DNA of 64,000 bases from Gammaproteobacteria bacterium (lineage in GTDB: Bacteria; Pseudomonadota; Gammaproteobacteria; Pseudomonadales; Pseudohongiellaceae), in assembly GCA_012960305.1 (NCBI GenBank), contig DUBM01000017.1, forward strand, positions 62,001-126,000, written 5' to 3'. Each line of letters begins with the position of its first letter. The stretch's first letter is position 1. Position numbers and translations under genes: made by a program. Shown piece after piece: positions 1 through 64,000 of the stretch. The notes beneath the pieces are model-generated. The model ran no database searches. It saw nothing but the letters and a program-made list of their open reading frames with translations, and was not told the DNA's origin.

Positions 1-753
1 TATCAAGCCTTCTATGAATTTATGCCGATCCGTCTACCAGTGGGCAGGCAAGGCCCAGATATGCCCATCTATCGCCGGCTGCGGTTCGGCAAGTTAGCTG
101 AATTCAATGTGCTCGATACACGCCAGTATCGTAGCGATCAAGCCTGTGGCGACGGTCGAAAACAGAGCTGTGCGGAACACCTTGATAGTAGCAGAACCCT
201 GCTAGGTGGGGCGCAAAAAGAGTGGCTCTACAATGGCCTCGCGACGGCCGATGCTACCTGGAATGTATTGGCACAGCAGATAATGGTAGCAAGTCTTCGC
301 TCAGTTGGTGACGCAGGCGAAGAGCTATGGCCCATGGATCTGTGGGATGGCTATCCGTTCGAACGACAGGAATTACTGAATGTCCTTGACCAAGCAGCAA
401 CGCCTAATCCTGTAGTTCTCACTGGCGATATTCACTCTAATTGGGCAGCCAACCTACAGTTGGATTTCGATAATGAAAATTCGAAAGTCGTAGGCTCCGA
501 ATTTGTCGGAACCTCAATTACTTCAGGCGGCGATGGTAGAGACATGTCAGATTATGGAACTGCACTGTTAGATAATAACCCACACGTGAAATTTTATAAC
601 GCGCAACGCGGCTATTTATGTGCAACGCTAACACCTGAGCTATGGAAAACTGACTATAAAATTTTACCCCTAGTCACCCAAGCCGGCGCTGACATCAGTA
701 TACGCAAAACCTATATCACTGAAGCTGGCAACCCCGGCGTACAAGAAGGATAA
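1..753 (+). CDS. PhoD-like alkaline phosphatase/phosphodiesterase, C-terminal part
   Basis: The reading frame is open from the first base, so the gene begins outside the window and only its C-terminal ~250 residues are seen. The frame starts YQAFYEFMP, a phrase typical of the middle of PhoD-type metallophosphatases. The later VVLTGDIHSNW motif supplies metal ligands in this family, and a GTSITSGGDG segment follows. PhoD enzymes are exported Ca/Fe-dependent phosphomonoesterases or diesterases that release phosphate from organic esters outside the cytoplasm. Export cannot be checked because the N-terminus is missing. The gene is convergent with the NHL-protein operon and followed by about 230 bases without a clear terminator. 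A second, divergent PhoD homologue lies near 17-19 kb. The family call is firm; the substrate is not known. Confidence 0.85.
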   Translation, partial: YQAFYEFMPIRLPVGRQGPDMPIYRRLRFGKLAEFNVLDTRQYRSDQACGDGRKQSCAEHLDSSRTLLGGAQKEWLYNGLATADATWNVLAQQIMVASLRSVGDAGEELWPMDLWDGYPFERQELLNVLDQAATPNPVVLTGDIHSNWAANLQLDFDNENSKVVGSEFVGTSITSGGDGRDMSDYGTALLDNNPHVKFYNAQRGYLCATLTPELWKTDYKILPLVTQAGADISIRKTYITEAGNPGVQEG

Positions 754-980
754 AATAATTCAGATCGAAATTCTAAATATTAATAGGACATAGTTACAGG
801 ATATTTCTAATGGTATCTTACAAATTCAAGCCAATAGAGAGGGGACACCTCATACCAACAAAAAATAACACACAGTTCTAGTTAAAACGATTGGAATTTA
901 CAACTAGCACATTCATAAGGTGAGCAGAGTCAAACTACAGTAGTTTTGAAAATTTGTATTTATCCATTTTTAGATAATTA

Positions 981-1997
981 TTACTTTCGAGAGTACTTTC
1001 TAAGGGCCATACCGCCGGTTAAAGAACCATAGACATTACCCTCTGCATCGGCGATTACACCCTCCTGGGTTCCAACTTCTGAAGGGTCATCAATGAACTC
1101 AAAAACTTCTCCATCGTGGACACTCCCGATACGAATGCCTCGCTCAAAGCCGGGGTTAGTTTGAGGACTTGAAGAAGAATCGGTGACATAGAGTATGTCA
1201 TTGCCATCGATATACATGCCACTGGGCCGACCAAACTGACGCCACTGGTCAATAAAATTTCCTTGTTGATCGAAAACCTGCAATCTATTATTGCCGCGGT
1301 CTCCCACATACAATCGGCCTTGAGAATCCATCGCCAAGGCATGGGGAGTATGAAAGTTACCTGGCCCTTCTCCTCGACTACCCCAGCTTAATAGAAATTT
1401 TCCTGCAGCATCGAATTTCATAATGCGCGCATTGGATGCGCCTCCATGCCCATCGCCAACGAAAATATCACCATTAGGCGCTACATAAACTGAAGAGGGT
1501 TGATTGAATTCATCTGGACCGTCACCAGGCTGACCGGCTTTGCCCAAGGTCATTAAGAGCTCGCCTGAAGAACTGAATTTAAATACTTGATGGCCTTTGC
1601 CATCCCGTCTGGAGTCTTCTCCATTCGGCCCTTCACCATCGGCAACCCAGACATTGCCCTCTTTATCGACAAAATTACTATGAGGACGAATGAACATGTT
1701 CTGACCGAAGCTTTGTAGTAAGTTTCCGGTCAGATCAAATTGCATAATCGGCGCGAAGTCCGAACCTACGCAGTTATTAGCACCGCAGCGATCGAAAAGC
1801 CAGATGCTTGATTGGTCAGGATGAATAAAAATGCCGGCAGCAGAACCTATTGGTCGATTGATTGGCATTTTGAAAAAACTTTCATCCAAGGTGTAGTTAG
1901 GGCTGGGCGTACTCATCGGAGTCGGCTGAGCAAGCAAGCTTGCACTTGCACAAACAAGTGCTCCGCTTAAAAAAACTATCTTACTCAGCCTAATCAT
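981..1997 (-). CDS. Exported NHL-repeat six-bladed propeller protein
   Basis: A 338-residue protein with a Sec signal peptide (hydrophobic stretch about residues 7-22, likely cleavage near LLAQ). The body carries NHL-type blades. Two clear ones contain FNQPSSVYVAPNGDIFVGDG and FHTPHALAMDSQGRLYVGDR, each preceded by a Gly-rich loop. Such propellers occur in periplasmic proteins related to the lyase half of peptidylglycine amidating enzymes, and in scaffolding or sensor proteins. No catalytic residue can be assigned here. It is the last gene of a three-gene minus-strand unit, starting 8 bases after the PQQ-dehydrogenase stop codon, so it probably serves the same periplasmic oxidation function. 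The propeller fold is well supported; the activity is unknown. Confidence 0.8.
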   Translation of the reverse strand: MIRLSKIVFLSGALVCASASLLAQPTPMSTPSPNYTLDESFFKMPINRPIGSAAGIFIHPDQSSIWLFDRCGANNCVGSDFAPIMQFDLTGNLLQSFGQNMFIRPHSNFVDKEGNVWVADGEGPNGEDSRRDGKGHQVFKFSSSGELLMTLGKAGQPGDGPDEFNQPSSVYVAPNGDIFVGDGHGGASNARIMKFDAAGKFLLSWGSRGEGPGNFHTPHALAMDSQGRLYVGDRGNNRLQVFDQQGNFIDQWRQFGRPSGMYIDGNDILYVTDSSSSPQTNPGFERGIRIGSVHDGEVFEFIDDPSEVGTQEGVIADAEGNVYGSLTGGMALRKYSRK

Positions 1998-2005
1998 GAG
2001 AAATC

Positions 2006-3664
2006 CTAATTACGTAAAGCAAAAGTCGACAGCGAGTTACCTGAAATCACCGAAACATATTGCACGCCATCTACCATGAATGTAACTGGAGCCATTACAA
2101 TTTGTCCGCCAAGATTTACGTTCCACAACAATTCACCAGTGTGGGCATCGATGGCATGAAAGTAACCTTCTCTTCCACCGGTAAACAATAAATCAGAACC
2201 GGTGGTGAGCATACCACTATCACTAACGTCGAATTGATCATAGGACCAAACTGCTTCTCCAGTTTGCGGATCCATGGCCTTCAATGAGGCGTGACCAACT
2301 TCATTAGTCCAGTTATTTATCGGATTAGTGCGACCAATACCTATGGTCGGTGCCCCCGGCGCTGGCGCTAAAACAGAGAAACCACCCCCAAGAAAAGCTC
2401 GCCCTGGAATATACTCGGACTCTTCCGCTCGATAAATCGTGGCGTAGTCTTTCCAAGCACTAAAATAAAAGTAACCAGTTCTTGGGCTATAGGAAGGTGG
2501 ATACCAATTTGTGCCACCTTGGTTTCCAGGAAACGTTGGCATTCCCTCTGGCTGTGGAGTTGGTATAGGACGACCGTTTTCATCGAGGCCACTTGACCAG
2601 TTCACCGTTACATAAGGTTTACCCTCGAGGAATTTTCCGGTGACTCTATCTAACACATAAAAATAACCATTGCGGTTTGCCCACATTATTACCTTGGTCG
2701 GTGTTCCTCGAAAATCTATGTCCGCCAGTACCGGCACCTGCACGGAATCGTAGTCATAGGCATCATTGGGCGTGAATTGGAAATACCACTTCAATTCGCC
2801 AGTGTCAGCATCTAAGGCAATTGCAGAATCAGAATAAAGATTATCCCCAGGTCGCTGTCCAGCATTCCAGTCAGGTCCTGGGTTACCTACTCCCCAATAA
2901 GTAAGATTGAGTTCCGGGTCGAATGACCCGGTAATCCAAACCGGCGCGCCACCGTGTTCCCAATCATCTCCTTGCCAACTGTCGTGATTCGGCTCACCTG
3001 GGCCTGGAATCGTATAGGTCTTCCAAACTTGATCACCACTTTCAGCATCGAAAGCAGTCACGTAGCCGCGAATACCAAATTCACCACCACCGACACCAAC
3101 AATTATTTTGTCTTTAACCGCCAGCGGGGCCATGGTGACAGAGTAGGCAAGATCAACATTACCTACTTCCACATTCCAAAGTACCTCACCATTTACACGG
3201 TCTAATGCCACTAGCCGCGCATCGAGGGTACCCATATAAACTTTGTCATTAAGTACAGCTACACCACGGTTATTGGCACCACAACATACGAGAGAATTTT
3301 CGGCGGGCACATGTCGATATTTCCAGAACACTCTGCCAGTAACCGCATCAACGGCCATGACACTGTTAGGACGCTCTGTTACATACATAACTCCATCAAC
3401 GATAATTGGGTTGGATTGCCAGGCACCAAAAACTTGGTTCTGCAAAACCCATTCTAATTCTAGAGTATTTACGTTATCACTATTTATCTGACCCAGCGCG
3501 CTATACCGTTGCGCAGAATAGCCGCCGTTATAGGTTAACCAGTTTTCCGGTTCATCTGCCGCATTTAGAATTCTTTCATAGGGAACTTGCGCGACAGATG
3601 AATGAGTAGCGAGTAATCCACTAACAGCAAAAAGAAATAGTGGGAGTTTATTAAGAAATTTCAT
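2006..3664 (-). CDS. PQQ-dependent (quinoprotein) alcohol/methanol-type dehydrogenase
   Basis: A 552-residue periplasmic quinoprotein with a signal peptide (about residues 1-25, ending SSVAQ). It has the family's adjacent cysteines (CC, residues 127-128) that form the vicinal disulfide over PQQ. It also has the GVGNPGPDWN and RPGDNLYSDS segments and repeated DAxTGE(L/V)xW tryptophan-docking motifs of the eight-bladed propeller. There is no fused haem domain, so electrons should pass to a separate cytochrome; the two-haem cytochrome gene immediately upstream overlaps this start by one base (TAATG), implying translational coupling. The family oxidises primary alcohols or related substrates to aldehydes. 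The substrate cannot be read from sequence. No PQQ synthesis genes are visible in this window. Confidence 0.92.
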   Translation of the reverse strand: MKFLNKLPLFLFAVSGLLATHSSVAQVPYERILNAADEPENWLTYNGGYSAQRYSALGQINSDNVNTLELEWVLQNQVFGAWQSNPIIVDGVMYVTERPNSVMAVDAVTGRVFWKYRHVPAENSLVCCGANNRGVAVLNDKVYMGTLDARLVALDRVNGEVLWNVEVGNVDLAYSVTMAPLAVKDKIIVGVGGGEFGIRGYVTAFDAESGDQVWKTYTIPGPGEPNHDSWQGDDWEHGGAPVWITGSFDPELNLTYWGVGNPGPDWNAGQRPGDNLYSDSAIALDADTGELKWYFQFTPNDAYDYDSVQVPVLADIDFRGTPTKVIMWANRNGYFYVLDRVTGKFLEGKPYVTVNWSSGLDENGRPIPTPQPEGMPTFPGNQGGTNWYPPSYSPRTGYFYFSAWKDYATIYRAEESEYIPGRAFLGGGFSVLAPAPGAPTIGIGRTNPINNWTNEVGHASLKAMDPQTGEAVWSYDQFDVSDSGMLTTGSDLLFTGGREGYFHAIDAHTGELLWNVNLGGQIVMAPVTFMVDGVQYVSVISGNSLSTFALRN

Positions 3665-4455
3665 TACAGGCCTCGCAATGTCAGTAAGTAACCGATGACG
3701 TCGGCGACTTCATCACTGTTTAAGGTTGTTGGCTGTTTCGATGGCGCATCACTTATCTCATAACTCACCAAATCTGATTTTTTGATTGAACGCAGTCGTT
3801 CTTGGGAATCGATTACCTGCACTGTGTAAGTATCTTCATTCAAGCGTCGGCCGACAATGGTTTCTTCATTCCTCGTCACCATGCGAATAGGTCTATTAAT
3901 AGGAAGCAAGGCAGTAGCAGGATCCAACATATTTCTTTGTAGTGATGCAGGTGTCCTTACAACTCCAATTGAACTAAGGTCCGGTGCAGTCCTGGGACCT
4001 GCTCCATTAACCCTATGGCAGCTGGCACAATCTCCTCTACCATTAAATAGTTCTCTGCCTCGCACAGGGTCGCCAATCCGAACAGCTACGCCATCTGGGT
4101 CGAAACCTGCGCGAATAAACGCAACTATGCCATTCAGTTCCTCTGCGCGGAGACTAAAGGCAGGCATCTGACCTTCTGCAGCGCCAGTGGTAATAACGTT
4201 GCGCAAATCGTCATCGGATTGCACGGTTCTGAATTGTCCACGGCGTAAATCCACTCCATCCACCAAGGCACCTTGAGGTCCATGACAGAGAGCGCATTGC
4301 TGGGTATAGACACGGGATCCAGCTTGGATCGCATCGCTAGTGTATTGGTGGTCACCTACTTCTTGGGCCAATGATTGCTGGGTCAAAAGAATCACAGAAG
4401 CCAGCAGTGCCATACAGGCAGTTATTTTCTTAATGCTAGAAATAAAAGAATTCAT
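3664..4455 (-). CDS. Di-haem cytochrome c, electron acceptor of the adjacent quinoprotein
   Basis: A 263-residue exported protein with a signal peptide (about residues 12-30, ending SLAQ). It has two CXXCH haem-binding sites: CALCH (54-58) and CASCH (143-147). The first domain has a GQMPAF motif whose Met97 is a plausible axial ligand. The second domain resembles the haem-binding domain often found next to PQQ enzymes: after the haem it continues with a GRRLNEDTYTVQV strand and ends in ADVIGYLLTLRG. It is the first gene of the operon. Its stop codon overlaps the dehydrogenase start by one base. Expected role: taking electrons from PQQ in the periplasm and passing them to the respiratory chain. 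Confidence 0.88.
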   Translation of the reverse strand: MNSFISSIKKITACMALLASVILLTQQSLAQEVGDHQYTSDAIQAGSRVYTQQCALCHGPQGALVDGVDLRRGQFRTVQSDDDLRNVITTGAAEGQMPAFSLRAEELNGIVAFIRAGFDPDGVAVRIGDPVRGRELFNGRGDCASCHRVNGAGPRTAPDLSSIGVVRTPASLQRNMLDPATALLPINRPIRMVTRNEETIVGRRLNEDTYTVQVIDSQERLRSIKKSDLVSYEISDAPSKQPTTLNSDEVADVIGYLLTLRGL

Positions 4456-4652
4456 ATCAAATTAAGCTTTAGGACTATTAAGGAAGAGGAAGAATAATCT
4501 GAAAGCCGGTCTAGGTCCATTAATGTCCGCTAGAGCCGTTGATGCGGCTGACTCGCACTTCAGTGAGCAGTCAGCGTACGGCCCAATATTTAACCTCTTG
4601 CTGCTCAAGGAAATATTCTGCGTTTTCCCCTTGCAACATGGCAAATGTAGCC

Positions 4653-4850
4653 AGCAATCTCCACATCCTAACTGTAAAGCCAGTTCTCGAGAGTACTTCG
4701 TGTCTGAATCTGTCCCGCATTTTCCAACAAACTCTTCAACAACATGTATTCCCTGCGGGAGAGTTCTATCTCTTCGCCTTCGAAAGTGACCACCATATTC
4801 ACAGTAACGAGACTTATGGCACCGAATGACAGGAATAGCCAGTTTGTTGC
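4653..4850 (-). pseudogene. Relict winged-helix domain of an OmpR-family response regulator
   Basis: Read on the minus strand, this stretch encodes GAISLVTVNMVVTFEGEEI, followed by ELSRREYMLLKSLLENAG and then QIQTRSTLENWLYS. That matches the start of the C-terminal DNA-binding domain of QseB/PmrA-type regulators. Directly after LYS comes TAG GAT GTG GAG ATT, where relatives have W-D/G-x-E-x, so the conserved Trp codon (TGG) appears to have become an amber stop. Beyond it the remaining recognition helix and wing cannot be followed. There is no receiver domain upstream: the frame is closed by another stop, and the TonB-receptor gene begins about 100 bases away. This is a dead gene fragment left in the gap between two divergent units, 4456-4952. 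The rest of that gap shows nothing I can name. Confidence 0.65.
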
Positions 4851-4952
4851 CTAATTGTGGCGCAACTGCCTGAATTCAACCGTTATTTCCTACAATTTGT
4901 TACAGACTAAGCAGGTGCATAGCTATACAATGCGCGTCGTCTAGAGAGAACC

Positions 4953-7103
4953 ATGAATTTTAAAAACCTGCATTCGAATTTGAAGTTTACGATCGCCACC
5001 TTGGCGCTCGTGGTCAGCCCCCTACTGTGGGCACAACCGCAAATCATAAATCTCGAAAATCCCACCGACGACTCGACCATAATTTACCCAGCGGACTACT
5101 TCGCTGATTTCTCACCGGTGTCTGTCAGTGACATGATTAATCGTATACCCGGCATTGGCTTAGCAATGGGTCGAGGTAGAAATAATGGGCGTGGTCTAGG
5201 GTCTGGTGAAGGTGAAATCCTAATTAACGGTCAGCGCACCACAGGAAAGAACAACTCCGGTCAAAATCAGCTAAGCCGAATCTCTGCGGACCAAGTTTCC
5301 TATATTGAAATTATCAGAGGTACGTCGGAAGAGTTAGACATCCGTAGTGGAGGCCAAGTGGTCAACATTGTTTTGCTCGATTCCCCTTCTCGAACCAGCG
5401 CCTCAGCCGAGCTACGCACTGACCGATTACATGATGGCACAATCGACCCCGGCGGCCAGGTTTCATTCAGCGGCCAAACCGGTAACTTCAACTATCTATT
5501 TCACCTCGAAGCCGACCCACGTTATCGCGCCTCAGAGAGTGAAGAATATAGTTATGACCCTGATTTTAATCTGCAAGAAGTGCGCAAAGAATCCAACACC
5601 CGTGATGAAACCGAGTATCAAACCAGTGTTAATCTTGGCTACACATTTGACCGCAGCATAATTCAATTCAACGCTCTCTATGAAGCTAGAATTCCCGCAG
5701 CGCAGTCAGATGAATATTCAACGATTGAAAACATAGCCGCACAAACCACTAGAATCCAAACAGAAGATAATCAAAGCCAACGGAATAATTGGGAAATCGG
5801 CGGTGACTATGAATACTCATTCTCGAGCGGGAACAAGTATCGCTTCCTATTTATAGTTAATGACAGAGACTTTTTCTTCGATCGTAATCGTTTCGATGTG
5901 GAGAATGGTGTCGCCACCAAAAATCTCTTCTTGGGAAACTTCGGCCGCGACAGAGAACGTATTGCCCGCACATCTTACACCTTTGATCTCGACGACAGCC
6001 AGGGCATCGAATTCGGTTTTGAAGGAGCACAAACCATTCGCGACTCCAAGCTTAGCCTGGGCCTGGACATAGACGGGACTTCTTCTCCCGCTTATGGCAA
6101 TTTAGTCCCAGTAAATGTGGATAACAGCGGTTCTACAGTTGAAGAGATTCGTTTCGAATCTTTTGCCGTACACAATTGGCAAATTAATCCACGCATGTCA
6201 TTAGAAAGCTCATTGATATTGGAAGATTCAACGATTGAGCAGTCTGGCGATGTAACAAATAGCAGAGATTTCCAATTCGTCCGACCAAAAATTGATTATC
6301 GATTCGATATCACGCCGAGTTTGCAACTGCGGGCCGGTATCGAGAAAGATGTTTCCCAATTAAGCTTTTCTGACTTCAGTGCCTCTGTCGATGGCTCCGA
6401 TGAAGACCAAGATACTCAAGCGGGAAATCCTGAAATCGTGCAAGAGCAATCCTGGCGCTACGAATTAAACTTGGAACTGCGTCTACCAAACAATCTGGGC
6501 GTAGTGAATTCACAGTTTTACTATCGGGACATTGAAGACGTTATCGACAAAGTAGATGTATCGCCAACTCCCAATGATCTGCAATCGGCTCGAGGCAATA
6601 TTGGCGCAGGTAAACGCTATGGCTTAAACCTGGATGTATCCACCAAACTAGATGCCCTAGGTCTTGAGAACGCATTATTTTCAACTGGAATAGGGCTCAG
6701 AGACTCAGAAGTACTCGACCCATTCCTTGGCATCACGCGGCGCCAACGCAATAATGGTCGCTGGTCAGCACGGGCAAATTATCGTCACGATGTAACCAAT
6801 TTAGGGTTCAGCTATGGGCTTTTCTACTCGCATAATTCAAATGGCAGTAGTGGCAGAAAAGAAATAGACATTATCGACATAGAAGAACGGAAAAACCATC
6901 CAAACATGTCCGGGTTTATCGAGAAAAAAGCCTTTGGCAATTACACTTTCAGATTCGAAGCAAACAACTTGACCGACAATCAGTATTGCCGAACTCGAAC
7001 TCGCTTTCTTGGAGCGACAGCCGCTGGCATAGTTGAAGAAGTAGAAGATTATTGCAACGGTAATGGTCTCGAACTATCATTTAAAGTAAGAACAACTTTC
7101 TAA
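4953..7103 (+). CDS. TonB-dependent outer-membrane receptor
   Basis: A 716-residue outer-membrane protein with a signal peptide (about 1-28, ending LLWAQ). A plug-like domain follows (about 45-140: SVSDMINRIPGIGLAMGRG, then EGEILINGQRTTGK and SYIEIIRGTSEELDIRSGG). The rest is a large beta-barrel ending in the C-terminal aromatic residue FKVRTTF needed for outer-membrane insertion. The plug is closest in style to receptors for organic substrates rather than siderophore receptors, but no substrate can be assigned. It is followed at 7165 by a lipoprotein with two TonB C-terminal domains and then a metallohydrolase, all on the same strand. That suggests an uptake-and-processing unit. No clear TonB box is recognised near the mature N-terminus. 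Confidence 0.88.
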   Translation: MNFKNLHSNLKFTIATLALVVSPLLWAQPQIINLENPTDDSTIIYPADYFADFSPVSVSDMINRIPGIGLAMGRGRNNGRGLGSGEGEILINGQRTTGKNNSGQNQLSRISADQVSYIEIIRGTSEELDIRSGGQVVNIVLLDSPSRTSASAELRTDRLHDGTIDPGGQVSFSGQTGNFNYLFHLEADPRYRASESEEYSYDPDFNLQEVRKESNTRDETEYQTSVNLGYTFDRSIIQFNALYEARIPAAQSDEYSTIENIAAQTTRIQTEDNQSQRNNWEIGGDYEYSFSSGNKYRFLFIVNDRDFFFDRNRFDVENGVATKNLFLGNFGRDRERIARTSYTFDLDDSQGIEFGFEGAQTIRDSKLSLGLDIDGTSSPAYGNLVPVNVDNSGSTVEEIRFESFAVHNWQINPRMSLESSLILEDSTIEQSGDVTNSRDFQFVRPKIDYRFDITPSLQLRAGIEKDVSQLSFSDFSASVDGSDEDQDTQAGNPEIVQEQSWRYELNLELRLPNNLGVVNSQFYYRDIEDVIDKVDVSPTPNDLQSARGNIGAGKRYGLNLDVSTKLDALGLENALFSTGIGLRDSEVLDPFLGITRRQRNNGRWSARANYRHDVTNLGFSYGLFYSHNSNGSSGRKEIDIIDIEERKNHPNMSGFIEKKAFGNYTFRFEANNLTDNQYCRTRTRFLGATAAGIVEEVEDYCNGNGLELSFKVRTTF

Positions 7104-7164
7104 ATAGATTGCCCTTAAGAGTAGGCATGGTAGATTATTATCCGAAGAGTCAATAACTGCAGAG

Positions 7165-7914
7165 ATGAAACACTCAAGTTACATTAAGCGGAAAAATATA
7201 GAACTCAAGAAAGGACGATTTTCTATCTTGTGCGGTTTTCTATTTGTGTCTGCTTGCAGTTCATTGGATGTGAACAGGCAAACCGACATTGCTGGAATTA
7301 CTGATACTTCAGTCGCACCGCCAAGCTTTACCCGAGGCCTAATAGCCAGACAAGCTAGCGAACCCCTCTACCCTATGAGAGCGCAAACTCAGGGAGTCGA
7401 AGGTTGGGTAATGTTGCGATTCTCCGTTGACGAAGAAGGCGAGGTAATTGCCAGCACTATTGAAACAATAGAAGAGCAACCACCTGGCTATTTCGGGCCT
7501 TCAGCGGCAACGGCAGCCCGACGACTTAGTTTTGAAAATTTCAGAGGCATTACTATTGAAGACGTACGTTATGTCTTTCGCTATGAACTATCAGAGCCAA
7601 TCTTTCAAGCTAATTCTTCGGCTCGAGATAAGATAGAATTCCGCGAACTCATACCCCGGAACTACATTACACCTAGTTACCCGCAAGTAGCAGAAGAGTT
7701 AGGCATCGAGGGCTTCGTTGTTGTGAACTTTACTGTCACCCTAAGTGGCCGCACCGAGAACATCACAATTGAACAATCTGAACCCACTGGTGTATTTAAT
7801 GACTCCGCCATGGATGCCGCATCTCGTCTTCACTTTGAGCCCAGAATAGTTTCCGATGAAGTCGTATCTGTAGAAAATGTGCAATTCCGATTTGATTGGA
7901 ACTTACCTGACTAA
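7165..7914 (+). CDS. Lipoprotein with two tandem TonB C-terminal domains
   Basis: A 249-residue protein. After a basic, hydrophobic N-terminus it has a lipobox (VSAC, Cys31), so it should be a lipoprotein. Two TonB_C-type domains follow. Domain 1 (about 65-135) has PLYPMRAQTQGVEGWVMLRF. Domain 2 (about 165-245) has PSYPQVAEELGIEGFVVVNF and ends DAASRLHFEPR. It has no proline-rich spacer and no uncleaved inner-membrane helix, both of which an ordinary energy transducer needs. It lies 61 bases downstream of the TonB-dependent receptor. It may be a periplasmic or outer-membrane partner of that receptor, or a structural protein using the TonB fold. The fold call is good; the function is inferred. 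Confidence 0.8.
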   Translation: MKHSSYIKRKNIELKKGRFSILCGFLFVSACSSLDVNRQTDIAGITDTSVAPPSFTRGLIARQASEPLYPMRAQTQGVEGWVMLRFSVDEEGEVIASTIETIEEQPPGYFGPSAATAARRLSFENFRGITIEDVRYVFRYELSEPIFQANSSARDKIEFRELIPRNYITPSYPQVAEELGIEGFVVVNFTVTLSGRTENITIEQSEPTGVFNDSAMDAASRLHFEPRIVSDEVVSVENVQFRFDWNLPD

Positions 7915-8047
7915 CTAAAAACTAAGATTCCCTAACAAGGGTCAGGCTTATTTTTCTTTTCTGTTCTACCGCTCCACCTGGAAAAAGACCATAATTCCTT
8001 CCCAAATATTTCTTCAACTCCTCTAAATAGAATAATAAGGACTTGTC

Positions 8048-10180
8048 ATGCCCATGCCCGCTGACCCTCGACTCAAAACGCTATTGCTATTGCTTCTCTT
8101 ATTGTTACCTAGCCTGCTGCTAGCCCAATCCCCCACTGTCGATCAACAAAACTTCAACAACGGTGATGGCTTCGAATTAAGTTCTTCCGACGATGGTTTA
8201 GCGATTACTTGGGATTCTCCTGAGGGAAAAGCTTATATGAAGCTACAATTTATCTCCCGACAAGGCAACAATGCCGCTGCGCCGTTAATCCGCGAGATAG
8301 GAATTGACGGCGTTGCCGCACTGGAGGGAGTTGATCCAAATTATTTGTTCTGGGTTGGAGAACGGGACTTGGAATTAAGAGACGGTTGGGAAATATTTTT
8401 TGATCGCGTGCCTACTAGGCCTTATTCAGTAGAAAAAGGCTATTTGATTCCGGGTTCGGTAACAGTCTCCAGCAAAGGCGGCCGCGCAACCATAGAAATA
8501 GACGGGCTGAACAGCACAAATTTCTCCGGATCACTCGCCTTCATTTTGTATCACGATAGTCCCTTTGTTCATATGGAAGCCAGGGTTGCAACGAAGCACT
8601 CCGCCACTGCATTTCTCTATCACGTTGGCTTAGCGAAACCGAACACATCAAGGCATCGCATCGAATGGATAGATTCCATGGGCGAAAGTCATTCTGAGGC
8701 TATTCTAGACGGCACAGCCGACGTTTATCAAACTCGATATCGCAGCATGGCGTTATCTTCTAATAATGGCTCTCTGGCGATCTCACCCTTTCCTCATCAA
8801 TACCTCTACCCATTAGATTTCGCCGATAATTTTGGCTATAACTGGGCCGGCGATGAGTATCTCGACATGATCGATGGCTTCGCCTGGGGGGTGCGCCAGC
8901 CGCCAATGGGCGATCGCCGTTTTGTACCCTGGGTTAACGCCCAACCTGGCAACTTGCAAAAGCTTGGCGTATTACTTTTTGTTTCGAAGAGTTCTGGCTT
9001 AGAAAATCTGGAAGTCGTTAAGCGATATACCAGGAACGACAGTTTTAAACCGTTGGACGGTTACAAAACTCTAAGCAGCCACTATCACCATGAACACTCC
9101 CTCGATTTTATAGAACAACAGGAAGACCAGCGTACCAACGGCATTCCAGTGGGGCTGGAAGATCCTGATTTTGTCCAATTTTTTAAACGTATGGGAGTGG
9201 ATATGGTGCACATGGCAGAATTTCATAACAGCCGAACTCCAGGCATGGACACCAGAGAAAGACTGTCGCAAATTAAAATCATGCATGAAGAATTTCAGCG
9301 ACTCTCTACTGATGATTTTTTATTAATGCCCGGCGAAGAACCCAATGTGCATCTTGGCAGTCATTGGTTAAGTCTATTTCCTAAGCCAGTGAACTGGGTT
9401 CTTAACCGTAACAATGATCAACCCTTTGAACAAGAAATTGATGGCCTCGGCACGGTCTATCATGTTGGTAATTCTGACGACGTACTCAGACTTTTCGAAA
9501 AAGAAAATGGCTTGGCTTGGACTGCTCACCCGCGAGTAAAGGGCTCCACCGGCTTCCCCGATAACTACAATCAAACCGATTTTTTTGAAAGCGATATTTT
9601 CTTAGGTGGCGCATGGAAAGCCATGCCTGCGGATTATTCCCGCGACATGTTAGGCTGGCGCGTGCTCGACCTCGAAGACGACATGGCCAACTGGGGCAAC
9701 CGCAAATATATACTGGGCGAAGTAGACATCTTCAAAATCTATGAAGACTATGAATTGTTCGGCACCATGAATATTAACTACCTCAAACTCGATGCAATTC
9801 CCAAGTATGAAGATGGATGGCAACCGGTGTTAGACGCCCTTAGTTCAGGCTCTTTCTTCGTTTCTACTGGTGAAGTATTAATCCCCGAATTTTCAGTTGC
9901 TGGGAAAGAAAGTGGGGAAACCGTCAGTCAAGGACCTGGCAATAATTTCGTAACTTTGAATGCAAATTTAGAATGGACCTACCCTCTATCCTACATGGAA
10001 ATCGTCTCTGGAGATGGCAGCAACATTTATCGTGAACGCATCGACCTCTCAGATACCCGTGAATTCAGTGAACGGAGTCTGGAGCACTCGCTAGATCTGA
10101 GCAATAGAAAATGGGTTCGTATCGAAGTGTGGGACATAGCTCGAAACGGTGCTTTTACTCAACCAGTTTGGATCGAATAA
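8048..10180 (+). CDS. Exported PHP/CehA-like metallohydrolase
   Basis: A 710-residue protein with a strongly leucine-rich signal peptide (about 9-26, ending LLLAQ). The first ~330 residues are beta-rich and of unknown type. From about residue 345 there is a metal-binding hydrolase-like region: SSHYHHEHS (a His cluster), VDMVHMAEFHNSR, LLMPGEEPNVHLGSHW, and LAWTAHPRVKGSTGFPDN. The order of His/Asp/Glu-rich loops resembles PHP-domain metallohydrolases of the CehA/McbA group, which cleave esters or phosphoesters. The C-terminal ~100 residues look like another beta-domain. It follows the TonB receptor and the double-TonB_C lipoprotein on the same strand, so it may process the imported compound. 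The metal-dependent hydrolase call is likely; the reaction is unknown. Confidence 0.65.
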   Translation: MPMPADPRLKTLLLLLLLLLPSLLLAQSPTVDQQNFNNGDGFELSSSDDGLAITWDSPEGKAYMKLQFISRQGNNAAAPLIREIGIDGVAALEGVDPNYLFWVGERDLELRDGWEIFFDRVPTRPYSVEKGYLIPGSVTVSSKGGRATIEIDGLNSTNFSGSLAFILYHDSPFVHMEARVATKHSATAFLYHVGLAKPNTSRHRIEWIDSMGESHSEAILDGTADVYQTRYRSMALSSNNGSLAISPFPHQYLYPLDFADNFGYNWAGDEYLDMIDGFAWGVRQPPMGDRRFVPWVNAQPGNLQKLGVLLFVSKSSGLENLEVVKRYTRNDSFKPLDGYKTLSSHYHHEHSLDFIEQQEDQRTNGIPVGLEDPDFVQFFKRMGVDMVHMAEFHNSRTPGMDTRERLSQIKIMHEEFQRLSTDDFLLMPGEEPNVHLGSHWLSLFPKPVNWVLNRNNDQPFEQEIDGLGTVYHVGNSDDVLRLFEKENGLAWTAHPRVKGSTGFPDNYNQTDFFESDIFLGGAWKAMPADYSRDMLGWRVLDLEDDMANWGNRKYILGEVDIFKIYEDYELFGTMNINYLKLDAIPKYEDGWQPVLDALSSGSFFVSTGEVLIPEFSVAGKESGETVSQGPGNNFVTLNANLEWTYPLSYMEIVSGDGSNIYRERIDLSDTREFSERSLEHSLDLSNRKWVRIEVWDIARNGAFTQPVWIE

Positions 10181-10233
10181 CAAACAGTCCAATAATATCA
10201 ATGAATACTTCTTCTTAAGGATAAAACAACATA

Positions 10234-10494
10234 ATGCGCGAAATAACAATCTATACTTCTCTGAATTGCGGCTACTGCTCCGCAGCCAAACAACTTCTTA
10301 GTAGTCGAGGTTACAAGTACGAAGAAATCAATATGCAAGGTGATGAAGAACTCATGATTGAAGTTATGCAGAAATCGGGACAACGAACCATTCCTCAAAT
10401 TTTTGTCGGCGATCACTCAGTGGGTGGCTATCAGGAGTTACTCGCGGCGGTAGTGAATGATGACTTCGAAGAGCTGGTTAATCCTGTCGGCTAA
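10234..10494 (+). CDS. grxC: Glutaredoxin 3-type protein
   Basis: An 86-residue cytoplasmic thiol-disulfide oxidoreductase, the normal length for GrxC. It has the redox motif CGYC (12-15; the commonest form is CPYC), the cis-proline segment TIPQIF, and the glutathione-binding GGYQEL near the end. It reduces protein disulfides and glutathione mixed disulfides using glutathione. Gly in place of Pro in the active site is known among glutaredoxins and would affect redox potential. It is 53 bases after the metallohydrolase gene and about 200 bases before the MerR regulator. It is probably a single-gene unit or read-through from upstream. Confidence 0.93.
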   Translation: MREITIYTSLNCGYCSAAKQLLSSRGYKYEEINMQGDEELMIEVMQKSGQRTIPQIFVGDHSVGGYQELLAAVVNDDFEELVNPVG

Positions 10495-10599
10495 GCCCTC
10501 AAACCCTCCACCTTCGAGCCTTTCAGTTTTCCGGCTCTCGCACAATTTCTAGGAGAGCAAATTATCTCATGACACATACATCAACTAGTTGGGCTTTAT

Positions 10600-10635
10600 T
10601 ATATAGTTAACGTTGACGTCAATGTTAACTATATA
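10600..10635. promoter_or_regulatory. Large near-perfect palindrome, likely operator of the MerR/LiuR-type regulator
   Basis: An 18-base half-site faces its complement around a central GACGTC; only one base pair (G10612 against T10623) is mismatched. The core is TTGACGTCAA flanked by GTTAAC and TATA on both sides. It lies about 55 bases before the MerR start codon. A promoter can be drawn through it: TTGACG at 10613-10618, with TATATT 15 bases on or TATTCT 17 bases on. MerR-family dimers bind palindromes located between or over promoter elements, so autoregulation of the regulator and the liu genes is the natural reading. The symmetry is seen directly; the protein that binds is inferred. Confidence 0.65.
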
Positions 10636-10690
10636 TATTCTCAATTTTTAAGCTTTTTCGAACACAGATTTATCTCATTAGAGCTTAGCC

Positions 10691-11068
10691 ATGACCAAGC
10701 AGTTTTCAATTTCAGATTTGGCCGCAGAATTTGGCATAACCACCCGAACTCTTCGCTTTTATGAGGAAAAAGGCCTGCTTGCGCCCAAGCGTATTGGCAA
10801 CACCCGCATATTTTCTTCGGCACAACGAGTAAAGCTTGTGCTAATACTCCGCGGCAAAAGGCTAGGATTTTCTCTTGAAGAAAGCCGCGATATTATCGAA
10901 ATGTATGACCCTCTCGGGAAAAACAAGCGCCAATTACAAAGTCTCATGGAGAAAATAGCGGAAAAGCGTCAAATAATTGAAAAACAGAGAGCAGAAATAA
11001 ATTCGATGTTGGAAGACCTTAAGGCCGTAGAAAAGAACTGTATTCAAGCGCTAACGGAAAGCAAATAA
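10691..11068 (+). CDS. liuR: MerR-family regulator, LiuR type (branched-chain/isovalerate catabolism)
   Basis: A 125-residue regulator. The N-terminal winged helix carries the MerR signature (FSISDLAAEFGITTRTLRFY, then EEKGLLAPKR), and a C-terminal coiled coil (about 80-120) serves for dimerisation. There is no cysteine cluster for metal sensing. Length, sequence style and position directly upstream of an isovaleryl-CoA dehydrogenase match LiuR, which controls leucine and isovalerate degradation in gammaproteobacteria. The gene is intact, although the enzymes it should control are broken (see 11102-12431). A large palindrome lies 55 bases upstream. It may retain other targets elsewhere in the genome. 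Confidence 0.82.
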   Translation: MTKQFSISDLAAEFGITTRTLRFYEEKGLLAPKRIGNTRIFSSAQRVKLVLILRGKRLGFSLEESRDIIEMYDPLGKNKRQLQSLMEKIAEKRQIIEKQRAEINSMLEDLKAVEKNCIQALTESK

Positions 11069-11101
11069 ACCCTAGAAAGAATCTTATCGAATAAAACGGT
11101 G

Positions 11102-12237
11102 ATGAATATGAATACCTCCTATCCAGCCCTCAATTTTAATCTGGGTGAGGATATCAATATACTGCGAGACAGCTTATTTAAAATGCTACAAGTTGAGTTA
11201 GCGCCTCGAGCAGCGCAAATTGATATCGACAACGAGTTCCCTGCAGACATTTGGCAGAAATTTGGCTCCATGGGTTTGTTGGGAGTGACAGTACTGGAAG
11301 AATACGGCGGCTCTAATATGGGCTACCTGGCACATTGTGTTGCCATGGAAGAGATATCTAGAGCGTCGGCTTCAGTAGGCTTATCTTATGGCGCCCATTC
11401 CAATCTCTGCCTAAATCAAATTTCTCGCAATGGTAGCGAAGCGCAAAAACACAAATATCTACCCAAGCTCTGCTCTGGCGAACACGTTGGTGCATTAGCA
11501 ATGTCCGAGCAGATAGAACCAAAGATGGCTATATCCTCAACGGCAATAAAATGTGGATAACCAACGGGCCTGATGCAGACACCTTCGTTATATATGGCAA
11601 GAGCGATCCTGAATCAGAGTCCAAAGGAATCACTGCGTTTATTGTAGAGAAGGGTTTTAGTGGATTTAGTCAGGCACAAAAATTAGACAAACTGGGTATG
11701 CGAGGCTCCAACACCTGCGAACTTATCTTTGAAGACGTAGAAGTTCCTATAGAAAATGTGCTTGGCGAAGACGGCAAAGGCGCACAAATACTAATGTCGG
11801 GTCTTGACTATGAACGAACCGTTCTCTCAGCTGGGCCAGTTGGGATTATGCAGGCCTGCCTTGATTGTGTACTTCCCTACCTCCATCACAGAAAACAATT
11901 TGGCCAGCTCATCGGTGAGTTCCAGCTGATGCAAGGCAAGCTCGCTGATATGTATGCATCACTTAATGCCTCTCGCGCCTATTTATATGCGGTAGCATCT
12001 GCCGCTGATCGTGGTGAAGAAAGCCGCAAAGACTCAGCAGCTCTAATTCTCTTTGCTGCTGAAAATGCCACGCAAATGGCGCTGCAAACTGTGCAGGCAC
12101 TGGGAGGAAACGGTTATTGCAATGAATTCCCTGCGGGCCGTTTGCTGAGAGATGCGAAGCTTTATGAAATCGGCGCGGGCACTTCTGAAATCCGCCGTGT
12201 GTTAGTTGTGCGCGAACTGTTTCGTGAATCAGCTTAA
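11102..12237 (+). pseudogene. liuA: Isovaleryl-CoA dehydrogenase, disrupted by an internal deletion/frameshift
   Basis: Two adjacent frames together make an acyl-CoA dehydrogenase. 11102-~11507 gives the N-terminal helical domain up to HVGALAMSE. From ~11508 in the next frame come [20 protein letters not shown] and the rest of the enzyme to 12237, including [20 protein letters not shown] and [20 protein letters not shown]. Relatives have about 13 residues between ALAMSE and the ADR-like segment (the xAGSDVVSMK motif). About 40 bases are therefore missing, which both removes part of the FAD/substrate-binding loop and shifts the frame. The usual reaction is isovaleryl-CoA to 3-methylcrotonyl-CoA. 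As written the gene cannot make active enzyme. A local assembly error is the alternative, but the truncated liuB next door favours real decay. Confidence 0.85.
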
Positions 12238-12254
12238 CGAAAGAGAACTTTATA

Positions 12255-12431
12255 ATGGCAATACTAAAATCAAAAATTTCTACCGATAGTGTTAGATTTT
12301 TAGAAAATCGCGACTACATGCAAGTTCAAATTGACGACCTGCGAAAAAGACAAGATGAGATTTCCCTGGGCGGACCCGCCCCATCAAGAGAGAAACACAA
12401 ATCCCGGGGGGAAATTATAAGCACAGCCTGA
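12255..12431 (+). pseudogene. liuB: N-terminal stump of methylcrotonyl-CoA carboxylase carboxyltransferase subunit
   Basis: A 58-codon frame starting 17 bases after the liuA stop. It reads MAILKSKISTDSVRFLENRD, then a QIDDLRKRQDEISLGGP segment, then SREKHKSRGE, and ends IISTA-stop. This matches the beginning of LiuB/MccB (about 535 residues), whose start is typically M-x-x-L-x-S-x-I, followed by a DLR...I-x-x-GG segment and an x-R-H-x-x-R-GK phrase. Similarity stops just after the RG of that phrase. The remaining ~90% of liuB, and liuC, liuD and liuE, are absent; the next gene is unrelated. It marks the break point of a deletion in a leucine-degradation operon. Confidence 0.8.
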
Positions 12432-12626
12432 ATATTTTCTGGTCCAATTTTTTCACATTAAGTGTAATTAGTGTTTCAACGAACAGGATTGTCATGTTTA
12501 TCCAGATTGAAGTATCTTATGAATGCATTCTTGGTAATGCTCGCACAATCATTAACCACAGAAACGATTAGCTATTAATCTATAAACTATTATTCAATAA
12601 ACCAAAGAAACAGATAAGGAAAGAAA

Positions 12627-13004
12627 ATGTTTAGTCATATTATGCTTGGCGCCGATGATATCCAAAAATCCAAAGCTTTTTACGATGCAACTCTTGGAGC
12701 GCTGGGTCACGAACCCGGCATCATCGATGAAAATGGGCGCGCCTTCTGGATTACTAAAGCCGGAATTTTTTGCCTAAGTGTTCCTATAGATGGTGAGCCA
12801 GCAAGCTTTGGTAATGGCGGCACTATCGGCTTTAACGCTGATAGCACCGAAGCAGCTGATGCATGGCATGCAGCTGGCTTAGCTAATGGAGGAACAGCGA
12901 TTGAAGAACCACCAGGTGTTCGCGAAGGCTCCACGGGCTCTATGTATCTTGCTTATTTGCGCGACCCGGATGGCAACAAAATCTGTGCGCTTCTCCGCAT
13001 GTAG
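12627..13004 (+). CDS. VOC-family (glyoxalase-fold) protein
   Basis: A 125-residue protein of the vicinal-oxygen-chelate superfamily. It starts FSHIMLGADDIQKSKAFYD and ends with the family's YLAYLRDPDGNKICAL strand, the Asp-Pro-Asp-Gly-Asn phrase being diagnostic. Likely metal ligands are His4 near the start and residues in the late strands, but the C-terminal Glu is not obvious. Such proteins include lyases, dioxygenases and resistance proteins; the substrate cannot be assigned. A good ribosome binding site (AAGGAAAG) precedes the ATG. It lies downstream of the decayed liu genes and is probably transcribed independently. Confidence 0.85.
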   Translation: MFSHIMLGADDIQKSKAFYDATLGALGHEPGIIDENGRAFWITKAGIFCLSVPIDGEPASFGNGGTIGFNADSTEAADAWHAAGLANGGTAIEEPPGVREGSTGSMYLAYLRDPDGNKICALLRM

Positions 13005-13074
13005 TAGCACTGCAGCCACTGCGCTATTGATGGTTCCGGCATAATCAATTTAGACATAATTCTAGAGGTACGTC

Positions 13075-14067
13075 ATGTCACGATTACTATTTTCTAGCGC
13101 ATTACTTCTGTGTATATTCACAGAAAATTCCATCGGAGCCGAGGCATGTGAATCACGTGCCAATGCTCTGTTTATTTGCGGAACTACCAACCCGGAAGAT
13201 CTATATCAGATTCCCGGCACTCCTTGGGTCATCGCCTCCGGGCGCATATCTGACGTGGCAGGACCAATCTATGCAGTGAGTGCTGAAGACTTCAGCGTAC
13301 GCGAAATATTTCCTGCTAATGCCTCACCTCCTCAGCACGATCGGGTAACCTACCGCAATTGCCCCGGCCCCAACCCTATATTCCAACCCCACGGCGTGAC
13401 CCTCCGAGAAGGTAGCAATAACAATCACACTCTATATGTGGTGGGTCATGGTGAAAGAGAAGCCATCGAAGTTTTCAATGTAGATGTCTCAGGCGAATCT
13501 CCTTCTCTTAGTTGGATCGGCTGTATAATTTCACCCGCCGGAACTAAAAGAATTAATTCAATCACCGCATTGCCTGGTGGTTCTTTAGGTGCCACCAATT
13601 TCGATACCGATGGCGGCGAACTTTGGGAATGGCACCCAACTACCGGCTGGATTGAAGTTCCCGGTAGCCAAATGCCGGGCCCAAATGGGCTCGTTTCCTC
13701 AGAGGATGGGCAGTGGTTTTACGTTGGGGGCTGGAGTGAACGGGCTCTGGTTCGACTATCTCGTGGTAGCAATCGTATTCAAATTGATTCTGCACCCGTG
13801 GGATTTAATGTAGATAACGTTCGAATAGCCCCAGATGGGAAAATTGTTGTAGCCGGTCATGTCACTCGCTGCCCTGAATCGGTTGAATGTGAATTATCAG
13901 CTGCTAGAGTTGCGATGGTCCACCCTGAGACTCTCGAGGTGGAACAAATCATTGACTATAAGGGTAATGATTTTTTCCGTCTCGGCACTGTTGCTATTGA
14001 GATTAACGATGAAATTTGGATTGGTGGAATCAGAGGCAGTTTAGGCATTGCGAGGTTTGTTCGCTGA
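13075..14067 (+). CDS. Exported SMP-30/strictosidine-synthase-like propeller protein
   Basis: A 330-residue protein with a signal peptide (about 1-21, ending SIGAEA). It has propeller-type strands characteristic of the gluconolactonase/paraoxonase/strictosidine-synthase group: IFQPHGVTLREG, INSITALPGGSLGATNF, GPNGLVSSEDGQWFYVGGW, and NVDNVRIAPDGKIVVAGH. In this fold conserved Glu/Asn/Asp residues hold a catalytic calcium in the central channel; N and D residues in the phrases above are candidates. Five or more cysteines in the mature protein suggest periplasmic disulfides. The likely activity is hydrolysis of a lactone or ester, with low certainty. It is convergent with the radical SAM gene. 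Confidence 0.75.
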   Translation: MSRLLFSSALLLCIFTENSIGAEACESRANALFICGTTNPEDLYQIPGTPWVIASGRISDVAGPIYAVSAEDFSVREIFPANASPPQHDRVTYRNCPGPNPIFQPHGVTLREGSNNNHTLYVVGHGEREAIEVFNVDVSGESPSLSWIGCIISPAGTKRINSITALPGGSLGATNFDTDGGELWEWHPTTGWIEVPGSQMPGPNGLVSSEDGQWFYVGGWSERALVRLSRGSNRIQIDSAPVGFNVDNVRIAPDGKIVVAGHVTRCPESVECELSAARVAMVHPETLEVEQIIDYKGNDFFRLGTVAIEINDEIWIGGIRGSLGIARFVR

Positions 14068-14270
14068 TTGAACGAATTTGTTCTTAGACATACTAGCCTA
14101 CGCTGCCAAATGGTCGAGTTCATAAATTCTCAATGTTGCTGCATTTCCTAAAAGAAGGAAGACGGCGCTTACCTCTTACCCTTATAAATCAAATGCAGTT
14201 ATTTAAAATAGCATCCATTCATTGGGGAAGAATGATAAAGGCTGCTCAGCCCTTAGTCATTCAGAGTAAC

Positions 14271-15236
14271 TCAACCGGTGCAGCTACCTCCGCCAAGTAC
14301 GCAAAATTTTGAACAATGAGGATGATTGAGACTAACCTTCTGCCAGGATTCTTTTAAAGTGCTGCCGAGGTTGAATCGTTGATCGTAGGGCAATAAGGTG
14401 CACGCCATTATCGAGACCTTAGTCTCATTTCTTTGTTTCACGACCATTCTGGAATTGGAGCACATCAAGTCCTCGGGGCGTTTGTTTAATATACTCCAGC
14501 AGGAAGAGGTTATTTCGGGCACATCGAACGATGCGTCCATTTCAGGAAACAAAATTAACTCAGCAGGGCTGGTCGCATCGAGGCTTATGGATTCTTTCTG
14601 GAATAAATTTTTGTAGCCGTTCCGCATATTCTCATTAGTTTCGCCCCAGTATGTTCTTCCTGCCACATTGAATGAAAAGTTATTTAACGATAACCAGCGC
14701 AACCCCTTTATCGCTGGTTTCCAGGATCGTTTTCCTCTTTCTTTGGCATGAAGCTTTTCGGTGTAATGGTCTAGAGAAACGCGAAGTTTTAGGCAATCAG
14801 AATAATTATTTTTGAGCTCGAGTAAAGCTTCATCATATTTCATCATAGTGCTCATAGCATTGGTTAAGACCAGAACCTTAAAGTCTTGCTGCAAACACAT
14901 GCGTAATATTGGGATTAATTCCTCATTGAGGAAAGGTTCGCCACCGGTAAACGCTATTTCTTTCGTCGAGAAACTTTCGCTAGAGATTTCATTAAGAAGC
15001 GCTCTGACTTCACTTTCACTTATAAAGGCTAGCCGATCATTTGTCGGGGTAGATTCAATATAGCAATTCTCACAACTTAAATTACATAAACTCCCGGTAT
15101 TTATCCAAAGTGTTTCAAGTTTGAGAGGATCAACATGAGCTCGTGATTCTCCTTCCAGAGTGAACTTTGGATCGCAAAACTTCCCAGACCCCGATGATGG
15201 GTCATAGAGTTCTTTGATTTCTATGCGTTGGTCCAT
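14271..15236 (-). CDS. Radical SAM protein with C-terminal SPASM-like cysteine cluster
   Basis: A 321-residue protein. The radical SAM motif CNLSCENCY (CxxxCxxC, about residues 53-60) follows LETLWINTGSL, and EIAFTGGEPFLNEE is the GGE motif that binds SAM. The C-terminal third has further cysteines (LMCSNS, SIMACTLL, PHCSKFC, GGGSC) and an FNLGSTLKESW phrase, resembling a SPASM/twitch region that holds an auxiliary Fe-S cluster. It ends in CVLGGGSCTG. SPASM enzymes usually modify peptides or mature other enzymes, but no precursor peptide gene or partner is visible beside it, so the substrate is unknown. It is a single gene between two plus-strand units. Confidence 0.85.
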   Translation of the reverse strand: MDQRIEIKELYDPSSGSGKFCDPKFTLEGESRAHVDPLKLETLWINTGSLCNLSCENCYIESTPTNDRLAFISESEVRALLNEISSESFSTKEIAFTGGEPFLNEELIPILRMCLQQDFKVLVLTNAMSTMMKYDEALLELKNNYSDCLKLRVSLDHYTEKLHAKERGKRSWKPAIKGLRWLSLNNFSFNVAGRTYWGETNENMRNGYKNLFQKESISLDATSPAELILFPEMDASFDVPEITSSCWSILNKRPEDLMCSNSRMVVKQRNETKVSIMACTLLPYDQRFNLGSTLKESWQKVSLNHPHCSKFCVLGGGSCTG

Positions 15237-15472
15237 TGGATCTCTACTAAATCAAAATAAAGCAAACCGAAATTTTATTGGAATGGTATTTTGTGCCCAT
15301 AAATTCGGCTAAAATAGTTTTAATGGTTATTCAGAGAAGACTACTTTTGGCTAACTCCCCTTGCTTATGCTAATTAGTTTTGGATCTTTGCCAGCTTCCG
15401 GTAAGCCAGACCACACTGTTCTCGTAACTGACGCTTCTCTAACAGAATATCCTTCCATTAGGAGGAAAAAAG

Positions 15473-17209
15473 ATGAAAAAACTACACATACTCCTAGCAC
15501 TAATATCTATATTGGCTTTAGGCGGCTCTTTCTCAACTATATTGTTAGCACAAGATTCTTCTTCAGTAGCAGTATACACCGCACATGAAATAGTTACCTT
15601 AAACCCGGCTCAACCGGTAGTCGAAGCTGTCGCCGTTAAAGATGATCGTATTGTCGCTATTGGTTCTCTCGAAGAGATACAACAATCTTTATCTGGACAA
15701 AGCCTCACTATCGATTCTCGCTTTGACGATTTAGTGCTAATTCCCGGGTTAATCAATCAGCATGAACATGCTTGGCTCGCTTCTCTATTATTCATGACCG
15801 AAATCCTGTCTATTGAAGACTGGGTTCTACCGGAGAAAACGGTAAGTCGTGTTAGCGATGCTGCCGATTATCGAGAGCGTTTAAGGAATGCAGTAGAAGA
15901 TCATTCTGATCCGTCGGAAGTACTCTACACTTGGGGGTTCCATCAACTTTTTCATGGTGAGCTGACGCGTACTGACCTGAATGAAATTAGCGATACAATT
16001 CCTATCGTGGTTCTACAAAGGTCTCTTCATGAACAGATTCATAATACCCGTGCACTTGAATATTTTGGTATTGACCAGGCCATGATTGATGCTGCACCTG
16101 AATCTGTGCAGGACCAAACGAATCTTGCAGAGGGACATTTCTGGGAACAAGGACAGAGCCTAATCGTGCCTACGGTCTTTGCAGACCTTTTTCGCCCGAG
16201 TCGCTACATTCCTGCTCTGGAGAAGATAGAAGCATACTGGCATGCGGCAGGGAGCACTCTAATAGCCGAACCCGGTGGCACTGTTTCCGCGGCACTGGTT
16301 GCGCTGCAGAACCAGGTATTAGGTGATGCAGAAACGCCATTCCGAATGTATTACATAGCAGATGGAAGATCATTCGTTAGAAACTTTCCGGAAGAAGAAG
16401 TAATCGTCGAAACTGAAAAACTCTTTACCTCAGCGAAAGGTATGACTGAATTTGTTCCCGGGCAGGTAAAACTTTTTGCCGATGGGGCAATGTTTAGCCA
16501 ATTAATGCAGATGAGCGAGGGTTATCTTGACGGTCACCACGGAGAGTGGCTAATGGAGCCAGAGGACTTCGCTAAAGCCTTTCGCATTTATTGGGATGCT
16601 GGTTACCAAATTCATATTCACCAGAACGGCGATGCGGGACTCGATTTGGTTCTCGACAATCTCGAAGCTAATATAAATCGTAATCCTCGCGAAGATCATC
16701 GCACGGTAATTGTCCACTTTGGATTCTCGCGGCGTGACCAAGTCGACCGTCTGGCAGAGCTTGGCGCTATAGTAAGTGCAAACCCTTTTTATCCAGTAGT
16801 CTTGGCTGACCGCTACAGCGAAGTAGGGATTGGGCAGGAACGAGCCCAAGAAATGGTAAGACTTGGGGATTTAGTGCGCGCTGACGTTTCGTTATCCTTG
16901 CACTCTGATACTCCCATGGCCTCTGGCCAGCCACTGAGGCTCATGTCCAACGCAGTAAATCGAATCACGGTCAATGGTAATGTAGCTGGCCCAACGCAGC
17001 GCATAAGTGCGGAACGGGCGCTGCGCGCAGTAACGCTCGATGCGGCTTACTCTTTGAGGATGGAAGACGAAGTCGGTTCTATCATGCCCGGCAAGCTTGC
17101 CAATTTTACTGTGTTATTTGAAAACCCACTGAATGTTTCAACACAGATGATTGAGAACATAAAGATTTGGGGAACGGTACACGAGGGCAGGATTCTTCCA
17201 TTACCCTAG
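15473..17209 (+). CDS. Exported amidohydrolase (Amidohydrolase_3/YtcJ-like)
   Basis: A 578-residue metal-dependent hydrolase with a signal peptide (about 4-27, ending ILLAQ). Motifs in order: LIPGLINQHEHAW (HxH metal pair), VKLFADGAMFSQ (possible bridging Lys), YQIHIHQNGDAG (metal His), a TVIVHFGF segment, and SLSLHSDTPMASG (metal Asp). This is the YtcJ-type branch, whose members hydrolyse N-acyl or imide bonds; the true substrate is open. Export to the periplasm is less usual but common in marine gammaproteobacteria. A strong ribosome binding site (AGGAGG) precedes the start. It appears monocistronic and is convergent with the PhoD gene. Confidence 0.88.
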   Translation: MKKLHILLALISILALGGSFSTILLAQDSSSVAVYTAHEIVTLNPAQPVVEAVAVKDDRIVAIGSLEEIQQSLSGQSLTIDSRFDDLVLIPGLINQHEHAWLASLLFMTEILSIEDWVLPEKTVSRVSDAADYRERLRNAVEDHSDPSEVLYTWGFHQLFHGELTRTDLNEISDTIPIVVLQRSLHEQIHNTRALEYFGIDQAMIDAAPESVQDQTNLAEGHFWEQGQSLIVPTVFADLFRPSRYIPALEKIEAYWHAAGSTLIAEPGGTVSAALVALQNQVLGDAETPFRMYYIADGRSFVRNFPEEEVIVETEKLFTSAKGMTEFVPGQVKLFADGAMFSQLMQMSEGYLDGHHGEWLMEPEDFAKAFRIYWDAGYQIHIHQNGDAGLDLVLDNLEANINRNPREDHRTVIVHFGFSRRDQVDRLAELGAIVSANPFYPVVLADRYSEVGIGQERAQEMVRLGDLVRADVSLSLHSDTPMASGQPLRLMSNAVNRITVNGNVAGPTQRISAERALRAVTLDAAYSLRMEDEVGSIMPGKLANFTVLFENPLNVSTQMIENIKIWGTVHEGRILPLP

Positions 17210-17369
17210 AATCAAATAGTATTGAGAACATGCATGGAAAACCGAAGTCATTTTCGAACTAGACTGTTTGTCAACTACGCTAAACTTTCCTGGATACCAA
17301 AGATGAAAGCTTGACCGAACAATTCACAAATACACACAGGATTAACTACCGATCTATTTTCTATTTCAA

Positions 17370-19040
17370 TCAAGGTCGATCTAGTTCAACTGTGTAATAA
17401 GGTTCCAATGTATCAATAGCATCCACCGGCTGACTATTCACATCCCATTTAAAAAGCTCGGCTACAATTCGATCTTGTTCAAAATCTACAATAGAAAAGC
17501 CATGCTCTTCGAAAGGTGGTACTTGTTCTTGAAAATCCAAATATTGCGATGGAGCTGGGAGCACACCACGAACTACTGAGGGAAACCCTCGAATTGAGGT
17601 ACCGACGGGCCCGCAAAGAATATTAGTAATGGGGTTGTCACTGAAATCAAGATTACCAGCGCCGTGCATCGTTCCAACACCAGTGGCATGAAGATCTCCA
17701 GCTATTACTAGCGGGTTTCGGTGCCTCATATCTGCCAATGACTGCATAATACGGTCATGTTGATTCAGCCAACCTTGTCGCCAATGAGGTTTGGGGATCT
17801 GGGTAGTCAATTGACCGGTCTCAGGATGCAATACATCTGGATACCACTCGCCCCATTTGCCGGCTGTCCATCCGGGCGGATTGGAGGGCACATGTACCAG
17901 ATGACGAGTATCTTGTGACGCCGTGCGCTGAACGAGCCAGTTTTCAACATTACTATCAAGAAAAACAGAATTAAGTGCACCTACATTTAAAGTGCGACGC
18001 ACATCGTAGAGCAACACTTCTAACAACTGACCATAGCGCAATGTGCCAAAACTTTCGGAGAGTTCGCCACGTGCAGAGCTGGTGGAATACGGTAGGCCAG
18101 GTGAGCGCGTAACATCAGGAAGAAACTCAGGGTAATACAGTTGCTGAGTAGTGCGCGCCAGTTGTAATTGAAACCATGGAACTGGATAAGTGAGCGGCGA
18201 ATCATTTTCCCAGTGATCATGATCATCCTGAAGAAAATACACAGGCGTAGATCTAAAGGCAGTACCATATAGTGGAGCTATCTGAGGCCCTGCAGCTAGC
18301 TTCATAGCCTCTTCATTGCTACCACCCATTACTCGGGCCGCAAAATCAAAGTTTGATTGTTGACCCGCAGGGCTCAATTCTCCAGCCCTATCGCCCTGCC
18401 AAGTGTGAAGGTCCCAGTATATGTGATCTCCATTGGCTACCGCCGCCTGAGGTGCGAATGATAATCCTCTTCTTAGCAGTCTTTGGCGTATAGCAATAGG
18501 CAGGTTACCGCGACGATCGCCAATTCCAAAGTACTCCCCTTCAGGACCCCCGGCACATGTATAAAATAAAACCCTAACCTGTTCAGGGTTCTGCTGAGGC
18601 GCCGGAAAAGTTGATAAAGGCCAGGGCTCGCACAGTGAGTTACCACCACTGTCTTGTAAGGACAATTCATATTCGGTATCCGGTTGCAGCTCGGTTGCAT
18701 AAAACTCCCAGAACTCGCCACTAGTGTCGTTCAAATAACCTTCGATCAATCTATTGCTGCTGCCATTTTGAATTCGCAGTCGAGGTGTTTCTTTAAGTGC
18801 TCTAGAAAATGAAGTCTTTATCAGAATCCGCGATTCATTTACTGCGGGTAACAAGTGCCGCACGATTCCCGAATCCCAATCGTCGGGCTCTGAATTTAGA
18901 TCTTGTTGTGCGGCAAGTTTTTGCCAAGGCCAGGAGGATAGCCATGCGCCTGCCATGCTTCCTGCGCTGCCGCGCAAAAAGTCTCGACGTTTCAACGACG
19001 GTAAATACAAGTTCGACTTGTTTTTGTTATCTTTTTTCAT
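17370..19040 (-). CDS. Tat-exported PhoD-like alkaline phosphatase/phosphodiesterase
   Basis: A metallophosphatase of about 556 residues. The N-terminus carries a twin-arginine signal (LKRRDFLRGSAGSMAGAW) for export of the folded protein. I prefer the ATG at 19040 because AGG lies 6 bases upstream; an in-frame ATG at 19061 has no such site. Metal-binding phrases: YFGIGDRRGNLP, AVANGDHIYWD, FLQDDHDHWENDS, and NPLVIAGDLHATG. The last two are classical PhoD metallophosphatase motifs. It should release phosphate from phosphomono- or diesters outside the cytoplasm. No Pho-box-like direct repeats were recognised upstream. It is the second PhoD homologue in the window. Confidence 0.88.
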   Translation of the reverse strand: MKKDNKNKSNLYLPSLKRRDFLRGSAGSMAGAWLSSWPWQKLAAQQDLNSEPDDWDSGIVRHLLPAVNESRILIKTSFSRALKETPRLRIQNGSSNRLIEGYLNDTSGEFWEFYATELQPDTEYELSLQDSGGNSLCEPWPLSTFPAPQQNPEQVRVLFYTCAGGPEGEYFGIGDRRGNLPIAIRQRLLRRGLSFAPQAAVANGDHIYWDLHTWQGDRAGELSPAGQQSNFDFAARVMGGSNEEAMKLAAGPQIAPLYGTAFRSTPVYFLQDDHDHWENDSPLTYPVPWFQLQLARTTQQLYYPEFLPDVTRSPGLPYSTSSARGELSESFGTLRYGQLLEVLLYDVRRTLNVGALNSVFLDSNVENWLVQRTASQDTRHLVHVPSNPPGWTAGKWGEWYPDVLHPETGQLTTQIPKPHWRQGWLNQHDRIMQSLADMRHRNPLVIAGDLHATGVGTMHGAGNLDFSDNPITNILCGPVGTSIRGFPSVVRGVLPAPSQYLDFQEQVPPFEEHGFSIVDFEQDRIVAELFKWDVNSQPVDAIDTLEPYYTVELDRP

Positions 19041-19184
19041 GTCTGACCTTTTATTAGTCATAATTCATCATGCCTCATCGTATCAAAAAATAAGGCCTAG
19101 TTTCTAAAAGTTAAGGGCACGGGAAAAGATTAACTGGTGGCACGTCAAGAGTAATCTCTGCCGCCTTTGATTTATGCAGCAGGC

Positions 19185-19676
19185 TCAGTAACGATATCCT
19201 GAAGGACTGTATTCTACTGCACTTGGAAACTCCATTTGCCGTGGTACGGAGTGGCCAACTAGAATAGGCGAGTCTGCAGACCTGCTGCGTGTATTGGCTT
19301 GCATAAAGATGCCTTCCCAGCCCCGCGATGGAACCTCTCCTTTCAATCTTAGATATTCATCTAGAGCCACACGAATATCAGGCAGATCAGACTGAGAGTT
19401 ACGCCCAATATCGGTCAGAAGATGAGCCACTGGAACCTCAAATTTTTTCACACGAAGGTTTAGCCAGTACTCCTCAAGTCTGGATGTGAGTATAAGAGAA
19501 GCTTTCTCAGCAATTGACGGAGATTTGGTCCTAAGTGACTGAACTATGCGAGGTTTAGAATAATGATCACGAAGATCAAATGGAACTCTGCGAGAGTAGT
19601 AAAAGACCCTACCTTTCCTATAAGTAAAAGTTAGACTCTCTACATTGGTCAACTGTTTGGTCACCACTTGCCCCAA
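19185..19676 (-). pseudogene. Truncated tyrosine-type integrase (N-terminal domain only)
   Basis: About 160 codons matching the N-terminal part of phage/island integrases: SLTFTYRKGRVFYYSRRVPF and KPRIVQSLRTKSPSIAEKAS, then helices up to RVALDEYLRLKGE, where the core-binding domain would begin. After that the sequence (MQANTRSRSADSP...) no longer resembles the family. The catalytic domain with its R-H-R-Y residues is absent, so it is inactive. The likely start is TTG 19676 or one of the GTG codons 9-12 bases further on. It sits 46 bases downstream of the 3' end of tRNA-Arg in the same direction, the standard position of an integrase at a tRNA attachment site. No other element gene remains nearby. 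Confidence 0.7.
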
Positions 19677-19722
19677 AGGCTATGAGATTTCATAGACCTT
19701 TCAAGAAGTTAGCGTCTTAGTT

Positions 19723-19799
19723 TGGCACGCCCAGAGAGATTCGAACTCCCGACCAACTGGTTCGAAGCCAGTTACTCTATCCAGCTGAGCTATGGGCGC
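19723..19799 (-). tRNA. tRNA-Arg (anticodon TCG)
   Basis: A 77-base cloverleaf on the minus strand. The acceptor GCGCCCA pairs with TGGGCGT (first pair G-U). The D arm begins GCTC. The anticodon stem ACTGG/CCAGT encloses loop CTTCGAA with anticodon TCG, which reads CGA. The T loop is TTCGAAT with stem GGGAG/CTCTC. The discriminator is G and CCA is encoded. The integrase remnant immediately downstream suggests that this tRNA has served as an attachment site. No duplicated 3' tRNA segment was found in the window. Confidence 0.93.
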
Positions 19800-20241
19800 T
19801 TAGTGGAGAGGAGATTATATACCGTTACTTGAGCACGGTCACTGCAACATTAACGAGACATTGATTCTATTCTATGTGTTAAATAAACCTCTACAAGACC
19901 AACTTAGAATAGACCAATGCTCATTCAGTCACTTGCGTACCATGTAAGGTCAGTGCATTCACGTTTCATGCGAATTCTTATCAGCAGACAACACTGATGA
20001 GTAAAATTATTTATTTATTGCTAATCAATAGCGCTTGGCAGCAAATAAATAAACAATTGAAGTGCGAATCACTGGAACTTAATCCACCAGTTCTTATACA
20101 ATATCCAACCGTCAGATATTTGAAATTTAACTCACCAACTCGAATTATTCAGTCGCTCTAGCTTTAGCTAACTATTCTTTTTCTTAGCCTAGAATTTCTT
20201 CTAGGGAAGGGCTGCATGTTGACTACATTTTCAGGGAAATT
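19800..20241. other. Intergenic stretch upstream of the porin
   Basis: A 442-base AT-rich gap between the tRNA (minus) and the porin (plus). An imperfect inverted pair lies at about 20008-20055 (a TTATTTATT-type arm and its complement AATAAATAA, separated by TGCTAATCAATAGCGCTTGG). No open frame with recognisable similarity, RNA gene or terminator was found. It should contain the porin promoter. Confidence 0.4.
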
Positions 20242-21354
20242 ATGAAATCCATTCGACAATCCCTTATGGCCGTAGCAGCAGCGCTTGCATGCGTTATCGT
20301 GGCTCCTCTGCGGGCTGCAGATAGCACGCCAAATATCGAATTCGGTGGTCGCTTGCAAGTGGACACCACAGATTATGACAGTGACAAGTATCAATATATT
20401 GAGGGCAGCGAGCTACGCCGTGGTCGCCTGTTCATCCGTGGTGATCTCAGCGAGAATTGGGATTATAAATTACAGTACGATTTCGCCCCGGATCACACTG
20501 AACTAAAGGATGGCTATATCCGTTACAGCGGGTTCGCAAATTCTCGAATTACCATTGGTCACTTCAAGGTATACGGAAGTCTTGAAGAACTAACTAGCTC
20601 CAACAACATAACCTTCACTGAGCGCGCCTTACCCAACGCACTTGTTTCTGGTCGACGTACTGGCATTGGTTTTCAGAATTGGAGTGATCGCTATAGTTTA
20701 GCAATGGCCGCCTATGGACATGAAGCCAATAACGCTGCACGGGGCAAAGGAATCTCAGGGCGTTTTGTTTACCGGCCAAACCTTGGAATTGATTCCATAC
20801 TTCATTTAGGACTCGCTGTTGCTAGAGAAGAAGATGATGATGACGATACTATTCGTCGTCGTGCTCGACCTGAGTCTCACCAGGACAGTCACCACATCAT
20901 TTCTACTGGGAGCATTGCTAACATCGATGAATTCGACAAAGTTGTATTTGAAGCAGCTTACATAAATGGTCGCTTTTCTGCGCAGTCAGAATTTATTACG
21001 CAAAATATTGAGCGACGATTGGGCTCTGACCTTGAGTTCAATGGTTACTATGCCTACGCGAGTTACTTTCTAACTGATGATAGTCGTCCTTATAGTGCGT
21101 CTGATGCGGCATTCGGAACAGTTAGGCCGTCTTCAGAAAAAGGTGCCTGGGAAATTGCTGTCCGTTTGAGCAATCTTGAACTTAATGATGGCGGAATTAT
21201 GGGTGGAGAAGCTGACTCGATCACATTAGGAGTGAATTACTACATGACTCGCGACTTGCGCTTCACTGCAAATTACATCATTGTTGATTCAGACATGGCG
21301 GGTGTTAGTGATGATCCCAACGCATTGCAGCTAAGGATCAGATTTACTTTTTAG
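20242..21354 (+). CDS. OprO/OprP-like outer-membrane porin
   Basis: A 370-residue beta-barrel. It has a signal peptide (about 1-25, ending LRAAD), then NIEFGGRLQVDTTDYDSD, SELRRGRLFIRGDLSENWDY, and RITIGHFKVYGSLEELTSSN, and it ends LRIRFTF with a C-terminal Phe. These phrases are typical of the phosphate-selective porin family. The arginine- and lysine-lined channel of true OprP cannot be verified by eye, so anion or phosphate preference is not proven; the two PhoD enzymes nearby make a phosphate role attractive. An acidic run (EEDDDDD, near residue 197) is probably in a loop. Its stop overlaps that of the convergent DUF5916 gene by 4 bases. Confidence 0.85.
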   Translation: MKSIRQSLMAVAAALACVIVAPLRAADSTPNIEFGGRLQVDTTDYDSDKYQYIEGSELRRGRLFIRGDLSENWDYKLQYDFAPDHTELKDGYIRYSGFANSRITIGHFKVYGSLEELTSSNNITFTERALPNALVSGRRTGIGFQNWSDRYSLAMAAYGHEANNAARGKGISGRFVYRPNLGIDSILHLGLAVAREEDDDDDTIRRRARPESHQDSHHIISTGSIANIDEFDKVVFEAAYINGRFSAQSEFITQNIERRLGSDLEFNGYYAYASYFLTDDSRPYSASDAAFGTVRPSSEKGAWEIAVRLSNLELNDGGIMGGEADSITLGVNYYMTRDLRFTANYIIVDSDMAGVSDDPNALQLRIRFTF

Positions 21355-23582
21355 TTAAAAATACCGATGATTCGACTGTACTTAATAATAAACTCTTGGG
21401 CATTGTGTCTTGGTGCGCCCAAACCTGAATCGTCAACTTGGTTGTAAACAATATACAAACCCGAATTCGCCGATTGAATCCAAGAAAATCTCAAGTTCGT
21501 TGCTACCACATCATCACGTTTGTTATATTGAACCAGAGTCTGCAATGACATCCTTGGCGTGAAAGAATATGAAAGGCGTAACCGCGCTAAATCTACTTCA
21601 AAGTCACCGCCAGGAACTGGTAAATCAATATCGCTGTGACTCCAACTTAGTTCAGTACTAAATTTTTCCCCGACCCTATAGCGCAGTGTTGGCTCAAAAT
21701 TAACTCTGTCGCCTCCGAAGAAGCCACCGATGTTGCTACGCAGATCCAGAGACAGAGGCGCGCCTTGATTGGTTTGAAATACTATCTGCACCTCTTCATG
21801 ATCATACTCGCCGACTGGCACCTCTACTCCATCGGCAATCTCGAAGGCCTCTTTTACGCCCTCTTGAGTAAAATTCATTCCAGTGTGAATCTCCATACCA
21901 GATTGAAACTCCCAATGATTATCTACGTGCAAATAGCCTGTTTCTTGAAAGCCATCGAAATCCCAATAGCCGCGGTAATTAATGTGAGGACGCAGTTCAT
22001 GAAGGCCCCAAAGATTCTTAGGCCTTATCGCTCGGCGAATACCGGCCTCATACTTACGAAAACCACGACGAGACAGAAAGCCCACTTCAGGATTAAAATT
22101 CTCACCGATTTGCGAATAACCGGCATTAAGTGTCCATTCTTCATCTCTATAATTTGCAGAGAAGCCTCCAGCTCCATCGCCCTCAGAAATCCCGGGCGTA
22201 TCTGTCCTAGATACCCATCCACTCAGCAGAGTGGTATCGCCAATTCCATAGCGCCCATCTACCGCATAAGTCCGGTTATAGTCATCACGCCCATTCTGAT
22301 TAACAGTTCCATCACCATCTCTCTCAACAAACATAAATCCAACCGCAGAACGATTACCAAATTCTTGATTAACTCTCGCGACAGAAAAATCATTCTGTGG
22401 TGAAATACCTTCTATCCCTTCCGTACGCATGCGAAGAAAACCGACATTAGTATTGCCCCCCACCTTACCAGTGAGTCTTGCACCGCCTTCAATTGGTAAT
22501 TGGGAGCCCCCTGCGCCTACACCAATTCGGCGACTGAAAAATAATTCTGCTTCACGTGGGTTGCCGATTGCGAATTGGCCCGCATTTTCTAAAAAGAAAG
22601 GTCTCTTTTCGGGAAAGAATAAACTGAAGCGATCAAGATTGACTTGCAGCTCATCAACCTCAACCTGAGCAAAATCAGTATTGTAAGTAGCATCAAGCAC
22701 TAGGCTTGGAGTCACGGAATATTTTAAATCAAATCCATACTCTTCATTGCCATAGTTGCCAGAACTTAGGCTACCGCCACGAGAAGTTGAACTGAGTGCG
22801 TAAGGAGTGACTTGCAGATTACGCTGATCGGGAACTCTAACGCCCCGCAGTTGGCCCGCCTCAGATACGCGATTAATATTGAACTGCCTTTCAAGTGGGG
22901 ACCAATAGGCAATCTCGTTATTGCGCCGAATATTTCTCTGGAAATTTATGCCCCAAGTTTGTTCTTCATCACCACCAAATCTTAAGGCTGAAAATGGGAT
23001 TTCCATTTCGGCACTCCAGCCGATGTCTGAGATTTTTGCATTTACTTCCCAGGTTGTATCCCAATTCAAATTGAAGCCACTGCCACCCCCTCGAAAGCTA
23101 CCGGAGCCTTCATTCGTGACCTGAGCATCATATTCGATGCCGGCGGGATTTGTTCCGAAAACGAAACCATTTTGCCGATCGAGTAAGCCATCGATAATTA
23201 CTTGAAAGCTATCTGTATCACCCAAAGAAGAGTCGCGCCGACTATCTGCCACGATTATTCCCGCTGGGTTGTCATCGTAGGCGACCACTCCAATGTAGAG
23301 AGAGTCTTCTGTGTAACCAATAAAAACTTCAGTTTTTTGCGTGGCTGGCAGACCCTCATCTGGTCGTACCTGAGAGAATCCAGTAGTCGGTTTAATAAAC
23401 GACCAAACTGGATCAGCGAGGACCTCGCCGTCGATGATAGGTGCCACACTCAGAGCAACTGCTGTCGTCGATGGCTTAACACTTTCTTCCTGAAGTTCTT
23501 GAGCATAGGTTGACAATGAAGCACAGAAGATGAGCAATGCCGCGAAGAGCTGAGTTGAATGTTTGAACCTGACTCTATTCAT
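21351..23582 (-). CDS. DUF5916 protein: CBM9-like domain plus outer-membrane barrel
   Basis: A 743-residue protein with a signal peptide (about 10-27, ending LSTYAQ). An N-terminal CBM9-like beta-sandwich follows (about 45-230: APIIDGEVLADPVWSFIKP, then TEVFIGYTEDSLYIGVVAYD, and DSFQVIIDGLLDRQNGFVFG). A long C-terminal region of amphipathic strands (about 240-743) ends SRIIGIFN, typical of an outer-membrane barrel. The domain order is that of the DUF5916 family, common in marine bacteria and Bacteroidetes; its function is not established. Surface carbohydrate or peptide binding is a guess. A divergent gap of almost 900 bases lies upstream. Confidence 0.82.
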   Translation of the reverse strand: MNRVRFKHSTQLFAALLIFCASLSTYAQELQEESVKPSTTAVALSVAPIIDGEVLADPVWSFIKPTTGFSQVRPDEGLPATQKTEVFIGYTEDSLYIGVVAYDDNPAGIIVADSRRDSSLGDTDSFQVIIDGLLDRQNGFVFGTNPAGIEYDAQVTNEGSGSFRGGGSGFNLNWDTTWEVNAKISDIGWSAEMEIPFSALRFGGDEEQTWGINFQRNIRRNNEIAYWSPLERQFNINRVSEAGQLRGVRVPDQRNLQVTPYALSSTSRGGSLSSGNYGNEEYGFDLKYSVTPSLVLDATYNTDFAQVEVDELQVNLDRFSLFFPEKRPFFLENAGQFAIGNPREAELFFSRRIGVGAGGSQLPIEGGARLTGKVGGNTNVGFLRMRTEGIEGISPQNDFSVARVNQEFGNRSAVGFMFVERDGDGTVNQNGRDDYNRTYAVDGRYGIGDTTLLSGWVSRTDTPGISEGDGAGGFSANYRDEEWTLNAGYSQIGENFNPEVGFLSRRGFRKYEAGIRRAIRPKNLWGLHELRPHINYRGYWDFDGFQETGYLHVDNHWEFQSGMEIHTGMNFTQEGVKEAFEIADGVEVPVGEYDHEEVQIVFQTNQGAPLSLDLRSNIGGFFGGDRVNFEPTLRYRVGEKFSTELSWSHSDIDLPVPGGDFEVDLARLRLSYSFTPRMSLQTLVQYNKRDDVVATNLRFSWIQSANSGLYIVYNQVDDSGLGAPRHNAQEFIIKYSRIIGIFN

Positions 23583-23871
23583 TGTTTGGTATCGTCACTT
23601 TTTCAACTTGCTGGTTTTGTTCAATTAGCTTCGCTGTTTTTTTAGGTCAACTTTTAGTATCGGACTTTTCTCGTCACAAAAAAAATGAATTGTTTAGCGA
23701 TTGACAGGAGAATGGCGCGTAACATATTGTAAATTCGGAATATAATCAACTGCTTAACGAATTTCAAATACCCAGAATTGTAATTGTTTGTAACTAAAAT
23801 AGACCATCCTAGTTTGCAACATTTCACCTACAGAGCGGAATTTAATAGAAAATATAAACTATAAAAAAGGC

Positions 23872-23893
23872 ACACAATGTAAGCACACTGTGT
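23872..23893. promoter_or_regulatory. Inverted repeat, possible operator
   Basis: Arms ACACAATGT and ACACTGTGT around a 4-base spacer (AAGC) pair at 8 of 9 positions. It is about 290 bases upstream of the DUF5916 start on the minus strand and about 580 bases before tag. The spacing suits either a protein-binding site or a small hairpin. No T-tract follows, so it is not a terminator. Confidence 0.3.
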
Positions 23894-23983
23894 CTCCTCC
23901 CTTCCCTTAAATACGTCGACACTATTAATGTCAGTTCAAGGAACTTCGACTCAAGCTCTGTCGGTAGAGAAGTGCTAATTCTT

Positions 23984-24023
23984 GAGCAGTTCTTTAATGA
24001 GCAGTTCTTTAATGAGCAGCTCT
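23984..24023 (+). repeat. 15-base tandem repeat, about 2.7 copies
   Basis: The unit GAGCAGTTCTTTAAT occurs twice head-to-tail (23984-23998, 23999-24013), followed by a partial third copy, GAGCAGCTCT (one mismatch). It lies in the non-coding gap upstream of tag. It is probably a slippage product that could vary in copy number between strains. No function is evident. Confidence 0.7.
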
Positions 24024-24470
24024 CTATTGATTGTTCTGGAAGAATGCTGAATTTATAAAGTTATAGTCAGTTGCAGTTGCGTAGAGACGACAAAACACCA
24101 CGAAACCAGAATCACCTGTTCCACGACGGTTACCATCATTTTTAATTTGATTTGTGTTCCTTTATTAAATCCAGCTACTTTCTTTTTATACTCAGGCTGA
24201 GCAACTTAGATTTGTAATTCAAAGTTATTAGGTATCACTGCAATATAAGATCATGACCTTTCAAATTTTCTTTCAATGTAATAGGAAATTTTATAATTGC
24301 TGCCTGTTTTCCGCCCAATTATGCCCAAGCTACAGCGCCAGCTTTCCTGAAGAGTGCAAAAACGCTACTATCCGAACCTTGGTCAATTCTCGATATATTC
24401 GAATTTGATCTAGAATTAAAATTTGTATTGAATGCTGTATATTTATACACAAATCTGGCTCTAAACTGGA

Positions 24471-25055
24471 ATGCGCATAATGACAAATCGTTGCTGGTGG
24501 CCAGGTACTGACCCCATCTATATTGCCTATCATGATAAAGAATGGGGTGTTCCTGTTCGAGAAGAGCGACTGCTATTCGAATTTATTTGCCTGGAGGGAC
24601 AACAAGCTGGGCTGAGCTGGATAACAGTGCTCAAAAAGCGTGATCATTACCGTAAATGTTTCAAAAACTTTGATATTTCCAAGGCAGCAGAACTAACCGA
24701 TGAGGCTATTGAGAAATTATTGCTGGACCCAGGTCTTATTCGCAATCGATTGAAACTCTATTCCATTCGAACTAATGCCCTGGCTTTTCAAGCGGTACAA
24801 AAAGAATTCGGTAGTTTTGAGAGCTATATCTGGTCATTCGTCGATGGCAAGACAATTGATAACCGCCGTAAAGATGCCAAGGCTGTCCCTGCTACGACAC
24901 TCGAAAGCGATGCAATGTCGAAAGATTTAAAGAGACGTGACTTCAAGTTTATCGGCTCAACGATTTGCTACGCGTTCATGCAGGCAGCTGGGTTAGTCAA
25001 TGACCACACAAGTAACTGCTTTCGATATAAAGAGTTGAAAAATTTACCCATGTAG
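24471..25055 (+). CDS. tag: DNA-3-methyladenine glycosylase I
   Basis: About 190 residues, the usual length of Tag. It removes 3-methyladenine from alkylated DNA as the first step of base-excision repair in the cytoplasm. Diagnostic residues: NRCWWPG (zinc Cys), YIAYHDKEWGVP (zinc His and conserved W-G-V-P), FEFICLEGQQAGLSW (base-pocket Glu), and NDHTSNCFRY (zinc His and Cys). Two in-frame ATGs, at 24471 and 24480, are possible; the second matches the usual start just before the zinc Cys, but neither has a decisive ribosome binding site. It is a single gene with a strong terminator about 270 bases downstream. Confidence 0.95.
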   Translation: MRIMTNRCWWPGTDPIYIAYHDKEWGVPVREERLLFEFICLEGQQAGLSWITVLKKRDHYRKCFKNFDISKAAELTDEAIEKLLLDPGLIRNRLKLYSIRTNALAFQAVQKEFGSFESYIWSFVDGKTIDNRRKDAKAVPATTLESDAMSKDLKRRDFKFIGSTICYAFMQAAGLVNDHTSNCFRYKELKNLPM

Positions 25056-25324
25056 GACTACATGAAATTAATTCTTTATTGCGAAAAAATTTAATAGTCA
25101 ACACAGAAAGGAAAGATAATTAAATATGTATCACTAGGCACTAGCGACATGAACAAAGCTATAGCATCTTACGATACGCTACTCGTTGAAATTAGTGTTA
25201 AACGTTTTGTGGGAATGGGAGGCTTTAATGCATGGTCGAGAGATCCACTTCAGCCAGATTTATCAATAATCAAATTCTTAATCGCGAGAAAGCCAGAAGG
25301 TAAGAAAGAGCTAGCTAAAGCACC

Positions 25325-25369
25325 AATTAAAAAACCACTGATTGTTTTGCAAGCAGTGGTTTTTTAATT
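25325..25369. terminator. Bidirectional rho-independent terminator
   Basis: A perfect 16-base-pair stem (25325-25340 against 25354-25369) encloses a 13-base loop. The stem has a GC core CCACTG/CAGTGG bounded by AAAAAA and TTTTTT, so transcripts from either direction end in a hairpin followed by a U-run. It lies between tag (plus) and the FAH-fold gene (minus), which converge on it, and can serve both. Confidence 0.88.
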
Positions 25370-25430
25370 TTTAAATTGCATGTTTTCAAAAGCGAACAGT
25401 TATGAACAATATAAATTCGCGGGGAAGGTT

Positions 25431-26252
25431 TTATTTTCCTTGGACCACTGTGTTACGCAAAATACCTACACCTGAAAGCTCAACTTCAAAAGTATCACCA
25501 GGAACCATCGCTCGAGTGCTGCCCATAGTGCCGGACCAAATCATATCGCCTGGTTCTAGAGTGAAGTATTTTGAAATATAGCTAACCATTTCTTCCATGC
25601 CGAAAATTAAGTCTGAACTATTGGCACCTTGCACTACTTCACCATTATGACGTCCTTGAATATCGATATTTTTGTAGTCTAGACCTTTAGCCAGTACTGG
25701 CCCTACTGCATTAAAGCCACGAGAACCTTTAGCTCGAACCCATTGAATGTCACCACCCTGCCAGGCTCGTTCGCTAACATCATTGCCGGCGGTTACACCG
25801 AAGATGTAATCGCCAGCATCTTCTATTGAAACGTTCTCAGCACGCTTACCAATGATGACTGCCATTTCAGCTTCGTAGTGAAGGTTCTGTGATTCTGCGG
25901 GTCTAACAATCGGATCTTCAGGTCCTACAATTGAACTCGCAGGAACTACGAAAAGGCCTGGATATTCCGCTGGGTCTCCAGAAATATGACTGCGGAAGTT
26001 AAATGCGGTCATGAAGACTAGAGTTGGATCAACCGGTGCTTCAAGTTTGATGTTTTCTCTCTGAACTGTCACGCCGGTATGTTCCATGGTGGTATAAGGA
26101 GCGCCGGCTAATTGATAAATACCATCATCATGAACCATACCCCAATGGACGTCACCACCACCCTGAGAATAACGCACAAATGATTGGGCGCCGGCAGTAA
26201 AACTAACTAGCAATGAGACAGAAGCTACTATTGTGGTGATGAATCGCTTCAT
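25431..26252 (-). CDS. Fumarylacetoacetate-hydrolase-fold protein with signal peptide
   Basis: A 273-residue protein. I start it at ATG 26252, because GGAG stands 8 bases upstream and the N-terminus then forms a clean signal peptide (MKRFITTIVASVSLLVSF, cleaved near AGAQ); an in-frame ATG at 26285 would spoil it. The body is FAH-like: MTAFNFRSHISGD, LHYEAEMAVIIGKRAEN (acidic metal ligands), TAGNDVSERAWQ, ARKGSRGF-like AKGSRGFNAVGPV, and DMIWSGTMGST. The family cleaves or decarboxylates acylpyruvate-type acids and is normally cytoplasmic, so predicted export is unusual. It is the last gene of a minus-strand series of redox enzymes, 188 bases after the pseudo-receiver gene. Confidence 0.82.
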   Translation of the reverse strand: MKRFITTIVASVSLLVSFTAGAQSFVRYSQGGGDVHWGMVHDDGIYQLAGAPYTTMEHTGVTVQRENIKLEAPVDPTLVFMTAFNFRSHISGDPAEYPGLFVVPASSIVGPEDPIVRPAESQNLHYEAEMAVIIGKRAENVSIEDAGDYIFGVTAGNDVSERAWQGGDIQWVRAKGSRGFNAVGPVLAKGLDYKNIDIQGRHNGEVVQGANSSDLIFGMEEMVSYISKYFTLEPGDMIWSGTMGSTRAMVPGDTFEVELSGVGILRNTVVQGK

Positions 26253-26440
26253 TTCTAATCTCCAGTGAAGTCTTGGTTTTTTCAAAATTGTAAAAAGCTG
26301 GGGATCCGATCCTACGCTGATAACTGATTTCGGTCAACAAGACATAAGTCATTGATTTATTTGGATTAGAAGAAAATTTGGGTGTAAATTATTAATTTCA
26401 AAAGCAATTGTCGTTATTGAAATTTTAGCATTGGCCCGGG

Positions 26441-26932
26441 TTATTCTTCGTGCACTGATCGGCTCTGTAATTGTGCGTAAGCTATTGAGTTCATCTCTTG
26501 AGCTCGATTGCCAAATACGACTTTGTGTAGAGTATCGGTAATGCTCCCCTGGAAATCATCAGCATGTAGATATGCCGACACATTGCCACCAGTTGGGTCA
26601 AGCGCCATTAGCTGTAAATCATCGCGATGATCTTCAGTAACAATAATCACTGGTGTAGGCTTCCTCAATGGACTCTTCCTCTCTTCACTGCGAATTCGAA
26701 ACAAGAACTGGTCACTGGGTTTTTTATAGCTATTCCAACCAGTGATCACGCAGGAAATTTTATTCGTCACTAAGCCGAAGAAACAATCATATTGTTGCAA
26801 AGCCTCAATGGCATTGGTTTCGTTATAGGTACTTATGGTCGTGTACAAGCTCGTCTTACCAACTAATACTGCACACTCATCCACCAGATCATTGTCTAGA
26901 TCGTATAGAAGTACTACAGGTTTAAGGCTCAT
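26441..26932 (-). CDS. Pseudo-receiver-like protein of unknown function
   Basis: A 163-residue protein of alternating strands and helices that looks like a stand-alone receiver domain: PVVLLYDLDNDLVDECAVL at the start (beta-1 with acidic residues), IEALQQYDCFFGLVTN, KISCVITGWN, TPVIIVTEDHRDD (a beta-4-like strand with a Thr), then SAYLHADDF. The position expected for the phosphorylated Asp reads V-I-T-G-W, and the conserved Lys is replaced (A-Y-L-H), so normal phosphorylation is unlikely. It starts 26 bases after the nitroreductase stop and is probably co-transcribed with it. The fold is tentative and the function unknown. Confidence 0.5.
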   Translation of the reverse strand: MSLKPVVLLYDLDNDLVDECAVLVGKTSLYTTISTYNETNAIEALQQYDCFFGLVTNKISCVITGWNSYKKPSDQFLFRIRSEERKSPLRKPTPVIIVTEDHRDDLQLMALDPTGGNVSAYLHADDFQGSITDTLHKVVFGNRAQEMNSIAYAQLQSRSVHEE

Positions 26933-26958
26933 ATTATGCTCGGCTCGATTAGTTTTTC

Positions 26959-27693
26959 TTATTCAGAGAGAAAACTTACATTAGCTGAAATATCTTCTCG
27001 CGTTGTGCGAGTCTCATTCGCGACTACTGCGCTGTCTTCATAACCAAAACTAATTCCAAAAAGGATATTCATGTTGCTTTTTTCAATATCAAAAGCTTCC
27101 CGCACCAAATCCGGATAATTTCGCATTGTACCCATGGGGCAACTTGCTAGACCGAATGCCACCATTGTCAACATTAGTGTCTGAGCAAACATGCCAACAT
27201 CTAATGCTACAGCGGTACCGAATTTCGGATCCATGCCTATAAAGGCTATGTAAGGCGCATCAAAATATTCGAAATTTCTGAGTATTGCGCGCAAGCGACC
27301 TTTTTTGTCGTCTCTCCCGATCCCCATTTTCGAGTAGAGAGCTACAGCGCATTCAACTTGACGCTTGCGGTAATGGTCTAGGAAATCGCCTCGGTACTCG
27401 ATATCAGGGTTCGGTTTTACACCTCCTGCCGTGTTCTCAACCATCTGCTTACTCAAACGATCTTTCAGAGCGCCTGAGGCAACATAAACATTCCATGGTT
27501 GCACGTTACAATTCGAGGGAGATTGTTGAGCAATTTCAAAAATTCGATTGAGCGTATCTTGAGGGACTTCTTTATCTAAAAATCCTCGCACAGAATGACG
27601 GTTGTATACTGTGTCAATCAAACTTACGTATGGATCGGTGACTACTGATTCTAATGTATCAGCTTCTGTATTCGTGTTGTTCATACTTCTCAT
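26959..27693 (-). CDS. Nitroreductase-family FMN enzyme
   Basis: A 244-residue FMN-dependent oxidoreductase. It has YNRHSVRGFLDKEVP, the FMN-phosphate motif seen at the start of nitroreductases; QQSPSNCNVQPWNVYVASG, the flavin/dimer motif; VALDVGMFAQTLMLTMVAFG; and a C-terminal LFGISFGYED. It reduces nitro, quinone or related compounds with NAD(P)H in the cytoplasm; the natural substrate is unknown. Start codons at 27693 and 27684 are both possible. It precedes the pseudo-receiver gene by 26 bases and follows the SDR gene by 66 bases, on the same strand. Confidence 0.9.
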   Translation of the reverse strand: MRSMNNTNTEADTLESVVTDPYVSLIDTVYNRHSVRGFLDKEVPQDTLNRIFEIAQQSPSNCNVQPWNVYVASGALKDRLSKQMVENTAGGVKPNPDIEYRGDFLDHYRKRQVECAVALYSKMGIGRDDKKGRLRAILRNFEYFDAPYIAFIGMDPKFGTAVALDVGMFAQTLMLTMVAFGLASCPMGTMRNYPDLVREAFDIEKSNMNILFGISFGYEDSAVVANETRTTREDISANVSFLSE

Positions 27694-27759
27694 CCAATAA
27701 AATTTATTGTGTATTTAAAAATTTGTCTTAAATTTTTATAAATTAACCATTAGTGAACA

Positions 27760-28485
27760 CTAACTAAGTATACGACCACCATCTACATCTACTGTGGTAC
27801 CAGTAACAAAGCTATTTTGCATAACAAAGATTATGCCAGCCGCCACTTCTTCTGCTTTACCTGCACGTTTAATAAGATGAGAAGAAGTCATAACCTGCAT
27901 CTTTTCATCTTTGCCATCTCCCATCCAATCAAACATTGCCGTATCTACAATTCCTGGAGAAACCACATTTACTCGAACTGGAGCCATTTCAACAGCCAAG
28001 CAGCGAACCATGTTTTCAACTGATGCACCCACACAACTCAAAGCTGACTGGGCTGCGTTGATCTTTCTTGCCGGCGAACCACTTACCAAGGTAATAGCAC
28101 CATCTGTCGCTAGATAAGGGGCTCCCGTTCGCACAACTTTTCCATAACCCCAAAGTTTGTCGTACGCAGCTTTAAATTGATCCTCAGTCTGTTCAAGAAA
28201 AGGCTTTAGTGTTCTTTCGCCACCGACGGCAGCAGAAACCAGATGATCGATAGTGCTAACTTCTTTGAAAATTGCTTCGAGACTATCTGCATCGTGGGTA
28301 TCAGCTTGACGAACTTCAAAGGCTCCGTTGCTTGCTTGTTTTGCTTTCTCAATATGTGCTTCCGACCTACCTGCAGCCCAAACATTCGCACCTAATTCTG
28401 CAGCTGCTTGCGCCGCCGACAATCCAATTCCAGCAGTGCCACCAATAATTACAACATTCTTACCGGTTAGATTATTCGTTGTCAT
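27760..28485 (-). CDS. Short-chain dehydrogenase/reductase-like protein lacking the catalytic Tyr
   Basis: A 241-residue Rossmann-fold protein. The nucleotide-binding GGTAGIG motif follows VVIIGG near the start, with an AAGRS segment after beta-2 (NADP-type Arg). ITLVSGSPAR supplies the catalytic-region Ser, and VRVNVVSPGIVDT is the family's C-terminal signature. The usual YxxxK is absent: the segment between these reads INAAQSALSCVGASVENMVR. Some SDR subgroups share this loss and may work differently or not at all. It lies between the nitroreductase and the FAD-linked oxidase in a minus-strand series. The fold is certain; the activity is doubtful. Confidence 0.85.
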   Translation of the reverse strand: MTTNNLTGKNVVIIGGTAGIGLSAAQAAAELGANVWAAGRSEAHIEKAKQASNGAFEVRQADTHDADSLEAIFKEVSTIDHLVSAAVGGERTLKPFLEQTEDQFKAAYDKLWGYGKVVRTGAPYLATDGAITLVSGSPARKINAAQSALSCVGASVENMVRCLAVEMAPVRVNVVSPGIVDTAMFDWMGDGKDEKMQVMTSSHLIKRAGKAEEVAAGIIFVMQNSFVTGTTVDVDGGRILS

Positions 28486-28599
28486 GTTTTACCCCACTTC
28501 TGATTTGTTCTAGTTAATTTGTTCTGGTTTTATATAGTTTTCCTATTTATTAGGTTTGCCACAGTAACAGCAGCAATCCATTCTTCTTAGACAACTCTC

Positions 28600-30006
28600 C
28601 TAGAAAACTCTGCCAGGATTTAATATTCCTTGCGGATCCATGGTTTGCTTTAAGGCTTTCATTAATGCAATTTCGGATTCACTTTTACTGTATGACAGAA
28701 ATTGTTTTTTCATCAGACCAATGCCATGTTCTGCAGAAACTGCTCCTTGCAACTCCCTAATCAGTCCATAAATAATTTCATCGATCTGCAAATGATGATC
28801 TGCTGTGTCTTTGCCGGTACGGATAATTATATGCACATTGCCATCACCGATATGACCGAATAATCCCAATATCGCTTCAGGCCATACGATTCTGAGTCGC
28901 TTTTCAACCTCTTCTCCGAAATAGCCCATGTCACCTACATTTAGGCTTACATCATAAGTATGCATATAACCGACCCCGGGATACACTTCTGCTGCTCCAT
29001 CGCGAACTGTCCACAGGTTTTTTATTTTAGTATCTGAATCTGCAAGAATAACTTCTTCAACTAATCCTTGGTCGGTCGCTTTACTCAGGGTTTCTATAAA
29101 CAATTCCGTATCTCTGTCTGCATTAGACCCCATACTCTCAATCAGCACGTAAAAACTATAATGATCAGCTATAGGCACAGTTGCATGAGGCACATGTTCA
29201 TCTATTAACTTATAAGTGTTCTGCCATATCACTTCAAATGCACTCAAATTCGAGCCTAGGTAAGACTGAGCATGGACAAGTAAGTTAGCGACTTTATCGA
29301 AATCCTTCACACCACACATGGCAACGACTTGGCTGCTTGGCTTCGGTGACAGTTTCAGCACTGCGCGCGTAATTAGCCCAAGAGTACCTTCGCTACCAAT
29401 AAATAATTGCTTAAGATCATAGCCGGTATTGTTCTTTCTGAGTTTATGTAGTCCATCAATGATGGTGCCATCGGCTAGCACTGCTTCTACTCCTACTACC
29501 AGATCTCTAGTCATCCCATAGCGAATGACACGATTACCACCGGCATTAGTTGAAAGGTTGCCACCAATAGTGCAGCTGCCGCGTGCACCTAGGTCCAACG
29601 GAAATAAAAGATCATGCTCATCAGCTTGTTCCTGAATTTTTTGTAGTTCGACCCCCGCTTCAACTGTCATGGTGCTGGTAAAGCGATCAATTTCAACTAC
29701 GTTTTTCATGCGCTCAAAACTAAGTGCTACTTCACCGTCAAGAGGTGCCGCCGCAGCAACCAGACCAGTCATGCCGCCCTGAGGAGCGACCGGTTGATTT
29801 GCAGCATGGCAGGCTCGAAGAATATCGGATACTTGCTGAGTATCACTTGGCCGTAACAAAATGACTGGAGGAACGGAACGGGCTCCCATCACATCCTTGT
29901 AATTTTTTGCTTCGATGTCAGAACCCGCTCGGTATCCTGCTGGTCCGACTATGGACTTTAGCTGTTCTAATAATTCAGCTGAACCCTCTCCTAGCGTACT
30001 TTCCAT
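28600..30006 (-). CDS. FAD-linked oxidase (GlcD/D-2-hydroxyacid dehydrogenase type)
   Basis: A 468-residue flavoprotein. The N-terminal FAD domain (about 40-215) has PVAPQGGMTGLVAAAAP and a DLGARGSCTIGGNLSTNAGG segment, with NTGYDLKQLFIGSEGTLG after it. The C-terminal oxidase domain (about 220-465) has LFGHIGDGNVHI, with metal-binding His, and SAEHGIGLMKKQFL. This is the D-lactate/glycolate/2-hydroxyglutarate dehydrogenase family, which passes electrons from a 2-hydroxyacid to quinone or cytochrome. The exact substrate is not determinable. It is first in a minus-strand series (SDR, nitroreductase and others) and divergent from the DUF4156 lipoprotein. Confidence 0.92.
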   Translation of the reverse strand: MESTLGEGSAELLEQLKSIVGPAGYRAGSDIEAKNYKDVMGARSVPPVILLRPSDTQQVSDILRACHAANQPVAPQGGMTGLVAAAAPLDGEVALSFERMKNVVEIDRFTSTMTVEAGVELQKIQEQADEHDLLFPLDLGARGSCTIGGNLSTNAGGNRVIRYGMTRDLVVGVEAVLADGTIIDGLHKLRKNNTGYDLKQLFIGSEGTLGLITRAVLKLSPKPSSQVVAMCGVKDFDKVANLLVHAQSYLGSNLSAFEVIWQNTYKLIDEHVPHATVPIADHYSFYVLIESMGSNADRDTELFIETLSKATDQGLVEEVILADSDTKIKNLWTVRDGAAEVYPGVGYMHTYDVSLNVGDMGYFGEEVEKRLRIVWPEAILGLFGHIGDGNVHIIIRTGKDTADHHLQIDEIIYGLIRELQGAVSAEHGIGLMKKQFLSYSKSESEIALMKALKQTMDPQGILNPGRVF

Positions 30007-30238
30007 TGCTGAATCCCCTTTAGCCGATCTTAAGCTATCCGATACCTAGTTTTAGTATTGCCTGAATTTTGCGACTTTTGTGACCTTTCGCAAAGTCTAA
30101 AAAAAGAGACGGGATAGTACCATATCCTCTGTGTTGGCGAGATGCACTAGGGGAAAACTGGTACACTGATTTCGATAGATATTGTAACTTTTTTGGTAGT
30201 TTCTCGTTCAATTCCCCTAAGCCTTTTTGGAGTATGTA

Positions 30239-30556
30239 ATGATTCGCTTATTTCTAGCCGCAATCGTCGTTAGTGTTATCAGTGCTTGTAGTTCCTGGGT
30301 TCAAGTAACCGTCGAGGGCCAAGCTGTTCGTGTAGCCACTGCCACCGAAGTATCCAGCTGTGCACGCATTGGCAGGGCCCGTTCTAAGACTCTTAGTCGA
30401 GTTATTTTGGTGGAGCGCGGTGGAGAACGACTTCAGGAAGAACTGCTTTCTCTTGCTCGCAATGAAGCGGCAGATCTCGGCGGAAATACCGTGGTTCCAG
30501 AGTCGATAATCGAGGCAGGCGAACAAAGCTTTGGCGTTTATCGTTGCCCCGAATAA
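30239..30556 (+). CDS. Small DUF4156/RcsF-like lipoprotein
   Basis: A 105-residue lipoprotein. The start is ATG 30239, with TTGGAG 6 bases before it; an in-frame TTG at 30227 is less likely because it would be part of that binding site. The signal peptide ends in lipobox ISAC. The mature part has two cysteines (SSCARIG and YRCPE at the C-terminus) that probably pair, and AADLGGNTVVPES, a phrase typical of the DUF4156/RcsF-like group. RcsF monitors envelope stress; whether this relative does so is unknown. It is a single gene, followed by the TetR-RND cluster. Confidence 0.8.
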   Translation: MIRLFLAAIVVSVISACSSWVQVTVEGQAVRVATATEVSSCARIGRARSKTLSRVILVERGGERLQEELLSLARNEAADLGGNTVVPESIIEAGEQSFGVYRCPE

Positions 30557-30597
30557 ACCACCGAACAACCCACCCAACTTCGAAACCAAAAAACGAT

Positions 30598-30634
30598 TTG
30601 ACCATATGACCAGATATGTTATTCTGGTCATATG
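30598..30634 (+). promoter_or_regulatory. Putative promoter/operator overlapping the TetR start; possible leaderless transcript
   Basis: A perfect 11-base inverted repeat (ATATGACCAGA at 30604-30614, TCTGGTCATAT at 30623-30633, 8-base spacer) runs into the ATG at 30632. TTGACC (30598-30603), 16 bases, then TATTCT (30620-30625) make a plausible sigma-70 promoter, whose start point 7 bases on would be the A of the ATG. No ribosome binding site precedes that ATG. The natural reading is TetR autorepression by binding over its own promoter, with an mRNA that has no leader. The palindrome is seen directly; the promoter and leaderless start are inferred. Confidence 0.6.
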
Positions 30635-31300
30635 ACTAGTGCAATAGCTGAGCTTTTTGACAAAATTACCGCCGAACCGGGCCTAGGAAGATCCTTAGAC
30701 CACGAGGGTTCCGCAAACTATGCGGTTCAAAAAACACTCATAAAAGTGGCAACAGATCATTTTGTACGGTTTGGTTACCGCCGGGCCAACATTGCAGAAA
30801 TTGCCCTAGCCGCGGGTATCGGAAAAGGTACCATATACCTGCACTTCGAAAACAAAAGAGAACTATTTCTCAGCTGTCTAATTGCCGAAGAACGAGAGCT
30901 TTTGCCGCAGCTAGAAATCATTGAGAATTTTCCGGAAGAAGAAAGGCTCAGAGCGTTTCTTGAAGTCACGTTTAGTTTCGCTCTAACGGCGTCACTGACT
31001 AGAGCCCTTCTCTCAAGACGTCAAGATTTTGCTGCCCTGATCGAAGAGATCGACGCAACCATTTTAAAGAATCAAGATGAAAAATTTACTGAATACGTAA
31101 TTAACAAATTGATCAGCCCAGTAACACATAATCTAGACACTGATGATAAGAAGACCATCGCCAACGTTGTAAACCTTGTCACTCTTGCCATTGGATATCT
31201 GCCTGAGATGGCCTTTGATTTGCCTAAACAGGAAATACGTACTGACGACTTTGTTAAGACCCTGGCCATGATCATCGATCAGGGCATAAAGAATACCTAG
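30632..31300 (+). CDS. TetR/AcrR-family repressor of the adjacent RND cluster
   Basis: A 222-residue regulator. After a ~30-residue extension comes the TetR helix-turn-helix: IKVATDHFVRFGYRRANIAE, then IALAAGIGKGTIYLHFENKR and ELFLSC. The remaining ~140 residues form the ligand/dimer domain. It is 25 bases upstream of the RND-type gene and on the same strand, so it probably represses its own operon until a hydrophobic ligand binds. The operator candidate overlaps its start codon (30604-30633). No other start codon lies between 30632 and the HTH, so the leaderless start is favoured. Confidence 0.88.
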   Translation: MTSAIAELFDKITAEPGLGRSLDHEGSANYAVQKTLIKVATDHFVRFGYRRANIAEIALAAGIGKGTIYLHFENKRELFLSCLIAEERELLPQLEIIENFPEEERLRAFLEVTFSFALTASLTRALLSRRQDFAALIEEIDATILKNQDEKFTEYVINKLISPVTHNLDTDDKKTIANVVNLVTLAIGYLPEMAFDLPKQEIRTDDFVKTLAMIIDQGIKNT

Positions 31301-31325
31301 AGAGATTTATCAAAAGGAAATATTA

Positions 31326-34022
31326 ATGGACAGAATACTTTTAAGCCTTACCGACATATTTGCTAAGGCCCCAGACTACGTCCTGAATTTCAAAAAGCGG
31401 GTCCTGTTAGGGCTTACAGTTATTTCCTTATTTATGCTTTATGGTATTTTTACCCTGACTTCGTTTGACATGTCCACAGATAGCTTTTTGGCAGAGGAAG
31501 ATCCTGCCACTGTTGCACTCGATGAATTCAGGCGGCAGTTCGGAGGCGATGATTCGGTCTTTATTATTTACACGCCCAAAGATGGTAATGTGTTTTCGAG
31601 CGCATCCCTGTCAACTGTCCAGCAAATTACCGATGACTTGAGCAATTGGGAAGACCTTGATCGTGACAATTACCCGGATGTAGATTGGGAACAGCTAAAC
31701 CACATCCGGCGGGTGCAGTCTCTTGCCAATATCCGAGTGCAGGAAAGTGTTGGTGATACCCTCAGATCCGACCGCCTGGTCCCACGAGAACTCCCGACCG
31801 ATCAAGGTAGTCTAGAAACTCTCAAAGTACGTGCCCTGGATCAACAGGATTATGTTTCAGCATTCTATTCAGAAGACGGTAGATATGCTGCGATATTAGT
31901 TCAAACCGATTTCGGAACAATCCCGGTCGAAGGCTATGAACCGGTGGTCAATATTGACGGCATTGAGCTGGACGATGGCTTCGCCAATTTTGACTTGTCT
32001 TTTGACGAGAACGCGGTCGTACAGGAAGTAGAGTTTCAGGATACCGACCAGTTAGCTTATTTCTCTTTCGACACAGCACTGAGAGCTGTTTACGAAAACT
32101 ACTCAGATGAATTTGAGTTTTATCCGGTAGGCACGCCATCCATGATGGGACAAATGCAGGATGTCCTTAACCAGATGGCTGTGTTGGGAACTTTAATGGT
32201 TTTAATTTTTTCAATGCTCCTGTGGATCTTTTTTCGTTCCGCTAGCGCACTTTGGTGGCCAATGGTCACCATAGCCTTAAGTGTCGTCTGGATGTGGGGC
32301 ATCACTGTATGGCTGGTAGATGCCATTTCCTCCATGATCGCCTTAACCGTGTTGCTGGTTTTTGCTGTAGGGATCGCCGATTGCGTTCACGTTATGAGCG
32401 CTTACTTTAGTTTCAGACGTGACGGAGAGGAGCATTATTCAGCTCTTTCGCACGCCTACAAAAAAGTGGGTATTGCCATATTATTGACCACTATAACCAC
32501 CGCCGCAGGTGTTTCCGTGCTCGCGACCTCCAACCTCGAGCCAATCAAAGTCTTTGCGTGGATGTCTTCTTTTGGGGTCTTTCTTGCCTTCTTTTTCACT
32601 ATAGTCCTTCTCCCTATACTACTGGATCTATGGCATCCAAAGGCAATTCACGAGAAGAACAGCTTGGCTGACAAATTAGGCGCCAGGTGGACTTCAATAA
32701 AAAATAAAAGAAAACTTTCCATATCAATCGTTGTAGGGATTTTACTCCTTGCTTCTTTAGGAGTTTTAGTTGGCGCATTCATGATCTTTGTAATTGCGCT
32801 CACTTACTGGATAGTCAATTCGCAGCGGGAAATTCTTGCCAGGGTTCCCAGCCTGGTTCAAGGGAGCCCTTATTTAATTCTTGTCCTATTTGCATCCATG
32901 TTTGCGCTGTGTATTTATGGCGCAACGAAAATTAATATCGACACAAACATTGCTGAAATGTTCAAAGCAGACCACCCTTTGACGATCGCTGTTACAATAG
33001 TCGATGAAAATATGTCGGGCACACAAAATATGGAGATTATGATCGATACTAAAACCAGTGATGGCATGCTTGATTCTGATCTGCTTGTCGCCGTCGATCA
33101 GCTACAAACACGACTGGAAGAGGGCTATCCTGATATTGTGGGTCGGACCAATTCGCTGGCAAACATCGTCAAAGATACAAATCAAATCATGAATGATGAC
33201 GATCCTCGTTACTATCGTATTCCTGATTCTGGTCAAGAAATATCTCAATTACTTTACCTATTCAATAGCGCTAATCCTGAAGATCGCAGGAATCTGGTTT
33301 CCGATGACTACAGCCGCTCCCACATTAGTGTTACAGCTCGCAACTTAGGCTCATATGAATACAAAGAGTTTTTTGACGATGTGGCTTTAGATGTAGAACA
33401 AACTTTCGGCGAACTTGAATCGACCTTTCCAGGACTGGACATCAATTTAACAGGGACTATGGCAACGTTAATGGTTATGGCTGATGAAATCGCCCAATCC
33501 CAATTTAACAGCTTTGCTCTGGCTCTGCTGATAGTTAGTTTGATCATGATCATCACTCTAGGTTCGTTCAAAGGAGGTATCATGGGTATGATCCCAAATG
33601 CCATCCCTGCGTTCCTGGCTTTCGGCCTGATGGGCTTGTTTGCCATACCTCTAGATACTGATACGCTGCTCATAGCGCCCATCATTTTGGGTATCGCTGT
33701 GGATGACACCATACACTTCATGACCCACTACAGGGTGGAACTGTCTCGTACTCGAAGCATCGCCTCTGCTCTTGAAAGCGCTATAAAAGAGGTTGGTCAA
33801 GCCGTAATGTTCACCACCATGATAATAGGACTTGGGTTTGCTGTCTTGAGCTTTTCTGACTATTTGGGAATGGCAAAGGTCGGGTTTTTCGGTTCTATGG
33901 CTATATTTGTCGCCTTGCTTTGTGACTTGTTTCTTATTCCTGCAATGATAATAATTTTTAAACCCACGTTTGGTGTAAAAAATGTAAACACCTCTATTAA
34001 CTTTAGGGAGGCAATAGCATGA
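31326..34022 (+). CDS. RND/MMPL-family exporter
   Basis: An 898-residue inner-membrane protein. It has one N-terminal helix (about 25-47), a large periplasmic loop (about 48-275), and a helix cluster with sterol-sensing-like features (about 280-430: MVLIFSMLLWIFFRSASALW, VFAVGIADCVHVMSAYFSFR). Then come a second periplasmic loop and helix cluster (LGIAVDDTIHFMTHYRVELS). The two D-x-x-H-xM segments are typical of the MMPL/HpnN exporter branch that moves lipids or other hydrophobic molecules. The next gene, a LolA-like periplasmic protein, overlaps its stop by 4 bases (ATGA), so the pair is translationally coupled. A ribosome site (AAAGGAAA) precedes its start. Confidence 0.88.
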   Translation: MDRILLSLTDIFAKAPDYVLNFKKRVLLGLTVISLFMLYGIFTLTSFDMSTDSFLAEEDPATVALDEFRRQFGGDDSVFIIYTPKDGNVFSSASLSTVQQITDDLSNWEDLDRDNYPDVDWEQLNHIRRVQSLANIRVQESVGDTLRSDRLVPRELPTDQGSLETLKVRALDQQDYVSAFYSEDGRYAAILVQTDFGTIPVEGYEPVVNIDGIELDDGFANFDLSFDENAVVQEVEFQDTDQLAYFSFDTALRAVYENYSDEFEFYPVGTPSMMGQMQDVLNQMAVLGTLMVLIFSMLLWIFFRSASALWWPMVTIALSVVWMWGITVWLVDAISSMIALTVLLVFAVGIADCVHVMSAYFSFRRDGEEHYSALSHAYKKVGIAILLTTITTAAGVSVLATSNLEPIKVFAWMSSFGVFLAFFFTIVLLPILLDLWHPKAIHEKNSLADKLGARWTSIKNKRKLSISIVVGILLLASLGVLVGAFMIFVIALTYWIVNSQREILARVPSLVQGSPYLILVLFASMFALCIYGATKINIDTNIAEMFKADHPLTIAVTIVDENMSGTQNMEIMIDTKTSDGMLDSDLLVAVDQLQTRLEEGYPDIVGRTNSLANIVKDTNQIMNDDDPRYYRIPDSGQEISQLLYLFNSANPEDRRNLVSDDYSRSHISVTARNLGSYEYKEFFDDVALDVEQTFGELESTFPGLDINLTGTMATLMVMADEIAQSQFNSFALALLIVSLIMIITLGSFKGGIMGMIPNAIPAFLAFGLMGLFAIPLDTDTLLIAPIILGIAVDDTIHFMTHYRVELSRTRSIASALESAIKEVGQAVMFTTMIIGLGFAVLSFSDYLGMAKVGFFGSMAIFVALLCDLFLIPAMIIIFKPTFGVKNVNTSINFREAIA

Positions 34023-34912
34023 AACTAAAAAGCACCTTAGGAATAATTGGCACTGCTTTACTGGTCACTTTTTTCCCTCATGCATCAGGCCAAGAACTTA
34101 CTGGTTTTGAGATTATGAAAAGGTCCGACGATGCCGTTCGCTCGACAAACGATTCATCATTTATCCGAATGCAACTATCAAGCTGTAAGTTTGGTGTAAC
34201 ACAGGGCCGTATTACTTGCGCAGAGCGGGCGAGAGTAAAATCACTCGAGTCAGTTGCTAAAAATTATGGCCCCGAACTTAAAGATACCAAGAGCGTTACC
34301 ATTACGCTGGAGCCAGCTGCTGAAAGAGGAATCGCAATGCTTAGCTATGCTTATGAGGATTCAGAAAGGGACAACGAAACATGGCTATATCTATCTGCAA
34401 TGGGTAGAGTAAAAAGGATCGCCGCCGGTAATTCGGAGGAAGAAACTGAACCTGCCTCTCTGTTCGGTTCTGAGTTCACTACAGAAGATACCGACACTGG
34501 TAAATTAGAAGAATATACAATCAATTTGCTAGGAGAGACGACTCAAGGAAATCGAGACGTATGGCAGGTGGAAATGATCCCCAGCGCCGACCGTGCGAGG
34601 AAAACACGTTATTCTCGAGTGGTCGAATATATAGACAAGGAACGCTTCGTCTCACTTCGCACAGAAATGTATGATCAGTATGAAAGGGAAGTCAAAAGAA
34701 TGATGGCGAGCCGAGTTGAGCTTGTTAACGATATATGGATGGCCCGGTCCCTTACTATAATGAATTTAGTTACGAACCGATTATCCAATATGGCCTTTGT
34801 CGAAATTTATACAGACCTCAACATTGAAGATGACTTTCTAACCCAGCGCACCCTGACAGATGCTGCCTATAGGGAAACTGAGCTAGAGAAATTAAGATCG
34901 CAACTAAATTAA
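34019..34912 (+). CDS. LolA-like outer-membrane lipoprotein-sorting fold protein
   Basis: A 297-residue periplasmic protein with a signal peptide (about 5-24, ending ASGQE). The mature part follows the LolA-like (PF17131-style) pattern: LTGFEIMKRSDDAVRSTNDS, ETWLYLSAMGRVKRIAAGNS, LFGSEFTTEDTD, RYSRVVEYIDKERFVSLRTE, and TIMNLVTNRLSNMAFVEI. This open barrel carries lipids or acyl chains across the periplasm and often accompanies MMPL-type exporters. Two cysteines (SSCKFG and ITCAER) may pair. It is coupled to the RND gene upstream and 16 bases from the barrel gene downstream, giving a full envelope route. Confidence 0.85.
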   Translation: MKLKSTLGIIGTALLVTFFPHASGQELTGFEIMKRSDDAVRSTNDSSFIRMQLSSCKFGVTQGRITCAERARVKSLESVAKNYGPELKDTKSVTITLEPAAERGIAMLSYAYEDSERDNETWLYLSAMGRVKRIAAGNSEEETEPASLFGSEFTTEDTDTGKLEEYTINLLGETTQGNRDVWQVEMIPSADRARKTRYSRVVEYIDKERFVSLRTEMYDQYEREVKRMMASRVELVNDIWMARSLTIMNLVTNRLSNMAFVEIYTDLNIEDDFLTQRTLTDAAYRETELEKLRSQLN

Positions 34913-34928
34913 AAACCTCGAGTTCCAC

Positions 34929-36347
34929 ATGTTGCGCTTTTGTCCGCTTATTATTCTTGCACAGCTTCTGCTAACGAAAACCTACGCGCAGCAGGAAGAG
35001 CCCTTGATTCTGGATGATTCGGTATCTTTTGATACCGAGCTGGCTATAGATGACGATATATTTGGCAACGTGTTTGATGAAGATACGTCCTCGACTACCT
35101 CTTCCTGGTTTGAAGGTTTTACTGTCCGCATAAACCAACAGTTCTCAGGGCAGGTGAATAATCATGCCGTGGAGCCATTCCCCGGCTTCTCATTCCCTCG
35201 TAAATCTGAACTAGAAACAAATCGCCTGGGCATCAATGTTCGCTATCAGAATGCTTTCGCTCCAGGCTGGCTGTTGCAGGCTAGTGGACAAGGTCGAATC
35301 TATTTGAATAACGACTACGAGTATCGCGCCAACAAAGATCATATCGATACAGAGTTTCGAATAAACGAATTTTTCCTGCAGCGTAGCTTTAGTCAGGAAA
35401 GCATAAAATTTGGGCGACAAACTGTGGTGTGGGGGGAGACAGTAGGAAACTCAGTTCTCGATGTGATTAATCACAGCGAATTCCGTGATCTTACGATTAT
35501 TGATATAGAGGATGCCCGACTTAATCAATGGATGGTGGTCTGGGATCATTTTGGTGAAAGCAGCAATCTGTCCAGCTTCATTAACCTCTATCCAGAATTT
35601 AACCCAGCTGCTGTTAGAGGTAGCCCATTCTTCTTCGAACCCCCCTTCAACCTCACCGACTATGATCGCGAAAGCAAGCTGTTGTTCGAAGCAGGCACAC
35701 AATGGAAGAAATCATTTGAAGGCAGCGACATCGCTTTTATGGCAGCGTATCTGTACGAGAATCAATTGCTCTATGAAGATCCGGTTACTGGGATAGGGGA
35801 TGCTGTTGCTGAAAAGAACGATTTTATTTTATTAGGGTTCAGTGCAAATAAAGCGATAGGGAAACTCTTACTGAATTTTGATTTTGCCTTCAGTCATGAT
35901 GTTTTAGCCAACAGCTTTGATTTTCCTGGCACCTCCACACTCTCCTCTCCACTAAATCTGAAAAAAGATCAGATAGGAACCTCGTTCGGTTTTGAATATG
36001 CCGTCGACAACGAACAAAGTGTCAGCCTGGGTATTCAAGTACAGAAAATTCTAGATGCTGAGGAAGGCTTATTGCCCGGACAGACTTTAGTCAATGATGG
36101 GACTTTCGGAAGTTGGTTGGTTCGTTACAGCAACACATTGCTCAATAGCGACTTGGTTCTTTCGTCTACTTTGCAGGGTGACCTTGAAGCAGATTCGCTA
36201 CTGGCCTTGTTAGGAATGAATTACACAATAAATGATAACTGGGCCATCAGCGGACAGATTATCAGTATTAATGCCAATGCCGACTCACCATTAGTGTTCT
36301 TCGCTGAAGACCTAAGAATAGGTACGACAATTACTTACTCTTTCTAA
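34929..36347 (+). CDS. DUF1302-type outer-membrane beta-barrel protein
   Basis: A 472-residue protein with a signal peptide (about 5-21, ending TYAQQ). An acidic mature N-terminus is followed by barrel strands ending FRIG-like DLRIGTTITYSF with a terminal Phe. IKFGRQTVVWGETVGNSVLD is the recognisable DUF1302-like phrase. It is the last gene of the TetR-RND-LolA-like set. By analogy with DUF1302/DUF1329/RND clusters it is the outer-membrane end of an export or insertion path for a hydrophobic molecule. Cargo is unknown. Confidence 0.8.
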   Translation: MLRFCPLIILAQLLLTKTYAQQEEPLILDDSVSFDTELAIDDDIFGNVFDEDTSSTTSSWFEGFTVRINQQFSGQVNNHAVEPFPGFSFPRKSELETNRLGINVRYQNAFAPGWLLQASGQGRIYLNNDYEYRANKDHIDTEFRINEFFLQRSFSQESIKFGRQTVVWGETVGNSVLDVINHSEFRDLTIIDIEDARLNQWMVVWDHFGESSNLSSFINLYPEFNPAAVRGSPFFFEPPFNLTDYDRESKLLFEAGTQWKKSFEGSDIAFMAAYLYENQLLYEDPVTGIGDAVAEKNDFILLGFSANKAIGKLLLNFDFAFSHDVLANSFDFPGTSTLSSPLNLKKDQIGTSFGFEYAVDNEQSVSLGIQVQKILDAEEGLLPGQTLVNDGTFGSWLVRYSNTLLNSDLVLSSTLQGDLEADSLLALLGMNYTINDNWAISGQIISINANADSPLVFFAEDLRIGTTITYSF

Positions 36348-36513
36348 TTCAGTCCATTCTCAGCAACCAACTCGCCCTCGCCTCGAGCAAAGATCAGCTA
36401 TCCCTTCCCAATTTCGTCGGGGAATGGCCAATTATTGAAGTTTGACTCTAACTCACGAGTTATTGAAATCATAGAACTCTGTGATCGTTGTGGCGGCCAG
36501 GCCATATCAAAAC

Positions 36514-37761
36514 TTAGAATTTCAGCGGCCGGTCGAAAACTTCCTTATCAAACTCATTTTCCCAATTCGCTACTGCAGTGGATACAGACAAATCACCACC
36601 AATATTGACGCTAGTTCGCAACATATCCAGAGGTCGATCGAAGGGAAAGATAAAGCCAATAACAATGGCAATTTGTTCAGGAGAAATACCAATTGTCTCC
36701 ATCACAGCTGCCATTAAGAAGAGCGAGGCTCCGGGCACTGCTGCGGTTCCGACTGAAACTAGGGTCGTTGAGCCAGCCACTAATACGTAGTCAGCTAATG
36801 TCAGCTCAATGCCAAATGCCTGGGCTGCAAAGACAGAAACGATACCCACATAGAGAGCTGTACCATCCATATTGATGGTGGCCCCAAGAGGTAAAACCGT
36901 TGATGCAACTACCGGCCTTATGCCTAAATTTTCCTCAGCGACAGACATTGAGACTGGCAAGGTAGCGGAGCTGGAGGATGTTGAGAAAGCTACTAGCATA
37001 GCGTCTCTGGCTCCTCGAAAAAACGTAACTGGAGAAAGCTTGAGCATGAATTTCATTATCAACAAGCCGTGTACCAATACCATATGGGCTACGCAGCCAA
37101 GAACCACAGCCATGGCAAGGGTAATTACATCTAGTAGTGCTGCCGCCCCTTGGGTACCTGAGACGTAAGCAATTAGAGCAAATACACCAAAAGGCGCGAC
37201 TTCCATTACCCAGTGCGTGATTTTCAACATGGTTTCAGCACCAGCTTCCATTAGATCCGCTAGCGGCTTGCCCCTGTCACCAATAGTTAAAAGACTGACA
37301 CCGACCAAAAGAGCAAAAAAGATAATGGCAAGAATATTACCTTCAGCCATTGCAGCGAAGGGGTTTGACGGAACGATTGACATCAGTCGTTCCGACAGTG
37401 GAATCGCTTCCTGGACTTCTCCAGGTACGGCCAGAGAAAGATCAACACCAACACCGGGCTGCAAGATAGCCGCGAGAAACAGACCGATGCTGATTGCAGC
37501 CAATGTGGTGAACATATAGATGGCGAGAGTTTTTACACCTAAGGATCCAAGTTTGCTTGGGTCACCCATGGCTACGACGCCAGACACCAACGTAACGAAA
37601 ACCAGCGGAACTACCACCATTCTAATCAGTCGGATAAACAAATCACCAACCCAGGCAATATTCTCAGAACCAGGCCCCCAGATCACGCCGACAATTACGC
37701 CAAGAACGAGCGCTCCGAAAATTCGTTTCCACAATGCTATTTCAAACCAAGATCTTAACAT
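36514..37761 (-). CDS. Dicarboxylate/amino acid:cation symporter (DAACS family)
   Basis: A 415-residue inner-membrane transporter with about eight helices and two re-entrant hairpins. I start it at ATG 37761, because GGGAG lies 6 bases before it; an in-frame ATG at 37773 overlaps that site. Diagnostic motifs: FSTSSSSATLPVSMSVAEEN, the serine-rich hairpin, and TVLPLGATINMDGTALYVGI, the Na+/substrate-binding NMDGT. The family takes up glutamate, aspartate or C4-dicarboxylates with Na+ or H+. The exact substrate is unknown. It is convergent with the barrel gene and divergent from fpr. Confidence 0.93.
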   Translation of the reverse strand: MLRSWFEIALWKRIFGALVLGVIVGVIWGPGSENIAWVGDLFIRLIRMVVVPLVFVTLVSGVVAMGDPSKLGSLGVKTLAIYMFTTLAAISIGLFLAAILQPGVGVDLSLAVPGEVQEAIPLSERLMSIVPSNPFAAMAEGNILAIIFFALLVGVSLLTIGDRGKPLADLMEAGAETMLKITHWVMEVAPFGVFALIAYVSGTQGAAALLDVITLAMAVVLGCVAHMVLVHGLLIMKFMLKLSPVTFFRGARDAMLVAFSTSSSSATLPVSMSVAEENLGIRPVVASTVLPLGATINMDGTALYVGIVSVFAAQAFGIELTLADYVLVAGSTTLVSVGTAAVPGASLFLMAAVMETIGISPEQIAIVIGFIFPFDRPLDMLRTSVNIGGDLSVSTAVANWENEFDKEVFDRPLKF

Positions 37762-37945
37762 GAAAGCTCCCATTCACTCTCAGTGCCACAATCACTGCTA
37801 CAAATAGCACTGTAAGATTCTTCTTCTACGATCTTTATCGACTATCGATTGCTAAAGCTGTAGACGCGCAATTTACTGCTTGCTAGGAGCCTATAGAAAT
37901 TCATACCATAGTTCCAGCAATTAACCGCAAGGACCAAGGCACAAA

Positions 37946-38689
37946 ATGGCGCAATGGGTAGAGGGAAGAGTTGTTGAGAATATCCACTGGAGTGAAAATC
38001 TCTTCACTTTAAAAATTGATGCTGATGTCGATAATTTTACTGCTGGGCAATTCACAAGTCTGGCCCTGGACATCGATGGCAAGCGCATTGCCAGGCCATA
38101 TTCCTATCTGAGCTCTCCTTCACAAAGACCCTTAGAGTTTTTCTTTTACACAGCAACTGACGGCATTCTCTCTAATGCCTTAGTTAAATTAAAATCGAAT
38201 GATTCGTTATGGATAAAACAACAAGCTAATGGCTTTTTTACATTGGATGAGGTTCCCGAATCCAATGAACTTTGGATGTTGGGAACCGGAACTGGTGTCG
38301 CGCCCTTCTTTTCAATTTTAAATACTGATGAGCCTTGGACCAGATTCAAGAAGATTGTATTAGTGCACGCTGTACGAACTAAAGTTGATTTGCGTTATCA
38401 AAAGCTCATCGCCTTATTGCGAGAGAAGCGAGGTGATCAATTTAAATTTCAAGCATTCGTCAGTAGAGAAAAGATATCTGGCACTATAGAAGGCAGAATT
38501 CCAGCGGCAATTCTGGATGGCTCACTGGAGACGGCAATTAATTTACCGTTGTCAGCCGAAAATTCACACGTAATGCTTTGCGGGAACCCTGACATGGTGA
38601 AAGATACTGTAGAATTGTTAAAAGCACGCAACTTTCGCAAGAATCGTCGACGCACGCCCGGGCATATTACCGTGGAGAATTACTGGTAA
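37946..38689 (+). CDS. fpr: Ferredoxin/flavodoxin-NADP+ reductase
   Basis: A 247-residue flavoprotein of the bacterial Fpr type. ARPYSYLSSPSQRPLEFFFY is the FAD-binding RxYS motif, LWMLGTGTGVAPFFSIL the NADP-binding GTGTGxAP, and AENSHVMLCGNPDMV follows. It ends VENYW, the aromatic terminus that stacks on FAD. It moves electrons between NADPH and ferredoxin or flavodoxin in the cytoplasm and is often part of oxidative-stress responses. Its 3' end overlaps the convergent amidase gene by 10 bases. Confidence 0.95.
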   Translation: MAQWVEGRVVENIHWSENLFTLKIDADVDNFTAGQFTSLALDIDGKRIARPYSYLSSPSQRPLEFFFYTATDGILSNALVKLKSNDSLWIKQQANGFFTLDEVPESNELWMLGTGTGVAPFFSILNTDEPWTRFKKIVLVHAVRTKVDLRYQKLIALLREKRGDQFKFQAFVSREKISGTIEGRIPAAILDGSLETAINLPLSAENSHVMLCGNPDMVKDTVELLKARNFRKNRRRTPGHITVENYW

Positions 38690-40461
38690 AGCTCAGGTAG
38701 TCGCCTGGCCTCAGTTAACAATTCAAACTGAACACCAATATCGAACAAAGTCTGGTCTTCAAAGGAAGGAACGATCAGGGTTAAACCGATTGGCCTGCCA
38801 TTCTCTTCATAACCCATTGGAATGGTAAGCGCAGGATAATTTGCCAGGGCGGTAATGCCGGCACTACGATTATTAACCGACAGCAACACATCGATCCCGT
38901 TTTCATTAAACACTGCTTCCAGCTGCGATCTTGCGCTTGCTTGTAATTCTTCTCTGATGGCATCCAGTTCGCTGGGAGACAATTCCAGCTCCGCCATCAT
39001 ATCAACCAAACCCTGACCATAAGGGGCGCGCAAGTCCATGTCTTCTAGGTTGTATTGCTGCAACTCGGCGATTGAGGAAATGTTAACTTCAGAGCCTGCA
39101 TTGGCGGACAGATAAATCTGCAGATCGCGAACCATTTCACCGCCGAGAAATTCAGAAAATCTTGAGCTGCGGGTGGGCTGAAAATCGATATCGATGGGTT
39201 GTGCACCGTTGGTCTTAAGTAATTCTACTGCTTTACTGTAAAAAGCATCATTGGTGAAGCTGCTCATTACGCCTATTCGCACTTCTCCCAAATCGATCTG
39301 CCGATTGATCAACCTAAAATCATCACTTAGCAGCGGCATTGCAAGGTCCTGCTGATCAAAGCCAGTCATGGCATTAAACAATATTAGAGCGTCCACTACA
39401 GATTTTGTGATGGGACCTGTGGTATCGAGAGTTGATGAAATCGGCACAACTCCCGATCTGCTCACTAACCCAGTAGTCGGTTTGTATCCCACCATGGAAT
39501 TCGCACTGGCTGGAGATAAGATAGAACCTGAAGTCTCGGATCCAATTGTCAGACTTGCCAGATTGGCAGCACCAGCGGCTCCGCTTCCCGAACTGGAACC
39601 ACCAGTCCCAAATAAAAACCGGCCATAAGGATTAAGAGTCTGCCCTCCCATTGCGCTATAGCCTGAAGGACAGTCATTGCAGAAAAAGTAAGCCCATTCA
39701 CTCATATTGGCTTTACCCAGGATTATTGCGCCATTTACCTCCAGCTTTTCAGTTAAAAAAGCACTAGCGGTGTAGTTGCTTTGCAAACTTAGTGATCCAG
39801 CTGTAGTGGCCAATCCTTCAAAACCTATATTGTCTTTTAGTAGCACCGGAATTCCGAAAAGCGAATCCAACGCTATTTCATTGCCGGCATCGCGCAACCG
39901 GTCTAGCCGCTGTGCGCGCCTAATAGCGTCTGGATTTAATGCGATCACTGCATTCAGACTAAGGTTTGAGTTTGTTTCAATTTCTCGAATTCGATAAATA
40001 TAAAATGTTGTTAAAGCGGCATAACTTATCTGACCTGCAACTACGGCTTGCTGAATATCTGGGACGCTCTGTTCAAGAATCAACGGTTTCAGTCTTTGAT
40101 AATCATTTTCCGAAAAAGCAGCAAGCTCGTTAGCGAAAGGTGCCCAAAGATCATTTTTATTTTGGATTTTTGACTGCAACAACTTGAATTGCATTTGGGC
40201 ATTAGAGTGATCGGCCAAATTTTGGAGTACTACGGATTCGTCATAGGCTTGCCAAACAATGGCGTCACCATCTGCGGCAAATGATGTTGTAGTGAAAACT
40301 AATGAAACCGCAACCATTAGTCGAATTAGACGCACCGACTGCTTGCCTACAACACTAGTTGTAACATTGATAGCAATTTTCAGAACACCATTGAAAATAT
40401 TAATCGATAAGTCGTTAGCCTCCGATGGTATTAATTGAAGGCGAATAGAAATTCTTCTCAT
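38680..40461 (-). CDS. Exported amidase-signature hydrolase
   Basis: An amidase-signature enzyme: VLLKDNIGFEG (catalytic Lys), FGTGGSSSGSGAAGAANLAS (cis-Ser and the Gly-Ser-rich signature), and TIGSETSGSILSPAS (nucleophile Ser). The open frame gives 593 residues from 40461, but the first ~42 are not signal-like. A GTG at 40335 begins a good signal peptide (VRLIRLMVAVSLVFTTTSFA), with AGG about 10 bases upstream, so a 551-residue exported form is my preferred start. The family hydrolyses amides, often peptidyl or aryl. No partner is indicated. It lies downstream of the MacAB-type operon on the same strand, separated by 230 bases. Confidence 0.88.
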   Translation of the reverse strand: MRRISIRLQLIPSEANDLSINIFNGVLKIAINVTTSVVGKQSVRLIRLMVAVSLVFTTTSFAADGDAIVWQAYDESVVLQNLADHSNAQMQFKLLQSKIQNKNDLWAPFANELAAFSENDYQRLKPLILEQSVPDIQQAVVAGQISYAALTTFYIYRIREIETNSNLSLNAVIALNPDAIRRAQRLDRLRDAGNEIALDSLFGIPVLLKDNIGFEGLATTAGSLSLQSNYTASAFLTEKLEVNGAIILGKANMSEWAYFFCNDCPSGYSAMGGQTLNPYGRFLFGTGGSSSGSGAAGAANLASLTIGSETSGSILSPASANSMVGYKPTTGLVSRSGVVPISSTLDTTGPITKSVVDALILFNAMTGFDQQDLAMPLLSDDFRLINRQIDLGEVRIGVMSSFTNDAFYSKAVELLKTNGAQPIDIDFQPTRSSRFSEFLGGEMVRDLQIYLSANAGSEVNISSIAELQQYNLEDMDLRAPYGQGLVDMMAELELSPSELDAIREELQASARSQLEAVFNENGIDVLLSVNNRSAGITALANYPALTIPMGYEENGRPIGLTLIVPSFEDQTLFDIGVQFELLTEARRLPELYQ

Positions 40462-40691
40462 TGATCACATGCCATAGTAAATCATATTAGTTTCACGAGT
40501 AAGCACACCAATTACAAGGTGCTCTGTTTGCGGCTGCTACCCATTAACTGGAGACTCTATAATAAGTAGGGCATCGGTACCACTGCTGCGAATTGAAGCA
40601 GTGGCCTCATGTAAATTAGCTCGCCCGTCAATCTGCGCTACCTGCACTGCAATTGTATCGATAGCTAATAAATCGAATTTATCCAAGTGAT

Positions 40692-42071
40692 TTACTCGTG
40701 GCGTAAAGCTTCTACAGGATCCATATCTGCGGCACGCACCGAAGGGTATAAACCGAACACCACCCCAATCAGGGCTGAAATGGAAAATGCCAGAATAGGA
40801 GCTGTGGGCGTAACGATGGTCGTCATGCCCCATAAAGCGGAGATAATAAATGGAATGATTATTCCTAATACCACACCAATTAGCCCACCAACGCCGGAGA
40901 GAATTACCGCTTCAATCAGAAACTGCGCGATGATATCTCTCTTCTTGGCTCCAAGAGCGCGCCTGATGCCAATCTCTCGAGTGCGTTCTGTCACACTGGC
41001 GAGCATAATATTCATAATGCCGATGCCTCCAACTAGCAATGATATTCCAGCAATTGCACCAGCGACTATTTGATCTCGCAGTGCGCTCTCTTCTGCCTGT
41101 CGAAGCAAGGCTAATGGAACTTCGATCTCGTAATCCACATCTTTGTGTCGGCGCCGAAGAATCTGATCAATAATCTCACCCACTTGGATTACTGCTGCCT
41201 GTGATTCAACTTGAATAATTGCTTCATGTAGCTCCACAGTCTCAGATTCCATACCACCAGCGGTTTGACGCGTAGTAGTCTCGCCGAAGCGGCTTTTCGA
41301 TGCGGTAAACGGAATGAAGATGCGACTCGGTGCTGAATTGGAACTACCTGCCTGATTTTGACCGAGGTTTGAAAAGCCTTCCGACTCCATGATTCCAACG
41401 ATGTTGTAATAATCGCTGTCGATCTTTATCGATTGCCCGAGAGGGTTATCGATGGGAAATAAAACATCTGCTACTTCATCGCTGAGCACAACAACATTGG
41501 CATGATCGCGCATTTCTGATTCACTAAAAAATCTTCCCGCGCGTAATTGGTAATTTCTGGAGATTGGGTAATCGACAGTTGTGCCAACAACATCGGTGTT
41601 TATGCTAATACCCAAATTCCAGACATTTTTCTTAACAATCCTGGAAGCTATCACATTGGATATGCCAGGGATGGATTCTTGGATTGTGATCACATCGGCG
41701 TTGGTGATCCCATAGATAATCGCTTGTGGCGGACCAAATCCTCGACTGCTACTCTCTTCCACTTCAGCCGGCTTAACACTCTTTAACAGAATATTGCTGG
41801 CCCCCAAATCACGAAACTGCTGTTGCGCTTCAAAGCTGGCCCCTTCACTAACTGCAAGCATTGCGATCACCGCAGCCACACCAATTACAATACCCAAAAC
41901 CGTAAGCAGGGAGCGTAATCCGTGCGAATAAATACTCTTAATTCCTACCTGGGTAATTTTCTTCAGACGAATAAGGTTTAGTCCAAACAAGGACTCAGCA
42001 TGTTTAGCACCCGACTGCCCTGGCGTCAGCACTGCAGACGGTGTCGGAGATTCAAGAATTGCGTCGGTCAT
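40692..42071 (-). CDS. MacB-type ABC transporter permease
   Basis: A 459-residue inner-membrane protein with the MacB/FtsX layout. There is an N-terminal cytoplasmic tail of about 55 residues, helix 1 (SLLTVLGIVIGVAAVIAMLA), then a periplasmic MacB_PCD domain (about 80-320). The C-terminal FtsX domain has three helices and the coupling phrase ASVTERTREIGIRRALGAKK. In E. coli MacB the ATPase is fused; here it is the separate gene upstream, whose end overlaps this start by 20 bases. It acts with the ATPase, the long adaptor and the TolC-like channel in a mechanotransmission-type exporter. Cargo could be a peptide, lipopeptide or antibiotic. Confidence 0.92.
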   Translation of the reverse strand: MTDAILESPTPSAVLTPGQSGAKHAESLFGLNLIRLKKITQVGIKSIYSHGLRSLLTVLGIVIGVAAVIAMLAVSEGASFEAQQQFRDLGASNILLKSVKPAEVEESSSRGFGPPQAIIYGITNADVITIQESIPGISNVIASRIVKKNVWNLGISINTDVVGTTVDYPISRNYQLRAGRFFSESEMRDHANVVVLSDEVADVLFPIDNPLGQSIKIDSDYYNIVGIMESEGFSNLGQNQAGSSNSAPSRIFIPFTASKSRFGETTTRQTAGGMESETVELHEAIIQVESQAAVIQVGEIIDQILRRRHKDVDYEIEVPLALLRQAEESALRDQIVAGAIAGISLLVGGIGIMNIMLASVTERTREIGIRRALGAKKRDIIAQFLIEAVILSGVGGLIGVVLGIIIPFIISALWGMTTIVTPTAPILAFSISALIGVVFGLYPSVRAADMDPVEALRHE

Positions 42072-42798
42072 CGCTCTCTACCAAGCCATCTCGTAATCTA
42101 ACCCAACGCTGAGATCGCTCTGCTAATTCATCGGAGTGAGTTACCATAATCAGGGTTTTACCTTGGTCATGTAACTCATCAAACAACTTCAAAATTTCAG
42201 CACCTGACTTCGAATCTAAGTTACCAGTGGGTTCATCAGCCAGAATAATTAATGGATCTACCGCCAATGCCCGGGCTATTGCAACACGCTGCTGTTGACC
42301 CCCGGAAAGCTCAAAAGGTTTGTGGTCCACGCGATCATCCAGGCCGACTCGTGAGGCCAAACCCATCGCGATTTCGTGACTGTCAGATTCCGAATAGCCT
42401 TGATAGAACAAAGGCATTTCAATATTCTCCAGCACATTTAATTGCTGAATGAGATTATAAGATTGGAATATGAAGCCAAGCCTGGCTCCACGAATACTAG
42501 ATAGTTCGTCATCTTCCATCTCTGAGGTATCTTCGTCGCCGAGAAAATATTTACCGGCCGTAGGCTGATCTAGACAACCCAAAATATTCATCAAAGTTGA
42601 TTTGCCACAACCGGAAGGGCCCATGATGCTAATGTAATCGCCGGCATAAAAATCTAACGATATACCATGGAGCACTTCAACTGAGAGAGAGCCCATGAAG
42701 TAGGTCTTGCGAATATCATCGAGACTAGCAACCAATACCTGCTTATCTAAGATTAGAGAGTCTGCTGATAGTGCTTCTGAATTTTTTTGTTCAAACAT
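42052..42798 (-). CDS. MacB/LolD-type ABC transporter ATPase
   Basis: A 248-residue ATPase: GPSGCGKSTLMNILGCLDQP (Walker A), a Q-loop in FIFQSYNLIQQLNV, ELSGGQQQRVAIARALA (signature), LIILADEPTGNLDSKSG (Walker B and D-loop), and TLIMVTHSDELAE (H-loop). All catalytic residues are present. It starts 35 bases after the adaptor gene and overlaps the permease by 20 bases, so it is the motor of the same exporter. Confidence 0.95.
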   Translation of the reverse strand: MFEQKNSEALSADSLILDKQVLVASLDDIRKTYFMGSLSVEVLHGISLDFYAGDYISIMGPSGCGKSTLMNILGCLDQPTAGKYFLGDEDTSEMEDDELSSIRGARLGFIFQSYNLIQQLNVLENIEMPLFYQGYSESDSHEIAMGLASRVGLDDRVDHKPFELSGGQQQRVAIARALAVDPLIILADEPTGNLDSKSGAEILKLFDELHDQGKTLIMVTHSDELAERSQRWVRLRDGLVESDDRRNS

Positions 42799-42833
42799 AA
42801 TTACTCAGTTCGGCGGGCTGAAGAAAAGAGGTT

Positions 42834-44921
42834 CTAGCCACTCAAATCAGTGAGACTTTGTTGCGGTGGTAACAAGAGAACTCGTTCTCCTGCCTGTAAA
42901 CCACTGGTAATTTCAATAAACGACTCAGAGTATGCTCCTACTTCTATCTCTCGTCGCTCCGAACTATTGCCATTGGCGACGTACACAACTCGTTTGTCAT
43001 CGTAATAAGTCACCGCTTGAAGTGGCACGTAGACAACATCGGCAAGTCTATCCACGAGTATCTCTACCTCTGCACTCATACCTGGTCGTAGCCAGTCATG
43101 GGTCCCATCAATTTTGATAGTAGTAGGATAAACTTTGAGATCTGGGTTCATAAAAGCGTTGGCAGAATCAGCCACCACTGCCACTTTTGTCACAATTCCG
43201 GTCAATTGCTGATCGGGAAAGGCGTCAATTGAGACGCTTACCGCTTGCCCAACAGCCACTCGTTGCACAGCTGATTCATGAATATTCACCTTTATCGCCA
43301 TTTCTCGCATGTCGGGAATCGTCAATATTGCTTGCCGCTCGCGAACCGTAGCCCCTTCTTGAATTGCCTCTTGGCTGCTGTTACCTCGATAGCGTGAAGA
43401 GTTTTGATCAGAGGCGCCGTAGACAACTAATCCCGGCCGTTCAGCTCGAATCGTCGCCAGGGTAATTTGCTCTTCGACATCAGCCAGTTTCACCCGTTCA
43501 AGATTGTATTTCCGCTCTGCTGAACTGAATCTAGCTTGTTCTTGTGCCTGCTCCGCAATATTTTCCTTAAGCTGACGCTGATAACCCATTACCGCGTTCT
43601 CAAAGTCCGACAACTTCTGTTCCGCGTCTTTAGGAAACGTGTATTGAATATAAAGTTTTAAAGCAGTTTCTTTTGCGGCTTCTTTGTTTCTCGCTTTGCT
43701 AACATTTAACTCTTCAGCTTCTAATTCTGTTGGTGTGATAAAACCTCTGGCTTCAAGACGTCGCTGCCCTTCTATTCGATCTTGTGCTAATAAATTTTCT
43801 TCCTGAGAAACTTGTAATTCATCTTGTAGACTGCGCATTTGCTGTTTGGCTTCACCATCTTCCAACTCGTCCATATTTGCATATTGAGTGAAGTCCAAGG
43901 TATCTCGGACGGCCATATAGCTGTCATCCATAAGCAACGTGGTAGTAGTATCGAAATTTTCCGACTCCAGCGGTTGTAAAGTTAAAGCTGATGCAGTTCT
44001 CGAACCATCGGTAATACTGGTAGCTCGGCCACCCTGTCCTCCTCGTCCAGGACCGCCTCCTTGACCAAACTGCTGCATACGTTCCAACATTTCAGCAGGC
44101 AATTCACCACCATTCTCAGCTATCATTTGTTCAATTCGTTCACGCATTGGCGTCGGCATGGAGTCTAAGTCACTCGGATCAAAGCCGCCGCCATTTGCTC
44201 CCCGAAGTTGTCTCGCCGCGCGCTGGGCAGCCATTTCTTCTACTGGATTTCCACGAGAAATTGCTGAAACTGCAGCAAGGTCTGCAATTTCTGCTGTGGC
44301 CAGTCGCTCTTCGATTTCCAGTTGCCCAATAATTTGAGAAACTACGTCGCCTCCAAGGAATTTTTCGAAGTCTAGTCGAGCGAAACGCATTTCCTGTCTG
44401 GCATCATTCAACTCGGTCATGTTTTCATTCAGTTGAATTTCAAATTGCGCTTTCCTTTCGATAAAAGTCGCTTCAGCTGTTTCTACTGCGATGTCTTGAT
44501 TCAACTGATTATCAATTAGCTGTGCCGCGTCCAACTCAACCAACACCAGACCATTGGCCACGTCTTCGGGGCTGACTTGATAGCCTTCTTCTACGATGCT
44601 CAAGATCTTTACGCCTTCTCGACCCTTAATACGAGACCGAATCTCTTGAGATTGCAATGCTTCCAATGCACCCCCTTCTAAAACCGTAATCTCGAGATCA
44701 CCTCGGCGGGCTTCGAAAGTAATAGCAGTTTCAAAATCCGAGTTGCCATCACCTAAATTAAATACCACTAAGAGTATGACCATAGTGCCGCCAGCAATTG
44801 CATACTGCGTAGTTTTTTCAGCAGCAAGGAATTGCGTCTTCAATTCCAAAAATTTGGCTTTCACCCCCGGCGGTATTCTGTTTACCAGTTGTGAATTTGT
44901 GTTCTGGTTATCGGGGCTCAT
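42834..44921 (-). CDS. Very long MacA/HlyD-type periplasmic adaptor
   Basis: A 695-residue adaptor protein, nearly twice the usual MacA length. The start at 44921 is chosen because GGGAGGAAGG lies just upstream; it overlaps the TolC-like gene by 14 bases. It has an N-terminal anchor helix (about 45-65), a lipoyl-type half (RRGDLEITVLEGGALEALQS), then an extended helical region (about 140-470). That region contains a Gly/Gln/Arg-rich insert, FGQGGGPGRGGQGGRATS. A beta-barrel half follows (IRAERPGLVVYGASDQNSSR, SVSIDAFPDQQLTGIVTKV). It bridges the inner-membrane ABC pair to the outer-membrane channel. The oversized hairpin may span a wide periplasm or hold extra cargo-binding segments. Confidence 0.87.
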   Translation of the reverse strand: MSPDNQNTNSQLVNRIPPGVKAKFLELKTQFLAAEKTTQYAIAGGTMVILLVVFNLGDGNSDFETAITFEARRGDLEITVLEGGALEALQSQEIRSRIKGREGVKILSIVEEGYQVSPEDVANGLVLVELDAAQLIDNQLNQDIAVETAEATFIERKAQFEIQLNENMTELNDARQEMRFARLDFEKFLGGDVVSQIIGQLEIEERLATAEIADLAAVSAISRGNPVEEMAAQRAARQLRGANGGGFDPSDLDSMPTPMRERIEQMIAENGGELPAEMLERMQQFGQGGGPGRGGQGGRATSITDGSRTASALTLQPLESENFDTTTTLLMDDSYMAVRDTLDFTQYANMDELEDGEAKQQMRSLQDELQVSQEENLLAQDRIEGQRRLEARGFITPTELEAEELNVSKARNKEAAKETALKLYIQYTFPKDAEQKLSDFENAVMGYQRQLKENIAEQAQEQARFSSAERKYNLERVKLADVEEQITLATIRAERPGLVVYGASDQNSSRYRGNSSQEAIQEGATVRERQAILTIPDMREMAIKVNIHESAVQRVAVGQAVSVSIDAFPDQQLTGIVTKVAVVADSANAFMNPDLKVYPTTIKIDGTHDWLRPGMSAEVEILVDRLADVVYVPLQAVTYYDDKRVVYVANGNSSERREIEVGAYSESFIEITSGLQAGERVLLLPPQQSLTDLSG

Positions 44922-46617
44922 CAATACCTTCCTCCCATTGACCATTATCGTCGACATAGAGCAAACCTACGTCTCTCCAAAAATCGAGCTTAGCGATATT
45001 GTGCTGCACTATAGAGCTAATAAGCTCCGTTCGAGCAGCAGTTAAATCATTCTGCGAGTCTACCGTATCTTGAATATCACCAAGACCCAATTCGGCTCTT
45101 AATTCTGCTTCCTCGACCCGTCGTTCATTAATCTCCACGCTAGTCACGTTTATCTCGTAACTTTTACTGGCTTCGTTCATTCGTCGCCAGGTGTCCAACA
45201 CACTTAACTTAATATCGTCCAGCGAGAGCAAATAATCACGAGTCGATGCTTCGTAGTCGATAAGAGCGCGGCGGTAATTATTTCGATTCAGCGTAGTCTC
45301 AAGCGGCAACTCTAGATCTAGGCCTGCAGTGTAGATTGCATTCTCGAAATCAAGCTCCCCTAAATTACTGCTATTCGAGCTAGGAACAGAGGCCACCACA
45401 CTAAAACCTAAGGCTGGGTAGAGCGCGTTGACCGCGACATCAATGCGGCGGGCACTGTCTTGCACACGATCAAGCTGAGTGTATAAATCCAGCCTTGTCT
45501 GCATCGCCATTTCAGTAGCCTGATCCAAACTAATGTCTGGACTTTCCATACCGGTCTCTGTGATGAGAGTCATCTCGTCATCATCAAGAACAATATTCTC
45601 ATCTGCATCCAAGCCAATAAGTATCTTAAAATTATCCAGACTGCGTTTGTAACGAGTTATAGAAGAAGTCCAGCGCAGATCTGCCTGTAGCGAGGATTGC
45701 TCAAGCCGGCCCACCTCTAGAAGGGTAGTAAGACCCTCAGCTTGAAAAGCCTGTTCTCTTTCCAAAGATAAATTGTTAGCTAACAGGCCAGCGTAGTTGT
45801 TTTCCGCAGTTGCTCGGCTAAGCAGAACTGAGTAATAATCTGAAGCGACCCTAACAGCGAAGGTTTTTCGAAAACGAGTGAAATCTCGCAACTGATAAAG
45901 TAGATCACGTTCTGCTTGCATTAAGGTTTCAGTTGCAATATCGCTGCCGAAACCCCGAAGCAGCGGTTGAGTAAAAGAACCAATTAGAGCACCTGTCCCA
46001 AACTCAGAAATATCGCCGGTAAGAAAGCGAGTAAAATTATTAGTGAGATTTATCGCAATGGCTCCGCCGCTCTTCAATAAATACTTAGCTCCCAAACTGG
46101 TGTTGGCATCAACGCTCTCACTAGTACTTAACAAATCACTATTTTTCAGGTTTTCCATACCGGTGAGGTCTTGCATGTCTGAAACAAATTCATCAGTAGC
46201 GTCCCACTGGTATTCGCCTCGGCTAATAGATGAAAAAGTTGGGCTGTAGCGATCTCTGTCTAAGGTGAGAGCAAGAGCTTCCAAATAGAGCCTTTCTTTC
46301 TGCGACTGAAAGTCGCGACTGTGCTTAAAAGCGAGATCAAGAGCATCATTTAAGCCCAGAATATGCGCTCCCATTTCGCTGTCTGCTTCATTGTCGAGGA
46401 ATTCGAAACTGTCGCTATTCAGAGAAAGAGAAGTCAACTCCACCAATTTTTCTTCATCCACGATGATCTGGTCGTTCATTCCCGGAACGAGTTCTGATTT
46501 CTCGGCGATAGCATCATAGCTTTCATCATCAGCGCTGCGTTTATAGCTGGCACTAGTGCAGGCCAGCAAGGCTAGACAGGAAAGCCCTATGGATAAAGTT
46601 TTACCAAAGTGTGTCAT
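44908..46617 (-). CDS. TolC-family outer-membrane efflux protein (lipoprotein)
   Basis: A 569-residue outer-membrane channel. The ATG at 46617 gives a signal peptide ending in lipobox LLAC (Cys20); an upstream in-frame TTG at 46629 is less likely. The body shows the two TolC-type repeats of long helices and barrel strands: LGLNDALDLAFKHSRDFQSQ, FTQPLLRGFGSDIATETLM, LDQATEMAMQTRLDLYTQLD, and VEEAELRAELGLGDIQDTVD. Lipidation is a feature of OprM/CusC-type members. It is the first gene of the four-gene exporter operon. Confidence 0.9.
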   Translation of the reverse strand: MTHFGKTLSIGLSCLALLACTSASYKRSADDESYDAIAEKSELVPGMNDQIIVDEEKLVELTSLSLNSDSFEFLDNEADSEMGAHILGLNDALDLAFKHSRDFQSQKERLYLEALALTLDRDRYSPTFSSISRGEYQWDATDEFVSDMQDLTGMENLKNSDLLSTSESVDANTSLGAKYLLKSGGAIAINLTNNFTRFLTGDISEFGTGALIGSFTQPLLRGFGSDIATETLMQAERDLLYQLRDFTRFRKTFAVRVASDYYSVLLSRATAENNYAGLLANNLSLEREQAFQAEGLTTLLEVGRLEQSSLQADLRWTSSITRYKRSLDNFKILIGLDADENIVLDDDEMTLITETGMESPDISLDQATEMAMQTRLDLYTQLDRVQDSARRIDVAVNALYPALGFSVVASVPSSNSSNLGELDFENAIYTAGLDLELPLETTLNRNNYRRALIDYEASTRDYLLSLDDIKLSVLDTWRRMNEASKSYEINVTSVEINERRVEEAELRAELGLGDIQDTVDSQNDLTAARTELISSIVQHNIAKLDFWRDVGLLYVDDNGQWEEGIDEPR

Positions 46618-47258
46618 TGATATTGCCAAGAATATTGCTTAAATAGGATGGTTCAATTGTTGATTATACGCTCTATTAGCAAATTTCAGTCTATATTTAG
46701 TGACCAATTGATTGCAGTACTATATTTTAAAACTATTAATTTTATTGATTTTTTATGAAATTCAACAACTAAGCTAATTTGGACTATTGAGAATTGAGCA
46801 AATCAGAGCATTCGAAGGCCAAAATGCTTTTATGTATCTACAGTTCTCACTATTTTCTCCTTACTCTAAATCATTACGCTTTTCGGCCTGAAAGATGCAC
46901 ATACAGAGGCTTTGGAATCATGTGAAGGTTCACCTAGGATCGATTCACGCCTGAGACTGTAGCGATGGAAACAGCGAGTCAATAAAGACATGTCTGTCAG
47001 CTAATAACTAGAAAAAGAAAGAATAAAATAATGGGCGACTATCGTTTATTTCGTATCAAACTAATCTAAATAATATCTAGACCAGCAAAATATTCATATT
47101 AAAGTATAAATTCATATATCCTAACTAACTCGAAAATAATAATACCCATTTAACTGAGAGTCTGTTTTTCACAATTGAATTAAGATCTTAGTTAAAACCA
47201 ATGTAAGTGTTGTGCAAAAAATACAGAATAGCTCGGTTAAAGTTTGTGAGGAATTAAA
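46618..47258. other. Intergenic gap between the exporter operon and the coiled-coil gene
   Basis: About 640 bases, markedly AT-rich, between divergently transcribed genes. It must hold promoters for both. I see no recognisable coding frame, RNA gene or strong hairpin. GAGG lies about 8 bases before the ATG at 47259. Confidence 0.4.
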
Positions 47259-48281
47259 ATGAACCCCTTTAAAATAGGACTAGTTATCGTTTTTATGGGA
47301 GGATTTGCCTATGGCATCACAAGCCTAAGCTTTCAAAATTCTAAATTGGAATCACAATTAGATGTCGCGGGGAACTATCAGAGCCAACTCAATGAACAAA
47401 CTAACGTTAACATACGCCGACTTCTTGAGTTTGAAGAGCAATTAGGAAAGCTAAAAAGCCAACTATTATCCGCCACTAGCCAGCTAACTAGTTTGAGCGC
47501 TGAACTTGAAGAGGCAAAGCAACAGTCAAACCCAAGCTATGAAGCTCTTTTAGAGAAAGCGCGCATGGAGATAGCCTCTGGAACTCCTCGACAACGCCGA
47601 CACAGTACTTCGCCAATGCGTTCGTTTTCAAATCCCGACACAGCTCGAGCTATGGCGGCAGACTATGTTCCAAAAATGTATGAGAATTTTATCAACACTT
47701 TGGGACTACCAGGTACGGAGCGTCAGGAAATCATTGTTGCGATGATTGAATATCGCTCCAAACGCTACCAAATGTTTGGGTCTCTCATGGAAGGCTCTCT
47801 ATCTACCAATGATGCCATTGCGATTTTCGGCCCAGAAGGATTAACCGATAGTGTGGGCAATTTATTGACCGAAGACCAACTCCGAGGTCTCTCTCAGTAC
47901 AATGCATTAATACAACAAGATTCTGCCCGACATGTTTTTGCTGAGGGCCTGTCCCGTCTGGGGAATACCATGAACGAAGACACTCAGAGTCATGTGCTCG
48001 ATGTGCTACTGGATGAAATCTACTCACCCCAGAACAATTACGGCGCAATCGTGGCGGAAGATGGCAGCATGATCAGCGCTTACAACAACCAGCTTGATGC
48101 CTACGATCGAGCACGAGCCAATCTTTTAGAAGAGATAAATGGCGATCAGCTGCAACAGTTCGATCGCTTTGTGGAAGAGCGGAGCAGCGGCGTAGATATC
48201 ATGCTCGAAGCTACTACTGATGGCAGCGGTCGCGTTGCCGTTAGAAATTTCCGAGTTGGAGTGGATGATCTACCGCAATAA
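47259..48281 (+). CDS. Membrane-anchored coiled-coil protein, unrecognised
   Basis: A 340-residue protein I do not recognise. It has an N-terminal transmembrane or uncleaved signal helix (FKIGLVIVFMGGFAYGITSL, about 4-23). A long coiled-coil stretch follows (about 25-105, rich in Gln, Glu and Leu: LLEFEEQLGKLKSQLLSATS). Then comes a basic linker (GTPRQRRHSTSP) and a mainly helical C-terminal domain (about 130-330) with YVPKMYENFINTLGLPGTER and LTEDQLRGLSQYNALIQQDS. The orientation suggests a periplasmic domain tethered to the inner membrane. It stands alone, about 100 bases before the M16 peptidase on the same strand. A role in envelope organisation is only a guess. Confidence 0.7.
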   Translation: MNPFKIGLVIVFMGGFAYGITSLSFQNSKLESQLDVAGNYQSQLNEQTNVNIRRLLEFEEQLGKLKSQLLSATSQLTSLSAELEEAKQQSNPSYEALLEKARMEIASGTPRQRRHSTSPMRSFSNPDTARAMAADYVPKMYENFINTLGLPGTERQEIIVAMIEYRSKRYQMFGSLMEGSLSTNDAIAIFGPEGLTDSVGNLLTEDQLRGLSQYNALIQQDSARHVFAEGLSRLGNTMNEDTQSHVLDVLLDEIYSPQNNYGAIVAEDGSMISAYNNQLDAYDRARANLLEEINGDQLQQFDRFVEERSSGVDIMLEATTDGSGRVAVRNFRVGVDDLPQ

Positions 48282-48378
48282 GCCGGTCTTCAAACTCAAT
48301 CTGACTTACATTTTCTCCGTGAATGCCCTACATTAGCGGCATTCTGTCTGTTTCAACTGAATTTTATGGAGTACTGAA

Positions 48379-51357
48379 ATGAACAACCTACAGACTGCAC
48401 AGCGCTGGCTGCAAATATTGCTTGCCCCTCTGGCCCTCATGCTCTTGGTCTCGTGCAGCGAAGAAACCACACCCTCAAGTAATGATATGGCAAATTCGGT
48501 ACCTAACGCCCCAGCTCTGGGATATCTGCGCATCAATGCTATGGACGACAACGATCCCCTCGACGCCCAGATTTTTGAATTAGATAACGGCCTGAAAGTC
48601 TACTTGACCGAAAATCATGAAGAACCCAGATTCTATGCTGAGATCGCTGTTCGGGCAGGTAGCAAACATGACCCTGCTGACGCGACCGGGTTAGCCCACT
48701 ATTTAGAACACCTATTATTCAAAGGAAATCAGAATCTCGGAGCTTTAGATTATGCCGCTGAAAAACCTCTCCTGGAACAAATCGTCAACCTCTATGAGCA
48801 ACACTTCAATGAAACTGATGATACTGTCCGAGCTGAAATCTACGCAGAGATCAATCGCGCGGCCCAAGAAGCCGCAAGTTTTGCAGTCCCCAATGAAATA
48901 GACAAGTTATACAACGCGATGGGGGGCAGCGGACTAAATGCTCACACCTCAAACGAAGAAACTGTTTATAAGGTGAGCCTGCCTTCAAATCGCTTGGAAC
49001 AATGGGCAGAGGTTGAATCTGACCGCTTTGTAGATCCAGTGTTCAGAATTTTTCACACTGAACTTGAAACTGTGTACGAAGAGAAAAATCGTTCGCTGGA
49101 TAACCGTGGTTTCATAATCTATACCGCGCTTAATGAACAACTATTCAAAAACCATCCCTACGGTCAACAACCTACTATTGGCACAGTCGATCATCTCAAG
49201 AATCCATCATTAGTTTATATTCAGAATTATTTTGATACCTATTATGTGCCCAACAATATGGCCATTTTTATTTCTGGAGACATAAATATTGATGAAACTA
49301 TCACCTTAATTGCTGATAAGTTTTCCCATTGGGAAGCGAAGCCCATTCCAGCTATTGGCCCATGGGAAGAAGATCCATTACAAGGTGTCGAACGACAAAC
49401 GGTACAATACCCTGGTGAGGAACAAGTCCAACTTGCCTTCCGCACTGTGCCTAATGGAAATACTGAAAAAGAAGCGCTTATTCTTCTCGATATGATTCTG
49501 GACAACCGCACCGCTGGTTTAATCAATTTAAACTTGAACCAGCAACAGTTGGTATCTAACGCTGGTTCTTCTCCACAATTCCTCAACGATGGTGGCTTTC
49601 AGACTCTTTATGGAGTGCCTAAGCAAGAACAAACGCTGGCGGAAGTCGAACAATTACTGCTAGATCAACTTCAGCTGATCAAAAATGGTGAATTTGAAGA
49701 TTGGATAATCGCCGCCATCATCAATGACTTCAAAAAGAACCAGAAAGCCAGCCAGGAATTCAATACCGCAAGAGTTTCTATGATGCGCCAGTCCTTTATT
49801 GAAGGGGCAGATTGGGCAGATTATGTAGGCGAAATAGAACGCATGGAACAATTGGGCAAGCAAGATGTGATTGCTGTCGCTAACAAATATTTCGGCGATG
49901 ATTACGTTGCTATTTATCAAGTAAATGAACAACACGAAATTCCACCGGTCGAAAAACCTCAAATCGACCCAGTGAATATCGACCCCACCAGTCAATCTAA
50001 ATTTGCGCAAAACATACTCGCCATGGATTTCGATCCTATCGAACCAGTTTTTGTTGAAGCAGATATAGATTACCGTCTCATTGAATTTGTCGATGGAGTA
50101 AACCTCTATTACGCCCCCAACCCTCTGAACGATTTATTTTCATTTTCAATCAATGTTGATGTAGGCACCGAAGAAATTGAAAAACTAAATCTTGCGGCAT
50201 CCCTAATGGATGTTGCGGGCACTCAGACTATGAGTAATGAAGAGTTACAAAAAGAGTGGTATCGAATGGGCAGTGAATTCCGCTTTGGTGCTGGCGAGAA
50301 TTCGTCAGGATTTTCGTTAAGCGGCTTAGATGAACAATTCGAAAACAGCCTAAAGCTAATGATGGATTTGATAAAAAGCCCATCGACGGAAGAACAAACC
50401 CTGGAGCAAATGAAAGGGATCATGTTGAAATCGAGAGAGGATCAGAAGAGCTCACCACCGGCTATAGCCCGTGCACTTTATTTGTATAACCGCTATGGCG
50501 AAGAGTCACCGATGCTTGAAGCCCTGACCGCTGATCAAATCCAGAAAACCTCCCTGGATGAGTTAATGACTCTGCCAGCTGATCTCTTGGGCTATAAACA
50601 TACGCTCTCCTACACGGGCTCTTTGCAACTAGAAGATTTAGTGGGCGCACTCAGGCGTCACCACGCACTCGAAGGCGAGCTCAAAGACACACCAGAATTT
50701 CGTTTCCGTACAGCTCGAGAAATCATTGGAAGTGAAGTTTATGTTGTAGATCAGCAAACAGCCCAGGCCCAGGTGCGTATCGAATTCGCTGACGATGAAT
50801 ATGCTGAGTCAGATAGTGTTATGTCTTCAATTTATACCAATTATTTTGGTAGTGGCATGTCCAGCGTAGTTTTTCAGGAGTTGCGCGAAGCCAGAGCCCT
50901 AGCCTATTCGGCCTCCGCTCGGTACGCCCAGGGTGGGAGAGAAAACGCTGAAAACCTCATGTTGGGAGCAATTGGCACTCAAACCGATAAGACTGTGGAT
51001 GCCCTGAACGCTTTCATTGATTTGATTGATAACATGCCCGAGTCCAACGAACGGTTTGATGAGTCAGTGAACTCATTACTTAATCGCTACCGCACTTCAA
51101 AAATTAACTTTCGTGAAGTTATTGGCGCAGTGCGAAGTTGGGAGCGCCTCGGTTTGGAAGGCGATCCTCGTCGACAACGATACGAACAGCTGCAAACTGC
51201 AAGCATAGGTGATCTACTCTCGTTTCAACGAGACCATGTGAAGGAAAGACCAAAACTAATATCTGTCGTTGGTGATCTGTCAATTATCGAGGCCGAGGAA
51301 CTTGAACAATTCGGTACAGTCAAAGAAGTTCAAGTTGATGATCTCTTTGTCGATTAA
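48379..51357 (+). CDS. M16-family zinc metallopeptidase, lipoprotein
   Basis: A 992-residue peptidase with a lipobox (LVSC, Cys26), so it should be membrane-anchored in the periplasm. The N-terminal half has the inverted zinc motif HYLEH (His107, Glu110, His111) in GLAHYLEHLLFKGNQ, and a distal acidic segment, NEETVYKVSLPSNRLEQWAE, that supplies the third ligand. The C-terminal half (from about residue 560) keeps the M16 fold without the zinc motif, as in pitrilysin/insulinase chains that form a peptide chamber. The family degrades short peptides. It is 169 bases upstream of the ABC-PDZ-FG-GAP operon; a hairpin (CCTCGC-ATT-GCGAGG, 51421-51435) lies in between without a T-tract. Confidence 0.93.
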   Translation: MNNLQTAQRWLQILLAPLALMLLVSCSEETTPSSNDMANSVPNAPALGYLRINAMDDNDPLDAQIFELDNGLKVYLTENHEEPRFYAEIAVRAGSKHDPADATGLAHYLEHLLFKGNQNLGALDYAAEKPLLEQIVNLYEQHFNETDDTVRAEIYAEINRAAQEAASFAVPNEIDKLYNAMGGSGLNAHTSNEETVYKVSLPSNRLEQWAEVESDRFVDPVFRIFHTELETVYEEKNRSLDNRGFIIYTALNEQLFKNHPYGQQPTIGTVDHLKNPSLVYIQNYFDTYYVPNNMAIFISGDINIDETITLIADKFSHWEAKPIPAIGPWEEDPLQGVERQTVQYPGEEQVQLAFRTVPNGNTEKEALILLDMILDNRTAGLINLNLNQQQLVSNAGSSPQFLNDGGFQTLYGVPKQEQTLAEVEQLLLDQLQLIKNGEFEDWIIAAIINDFKKNQKASQEFNTARVSMMRQSFIEGADWADYVGEIERMEQLGKQDVIAVANKYFGDDYVAIYQVNEQHEIPPVEKPQIDPVNIDPTSQSKFAQNILAMDFDPIEPVFVEADIDYRLIEFVDGVNLYYAPNPLNDLFSFSINVDVGTEEIEKLNLAASLMDVAGTQTMSNEELQKEWYRMGSEFRFGAGENSSGFSLSGLDEQFENSLKLMMDLIKSPSTEEQTLEQMKGIMLKSREDQKSSPPAIARALYLYNRYGEESPMLEALTADQIQKTSLDELMTLPADLLGYKHTLSYTGSLQLEDLVGALRRHHALEGELKDTPEFRFRTAREIIGSEVYVVDQQTAQAQVRIEFADDEYAESDSVMSSIYTNYFGSGMSSVVFQELREARALAYSASARYAQGGRENAENLMLGAIGTQTDKTVDALNAFIDLIDNMPESNERFDESVNSLLNRYRTSKINFREVIGAVRSWERLGLEGDPRRQRYEQLQTASIGDLLSFQRDHVKERPKLISVVGDLSIIEAEELEQFGTVKEVQVDDLFVD

Positions 51358-51526
51358 AAACAAGCGAATAATATTTGTTGATTAAGGCTCGTTGATTACA
51401 GACTTTATAAAGTTTGTGCTCCTCGCATTGCGAGGCATTACTACTACATCCGTTAAACTCATTTGTCTCATTCCAATTACCGACACCTAATCTTATAACC
51501 CAGTATAGAAGCATTGAGTAAAAACC

Positions 51527-52447
51527 ATGAGTAACAAAGGTACAGCGCTTTCCGTTTCCGGGTTGAAAAAAAGCTACGGCATCCACGAAGTTATTAGCAA
51601 TCTTGATTTGCAAATTCAACAGGAATCTATTCATGGACTGGTTGGATTAAATGGGTCCGGCAAAACGACAAGCCTAGAATGCATGCTTGGTTTGCAATCC
51701 GTAAATGGCGGCGACATTTCGATATTAAACTACTCTCCTCAGCAGCTACATCGAGCCAATGGCGATATCGTAGCAATCTTCGATTCCCCTAGCCTGCTTC
51801 CTAACCTCACTGTACGGCAATGCATGCAACACGCTTCGCTCCTTTGTGAAACACCAAAGAGAAGCCCTGAGACGGTTGAGCAACTGTTAAGTATTGAGCG
51901 CTTTTCCAATTTTAAAATTAAGCATCTATCTTTGGGTAATAAACGGCGGGCCTCCATCGCCCACGCTCTCATTGGCAACCCCAAAATGATTATTTTGGAT
52001 GAACCCTTCAACGGCCTTGATGCCGAAGGAGTGGATGACGTTCTGCAATTGATCAAAAAATTGAATAAAGAAGAAGGTACGACATTTTTATTGTCCAGCC
52101 ACCAATTGCCTTATCTCGAGCAGATTTGTTCACATATTGCGATATTAGACAAAGGCTCGATTGCTTTAAATGATAAAATAGAGACTCTACTCGCTCAAAG
52201 CTCTAGTGGCGTACTTCTGCAAACAGACCAACAAGAGAAAGTCATTGAGTTTCTCGAAAACAGCACCACCGCTCAAGTAGTTACTACAGCAGACCCAAAT
52301 TATTTACAGGTCACCCTCACCTCCATCGATTCAAGTCAGTTGAATAAAATGCTCGTGGAGCAAAACATTGGCATTAATGAATTAATTCTCAATCGTGCTT
52401 CTCTTGGAAGTTTATTTCGAGAAATAACTAGTGAGGCTGCCCGATGA
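51527..52447 (+). CDS. ABC transporter ATPase (NosF/ABC-2 type)
   Basis: A 306-residue ATPase of the ABC-2 exporter branch. GLVGLNGSGKTTSLECMLGL is Walker A, HLSLGNKRRASIAHAL is the signature (LSLGN variant), KMIILDEPFNGLDAEG is Walker B and D-loop, and TFLLSSHQLPYLEQI is the H-loop. The C-terminal ~90 residues form the extra domain usual in this branch. It overlaps the permease start by 4 bases (ATGA) and opens a tightly packed six-gene run. Size and type are close to the NosF/NosY pair. Confidence 0.93.
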   Translation: MSNKGTALSVSGLKKSYGIHEVISNLDLQIQQESIHGLVGLNGSGKTTSLECMLGLQSVNGGDISILNYSPQQLHRANGDIVAIFDSPSLLPNLTVRQCMQHASLLCETPKRSPETVEQLLSIERFSNFKIKHLSLGNKRRASIAHALIGNPKMIILDEPFNGLDAEGVDDVLQLIKKLNKEEGTTFLLSSHQLPYLEQICSHIAILDKGSIALNDKIETLLAQSSSGVLLQTDQQEKVIEFLENSTTAQVVTTADPNYLQVTLTSIDSSQLNKMLVEQNIGINELILNRASLGSLFREITSEAAR

Positions 52448-53301
52448 ATGGCCTGATGGTATCACTACGCGCTGAATTATTTGTATCACTGCGAAGCTTT
52501 GCCGCCAAACTTGTCGTCTTTGGCCCTGCTCTACTCGTAGCACTGCAGTTCTTTCTGGTGAAACTTTCCGAGACAGGAGAAGCAACTCGGAATAGCTTAT
52601 TAGGTAGCGATAGCTTTGATGAGGCAGCGGCTAACAATGCCTACGGTTACTATGTAGATGGATTGAGTACTGGTTTGACCATGCTGGCACTGTTGCTAGT
52701 GGGATTGGCAGCCTATGGTTTTAGTTTTGAGCGAGATACAGGTGCTATTCGCCACCTGCTTATTCGGCGTATCAGCCGCATTAACTTAATAGCTGCCAAA
52801 CTCATTCATTTGCATTTACTTGCTGTGTTATCAATCATTTTGTTGTTAAGTAGCGCTTATCTCTTAAGTGATTTCTTGTGGGAATTCGGTCCTATAGTGG
52901 AAGATGGATTTGAACTGATAAGCGAAAGCGAAATTCGTTTTGAAATCGCCTTGGGGCTGGAGCTCGCATTGATACCGCTTCCCGCTGCTATTGCATTTGG
53001 ATTGTTAGTTTCTATTTGCGCACAATCTGCTACTCAGGCGGTTACTACAGCACTGGGAATCACTATTGCTATTGATATCTTCAAAGGCATGATGGGAGAC
53101 TTTGCACAATATGTCTACGCCAGTTTTCAGCCCTCATTATTAGATCAGTCTTACCTACAAGATGTAAGCAGGCTGGTTAGAGGCTACTCAGATGTTTTGA
53201 TTGATGACAGGATGGTACAGTTGAATACTTGGGTCCCATGGCCAACATTGTTCTTATTTATTGTGGTTTCGATGTTGCTGATCAGACAAAAGAAAATGTA
53301 A
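52444..53301 (+). CDS. ABC-2 type permease (NosY-like)
   Basis: A 285-residue inner-membrane protein with about six helices. One is near 17-38 (AKLVVFGPALLVALQFFLV); one near 77-97 (LTMLALLLVGLAAYGFSFER), followed by the characteristic RDTGAIRHLLIRRISR coupling segment; others lie about 115-137, 175-200, 200-220 and 258-280. It pairs with the preceding ATPase; the genes overlap by 4 bases. The short length, with a sizeable loop between helices 1 and 2, is like NosY, which passes ATP-driven motion to a periplasmic partner rather than exporting a large substrate. Function here is inferred. Confidence 0.85.
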   Translation: MNGLMVSLRAELFVSLRSFAAKLVVFGPALLVALQFFLVKLSETGEATRNSLLGSDSFDEAAANNAYGYYVDGLSTGLTMLALLLVGLAAYGFSFERDTGAIRHLLIRRISRINLIAAKLIHLHLLAVLSIILLLSSAYLLSDFLWEFGPIVEDGFELISESEIRFEIALGLELALIPLPAAIAFGLLVSICAQSATQAVTTALGITIAIDIFKGMMGDFAQYVYASFQPSLLDQSYLQDVSRLVRGYSDVLIDDRMVQLNTWVPWPTLFLFIVVSMLLIRQKKM

Positions 53302-54269
53302 TGAGAAAATTTAATCATAAAGCTTCTGTTAAATGTTGCTTAATTGTTACGCTCAGTATGAGTATGATTGCTTGTATCAATTACGAGCCAGCTGTGTTGA
53401 TTCCTGCGATAACTCTCTCTGCTGAGGATATTTCTCTTAGGTCTGATCAGCCTGGGTCGGGCGTAGATTTTGGTCTCGATGTTAGTCTGAATGAAAGTGA
53501 CTCACTCGCTAATGTAGAAATTCTGCCTGGCATTCGTGTGCGTAGTGTATCCAACAATAGTGTTGCAGATTCAGCAGGAATTCGGGTTGGAGATATAATC
53601 CTTTCTATCGATGGCATTGCAAGCAACAACCCGGATATTCTCCTCGCTGCGCAAGAAAACACCGATGCTGATACAGAATTAAAATTTCGCGTGCGCCGCA
53701 ATACCACCGTATTCGAAACAGGGCTCACTGGCAGGTTAAGAGGCGGCAACTCAGCTCCTATTGAATTATTTCGCATAGACCCCCTGGCAAGTAGAGCAGC
53801 TTATCAAACACAACTAATCAACATAGCTGGTAGAAGTGGAATGGCAGCAGCGCGGATAGTTGAAATTTATCCAAAGAGTCCGCTACTAGTAGCGGAAATT
53901 GGAATCGATGATATCGTTGTAGCGCTAAATGAAGTAGAAGTAAATTCTGCCCAGGGATTAGTAAACGATCTCAATCAGAACAAAGCCCTGGGTGAATCTG
54001 TGATCTTCAGTATTTTTGATGGCGAAACGATTAGCAATAAGACAGTAAAACTTTGGGATCCCGGCAGAAGGATTAGCCGACTCTCTCTGGGGCCAGTATT
54101 GCAATACAACTCTTCCTTAAGTCCTAAGAGAAGTAATTTGAACATCTTAGATTTTTGGCTTTTTTCTCTCTATGAATATAATCAGATTGAAGAAGAGAAA
54201 TCACATAGCCTCTTTGGAATATTTAACTTCATCAGTGACTATGGTGAGTTAACGGAAGAGCAAAATTGA
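53301..54269 (+). CDS. Lipoprotein with two PDZ domains
   Basis: A 322-residue protein starting at ATG 53301, which overlaps the permease stop by one base (TAATG). Its signal peptide ends in lipobox MIAC (Cys25). PDZ domain 1 is at about 76-140 (PGIRVRSVSNNSVADSAGIR, then VGDIILSIDG). PDZ domain 2 is at about 190-255 (KSPLLVAEIGIDDIVVALNE). The tail (about 265-322) is unrecognised. There is no protease domain, so it is a periplasmic adaptor that should bind C-terminal tails of proteins. Its position between the permease and two propeller proteins suggests that it links them. Confidence 0.82.
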   Translation: MRKFNHKASVKCCLIVTLSMSMIACINYEPAVLIPAITLSAEDISLRSDQPGSGVDFGLDVSLNESDSLANVEILPGIRVRSVSNNSVADSAGIRVGDIILSIDGIASNNPDILLAAQENTDADTELKFRVRRNTTVFETGLTGRLRGGNSAPIELFRIDPLASRAAYQTQLINIAGRSGMAAARIVEIYPKSPLLVAEIGIDDIVVALNEVEVNSAQGLVNDLNQNKALGESVIFSIFDGETISNKTVKLWDPGRRISRLSLGPVLQYNSSLSPKRSNLNILDFWLFSLYEYNQIEEEKSHSLFGIFNFISDYGELTEEQN

Positions 54270-55882
54270 ATCTAATCATCCTCAACGAAAATCATTCCAC
54301 TGCAGGATTTTCCCGCCACTATTGGCTCGCCTATCCCTTTGCTTTTCGACTGATTTTAGTTGCCTTCGGTAGTTTACTAAGCTCAATCTCTCTCGCTCAG
54401 ACAAACTATGTCGCTTACGAAGTTGCCAGAGAAAATAATTGGGCAGCACTAATTACAGAAGATCTTAATGGTGATGGTTTAAAAGACGTTATTTTCCCCC
54501 ACTACGACCCAACCATCGGGCGTGAAATACACATTCATCACCAGCAAGCCGATGGCAATTTTTCAAAAAATCCTCAAAAAGTGGAAATCAAATCTGAAAT
54601 TATCGCGGTAGGCTTTGCTGACTTACGTGAGGAACCTGGAAAAGAACTGCTGCTATTTGCCAGCAATGGTGTCTTTAGTCTTTCCACCGCTGCGGAAGGC
54701 TACGCTGGCAACATTAAACAGTTAATTCAATGGGATTTGATCGCCGCCGTACCTGATCTTGAGCGAGTTCAGTTCATCGAAACAATCCATGATATGAACA
54801 ATGATGGCTATGTTGATTTATTGTTACCAGGCGATGAAGAATTTGCCGTTTATCGTGGCAGTAACAATGAATCATTTGAGCTTGCTGCAACATTTACCAC
54901 TCTAAACCTTGAGACCAGGGCCGCAGAAAGAAATAACAAGAGCGCCAATGCGAGCGCTAACATTGGTATCAATGCCGAGGAAGGTATTGTGCTTGATATT
55001 ACTTCTGAAGTACCAACACCGTTTGCGAATTTTATCGAACAATGGTCTGCGGAAGCCAATTCTGAACGACCTCTGATGCGTGCAGAAAGCTGGGTACCTT
55101 CACCCATTATGGCCCAACTCAATGATGACGATTTAGAAGATATTCTCTATTTAAATGTTGGTAGCGATAACCTAGGGCAGCTGAATATTCATTACCAGCA
55201 AGACAATCTAACTTTCAATGAAAGTGCTGACTGGGTTGGCGCCACTGATACGCAAGGTGATATTAAACTCGCCCATTTAAATGGCGACGATAAAATTGAT
55301 CTCTTCCGCTTGAGTTCCGATGGCGGTGAATGGAACGCCCGCTTCTTCATAAACAAAGGTGGAATTTTTGAATTGGGCAAGCCTGATCAGATCATGCGTT
55401 TCTCAGGTTACGATGTGAAATTGAGTGTTATCCCACTAGCCGACTCCGAGCAGCCGGCACTAAATGTCAGCTACTACACCATTCCAGTAATAGACGCCAT
55501 TCGTAATGCCAGCATCAATAGAGTGCAGCTTCTTTATGGTAATTCTGAGGCAAGCCAGGGCCAACTATTTAATCGAAGACCTGACTCTTCTCTGGAAGAA
55601 AGTTTTTCAGCAGCAAATGTTCGTGGATTATCTGAACAAATGTCTTTGCAATACGATGTGGACGGAGATGGCAATCGTGATGCCTTATATATAACCGATA
55701 ATGGCACGCTTGCCGCCAAAAGAATTGATAATGATTTAGTTATAGCAAATGAACCATTCTGGGAATATGTCTCACCGCGCACAGTGTTTCAATTTGAAGT
55801 ACTGCTACTGAACGAGGACGAATTGCCCGACCTCTTACTTCGACATGGGGCTAGTACGACTCTGTTGGTGACCAACCCATGA
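54266..55882 (+). CDS. Exported FG-GAP/VCBS repeat propeller protein A
   Basis: A 538-residue protein. No ATG or GTG is usable: the frame begins at TTG 54266, which overlaps the PDZ gene's TGA by 3 bases and has GGAAGAG 5 bases upstream, a well-placed ribosome site. A signal peptide follows (hydrophobic about 25-42, ending SLAQ). Repeats of the calcium-loop type recur: DLNGDGLKDVIFP (66-78), DMNNDGYVDLLLPG (~175), NDDDLEDILYLN, LNGDDKIDLFRLS, DVDGDGNRDALYI, and NEDELPDLLLRHG. These build a seven-bladed propeller like FG-GAP/integrin-type proteins, which bind Ca2+ and ligands outside the cytoplasm. It is paralogous in design to the next gene and overlaps it by 4 bases. Confidence 0.82.
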   Translation: MNLIILNENHSTAGFSRHYWLAYPFAFRLILVAFGSLLSSISLAQTNYVAYEVARENNWAALITEDLNGDGLKDVIFPHYDPTIGREIHIHHQQADGNFSKNPQKVEIKSEIIAVGFADLREEPGKELLLFASNGVFSLSTAAEGYAGNIKQLIQWDLIAAVPDLERVQFIETIHDMNNDGYVDLLLPGDEEFAVYRGSNNESFELAATFTTLNLETRAAERNNKSANASANIGINAEEGIVLDITSEVPTPFANFIEQWSAEANSERPLMRAESWVPSPIMAQLNDDDLEDILYLNVGSDNLGQLNIHYQQDNLTFNESADWVGATDTQGDIKLAHLNGDDKIDLFRLSSDGGEWNARFFINKGGIFELGKPDQIMRFSGYDVKLSVIPLADSEQPALNVSYYTIPVIDAIRNASINRVQLLYGNSEASQGQLFNRRPDSSLEESFSAANVRGLSEQMSLQYDVDGDGNRDALYITDNGTLAAKRIDNDLVIANEPFWEYVSPRTVFQFEVLLLNEDELPDLLLRHGASTTLLVTNP

Positions 55883-57555
55883 ATTTATTTAGACTTCGAG
55901 GCAGAGGCCGTCTTATTGTTGGCTTGATAGTCCTCGGGCTGATGTCTTCAGCACAATCAGCTGAGTTAGAATTTTCATCTCAATCATTCCAGTTTCCTGC
56001 CAAGTTAGAAGGCTTAGTAATTGCTGATACCAATGGCGACAATCTTAGTGAAATAATTACAGTAATTGATAAAACTCTCCGAATTTACTTTCAATCCGCA
56101 GCAGGCTTTGATTTTCAATCAGGCTTCGATGAAATTGTTTTTCCCGGACAAGCAGTAGGATGGGACCTCAGTAGTAACTATTCAAACTCTGATCAAGCCT
56201 CAATCATAGCGGTTATCGACGGTAATGAAGTTCTGGTCTGGCACATAGATAGTCAAACGATTCTTCCGCCGAAAAAAGTTCAGGAAAACCTGCTAGGGTT
56301 TCTGAGTAAGGGAGTTAACAGACTGCATTTTTCTCGGGATGTAAATGGCGATGGTATCGAAGATCTATTAATTCCTGGAGCAGGCATGCTCAATATTTAT
56401 ATCAGCGATGGCGCCGGCAGCTATCAAGCAGGGCTAAGCGTACAATTTGATATGCGGATCCGTACCAATCTCGATTCCACTCAATTAGAACGTCGTACCG
56501 GTCAATCAATTCGAATACCTCTAATCGTCCTGCGAGATGTAAATGGAGACGGCTTTGATGATCTTGTTTCTCGCACTGACGAAAAACTTGAAGTGTTTAT
56601 AGCCGATGCCCTAGCCAATAACTATTTCAACATTGTCCCGAGCTATACCTTAGACATAACAGAAATTGAGGCACGCTTAGGGGAGTTCGATATCGACAAT
56701 CTTGATTTCGCTAACTTGACAGGAATTCTAGCTTTAACTCATGAAGAAATATTGGATGATGTAGACGGTGACGGAATTGAAGATTTACTCTTACGAGAAG
56801 CGGGCAAAATTTCTCTCTTCGGTGGTACCTTCAACGGGATGGAACTTGAGCAGCCGAGACAAGTACTAAGATCCGGAGGAAATGTCTTAAGCACGTTTCT
56901 TTATGATGAAAATGAAGATGGATTGAAAGATCTCTGGCTCTGGCGAGTCGAGTCGATATCTATAGGAGATATATTCGTTTGGTTGGCTCTTTCAGGCAGT
57001 GTGGCCATTGAGGCATTTATTTACCCCAATGAAGGTAAGCGTTTCTCGCGCCGTCCTGCCAGAAAAATTAGTGTTGATCTAAGATTTCCCTCAGTCATTC
57101 GTCTGGCTGCAACTTTTCAAGAAAAAGCTGACGAATATAGAGAGTTGCAAGAGCAACAAGCAATCCCAAATAATTCTGCCAATTTGGATAATAATTTTGG
57201 CAGTGAAGAATTACTGGTTCTGGCAAACAATCAGATTGAAATTTTTCTGAATGCTATTGAGCCGAACGAAGACAATCGACAGTTTCTAGGCGCCTTAAAT
57301 TACACACGCGAACGTAATGAATATGAAATTAATATTAGGGAAATTATCGATGACATTTCTCTTAATGCAAATTCTGCTCTTGCGGCTGTAGAAGGAAAAA
57401 CCCCAGATCTTACTTTGGATATTGATGCCAGCTTTATAAATGGAAGTGGTGATATCATTCCAGCGAAACTGAATGCCGACTCAATCGACGATGTCTTCAT
57501 CTTTACCGACCGCAATAATAGTCACATATCAGGAATGCTGTTACTCTCAAAATAG
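55879..57555 (+). CDS. Exported FG-GAP/VCBS repeat propeller protein B
   Basis: A 558-residue protein overlapping protein A by ATGA. It has a signal peptide (about 11-27, ending SAQSAE). Repeats of the same calcium-loop type are spread through the chain: DTNGDNLSEIITV (~50), DVNGDGIEDLLIPG, DVNGDGFDDLVSR, DVDGDGIEDLLLRE, ENEDGLKDLWLWR, and LNADSIDDVFIF near the end. It has the same architecture as protein A but low obvious identity, so the two are probably old duplicates or partners forming a heterodimer. Function unknown; an extracytoplasmic binding role is likely. Confidence 0.82.
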   Translation: MNLFRLRGRGRLIVGLIVLGLMSSAQSAELEFSSQSFQFPAKLEGLVIADTNGDNLSEIITVIDKTLRIYFQSAAGFDFQSGFDEIVFPGQAVGWDLSSNYSNSDQASIIAVIDGNEVLVWHIDSQTILPPKKVQENLLGFLSKGVNRLHFSRDVNGDGIEDLLIPGAGMLNIYISDGAGSYQAGLSVQFDMRIRTNLDSTQLERRTGQSIRIPLIVLRDVNGDGFDDLVSRTDEKLEVFIADALANNYFNIVPSYTLDITEIEARLGEFDIDNLDFANLTGILALTHEEILDDVDGDGIEDLLLREAGKISLFGGTFNGMELEQPRQVLRSGGNVLSTFLYDENEDGLKDLWLWRVESISIGDIFVWLALSGSVAIEAFIYPNEGKRFSRRPARKISVDLRFPSVIRLAATFQEKADEYRELQEQQAIPNNSANLDNNFGSEELLVLANNQIEIFLNAIEPNEDNRQFLGALNYTRERNEYEINIREIIDDISLNANSALAAVEGKTPDLTLDIDASFINGSGDIIPAKLNADSIDDVFIFTDRNNSHISGMLLLSK

Positions 57556-57594
57556 ACTGATTTGTTGAGTCAAATCCATTGAGTAAAAAACCTA

Positions 57595-57840
57595 ATGAAG
57601 AAAGCGGTTTGGATAACATTGATAGTTTCTCTAGTATTGGTGAATCTAATAGCTGAGGCGGTTTTCTATTTCAGCGGTACGTATATCAATATGTTTTTCC
57701 GAATTTCGTTGGTTATGGGAATTACCGCAATAGCGTCAGTTTTTACTGGGGCGATACTGCTGATAGGGAAATTAGAAGAAGAAAAACCTCTATCCGGCCA
57801 TGTTAGTGACACTCTCGGGGCGGATAAAAATCTTAAGTAA
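57595..57840 (+). CDS. Small membrane protein with two helices
   Basis: An 81-residue protein with two strong hydrophobic helices, about 5-25 (VWITLIVSLVLVNLIAEAVF) and about 35-58 (FRISLVMGITAIASVFTGAI), and an acidic, soluble C-terminus (KLEEEKPLSGHVSDTLG). I do not recognise a family. It starts 39 bases after propeller B on the same strand and closes the ABC-PDZ-FG-GAP run, so it may be a subunit or assembly factor of that system. Confidence 0.6.
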   Translation: MKKAVWITLIVSLVLVNLIAEAVFYFSGTYINMFFRISLVMGITAIASVFTGAILLIGKLEEEKPLSGHVSDTLGADKNLK

Positions 57841-57929
57841 GACTGATCGGCAATCATTGCTCAAATAACAAAACATTACTCGCATATTTAGCACTAGCTC
57901 TCCTTACGGCCGGGACTAGCTTCAGCTAA

Positions 57930-58224
57930 ATGAATCAAAGCCAGCTCAGCGAAAATCAACTCCCGCAAGACGCGTCGGCCAATGCCTGAAGTCACTAGCC
58001 CTGAATTACAGTTGGAGGCAATATCTTATGAACGAAATTCGGCAGACCTCGATATTTTCTCTGAATTTCAGAAAAACTAGAGTAATGGTCTGGCTGGTAT
58101 TAAATCTGACGTGAGCACCATCAGTGGGGACACAGCACAAACAATCTTCTTCAGTGGTTCAGTCCAAGATAGCACAGGGACTACACGCGCTATTCGAATT
58201 CCGTTTAGTCCACCGCAAAACTAG
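57930..58224 (+). pseudogene. Relict coding sequence (frameshift and stop)
   Basis: A stretch that codes well but is broken. ATG 57930 gives MNQSQLSENQLPQDASANA and then a stop (57987-57989). In the next frame it continues as SPELQLEAISYERNSADLDI, then FSEFQKN and TAG (58078-58080). It resumes in the same frame as SNGLAGIKSDVSTISGDTAQ, TIFFSGSVQDSTGTTRAIRI and PFSPPQN to TAG 58222-58224. The composition is that of a real protein end, possibly a pilus- or secretion-related alpha/beta domain, but I cannot name it. It follows the small membrane protein on the same strand and looks like the tail of a lost gene. Confidence 0.5.
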
Positions 58225-58325
58225 GCCGTAGCTCGAACTTTTACTACTATCTATAATTTCTTCGTTCTCAAGCTATTTTACTATTCCCTGTATCTATGCT
58301 GCTTTAAGTAAGCCTTTTAGTTGTG

Positions 58326-58345
58326 CTTTAAATTGTGATTTAAAG
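58326..58345. promoter_or_regulatory. Inverted repeat upstream of the TRAP transporter
   Basis: Perfect 8-base arms CTTTAAAT and ATTTAAAG around TGTG, about 150 bases before the TRAP binding-protein start. It could be an operator. The AT-rich arms and the absence of a T-tract argue against a terminator. The rest of 58225-58497 shows no other feature. Confidence 0.35.
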
Positions 58346-58497
58346 GGAAATATGGTTTCATCGACCAGTTACTGATTACTACTGACTCACTGTTATTTTT
58401 CACAAATATTCAGTGACTTAGCGAAATATTAATAAGTTAATGCACACAGATTATCGCCAATTCCCCTATGGGTTTTAATAAGTCAGTTAGGTTGTTA

Positions 58498-59544
58498 ATG
58501 AAGAATATTGCAGTAAGCATCATATTAGCGACCCTGCTTGTTTCCTGTAGCGATGAATTAACTCGAGCAAGGCCTTTTATTCTCACCACGGCAACTACCG
58601 GCGGTACTTACTATCCAGTCGGCGTCGCGTTAGCGACAATCGCCCATGCACAACTCTACGAATCTCAGGGAATATCACTTACCGCCATTAGCTCAGCTGG
58701 CTCACTGGAAAATGTGAAGCTACTAAGAGACAACCAAGCACAGTTCGCAATTTTACAGGGACCTTTTGGCGCATGGTCGTGGAATGGTGAGGGCCCGATA
58801 AGCAATCCGCAAACACATATTCGGAGTGTTAGCGCACTTTGGCAAAATGTTGAGCATTTTGTTCTCCTCAGCGAACTCGCTTCCACTGGCGAGATTATGG
58901 ATTTGGACAACCTCGACGGCGATCGCTATGTGTTAGGCGCTCGCAATTCTGGTGCAGAACAAACTGGTCGGTTTATCCTGGAAACCCTCGGCATAGATTA
59001 CGAAGAAAAATTCAACCTTGCCTATATGGGTTACGGTCCGACCACGAATGCGATCCAAGATGGCAATATAGTCGGCATGAACATTCCTGCCGGCGCTCCT
59101 GTCAGCTCTATCACCCAAGCCTATGCCTTACTTGGCGACCGCATGACGATCTTGAACTGGTCTCAGGAAGCACTGGATAAGATTAATTCGAGATACCCAC
59201 TTTGGGATTGGTATGAATTTCCACCGGGTACTTATCCAAATCAAAGTGAATTAATTCGGACAGTAGCTTCTCCAAATGTACTTGTTACCCGGGAGGATAT
59301 CTCCGAAGAAGTTGTCTATAACGTCACCAAAGTGATCTGGGAAAATTTAGCCACCTTGCAAGAAATTCACGGAGCCACCAAAGACATGCGAATTGAGATT
59401 GCTGTCGAAGGGCTCGGCGCCCCACTCCATAAAGGGGCTATTCGCTATTACCGAGAAGTAGGAGTAGAGATTCCAGATCGACTCCTTATTGATGAACCAA
59501 CAAATACAACCGAACAATCCTCAACTCAGGAAAACGGAGCTTAG
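58498..59544 (+). CDS. TAXI-type TRAP transporter solute-binding lipoprotein
   Basis: A 348-residue periplasmic binding protein. I start it at ATG 58498 (AGG 6 bases before), which gives a signal with lipobox LVSC (Cys17); an in-frame ATG at 58468 adds ten odd residues. TAXI-family phrases: ILTTATTGGTYYPVGVALAT, the GGTYYPxG substrate-loop; SLTAISSAGSLENVKLLRDN; and RYVLGARNSGAEQTGRFILE. It captures a small organic solute (glutamate or 2-oxo acids in some relatives) for the fused permease that follows 9 bases later. Lipidation of a TAXI protein is known but not universal. Confidence 0.9.
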   Translation: MKNIAVSIILATLLVSCSDELTRARPFILTTATTGGTYYPVGVALATIAHAQLYESQGISLTAISSAGSLENVKLLRDNQAQFAILQGPFGAWSWNGEGPISNPQTHIRSVSALWQNVEHFVLLSELASTGEIMDLDNLDGDRYVLGARNSGAEQTGRFILETLGIDYEEKFNLAYMGYGPTTNAIQDGNIVGMNIPAGAPVSSITQAYALLGDRMTILNWSQEALDKINSRYPLWDWYEFPPGTYPNQSELIRTVASPNVLVTREDISEEVVYNVTKVIWENLATLQEIHGATKDMRIEIAVEGLGAPLHKGAIRYYREVGVEIPDRLLIDEPTNTTEQSSTQENGA

Positions 59545-59553
59545 AGAAAAATT

Positions 59554-61566
59554 ATGAATTCTGTTTATTTGCGTTGGGCTGCATTTTTATTCGCCCTCTT
59601 CCACATTTACTGCAACGTATTTGCCAGTATTTCTGAACTGTGGTTATCAGCAATTCACTTTGGAGGTTTCTGTGCTATTTGTGCTTTTATGGCAAATGAA
59701 TCCGAAAATGTTGCTAGGTATTCTCTGAGCTATTGGATTAACATCACTCTCGCTGTCACAGCGATCTTCACCTCTACTTATTTGATCCTGTTTGAGAATG
59801 CTCTTTATGCACGGGAAACCGAGTACATTCTAAGTGACTATTTCTTTTCTTTAGTAGCAATAGGTCTGGCAATAGAATTTACTCGACGAACTACCGGCTG
59901 GTTTATGCCGATATTAATCCTGATAAGTTTGTCATACATTCTTTTCCTTGGTAGATATATTGACGGGGTGTTTTCTTTCCCTGGCCTCAGTTTGGAAACA
60001 GTTCTTTACAGAAGCTTCTTCACCAGTGAAGGTATGTTTGGCCTGACGGCGAACATTTCTTCAACCTTCGTATTCATGTTTATTATTTTTGGTTCCTTCC
60101 TACTCCGTTCCGGGGCTGGTGATTTTATAGTAAGGCTCGCTCAATGTTTGGCAGGACGGTTCACCGGCGGCGCAGGTTTAGTAGCCGTCGTCGGCTCAGG
60201 ATTAATGGGTTCAGTTTCCGGCTCAGCTGTGGCTAACACTGTGTCTACGGGCGTTATAACTATTCCCATGATGAAGAAATCCGGCTTTCCGAGCCGATTT
60301 TCAGCTGGGGTTGTTGCCGCCGCTTCAACTGGTGGCGCATTAATGCCCCCAGTAATGGGAGCCGGTGCTTTCGTACTCGCCAGCTATACGCAAATTTCCT
60401 ACTTGACGATCATTGCAGCTTCAACATTACCTGCAGTTCTTTACTTCCTCACTGTTTCCTATTTTGTTCGCATCGAAGCAAAACGGCTCGGATTAACACC
60501 GGCAAATTCCGGCGACACTGAGCAAGTGTCCACAGTGTTGAAAGAAGGTTGGCATTTCATTATTCCTATTTCCATCCTGGTTAGTTTTCTTGTAGTTGGC
60601 AGAACACCGACAACTTCTGCTGCGTTCGCGATTATTAGTGTTATCGGTGCATCCTGGTTATCATCTACACCTATGCTGCCAAAAGATATCTTTAATGCAG
60701 TAGTTGATGGTGTAAAGACAATGGTATCAACAGCACTGTTATTAATTGCTGTTGGAATTATTATCAACGTGGTAACAACCACCGGTGTTGGAAATGCATT
60801 TTCATTGATGATTGTTGAATGGGCTCAGGGGAGCTTGCTGATTACCTTGATACTTGTTGCACTAGCATCCTTAGTGTTAGGTATGGGGTTGCCAGTGACA
60901 GCTTCCTACATAGTACTAGCCACTCTTTCTGCGCCATTAATTTTCGATCTAATTACTCAGTCACAATTACTCGCGGTGCTACAGGAAGGAGACTTGCCTA
61001 GCAATGTCGCCGCAACTATCGGTTTGTTTGGTGGCGATCCATTAATTGCTCTTCAAGAAATGCCTCTGGAAATGAAACAGATCATTCGGCAGGAAATGCT
61101 TGAGCCGGAGTTACTTACTGGCATGTTACTGAGTGCGCACCTTATAATTTTCTGGCTCTCTCAAGACAGCAATGTCACACCACCAGTGTGTTTAGCATCT
61201 TTTGCTGCTGCTGGTATTGCTGGCACTCGACCCATAGCTACCGGCCTCACTAGTTGGAAAGTCGCCAAAGGTTTATATCTAGTGCCGGTATTGTTCGCTT
61301 ATTCGCCCCTGATCTCTGGTTCCTGGCCGGAACGCATTGAAGTATTCTTCTGGTCCTGTATGGGCCTCTATGCCATGGCAGGTTTATTGCAATGGCATTT
61401 AGAAACCAAACTCAACCCCATCACAGCAGGCGGGCTGCTGCTTAGTGCGATCTTGCTGATGTGGACTCCTTTTCCTCTGTATTACCATGTTATCGGAGCC
61501 GTTATATTAATCTCGATAATTGTTGCGCAGGGTAGACAAGAAAAAAATATTACAGCGGCTGCTTAA
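59554..61566 (+). CDS. Fused TRAP transporter permease (small plus large subunits)
   Basis: A 670-residue membrane protein with about 16 helices. The first ~150 residues correspond to the 4-helix small subunit, the rest to the large DctM-like subunit. Key segments: VGSGLMGSVSGSAVANTVST and AGVVAAASTGGALMPPVMGA (first hairpin), LVLGMGLPVTASYIVLATLS, and DSNVTPPVCLASFAAAGIAG (second repeat). This is the fused architecture typical of TAXI-TRAP systems. It imports its solute with a sodium or proton gradient. No other member of the operon follows. Confidence 0.93.
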   Translation: MNSVYLRWAAFLFALFHIYCNVFASISELWLSAIHFGGFCAICAFMANESENVARYSLSYWINITLAVTAIFTSTYLILFENALYARETEYILSDYFFSLVAIGLAIEFTRRTTGWFMPILILISLSYILFLGRYIDGVFSFPGLSLETVLYRSFFTSEGMFGLTANISSTFVFMFIIFGSFLLRSGAGDFIVRLAQCLAGRFTGGAGLVAVVGSGLMGSVSGSAVANTVSTGVITIPMMKKSGFPSRFSAGVVAAASTGGALMPPVMGAGAFVLASYTQISYLTIIAASTLPAVLYFLTVSYFVRIEAKRLGLTPANSGDTEQVSTVLKEGWHFIIPISILVSFLVVGRTPTTSAAFAIISVIGASWLSSTPMLPKDIFNAVVDGVKTMVSTALLLIAVGIIINVVTTTGVGNAFSLMIVEWAQGSLLITLILVALASLVLGMGLPVTASYIVLATLSAPLIFDLITQSQLLAVLQEGDLPSNVAATIGLFGGDPLIALQEMPLEMKQIIRQEMLEPELLTGMLLSAHLIIFWLSQDSNVTPPVCLASFAAAGIAGTRPIATGLTSWKVAKGLYLVPVLFAYSPLISGSWPERIEVFFWSCMGLYAMAGLLQWHLETKLNPITAGGLLLSAILLMWTPFPLYYHVIGAVILISIIVAQGRQEKNITAAA

Positions 61567-61719
61567 ATTTTTTATCGCCTGTTGGATCACTGCAGAAGAC
61601 ATCATTCTTGAATAAACAGCCTTTCAATAAAAAATTACAAAAAACTTCTATTAAATTACTATTTTTCTAAATATTATCTTTCTAAATAGTACCTTCCAAA
61701 AACCAAGAACGGGAAAAAT

Positions 61720-62730
61720 ATGAGCGATTACATAGCTAAACAAATTCAATTAACCAGTCGGCCGGCCGGCATGCCAAGTCAGGAAAATTTTTCATGTGTC
61801 GAAGTTGAACTTGAGCCACCTGCTGCCGGGCAAGCCCTGGTAAAGAATCTTTATATGTCTGTTGACCCCTATATGCGTGGTCGCATGCGTGAAGATGGAG
61901 TTTATGCACAATCCTATGGACTCAATTCAGCATTATGGGGTGGCGCTGTTGGAGAAGTTATTGAATCTAATGCAGAAGGCTTGGAGGCTGGGGATATAGT
62001 TTTAAACGGAGCAGCCTGGCAGGACAAATTTGTCGCTGACGCCAGCACATTAGATAAGCTGGAGCCATTCGATAGGGATCAATTATCACTCTATATTGGA
62101 ACATTAGGGATGCCCGGCTTAACAGCTTATGTGGGGCTATTTAAATACGGCGAACCAAAGGAAGGCGAAACAGTATTCGTTTCTGCCGCTTCTGGCGCTG
62201 TAGGTGCCAATGTTTGCCAAATTGCAAAGCTCAAAGGCTGCCGCGTTATTGGTAGTGTCGGCAATGATGCCAAAGCTCAATGGCTACTTGGTGAATGCGG
62301 TGTTGATGCCGTAATTAATTACAAAACCTGCGGAAACCTCACCGACGCCCTGGCTGCTGCAGCGCCAGACGGCATTGATGTCTATTTCGAAAATGTCGGT
62401 GGTGATCATCTGCAGGCCGCTCTGGCAGTAATGAACCCTTTTGGAAGAATTGCCGCTTGCGGCATGATCGCCAGCTATAACAATTCTAAGCCAGCTCCGG
62501 GCCCCAATAATCTTATGCTCATTGTTGGTAAGAAAGTTCGCATCAATGGCTTCATAGTCTCTGACCACGGTGACATGCGAGAACAATTTCTTGTAGACAT
62601 GATTGGATGGATTAAGGAAGGTAAGGTTAAGAGTCGCGAAACTGTCCTGGACGGCTTGGATAATTCGGTTGAAGCGTTCTTAAATCTTTTCAGTGGCAAA
62701 AATTTTGGCAAAATGGTGGTCAAAATCTAA
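61720..62730 (+). CDS. NADP-dependent MDR reductase (CurA/YncB-like)
   Basis: A 336-residue zinc-free medium-chain dehydrogenase/reductase. LYMSVDPYMRGRMREDGVYA is diagnostic of this subgroup, along with LGMPGLTAYVGLFKYGEPKE, FVSAASGAVGANVCQIAKLK (nucleotide-binding A-x-G-x-x-G), and GIDVYFENVGGDHLQAAL. It lacks catalytic zinc ligands. Relatives reduce the C=C bond of enones such as curcumin or alkenals with NADPH. GGGAAAAA just before the ATG may serve as the ribosome site. Single gene. Confidence 0.92.
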   Translation: MSDYIAKQIQLTSRPAGMPSQENFSCVEVELEPPAAGQALVKNLYMSVDPYMRGRMREDGVYAQSYGLNSALWGGAVGEVIESNAEGLEAGDIVLNGAAWQDKFVADASTLDKLEPFDRDQLSLYIGTLGMPGLTAYVGLFKYGEPKEGETVFVSAASGAVGANVCQIAKLKGCRVIGSVGNDAKAQWLLGECGVDAVINYKTCGNLTDALAAAAPDGIDVYFENVGGDHLQAALAVMNPFGRIAACGMIASYNNSKPAPGPNNLMLIVGKKVRINGFIVSDHGDMREQFLVDMIGWIKEGKVKSRETVLDGLDNSVEAFLNLFSGKNFGKMVVKI

Positions 62731-62803
62731 GGGTTGTCCTTGTCTCTCCCACTAAGGATTGTAGATTAATTCGACATTGATCCTTACCGGCGATAATTCT
62801 ACC

Positions 62804-63004
62804 ATGCTTGGTCCGATTATATTTATACTCGGTGTCTTAGGTATTACGGTAATGGTGGGAAATATTGATGCTAGTCAATTTGCCTTGACAGATTTTGACA
62901 TGATGATTTTATTTTCATTTATTCTCCTACAGATTGCGCGGACAGATCTCACCTTAACTCACATCAAAAGATTCTCCTGCTGTATACCTACTTATAGAAT
63001 CTAG
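62804..63004 (+). CDS. Possible small membrane protein
   Basis: A 66-codon frame from ATG 62804 with a hydrophobic segment (GPIIFILGVLGITVMVGNID) and a second one (MMILFSFILLQIART). I do not recognise a family, and there is no convincing ribosome binding site. Nothing else is coded in the gap between the reductase and the yaiI gene, which ends convergently at 63056. It may be real or chance. Confidence 0.3.
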   Translation: MLGPIIFILGVLGITVMVGNIDASQFALTDFDMMILFSFILLQIARTDLTLTHIKRFSCCIPTYRI

Positions 63005-63055
63005 GCTATGCGACGCAGCAAGCAATCCACTGCACTAAAAGTATTGTTATTACTA

Positions 63056-63517
63056 TTAGCTACGACTCCCTTTTATCGCCGCAGCCAAATAACAATCTAA
63101 AGCGTTAGCGAATTCCCGTTTATCACTCTCAGATAACCGCGGGGGCCCCCCAGTATGAACGCCACTGCTACGCATAGTGTCAAGAAAATCTCGCATATTT
63201 AGCCGGGCTTTGATGGTACTCGCCGAGAACGTCTCACCTCTTGGACTTAAGACTTGAGTGCTCTTACTTATCAGCTCATCGGCCAGGGGTATATCTGAGG
63301 TAATTATAAGATCGCCCGCTTCCGCACGGCGCACAATTTCATTGTCCGCCACATCGAATCCCTGAGGCACCTGGATAGATAAAATATTCTTGAATGTTGG
63401 CACCTGCAAGGGTTGATTAGCAACCAAGGTCAATTGAATACCAGTTCTTTCAGCAGCTTTGAACAGTATCGTCTTAACCGCCTTCGGACAGGCATCTGCA
63501 TCCACCCAGATTGTCAT
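63056..63517 (-). CDS. yaiI: YaiI/YqxD family protein (UPF0178, DUF188)
   Basis: A 153-residue protein of the YaiI family, a PIN-like fold. It starts [20 protein letters not shown], the family's diagnostic V-D-A-D-A-C-P, and goes on with [39 protein letters not shown] and [11 protein letters not shown]. Acidic residues in the PIN-like positions suggest a nuclease, but its role has not been established to my knowledge. It is the normal length, a single gene between the STAS gene and the small membrane frame. Confidence 0.93.
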
Positions 63518-63559
63518 GCCAGCGCCGGTAAACTATTGATCAATAACTCACCAATGTTC

Positions 63560-64000
63560 TCAGGCACTAGACATCACCACTACCTTATCATTCAAGTCTT
63601 CTACTGCCTGATTGTGGCTCAAGTAGTTATTTCCAGTCAGTGCATAGAAAAATTGAGTGGTAGCTAGCCTGTCCATAATCGGGCCTTTAACTTCAGAAAG
63701 GTGTAATGTGATATTAAGACTTTCTAGAGTTTCATTGATTGTCTCGAGTGAGGCTAAGGCACTCATATCAATTTTATTTACGGCTGTACACATCAACACA
63801 ACATGTTGCAGTTTTGGCTTTTCTGTAACTAGCTTAAACAATAACTCTTCTAAATATCGCGTATTGGCAAAGTAAAGCGACTCATCGACACGAATAGATA
63901 AGAGGTTTTCAAAAGTTTCAACTTTGTGACGATTTACATTCCGAAAATGTTCAGTGCCGGCGACTCGGCCAACTACAGCAACATGGGGTTGAGAAGTTTT
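63560..64000 (-). CDS. SulP-type anion transporter, C-terminal STAS region (partial)
   Basis: The frame runs off the right edge, so only the C-terminal ~146 residues are present. It reads SQPHVAVVGRVAGTEHFRNV and LLSIRVDESLYFANTRYLEE, typical of the link between the last helix and the STAS domain of SulP transporters. The STAS domain follows (VLMCTAVNKIDMSALASLET, LSEVKGPIMDRLATTQFF), ending AVEDLNDKVV. The Asp-x-Ser-Ala phrase is in the STAS phosphorylation-loop position. The family moves sulfate, bicarbonate or dicarboxylates across the inner membrane. The membrane part lies outside the window, so the substrate cannot be judged. Confidence 0.85.
   Translation of the reverse strand, partial: KTSQPHVAVVGRVAGTEHFRNVNRHKVETFENLLSIRVDESLYFANTRYLEELLFKLVTEKPKLQHVVLMCTAVNKIDMSALASLETINETLESLNITLHLSEVKGPIMDRLATTQFFYALTGNNYLSHNQAVEDLNDKVVVMSSA

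Follow-up and report, generated by a model that had tools for sequence, protein, structure and literature searches.

What do an ABC transporter pair, a PDZ lipoprotein and two FG-GAP propellers do together when they are encoded side by side, and where does such a unit begin and end? The question is raised by the window, a stretch of 64,000 nucleotides from contig DUBM01000017.1 of a member of the Pseudohongiellaceae, in which the initial annotation had read six genes running in one direction as the parts of a single trans-membrane machine. All six open reading frames are present on the + strand, with their coordinates unchanged. The first five, which we call the core, encode an ABC ATPase (51527-52447, +, 306 aa; PF00005 ABC_tran, 2.9e-25), an ABC-2 permease (52444-53301, +, 285 aa; PF12679 ABC2_membrane_2, 3.3e-10), a double-PDZ lipoprotein with a C-terminal beta domain (53301-54269, +, 322 aa from its ATG; PDZ_2, 6.2e-15), propeller A (54266-55882, +, 538 aa from a TTG start; PF13517 FG-GAP_3, 2.1e-13) and propeller B (55879-57555, +, 558 aa; FG-GAP_3, 1.3e-14). 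Downstream lies a small two-helix membrane protein (57595-57840, +, 81 aa), a family-specific neighbour outside the core, for which neither Pfam nor NCBIfam gave a family above threshold. Upstream is an M16 (pitrilysin-type) peptidase lipoprotein (48379-51357, +; PF05193, PF00675), likewise a neighbour outside the core. By eye, a short TTG-started frame (57578-57655, +) runs in a different reading frame across the beginning of the small gene.

The four overlaps from which stoichiometric synthesis had been argued can be read directly in the DNA: ATGA (52444), TAATG (53299), TTGA (54266) and ATGA (55879). Counted in relatives, with gene starts assigned by a script biased towards the start position of the gene in the window, the ATPase/permease overlap is found in 54/56 family loci, propeller A/propeller B in 46/55, PDZ/propeller A in 32/54 and permease/PDZ in 16/56; left out of these counts are one junction with a broken ATPase frame and the junctions in L077, L086 and L091, where the script left the frame unresolved. 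Overlaps are general in relatives at two junctions only, ATPase/permease and propeller A/propeller B. Scanning for promoters and terminators gave no usable signal: promoter-like sites are fewer than expected by chance (12 versus 21.8 in shuffled sequence), while terminator-like sites number 15 versus 9.5 in shuffles, none of them at a fixed place between operon genes.

We next consider how far the arrangement reaches. Named records that contain close relatives include Pseudohongiella sp. and Pseudohongiellaceae bacterium; others carry only the label Gammaproteobacteria, Pseudomonadales, SAR86 or OM182; NCBI places Pseudohongiella in the Gammaproteobacteria, Pseudomonadales. The PDZ protein has a strong match in 36 of 37 host-genus genomes; the 21 genomes sampled from other families gave two weak matches and no strong one. 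In the same sample propeller B was found in 36/58 genomes, all 36 from the host genus. Within the host family, propeller B reaches 111 of 137 genomes at E <= 0.001, in five of eight genera (one of these at only 4.1e-6). In the class sample it was found in 3/369 genomes besides its own (1.6e-13, 7.6e-5 and 8.3e-4; scoring was limited to three candidates per genome). A wider propeller-B profile matched 28/390 genomes of the order, again with three candidates scored per genome: 13 from the family, two strong matches in a second family, f219 (G751, 5.6e-76; G820, 2.1e-69), and 13 weak ones. One genome of the host family (G445) gave no propeller-B match, either with the wider profile or in the family-wide search. 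The permease profile matched 3/190 f219 genomes, in one genus of 37, and in the class sample 10/369 genomes besides the window's own gave partial matches only (best 8.5e-7); four of these ten weak regions, from other families, were examined and held no PDZ or propeller match.

From positive genomes of the host family, 58 loci (30 + 28) were fetched. A conserved neighbourhood had been proposed as the check on the initial reading, and it was found: all five core genes are collinear on a single strand in 57 of the 58, across five genera. In one of the 57, propeller B is cut by the contig end, and the exception is a short contig whose beginning already lies within propeller A.

Two further cases mark the edges of the unit. 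The second family carries cassettes of five core genes in L241 (6594-12722), L242 (6630-12780) and L251, with 45-49% identity in the ATPase and 23-24% in propeller B. Comparison of the DNA of L241 and L242 (20 kb each) revealed the cassette as the sole similarity, a single 6.2 kb match at 67% whose edges lie no more than about 50 bases from the ends of the genes, with dissimilar flanks on either side; L241 and L251 have flanks in common. The cassette therefore sits at two sites and has moved as a unit, a relocation seen in two MAGs that represent two species of one genus. The reverse case is a host-genus genome (G513) in which a few dozen bases separate the M16 gene from the small gene downstream of it, the five core genes being gone; no propeller B was found in this genome, and the permease profile gave nothing at E up to 10. 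This deletion was observed once, in a 6253-base contig of a MAG with 77% completeness. Conserved order, loss as a block in one relative and two sites in a second family bear out the proposal of a single unit, and comparison of the loci shows the five core genes as one evolutionary unit, inherited as a block and lost or relocated together in single cases.

These observations bear on a reading in which the genes are merely co-expressed envelope genes with separate jobs, sharing an operon by chance. The permease/PDZ and PDZ/propeller A overlaps vary among relatives and propeller-B relatives exist without the cassette, both as such a reading would have it; however, one relative has lost exactly the five genes, and exactly five stand at two different sites in the second family. 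We regard chance association as highly improbable.

The boundaries first drawn for the operon held for the five core genes; the small gene did not prove to be a portable part, and the M16 neighbour upstream had been left out. The small gene follows the core in 52/58 family loci, with contig ends close by in three of the six misses. It was ruled out as a core component, and the claim that its product is a part of the machine found no support, on two grounds: a profile of the protein found nothing in the three f219 stretches L241, L242 and L251, and the gene is retained at the deletion locus (L136) where the core is lost. In several relatives (L086, L089, L091, L128, L129, L134 and L135) the small protein is extended C-terminally to about 160 aa; L128, L129 and L135 were aligned.

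The M16 gene is present upstream in 57/58 family loci. Its HxxEH motif is conserved in 55/56, the exception being a 178-aa fragment where the contig ends, and a lipobox-like motif lies within the first 60 residues in 49/56. The peptidase (E up to 1e-50) is absent from all 14 tested genomes of three cassette-less genera, as well as from G016 and G483, and among the cassette-less family genomes tested it is kept only in G513. Neither M16 nor the small gene was found in the 18-20 kb fetched at L241, L242 and L251, and M16 was rejected as a core part for its absence from these stretches.

A TAXI-type (NMT1_3) receptor and a DctM-type permease, identified by domain match, follow at 58468-61566 (+). 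TAXI is at most 2.1 kb from propeller B in 36/39 host-genus loci and 3.6-6.7 kb away in 7/10 g297 loci, and none was seen in seven g298 loci; TAXI and TRAP were rejected as core genes, the position of TAXI varying between genera. On the other side, a four-gene tripartite efflux block (40692-46629, -) encodes an outer-membrane efflux protein, an HlyD-type protein (707 aa), an ABC ATPase and a MacB/FtsX permease. The end of this block lies upstream of M16 in some relatives, and in others the neighbour seen is an amidase gene (compare 38680-40461). Between the efflux block and M16 is a gene for a 340-aa protein without a Pfam family (47259-48281, +), whose relatives stand either before M16 or between the small gene and TAXI (24-26% identity; L071, L074 and L132). 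The long intergenic stretch 57841-58467 may be a remnant of such a gene, since some relatives carry one like 47259-48281 there.

Pairwise distances were compared for 30 loci plus the window; 33 of the 58 loci had all nine compared genes, and 30 of these did so at a coverage of at least 75%. The core five are two to four times as divergent as their neighbours, with mean distances of 0.64-0.78 versus 0.20-0.32 for M16, TAXI and TRAP. After removal of TRAP and ADH distances, the residual correlations, which rest on mutually dependent pairwise distances, are 0.61-0.82 among the core five and 0.29-0.47 between the core five and TAXI. M16 correlates at 0.71 and 0.61 with the propellers, at 0.34-0.42 with the other three core genes and at 0.56 with TAXI. 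Because the M16-propeller correlation rivals some core pairs, distance correlation gives no clean boundary around the core five; it hints at a link between the peptidase and the propellers.

The transporter pair has the hallmarks of an ABC-2 (PF12679) system: the ATPase carries the expected motifs and the permease exceeds the ABC2_membrane cut-off. Among 59 ATPases (57 family loci, L241 and L242), Walker A is present in 59/59, Walker B in 58/59 (the miss being a broken frame) and an S[ST]H H-loop in 52/59. The signature is non-canonical and reads LS[LF]GN[KR]RR in all 59 sequences. A likeness to NosF, suggested at the outset from size class, was confirmed in that, among solved structures of single-subunit bacterial ATPases, NosF matches best (1.7e-28). 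Eukaryotic ABCA domains score higher still (up to 4.2e-36), so the ATPase shows likeness to NosF rather than orthology. Among the matches listed, no NCBIfam model reached its curated cut-off for any of the six proteins: the best ATPase match reached 143.5 bits versus 309.75 among the best 25 of 189 matches, and all permease matches were far below cut-off. An anti-phage defence system was also considered and rejected; PADLOC matched the ATPase only (17 models, best 7.3e-27), and six other proteins had no match at E <= 0.01.

ABC-2 permeases are usually exporters, and the pair could accordingly be an ordinary exporter of a small molecule, lipid or peptide, with the PDZ protein and propellers serving outside as accessory binding or resistance proteins that are not mechanically coupled to it. 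Consistent with this, the ATPase scores best in NCBIfam against families of exporters (lantibiotic protection, DrrA), albeit far below cut-off and among the best 25 of 189. Against it, no biosynthetic gene stands constantly beside the cassette in the stretches read across the host genus, other genera and the second family, and the best-conserved blocks of the permease are two predicted periplasmic loops. We judge plain export rather unlikely.

The permease has six transmembrane segments by hydropathy, and sequence searches gave no credible relative among solved structures. Its conservation, compared within this permease type alone, is highest in the predicted periplasmic loops 143-171 and 212-263, reaching 0.85 (151-160) and 0.92 (241-250) versus 0.62-0.73 in the cytoplasmic loop 91-120. 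Counting against coupling, the predicted transmembrane stretch 171-200 is conserved nearly as well (0.76-0.82), and conservation is low (0.47-0.53) in the first periplasmic loop (41-70). The conserved loops suggest a periplasmic partner.

In the third core protein, Pfam found PDZ_2 at two stretches, and the lipobox cysteine is invariant among relatives. The residue at +2 of a lipoprotein predicts its membrane sorting, and the protein is supported as a lipoprotein with a predicted outer-membrane location. Its structural model places residues 1-58 in a signal helix and a mostly low-confidence linker, and gives PDZ1 a fold of the HtrA/DegS type, like that of DegS, in which an HtrA-like ligand-binding loop is kept. 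Only PDZ-type families were matched, with no trypsin-like protease domain ahead of the PDZ repeats. The C-terminal beta domain had no Pfam or NCBIfam match and was barely covered by the fold search; we claim no new fold for it. Two candidate PDZ ligands, the C-termini of propeller A (mostly ...LVxxP) and M16 (mostly ...[LVI]F[VI][DEQ]), are conserved but of a non-classic type, and were dropped.

Propellers A and B exceed the Pfam cut-off for FG-GAP repeats (51.1 and 54.9 bits versus 26.9) and are paralogues, the propeller-B profile reaching propeller A at 5.3e-8 in their own genome. Both begin with a hydrophobic segment that by eye resembles an export signal. Propeller A has three loose calcium-loop motifs versus a mean of 0.68 and a maximum of four in 1000 shuffles, which is not significant. 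The model of propeller B has a propeller fold with helical elements, and its closest folds are PVL-type lectins (rmsd 11.2 over 301 residues, TM-score 0.25; profile match 9e-4) and integrin alpha propellers (best rmsd 3.8 over 161 residues); TM-scores are low, and the unrelated propellers DDB1 and KICSTOR are among the matches. A separate FG-GAP protein is encoded elsewhere in the genome (G000:C20:21942-22841, open frame 512 aa), and its best FG-GAP_3 repeats outscore both operon propellers.

These folds raise the possibility of surface display or adhesion, with lectin- or integrin-like propellers placed at the cell surface through the PDZ lipoprotein and the ABC pair handling a ligand or the anchoring. 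The lectin and integrin matches speak for it; they are partial, however, fold likeness is no proof of function, and no result puts the propellers beyond the outer membrane. We hold this reading to be improbable.

Propeller-B-like proteins also occur outside the cassette (L107, L243-L247), and such proteins, as far as their distribution tells, have no general need for an ABC pair of this kind. The initial proposal would have been undermined by propellers and ABC pair turning up routinely in unrelated contexts: this was found for propeller-B-like proteins, whereas the cassette was the sole setting in which this type of permease was seen.

Taken together, the five core genes probably make up one cell-envelope machine. 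Signatures in the proteins support a cytoplasmic ATPase, an inner-membrane permease, a lipid-anchored PDZ protein and propellers with a signal-like start, and the reading that we favour is an inner-membrane ABC pair that would work on dedicated periplasmic and outer-membrane partners. The ATPase/permease pair would sit in the inner membrane, with the PDZ lipoprotein predicted to be anchored in the outer membrane and the propellers exported. The docking site of the propellers and the lipoprotein would be the conserved periplasmic loops of the permease, while PDZ1 may grasp a C-terminal or strand peptide of a partner or client. NosFY acts mechanically on NosD, and by analogy with NosFY, NosD and the lipoprotein NosL, ATP hydrolysis could drive a conformational cycle that acts on the exported partners, so that a ligand or partner protein might be loaded, matured or released. 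We see an about even chance that 51527-57555 is such a portable five-gene cassette, an envelope-spanning ABC-2 machine in which propellers and PDZ protein dock on the permease and the ATP cycle acts on exported partners. Only tentatively do we advance the stronger form: a mechanical envelope machine of new composition, in which an inner-membrane ABC-2 engine would deliver its work stroke to two FG-GAP propellers that a PDZ lipoprotein of the outer membrane keeps in place, and whose five genes would pass between lineages as a cassette sufficient in itself.

We know of few ABC pairs that act on exported proteins instead of pumping a solute. If true, the favoured reading would add to NosFY-like engines a further group of exported partners unrelated to the first, making the principle general, and would give a function to proteins now named 'hypothetical' or 'serine protease Do'. 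The natural five-gene boundaries are an exact guide to what to clone. The cassette is conserved, portable and built of known protein families, and the literature searched yielded no description of it: we found no account of the five-gene machine, none joining FG-GAP, PDZ, ABC transporter and insulinase, and none joining Pseudohongiella and FG-GAP.

Among known systems, ABC-2 exporters such as DrrAB, PmtCD or GldAFG have the ATPase and ABC-2 permease families in common with the cassette, although its NCBIfam matches, as far as listed, fall far below their cut-offs, and to our knowledge these exporters have no dedicated PDZ or propeller partners. The PDZ1 fold is in common with HtrA, DegP and DegS; unlike these, the cassette protein has no protease domain, and it has a lipid anchor and a C-terminal beta domain. 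PVL-type fungal lectins and integrin alpha have the FG-GAP beta-propeller in common with the cassette, from which they differ in sequence (13-18% identity), in the helical elements of the model and in the genetic link to an ABC pair. A further parallel is NosDFYL, the apparatus that assembles nitrous oxide reductase, which a published account (PMC7558416) describes as an ABC ATPase and permease encoded together with an accessory protein and a lipoprotein. Its ABC pair falls in one size class with that of the cassette (308-313 aa in solved NosF chains, 306 aa in the cassette ATPase), whereas its exported partners are NosD and NosL, in place of which the cassette has a double-PDZ protein and two FG-GAP propellers. 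NosL (PF05573) had no match in the window's own genome, which is 97.3% complete (controls matched in 2/14), and NosD had none among the 18 window proteins scanned. Because no NosL was found in the genome and the exported partners are different, this is not a Nos system; we favour the view that the cassette is analogous to NosDFYL rather than a member of it.
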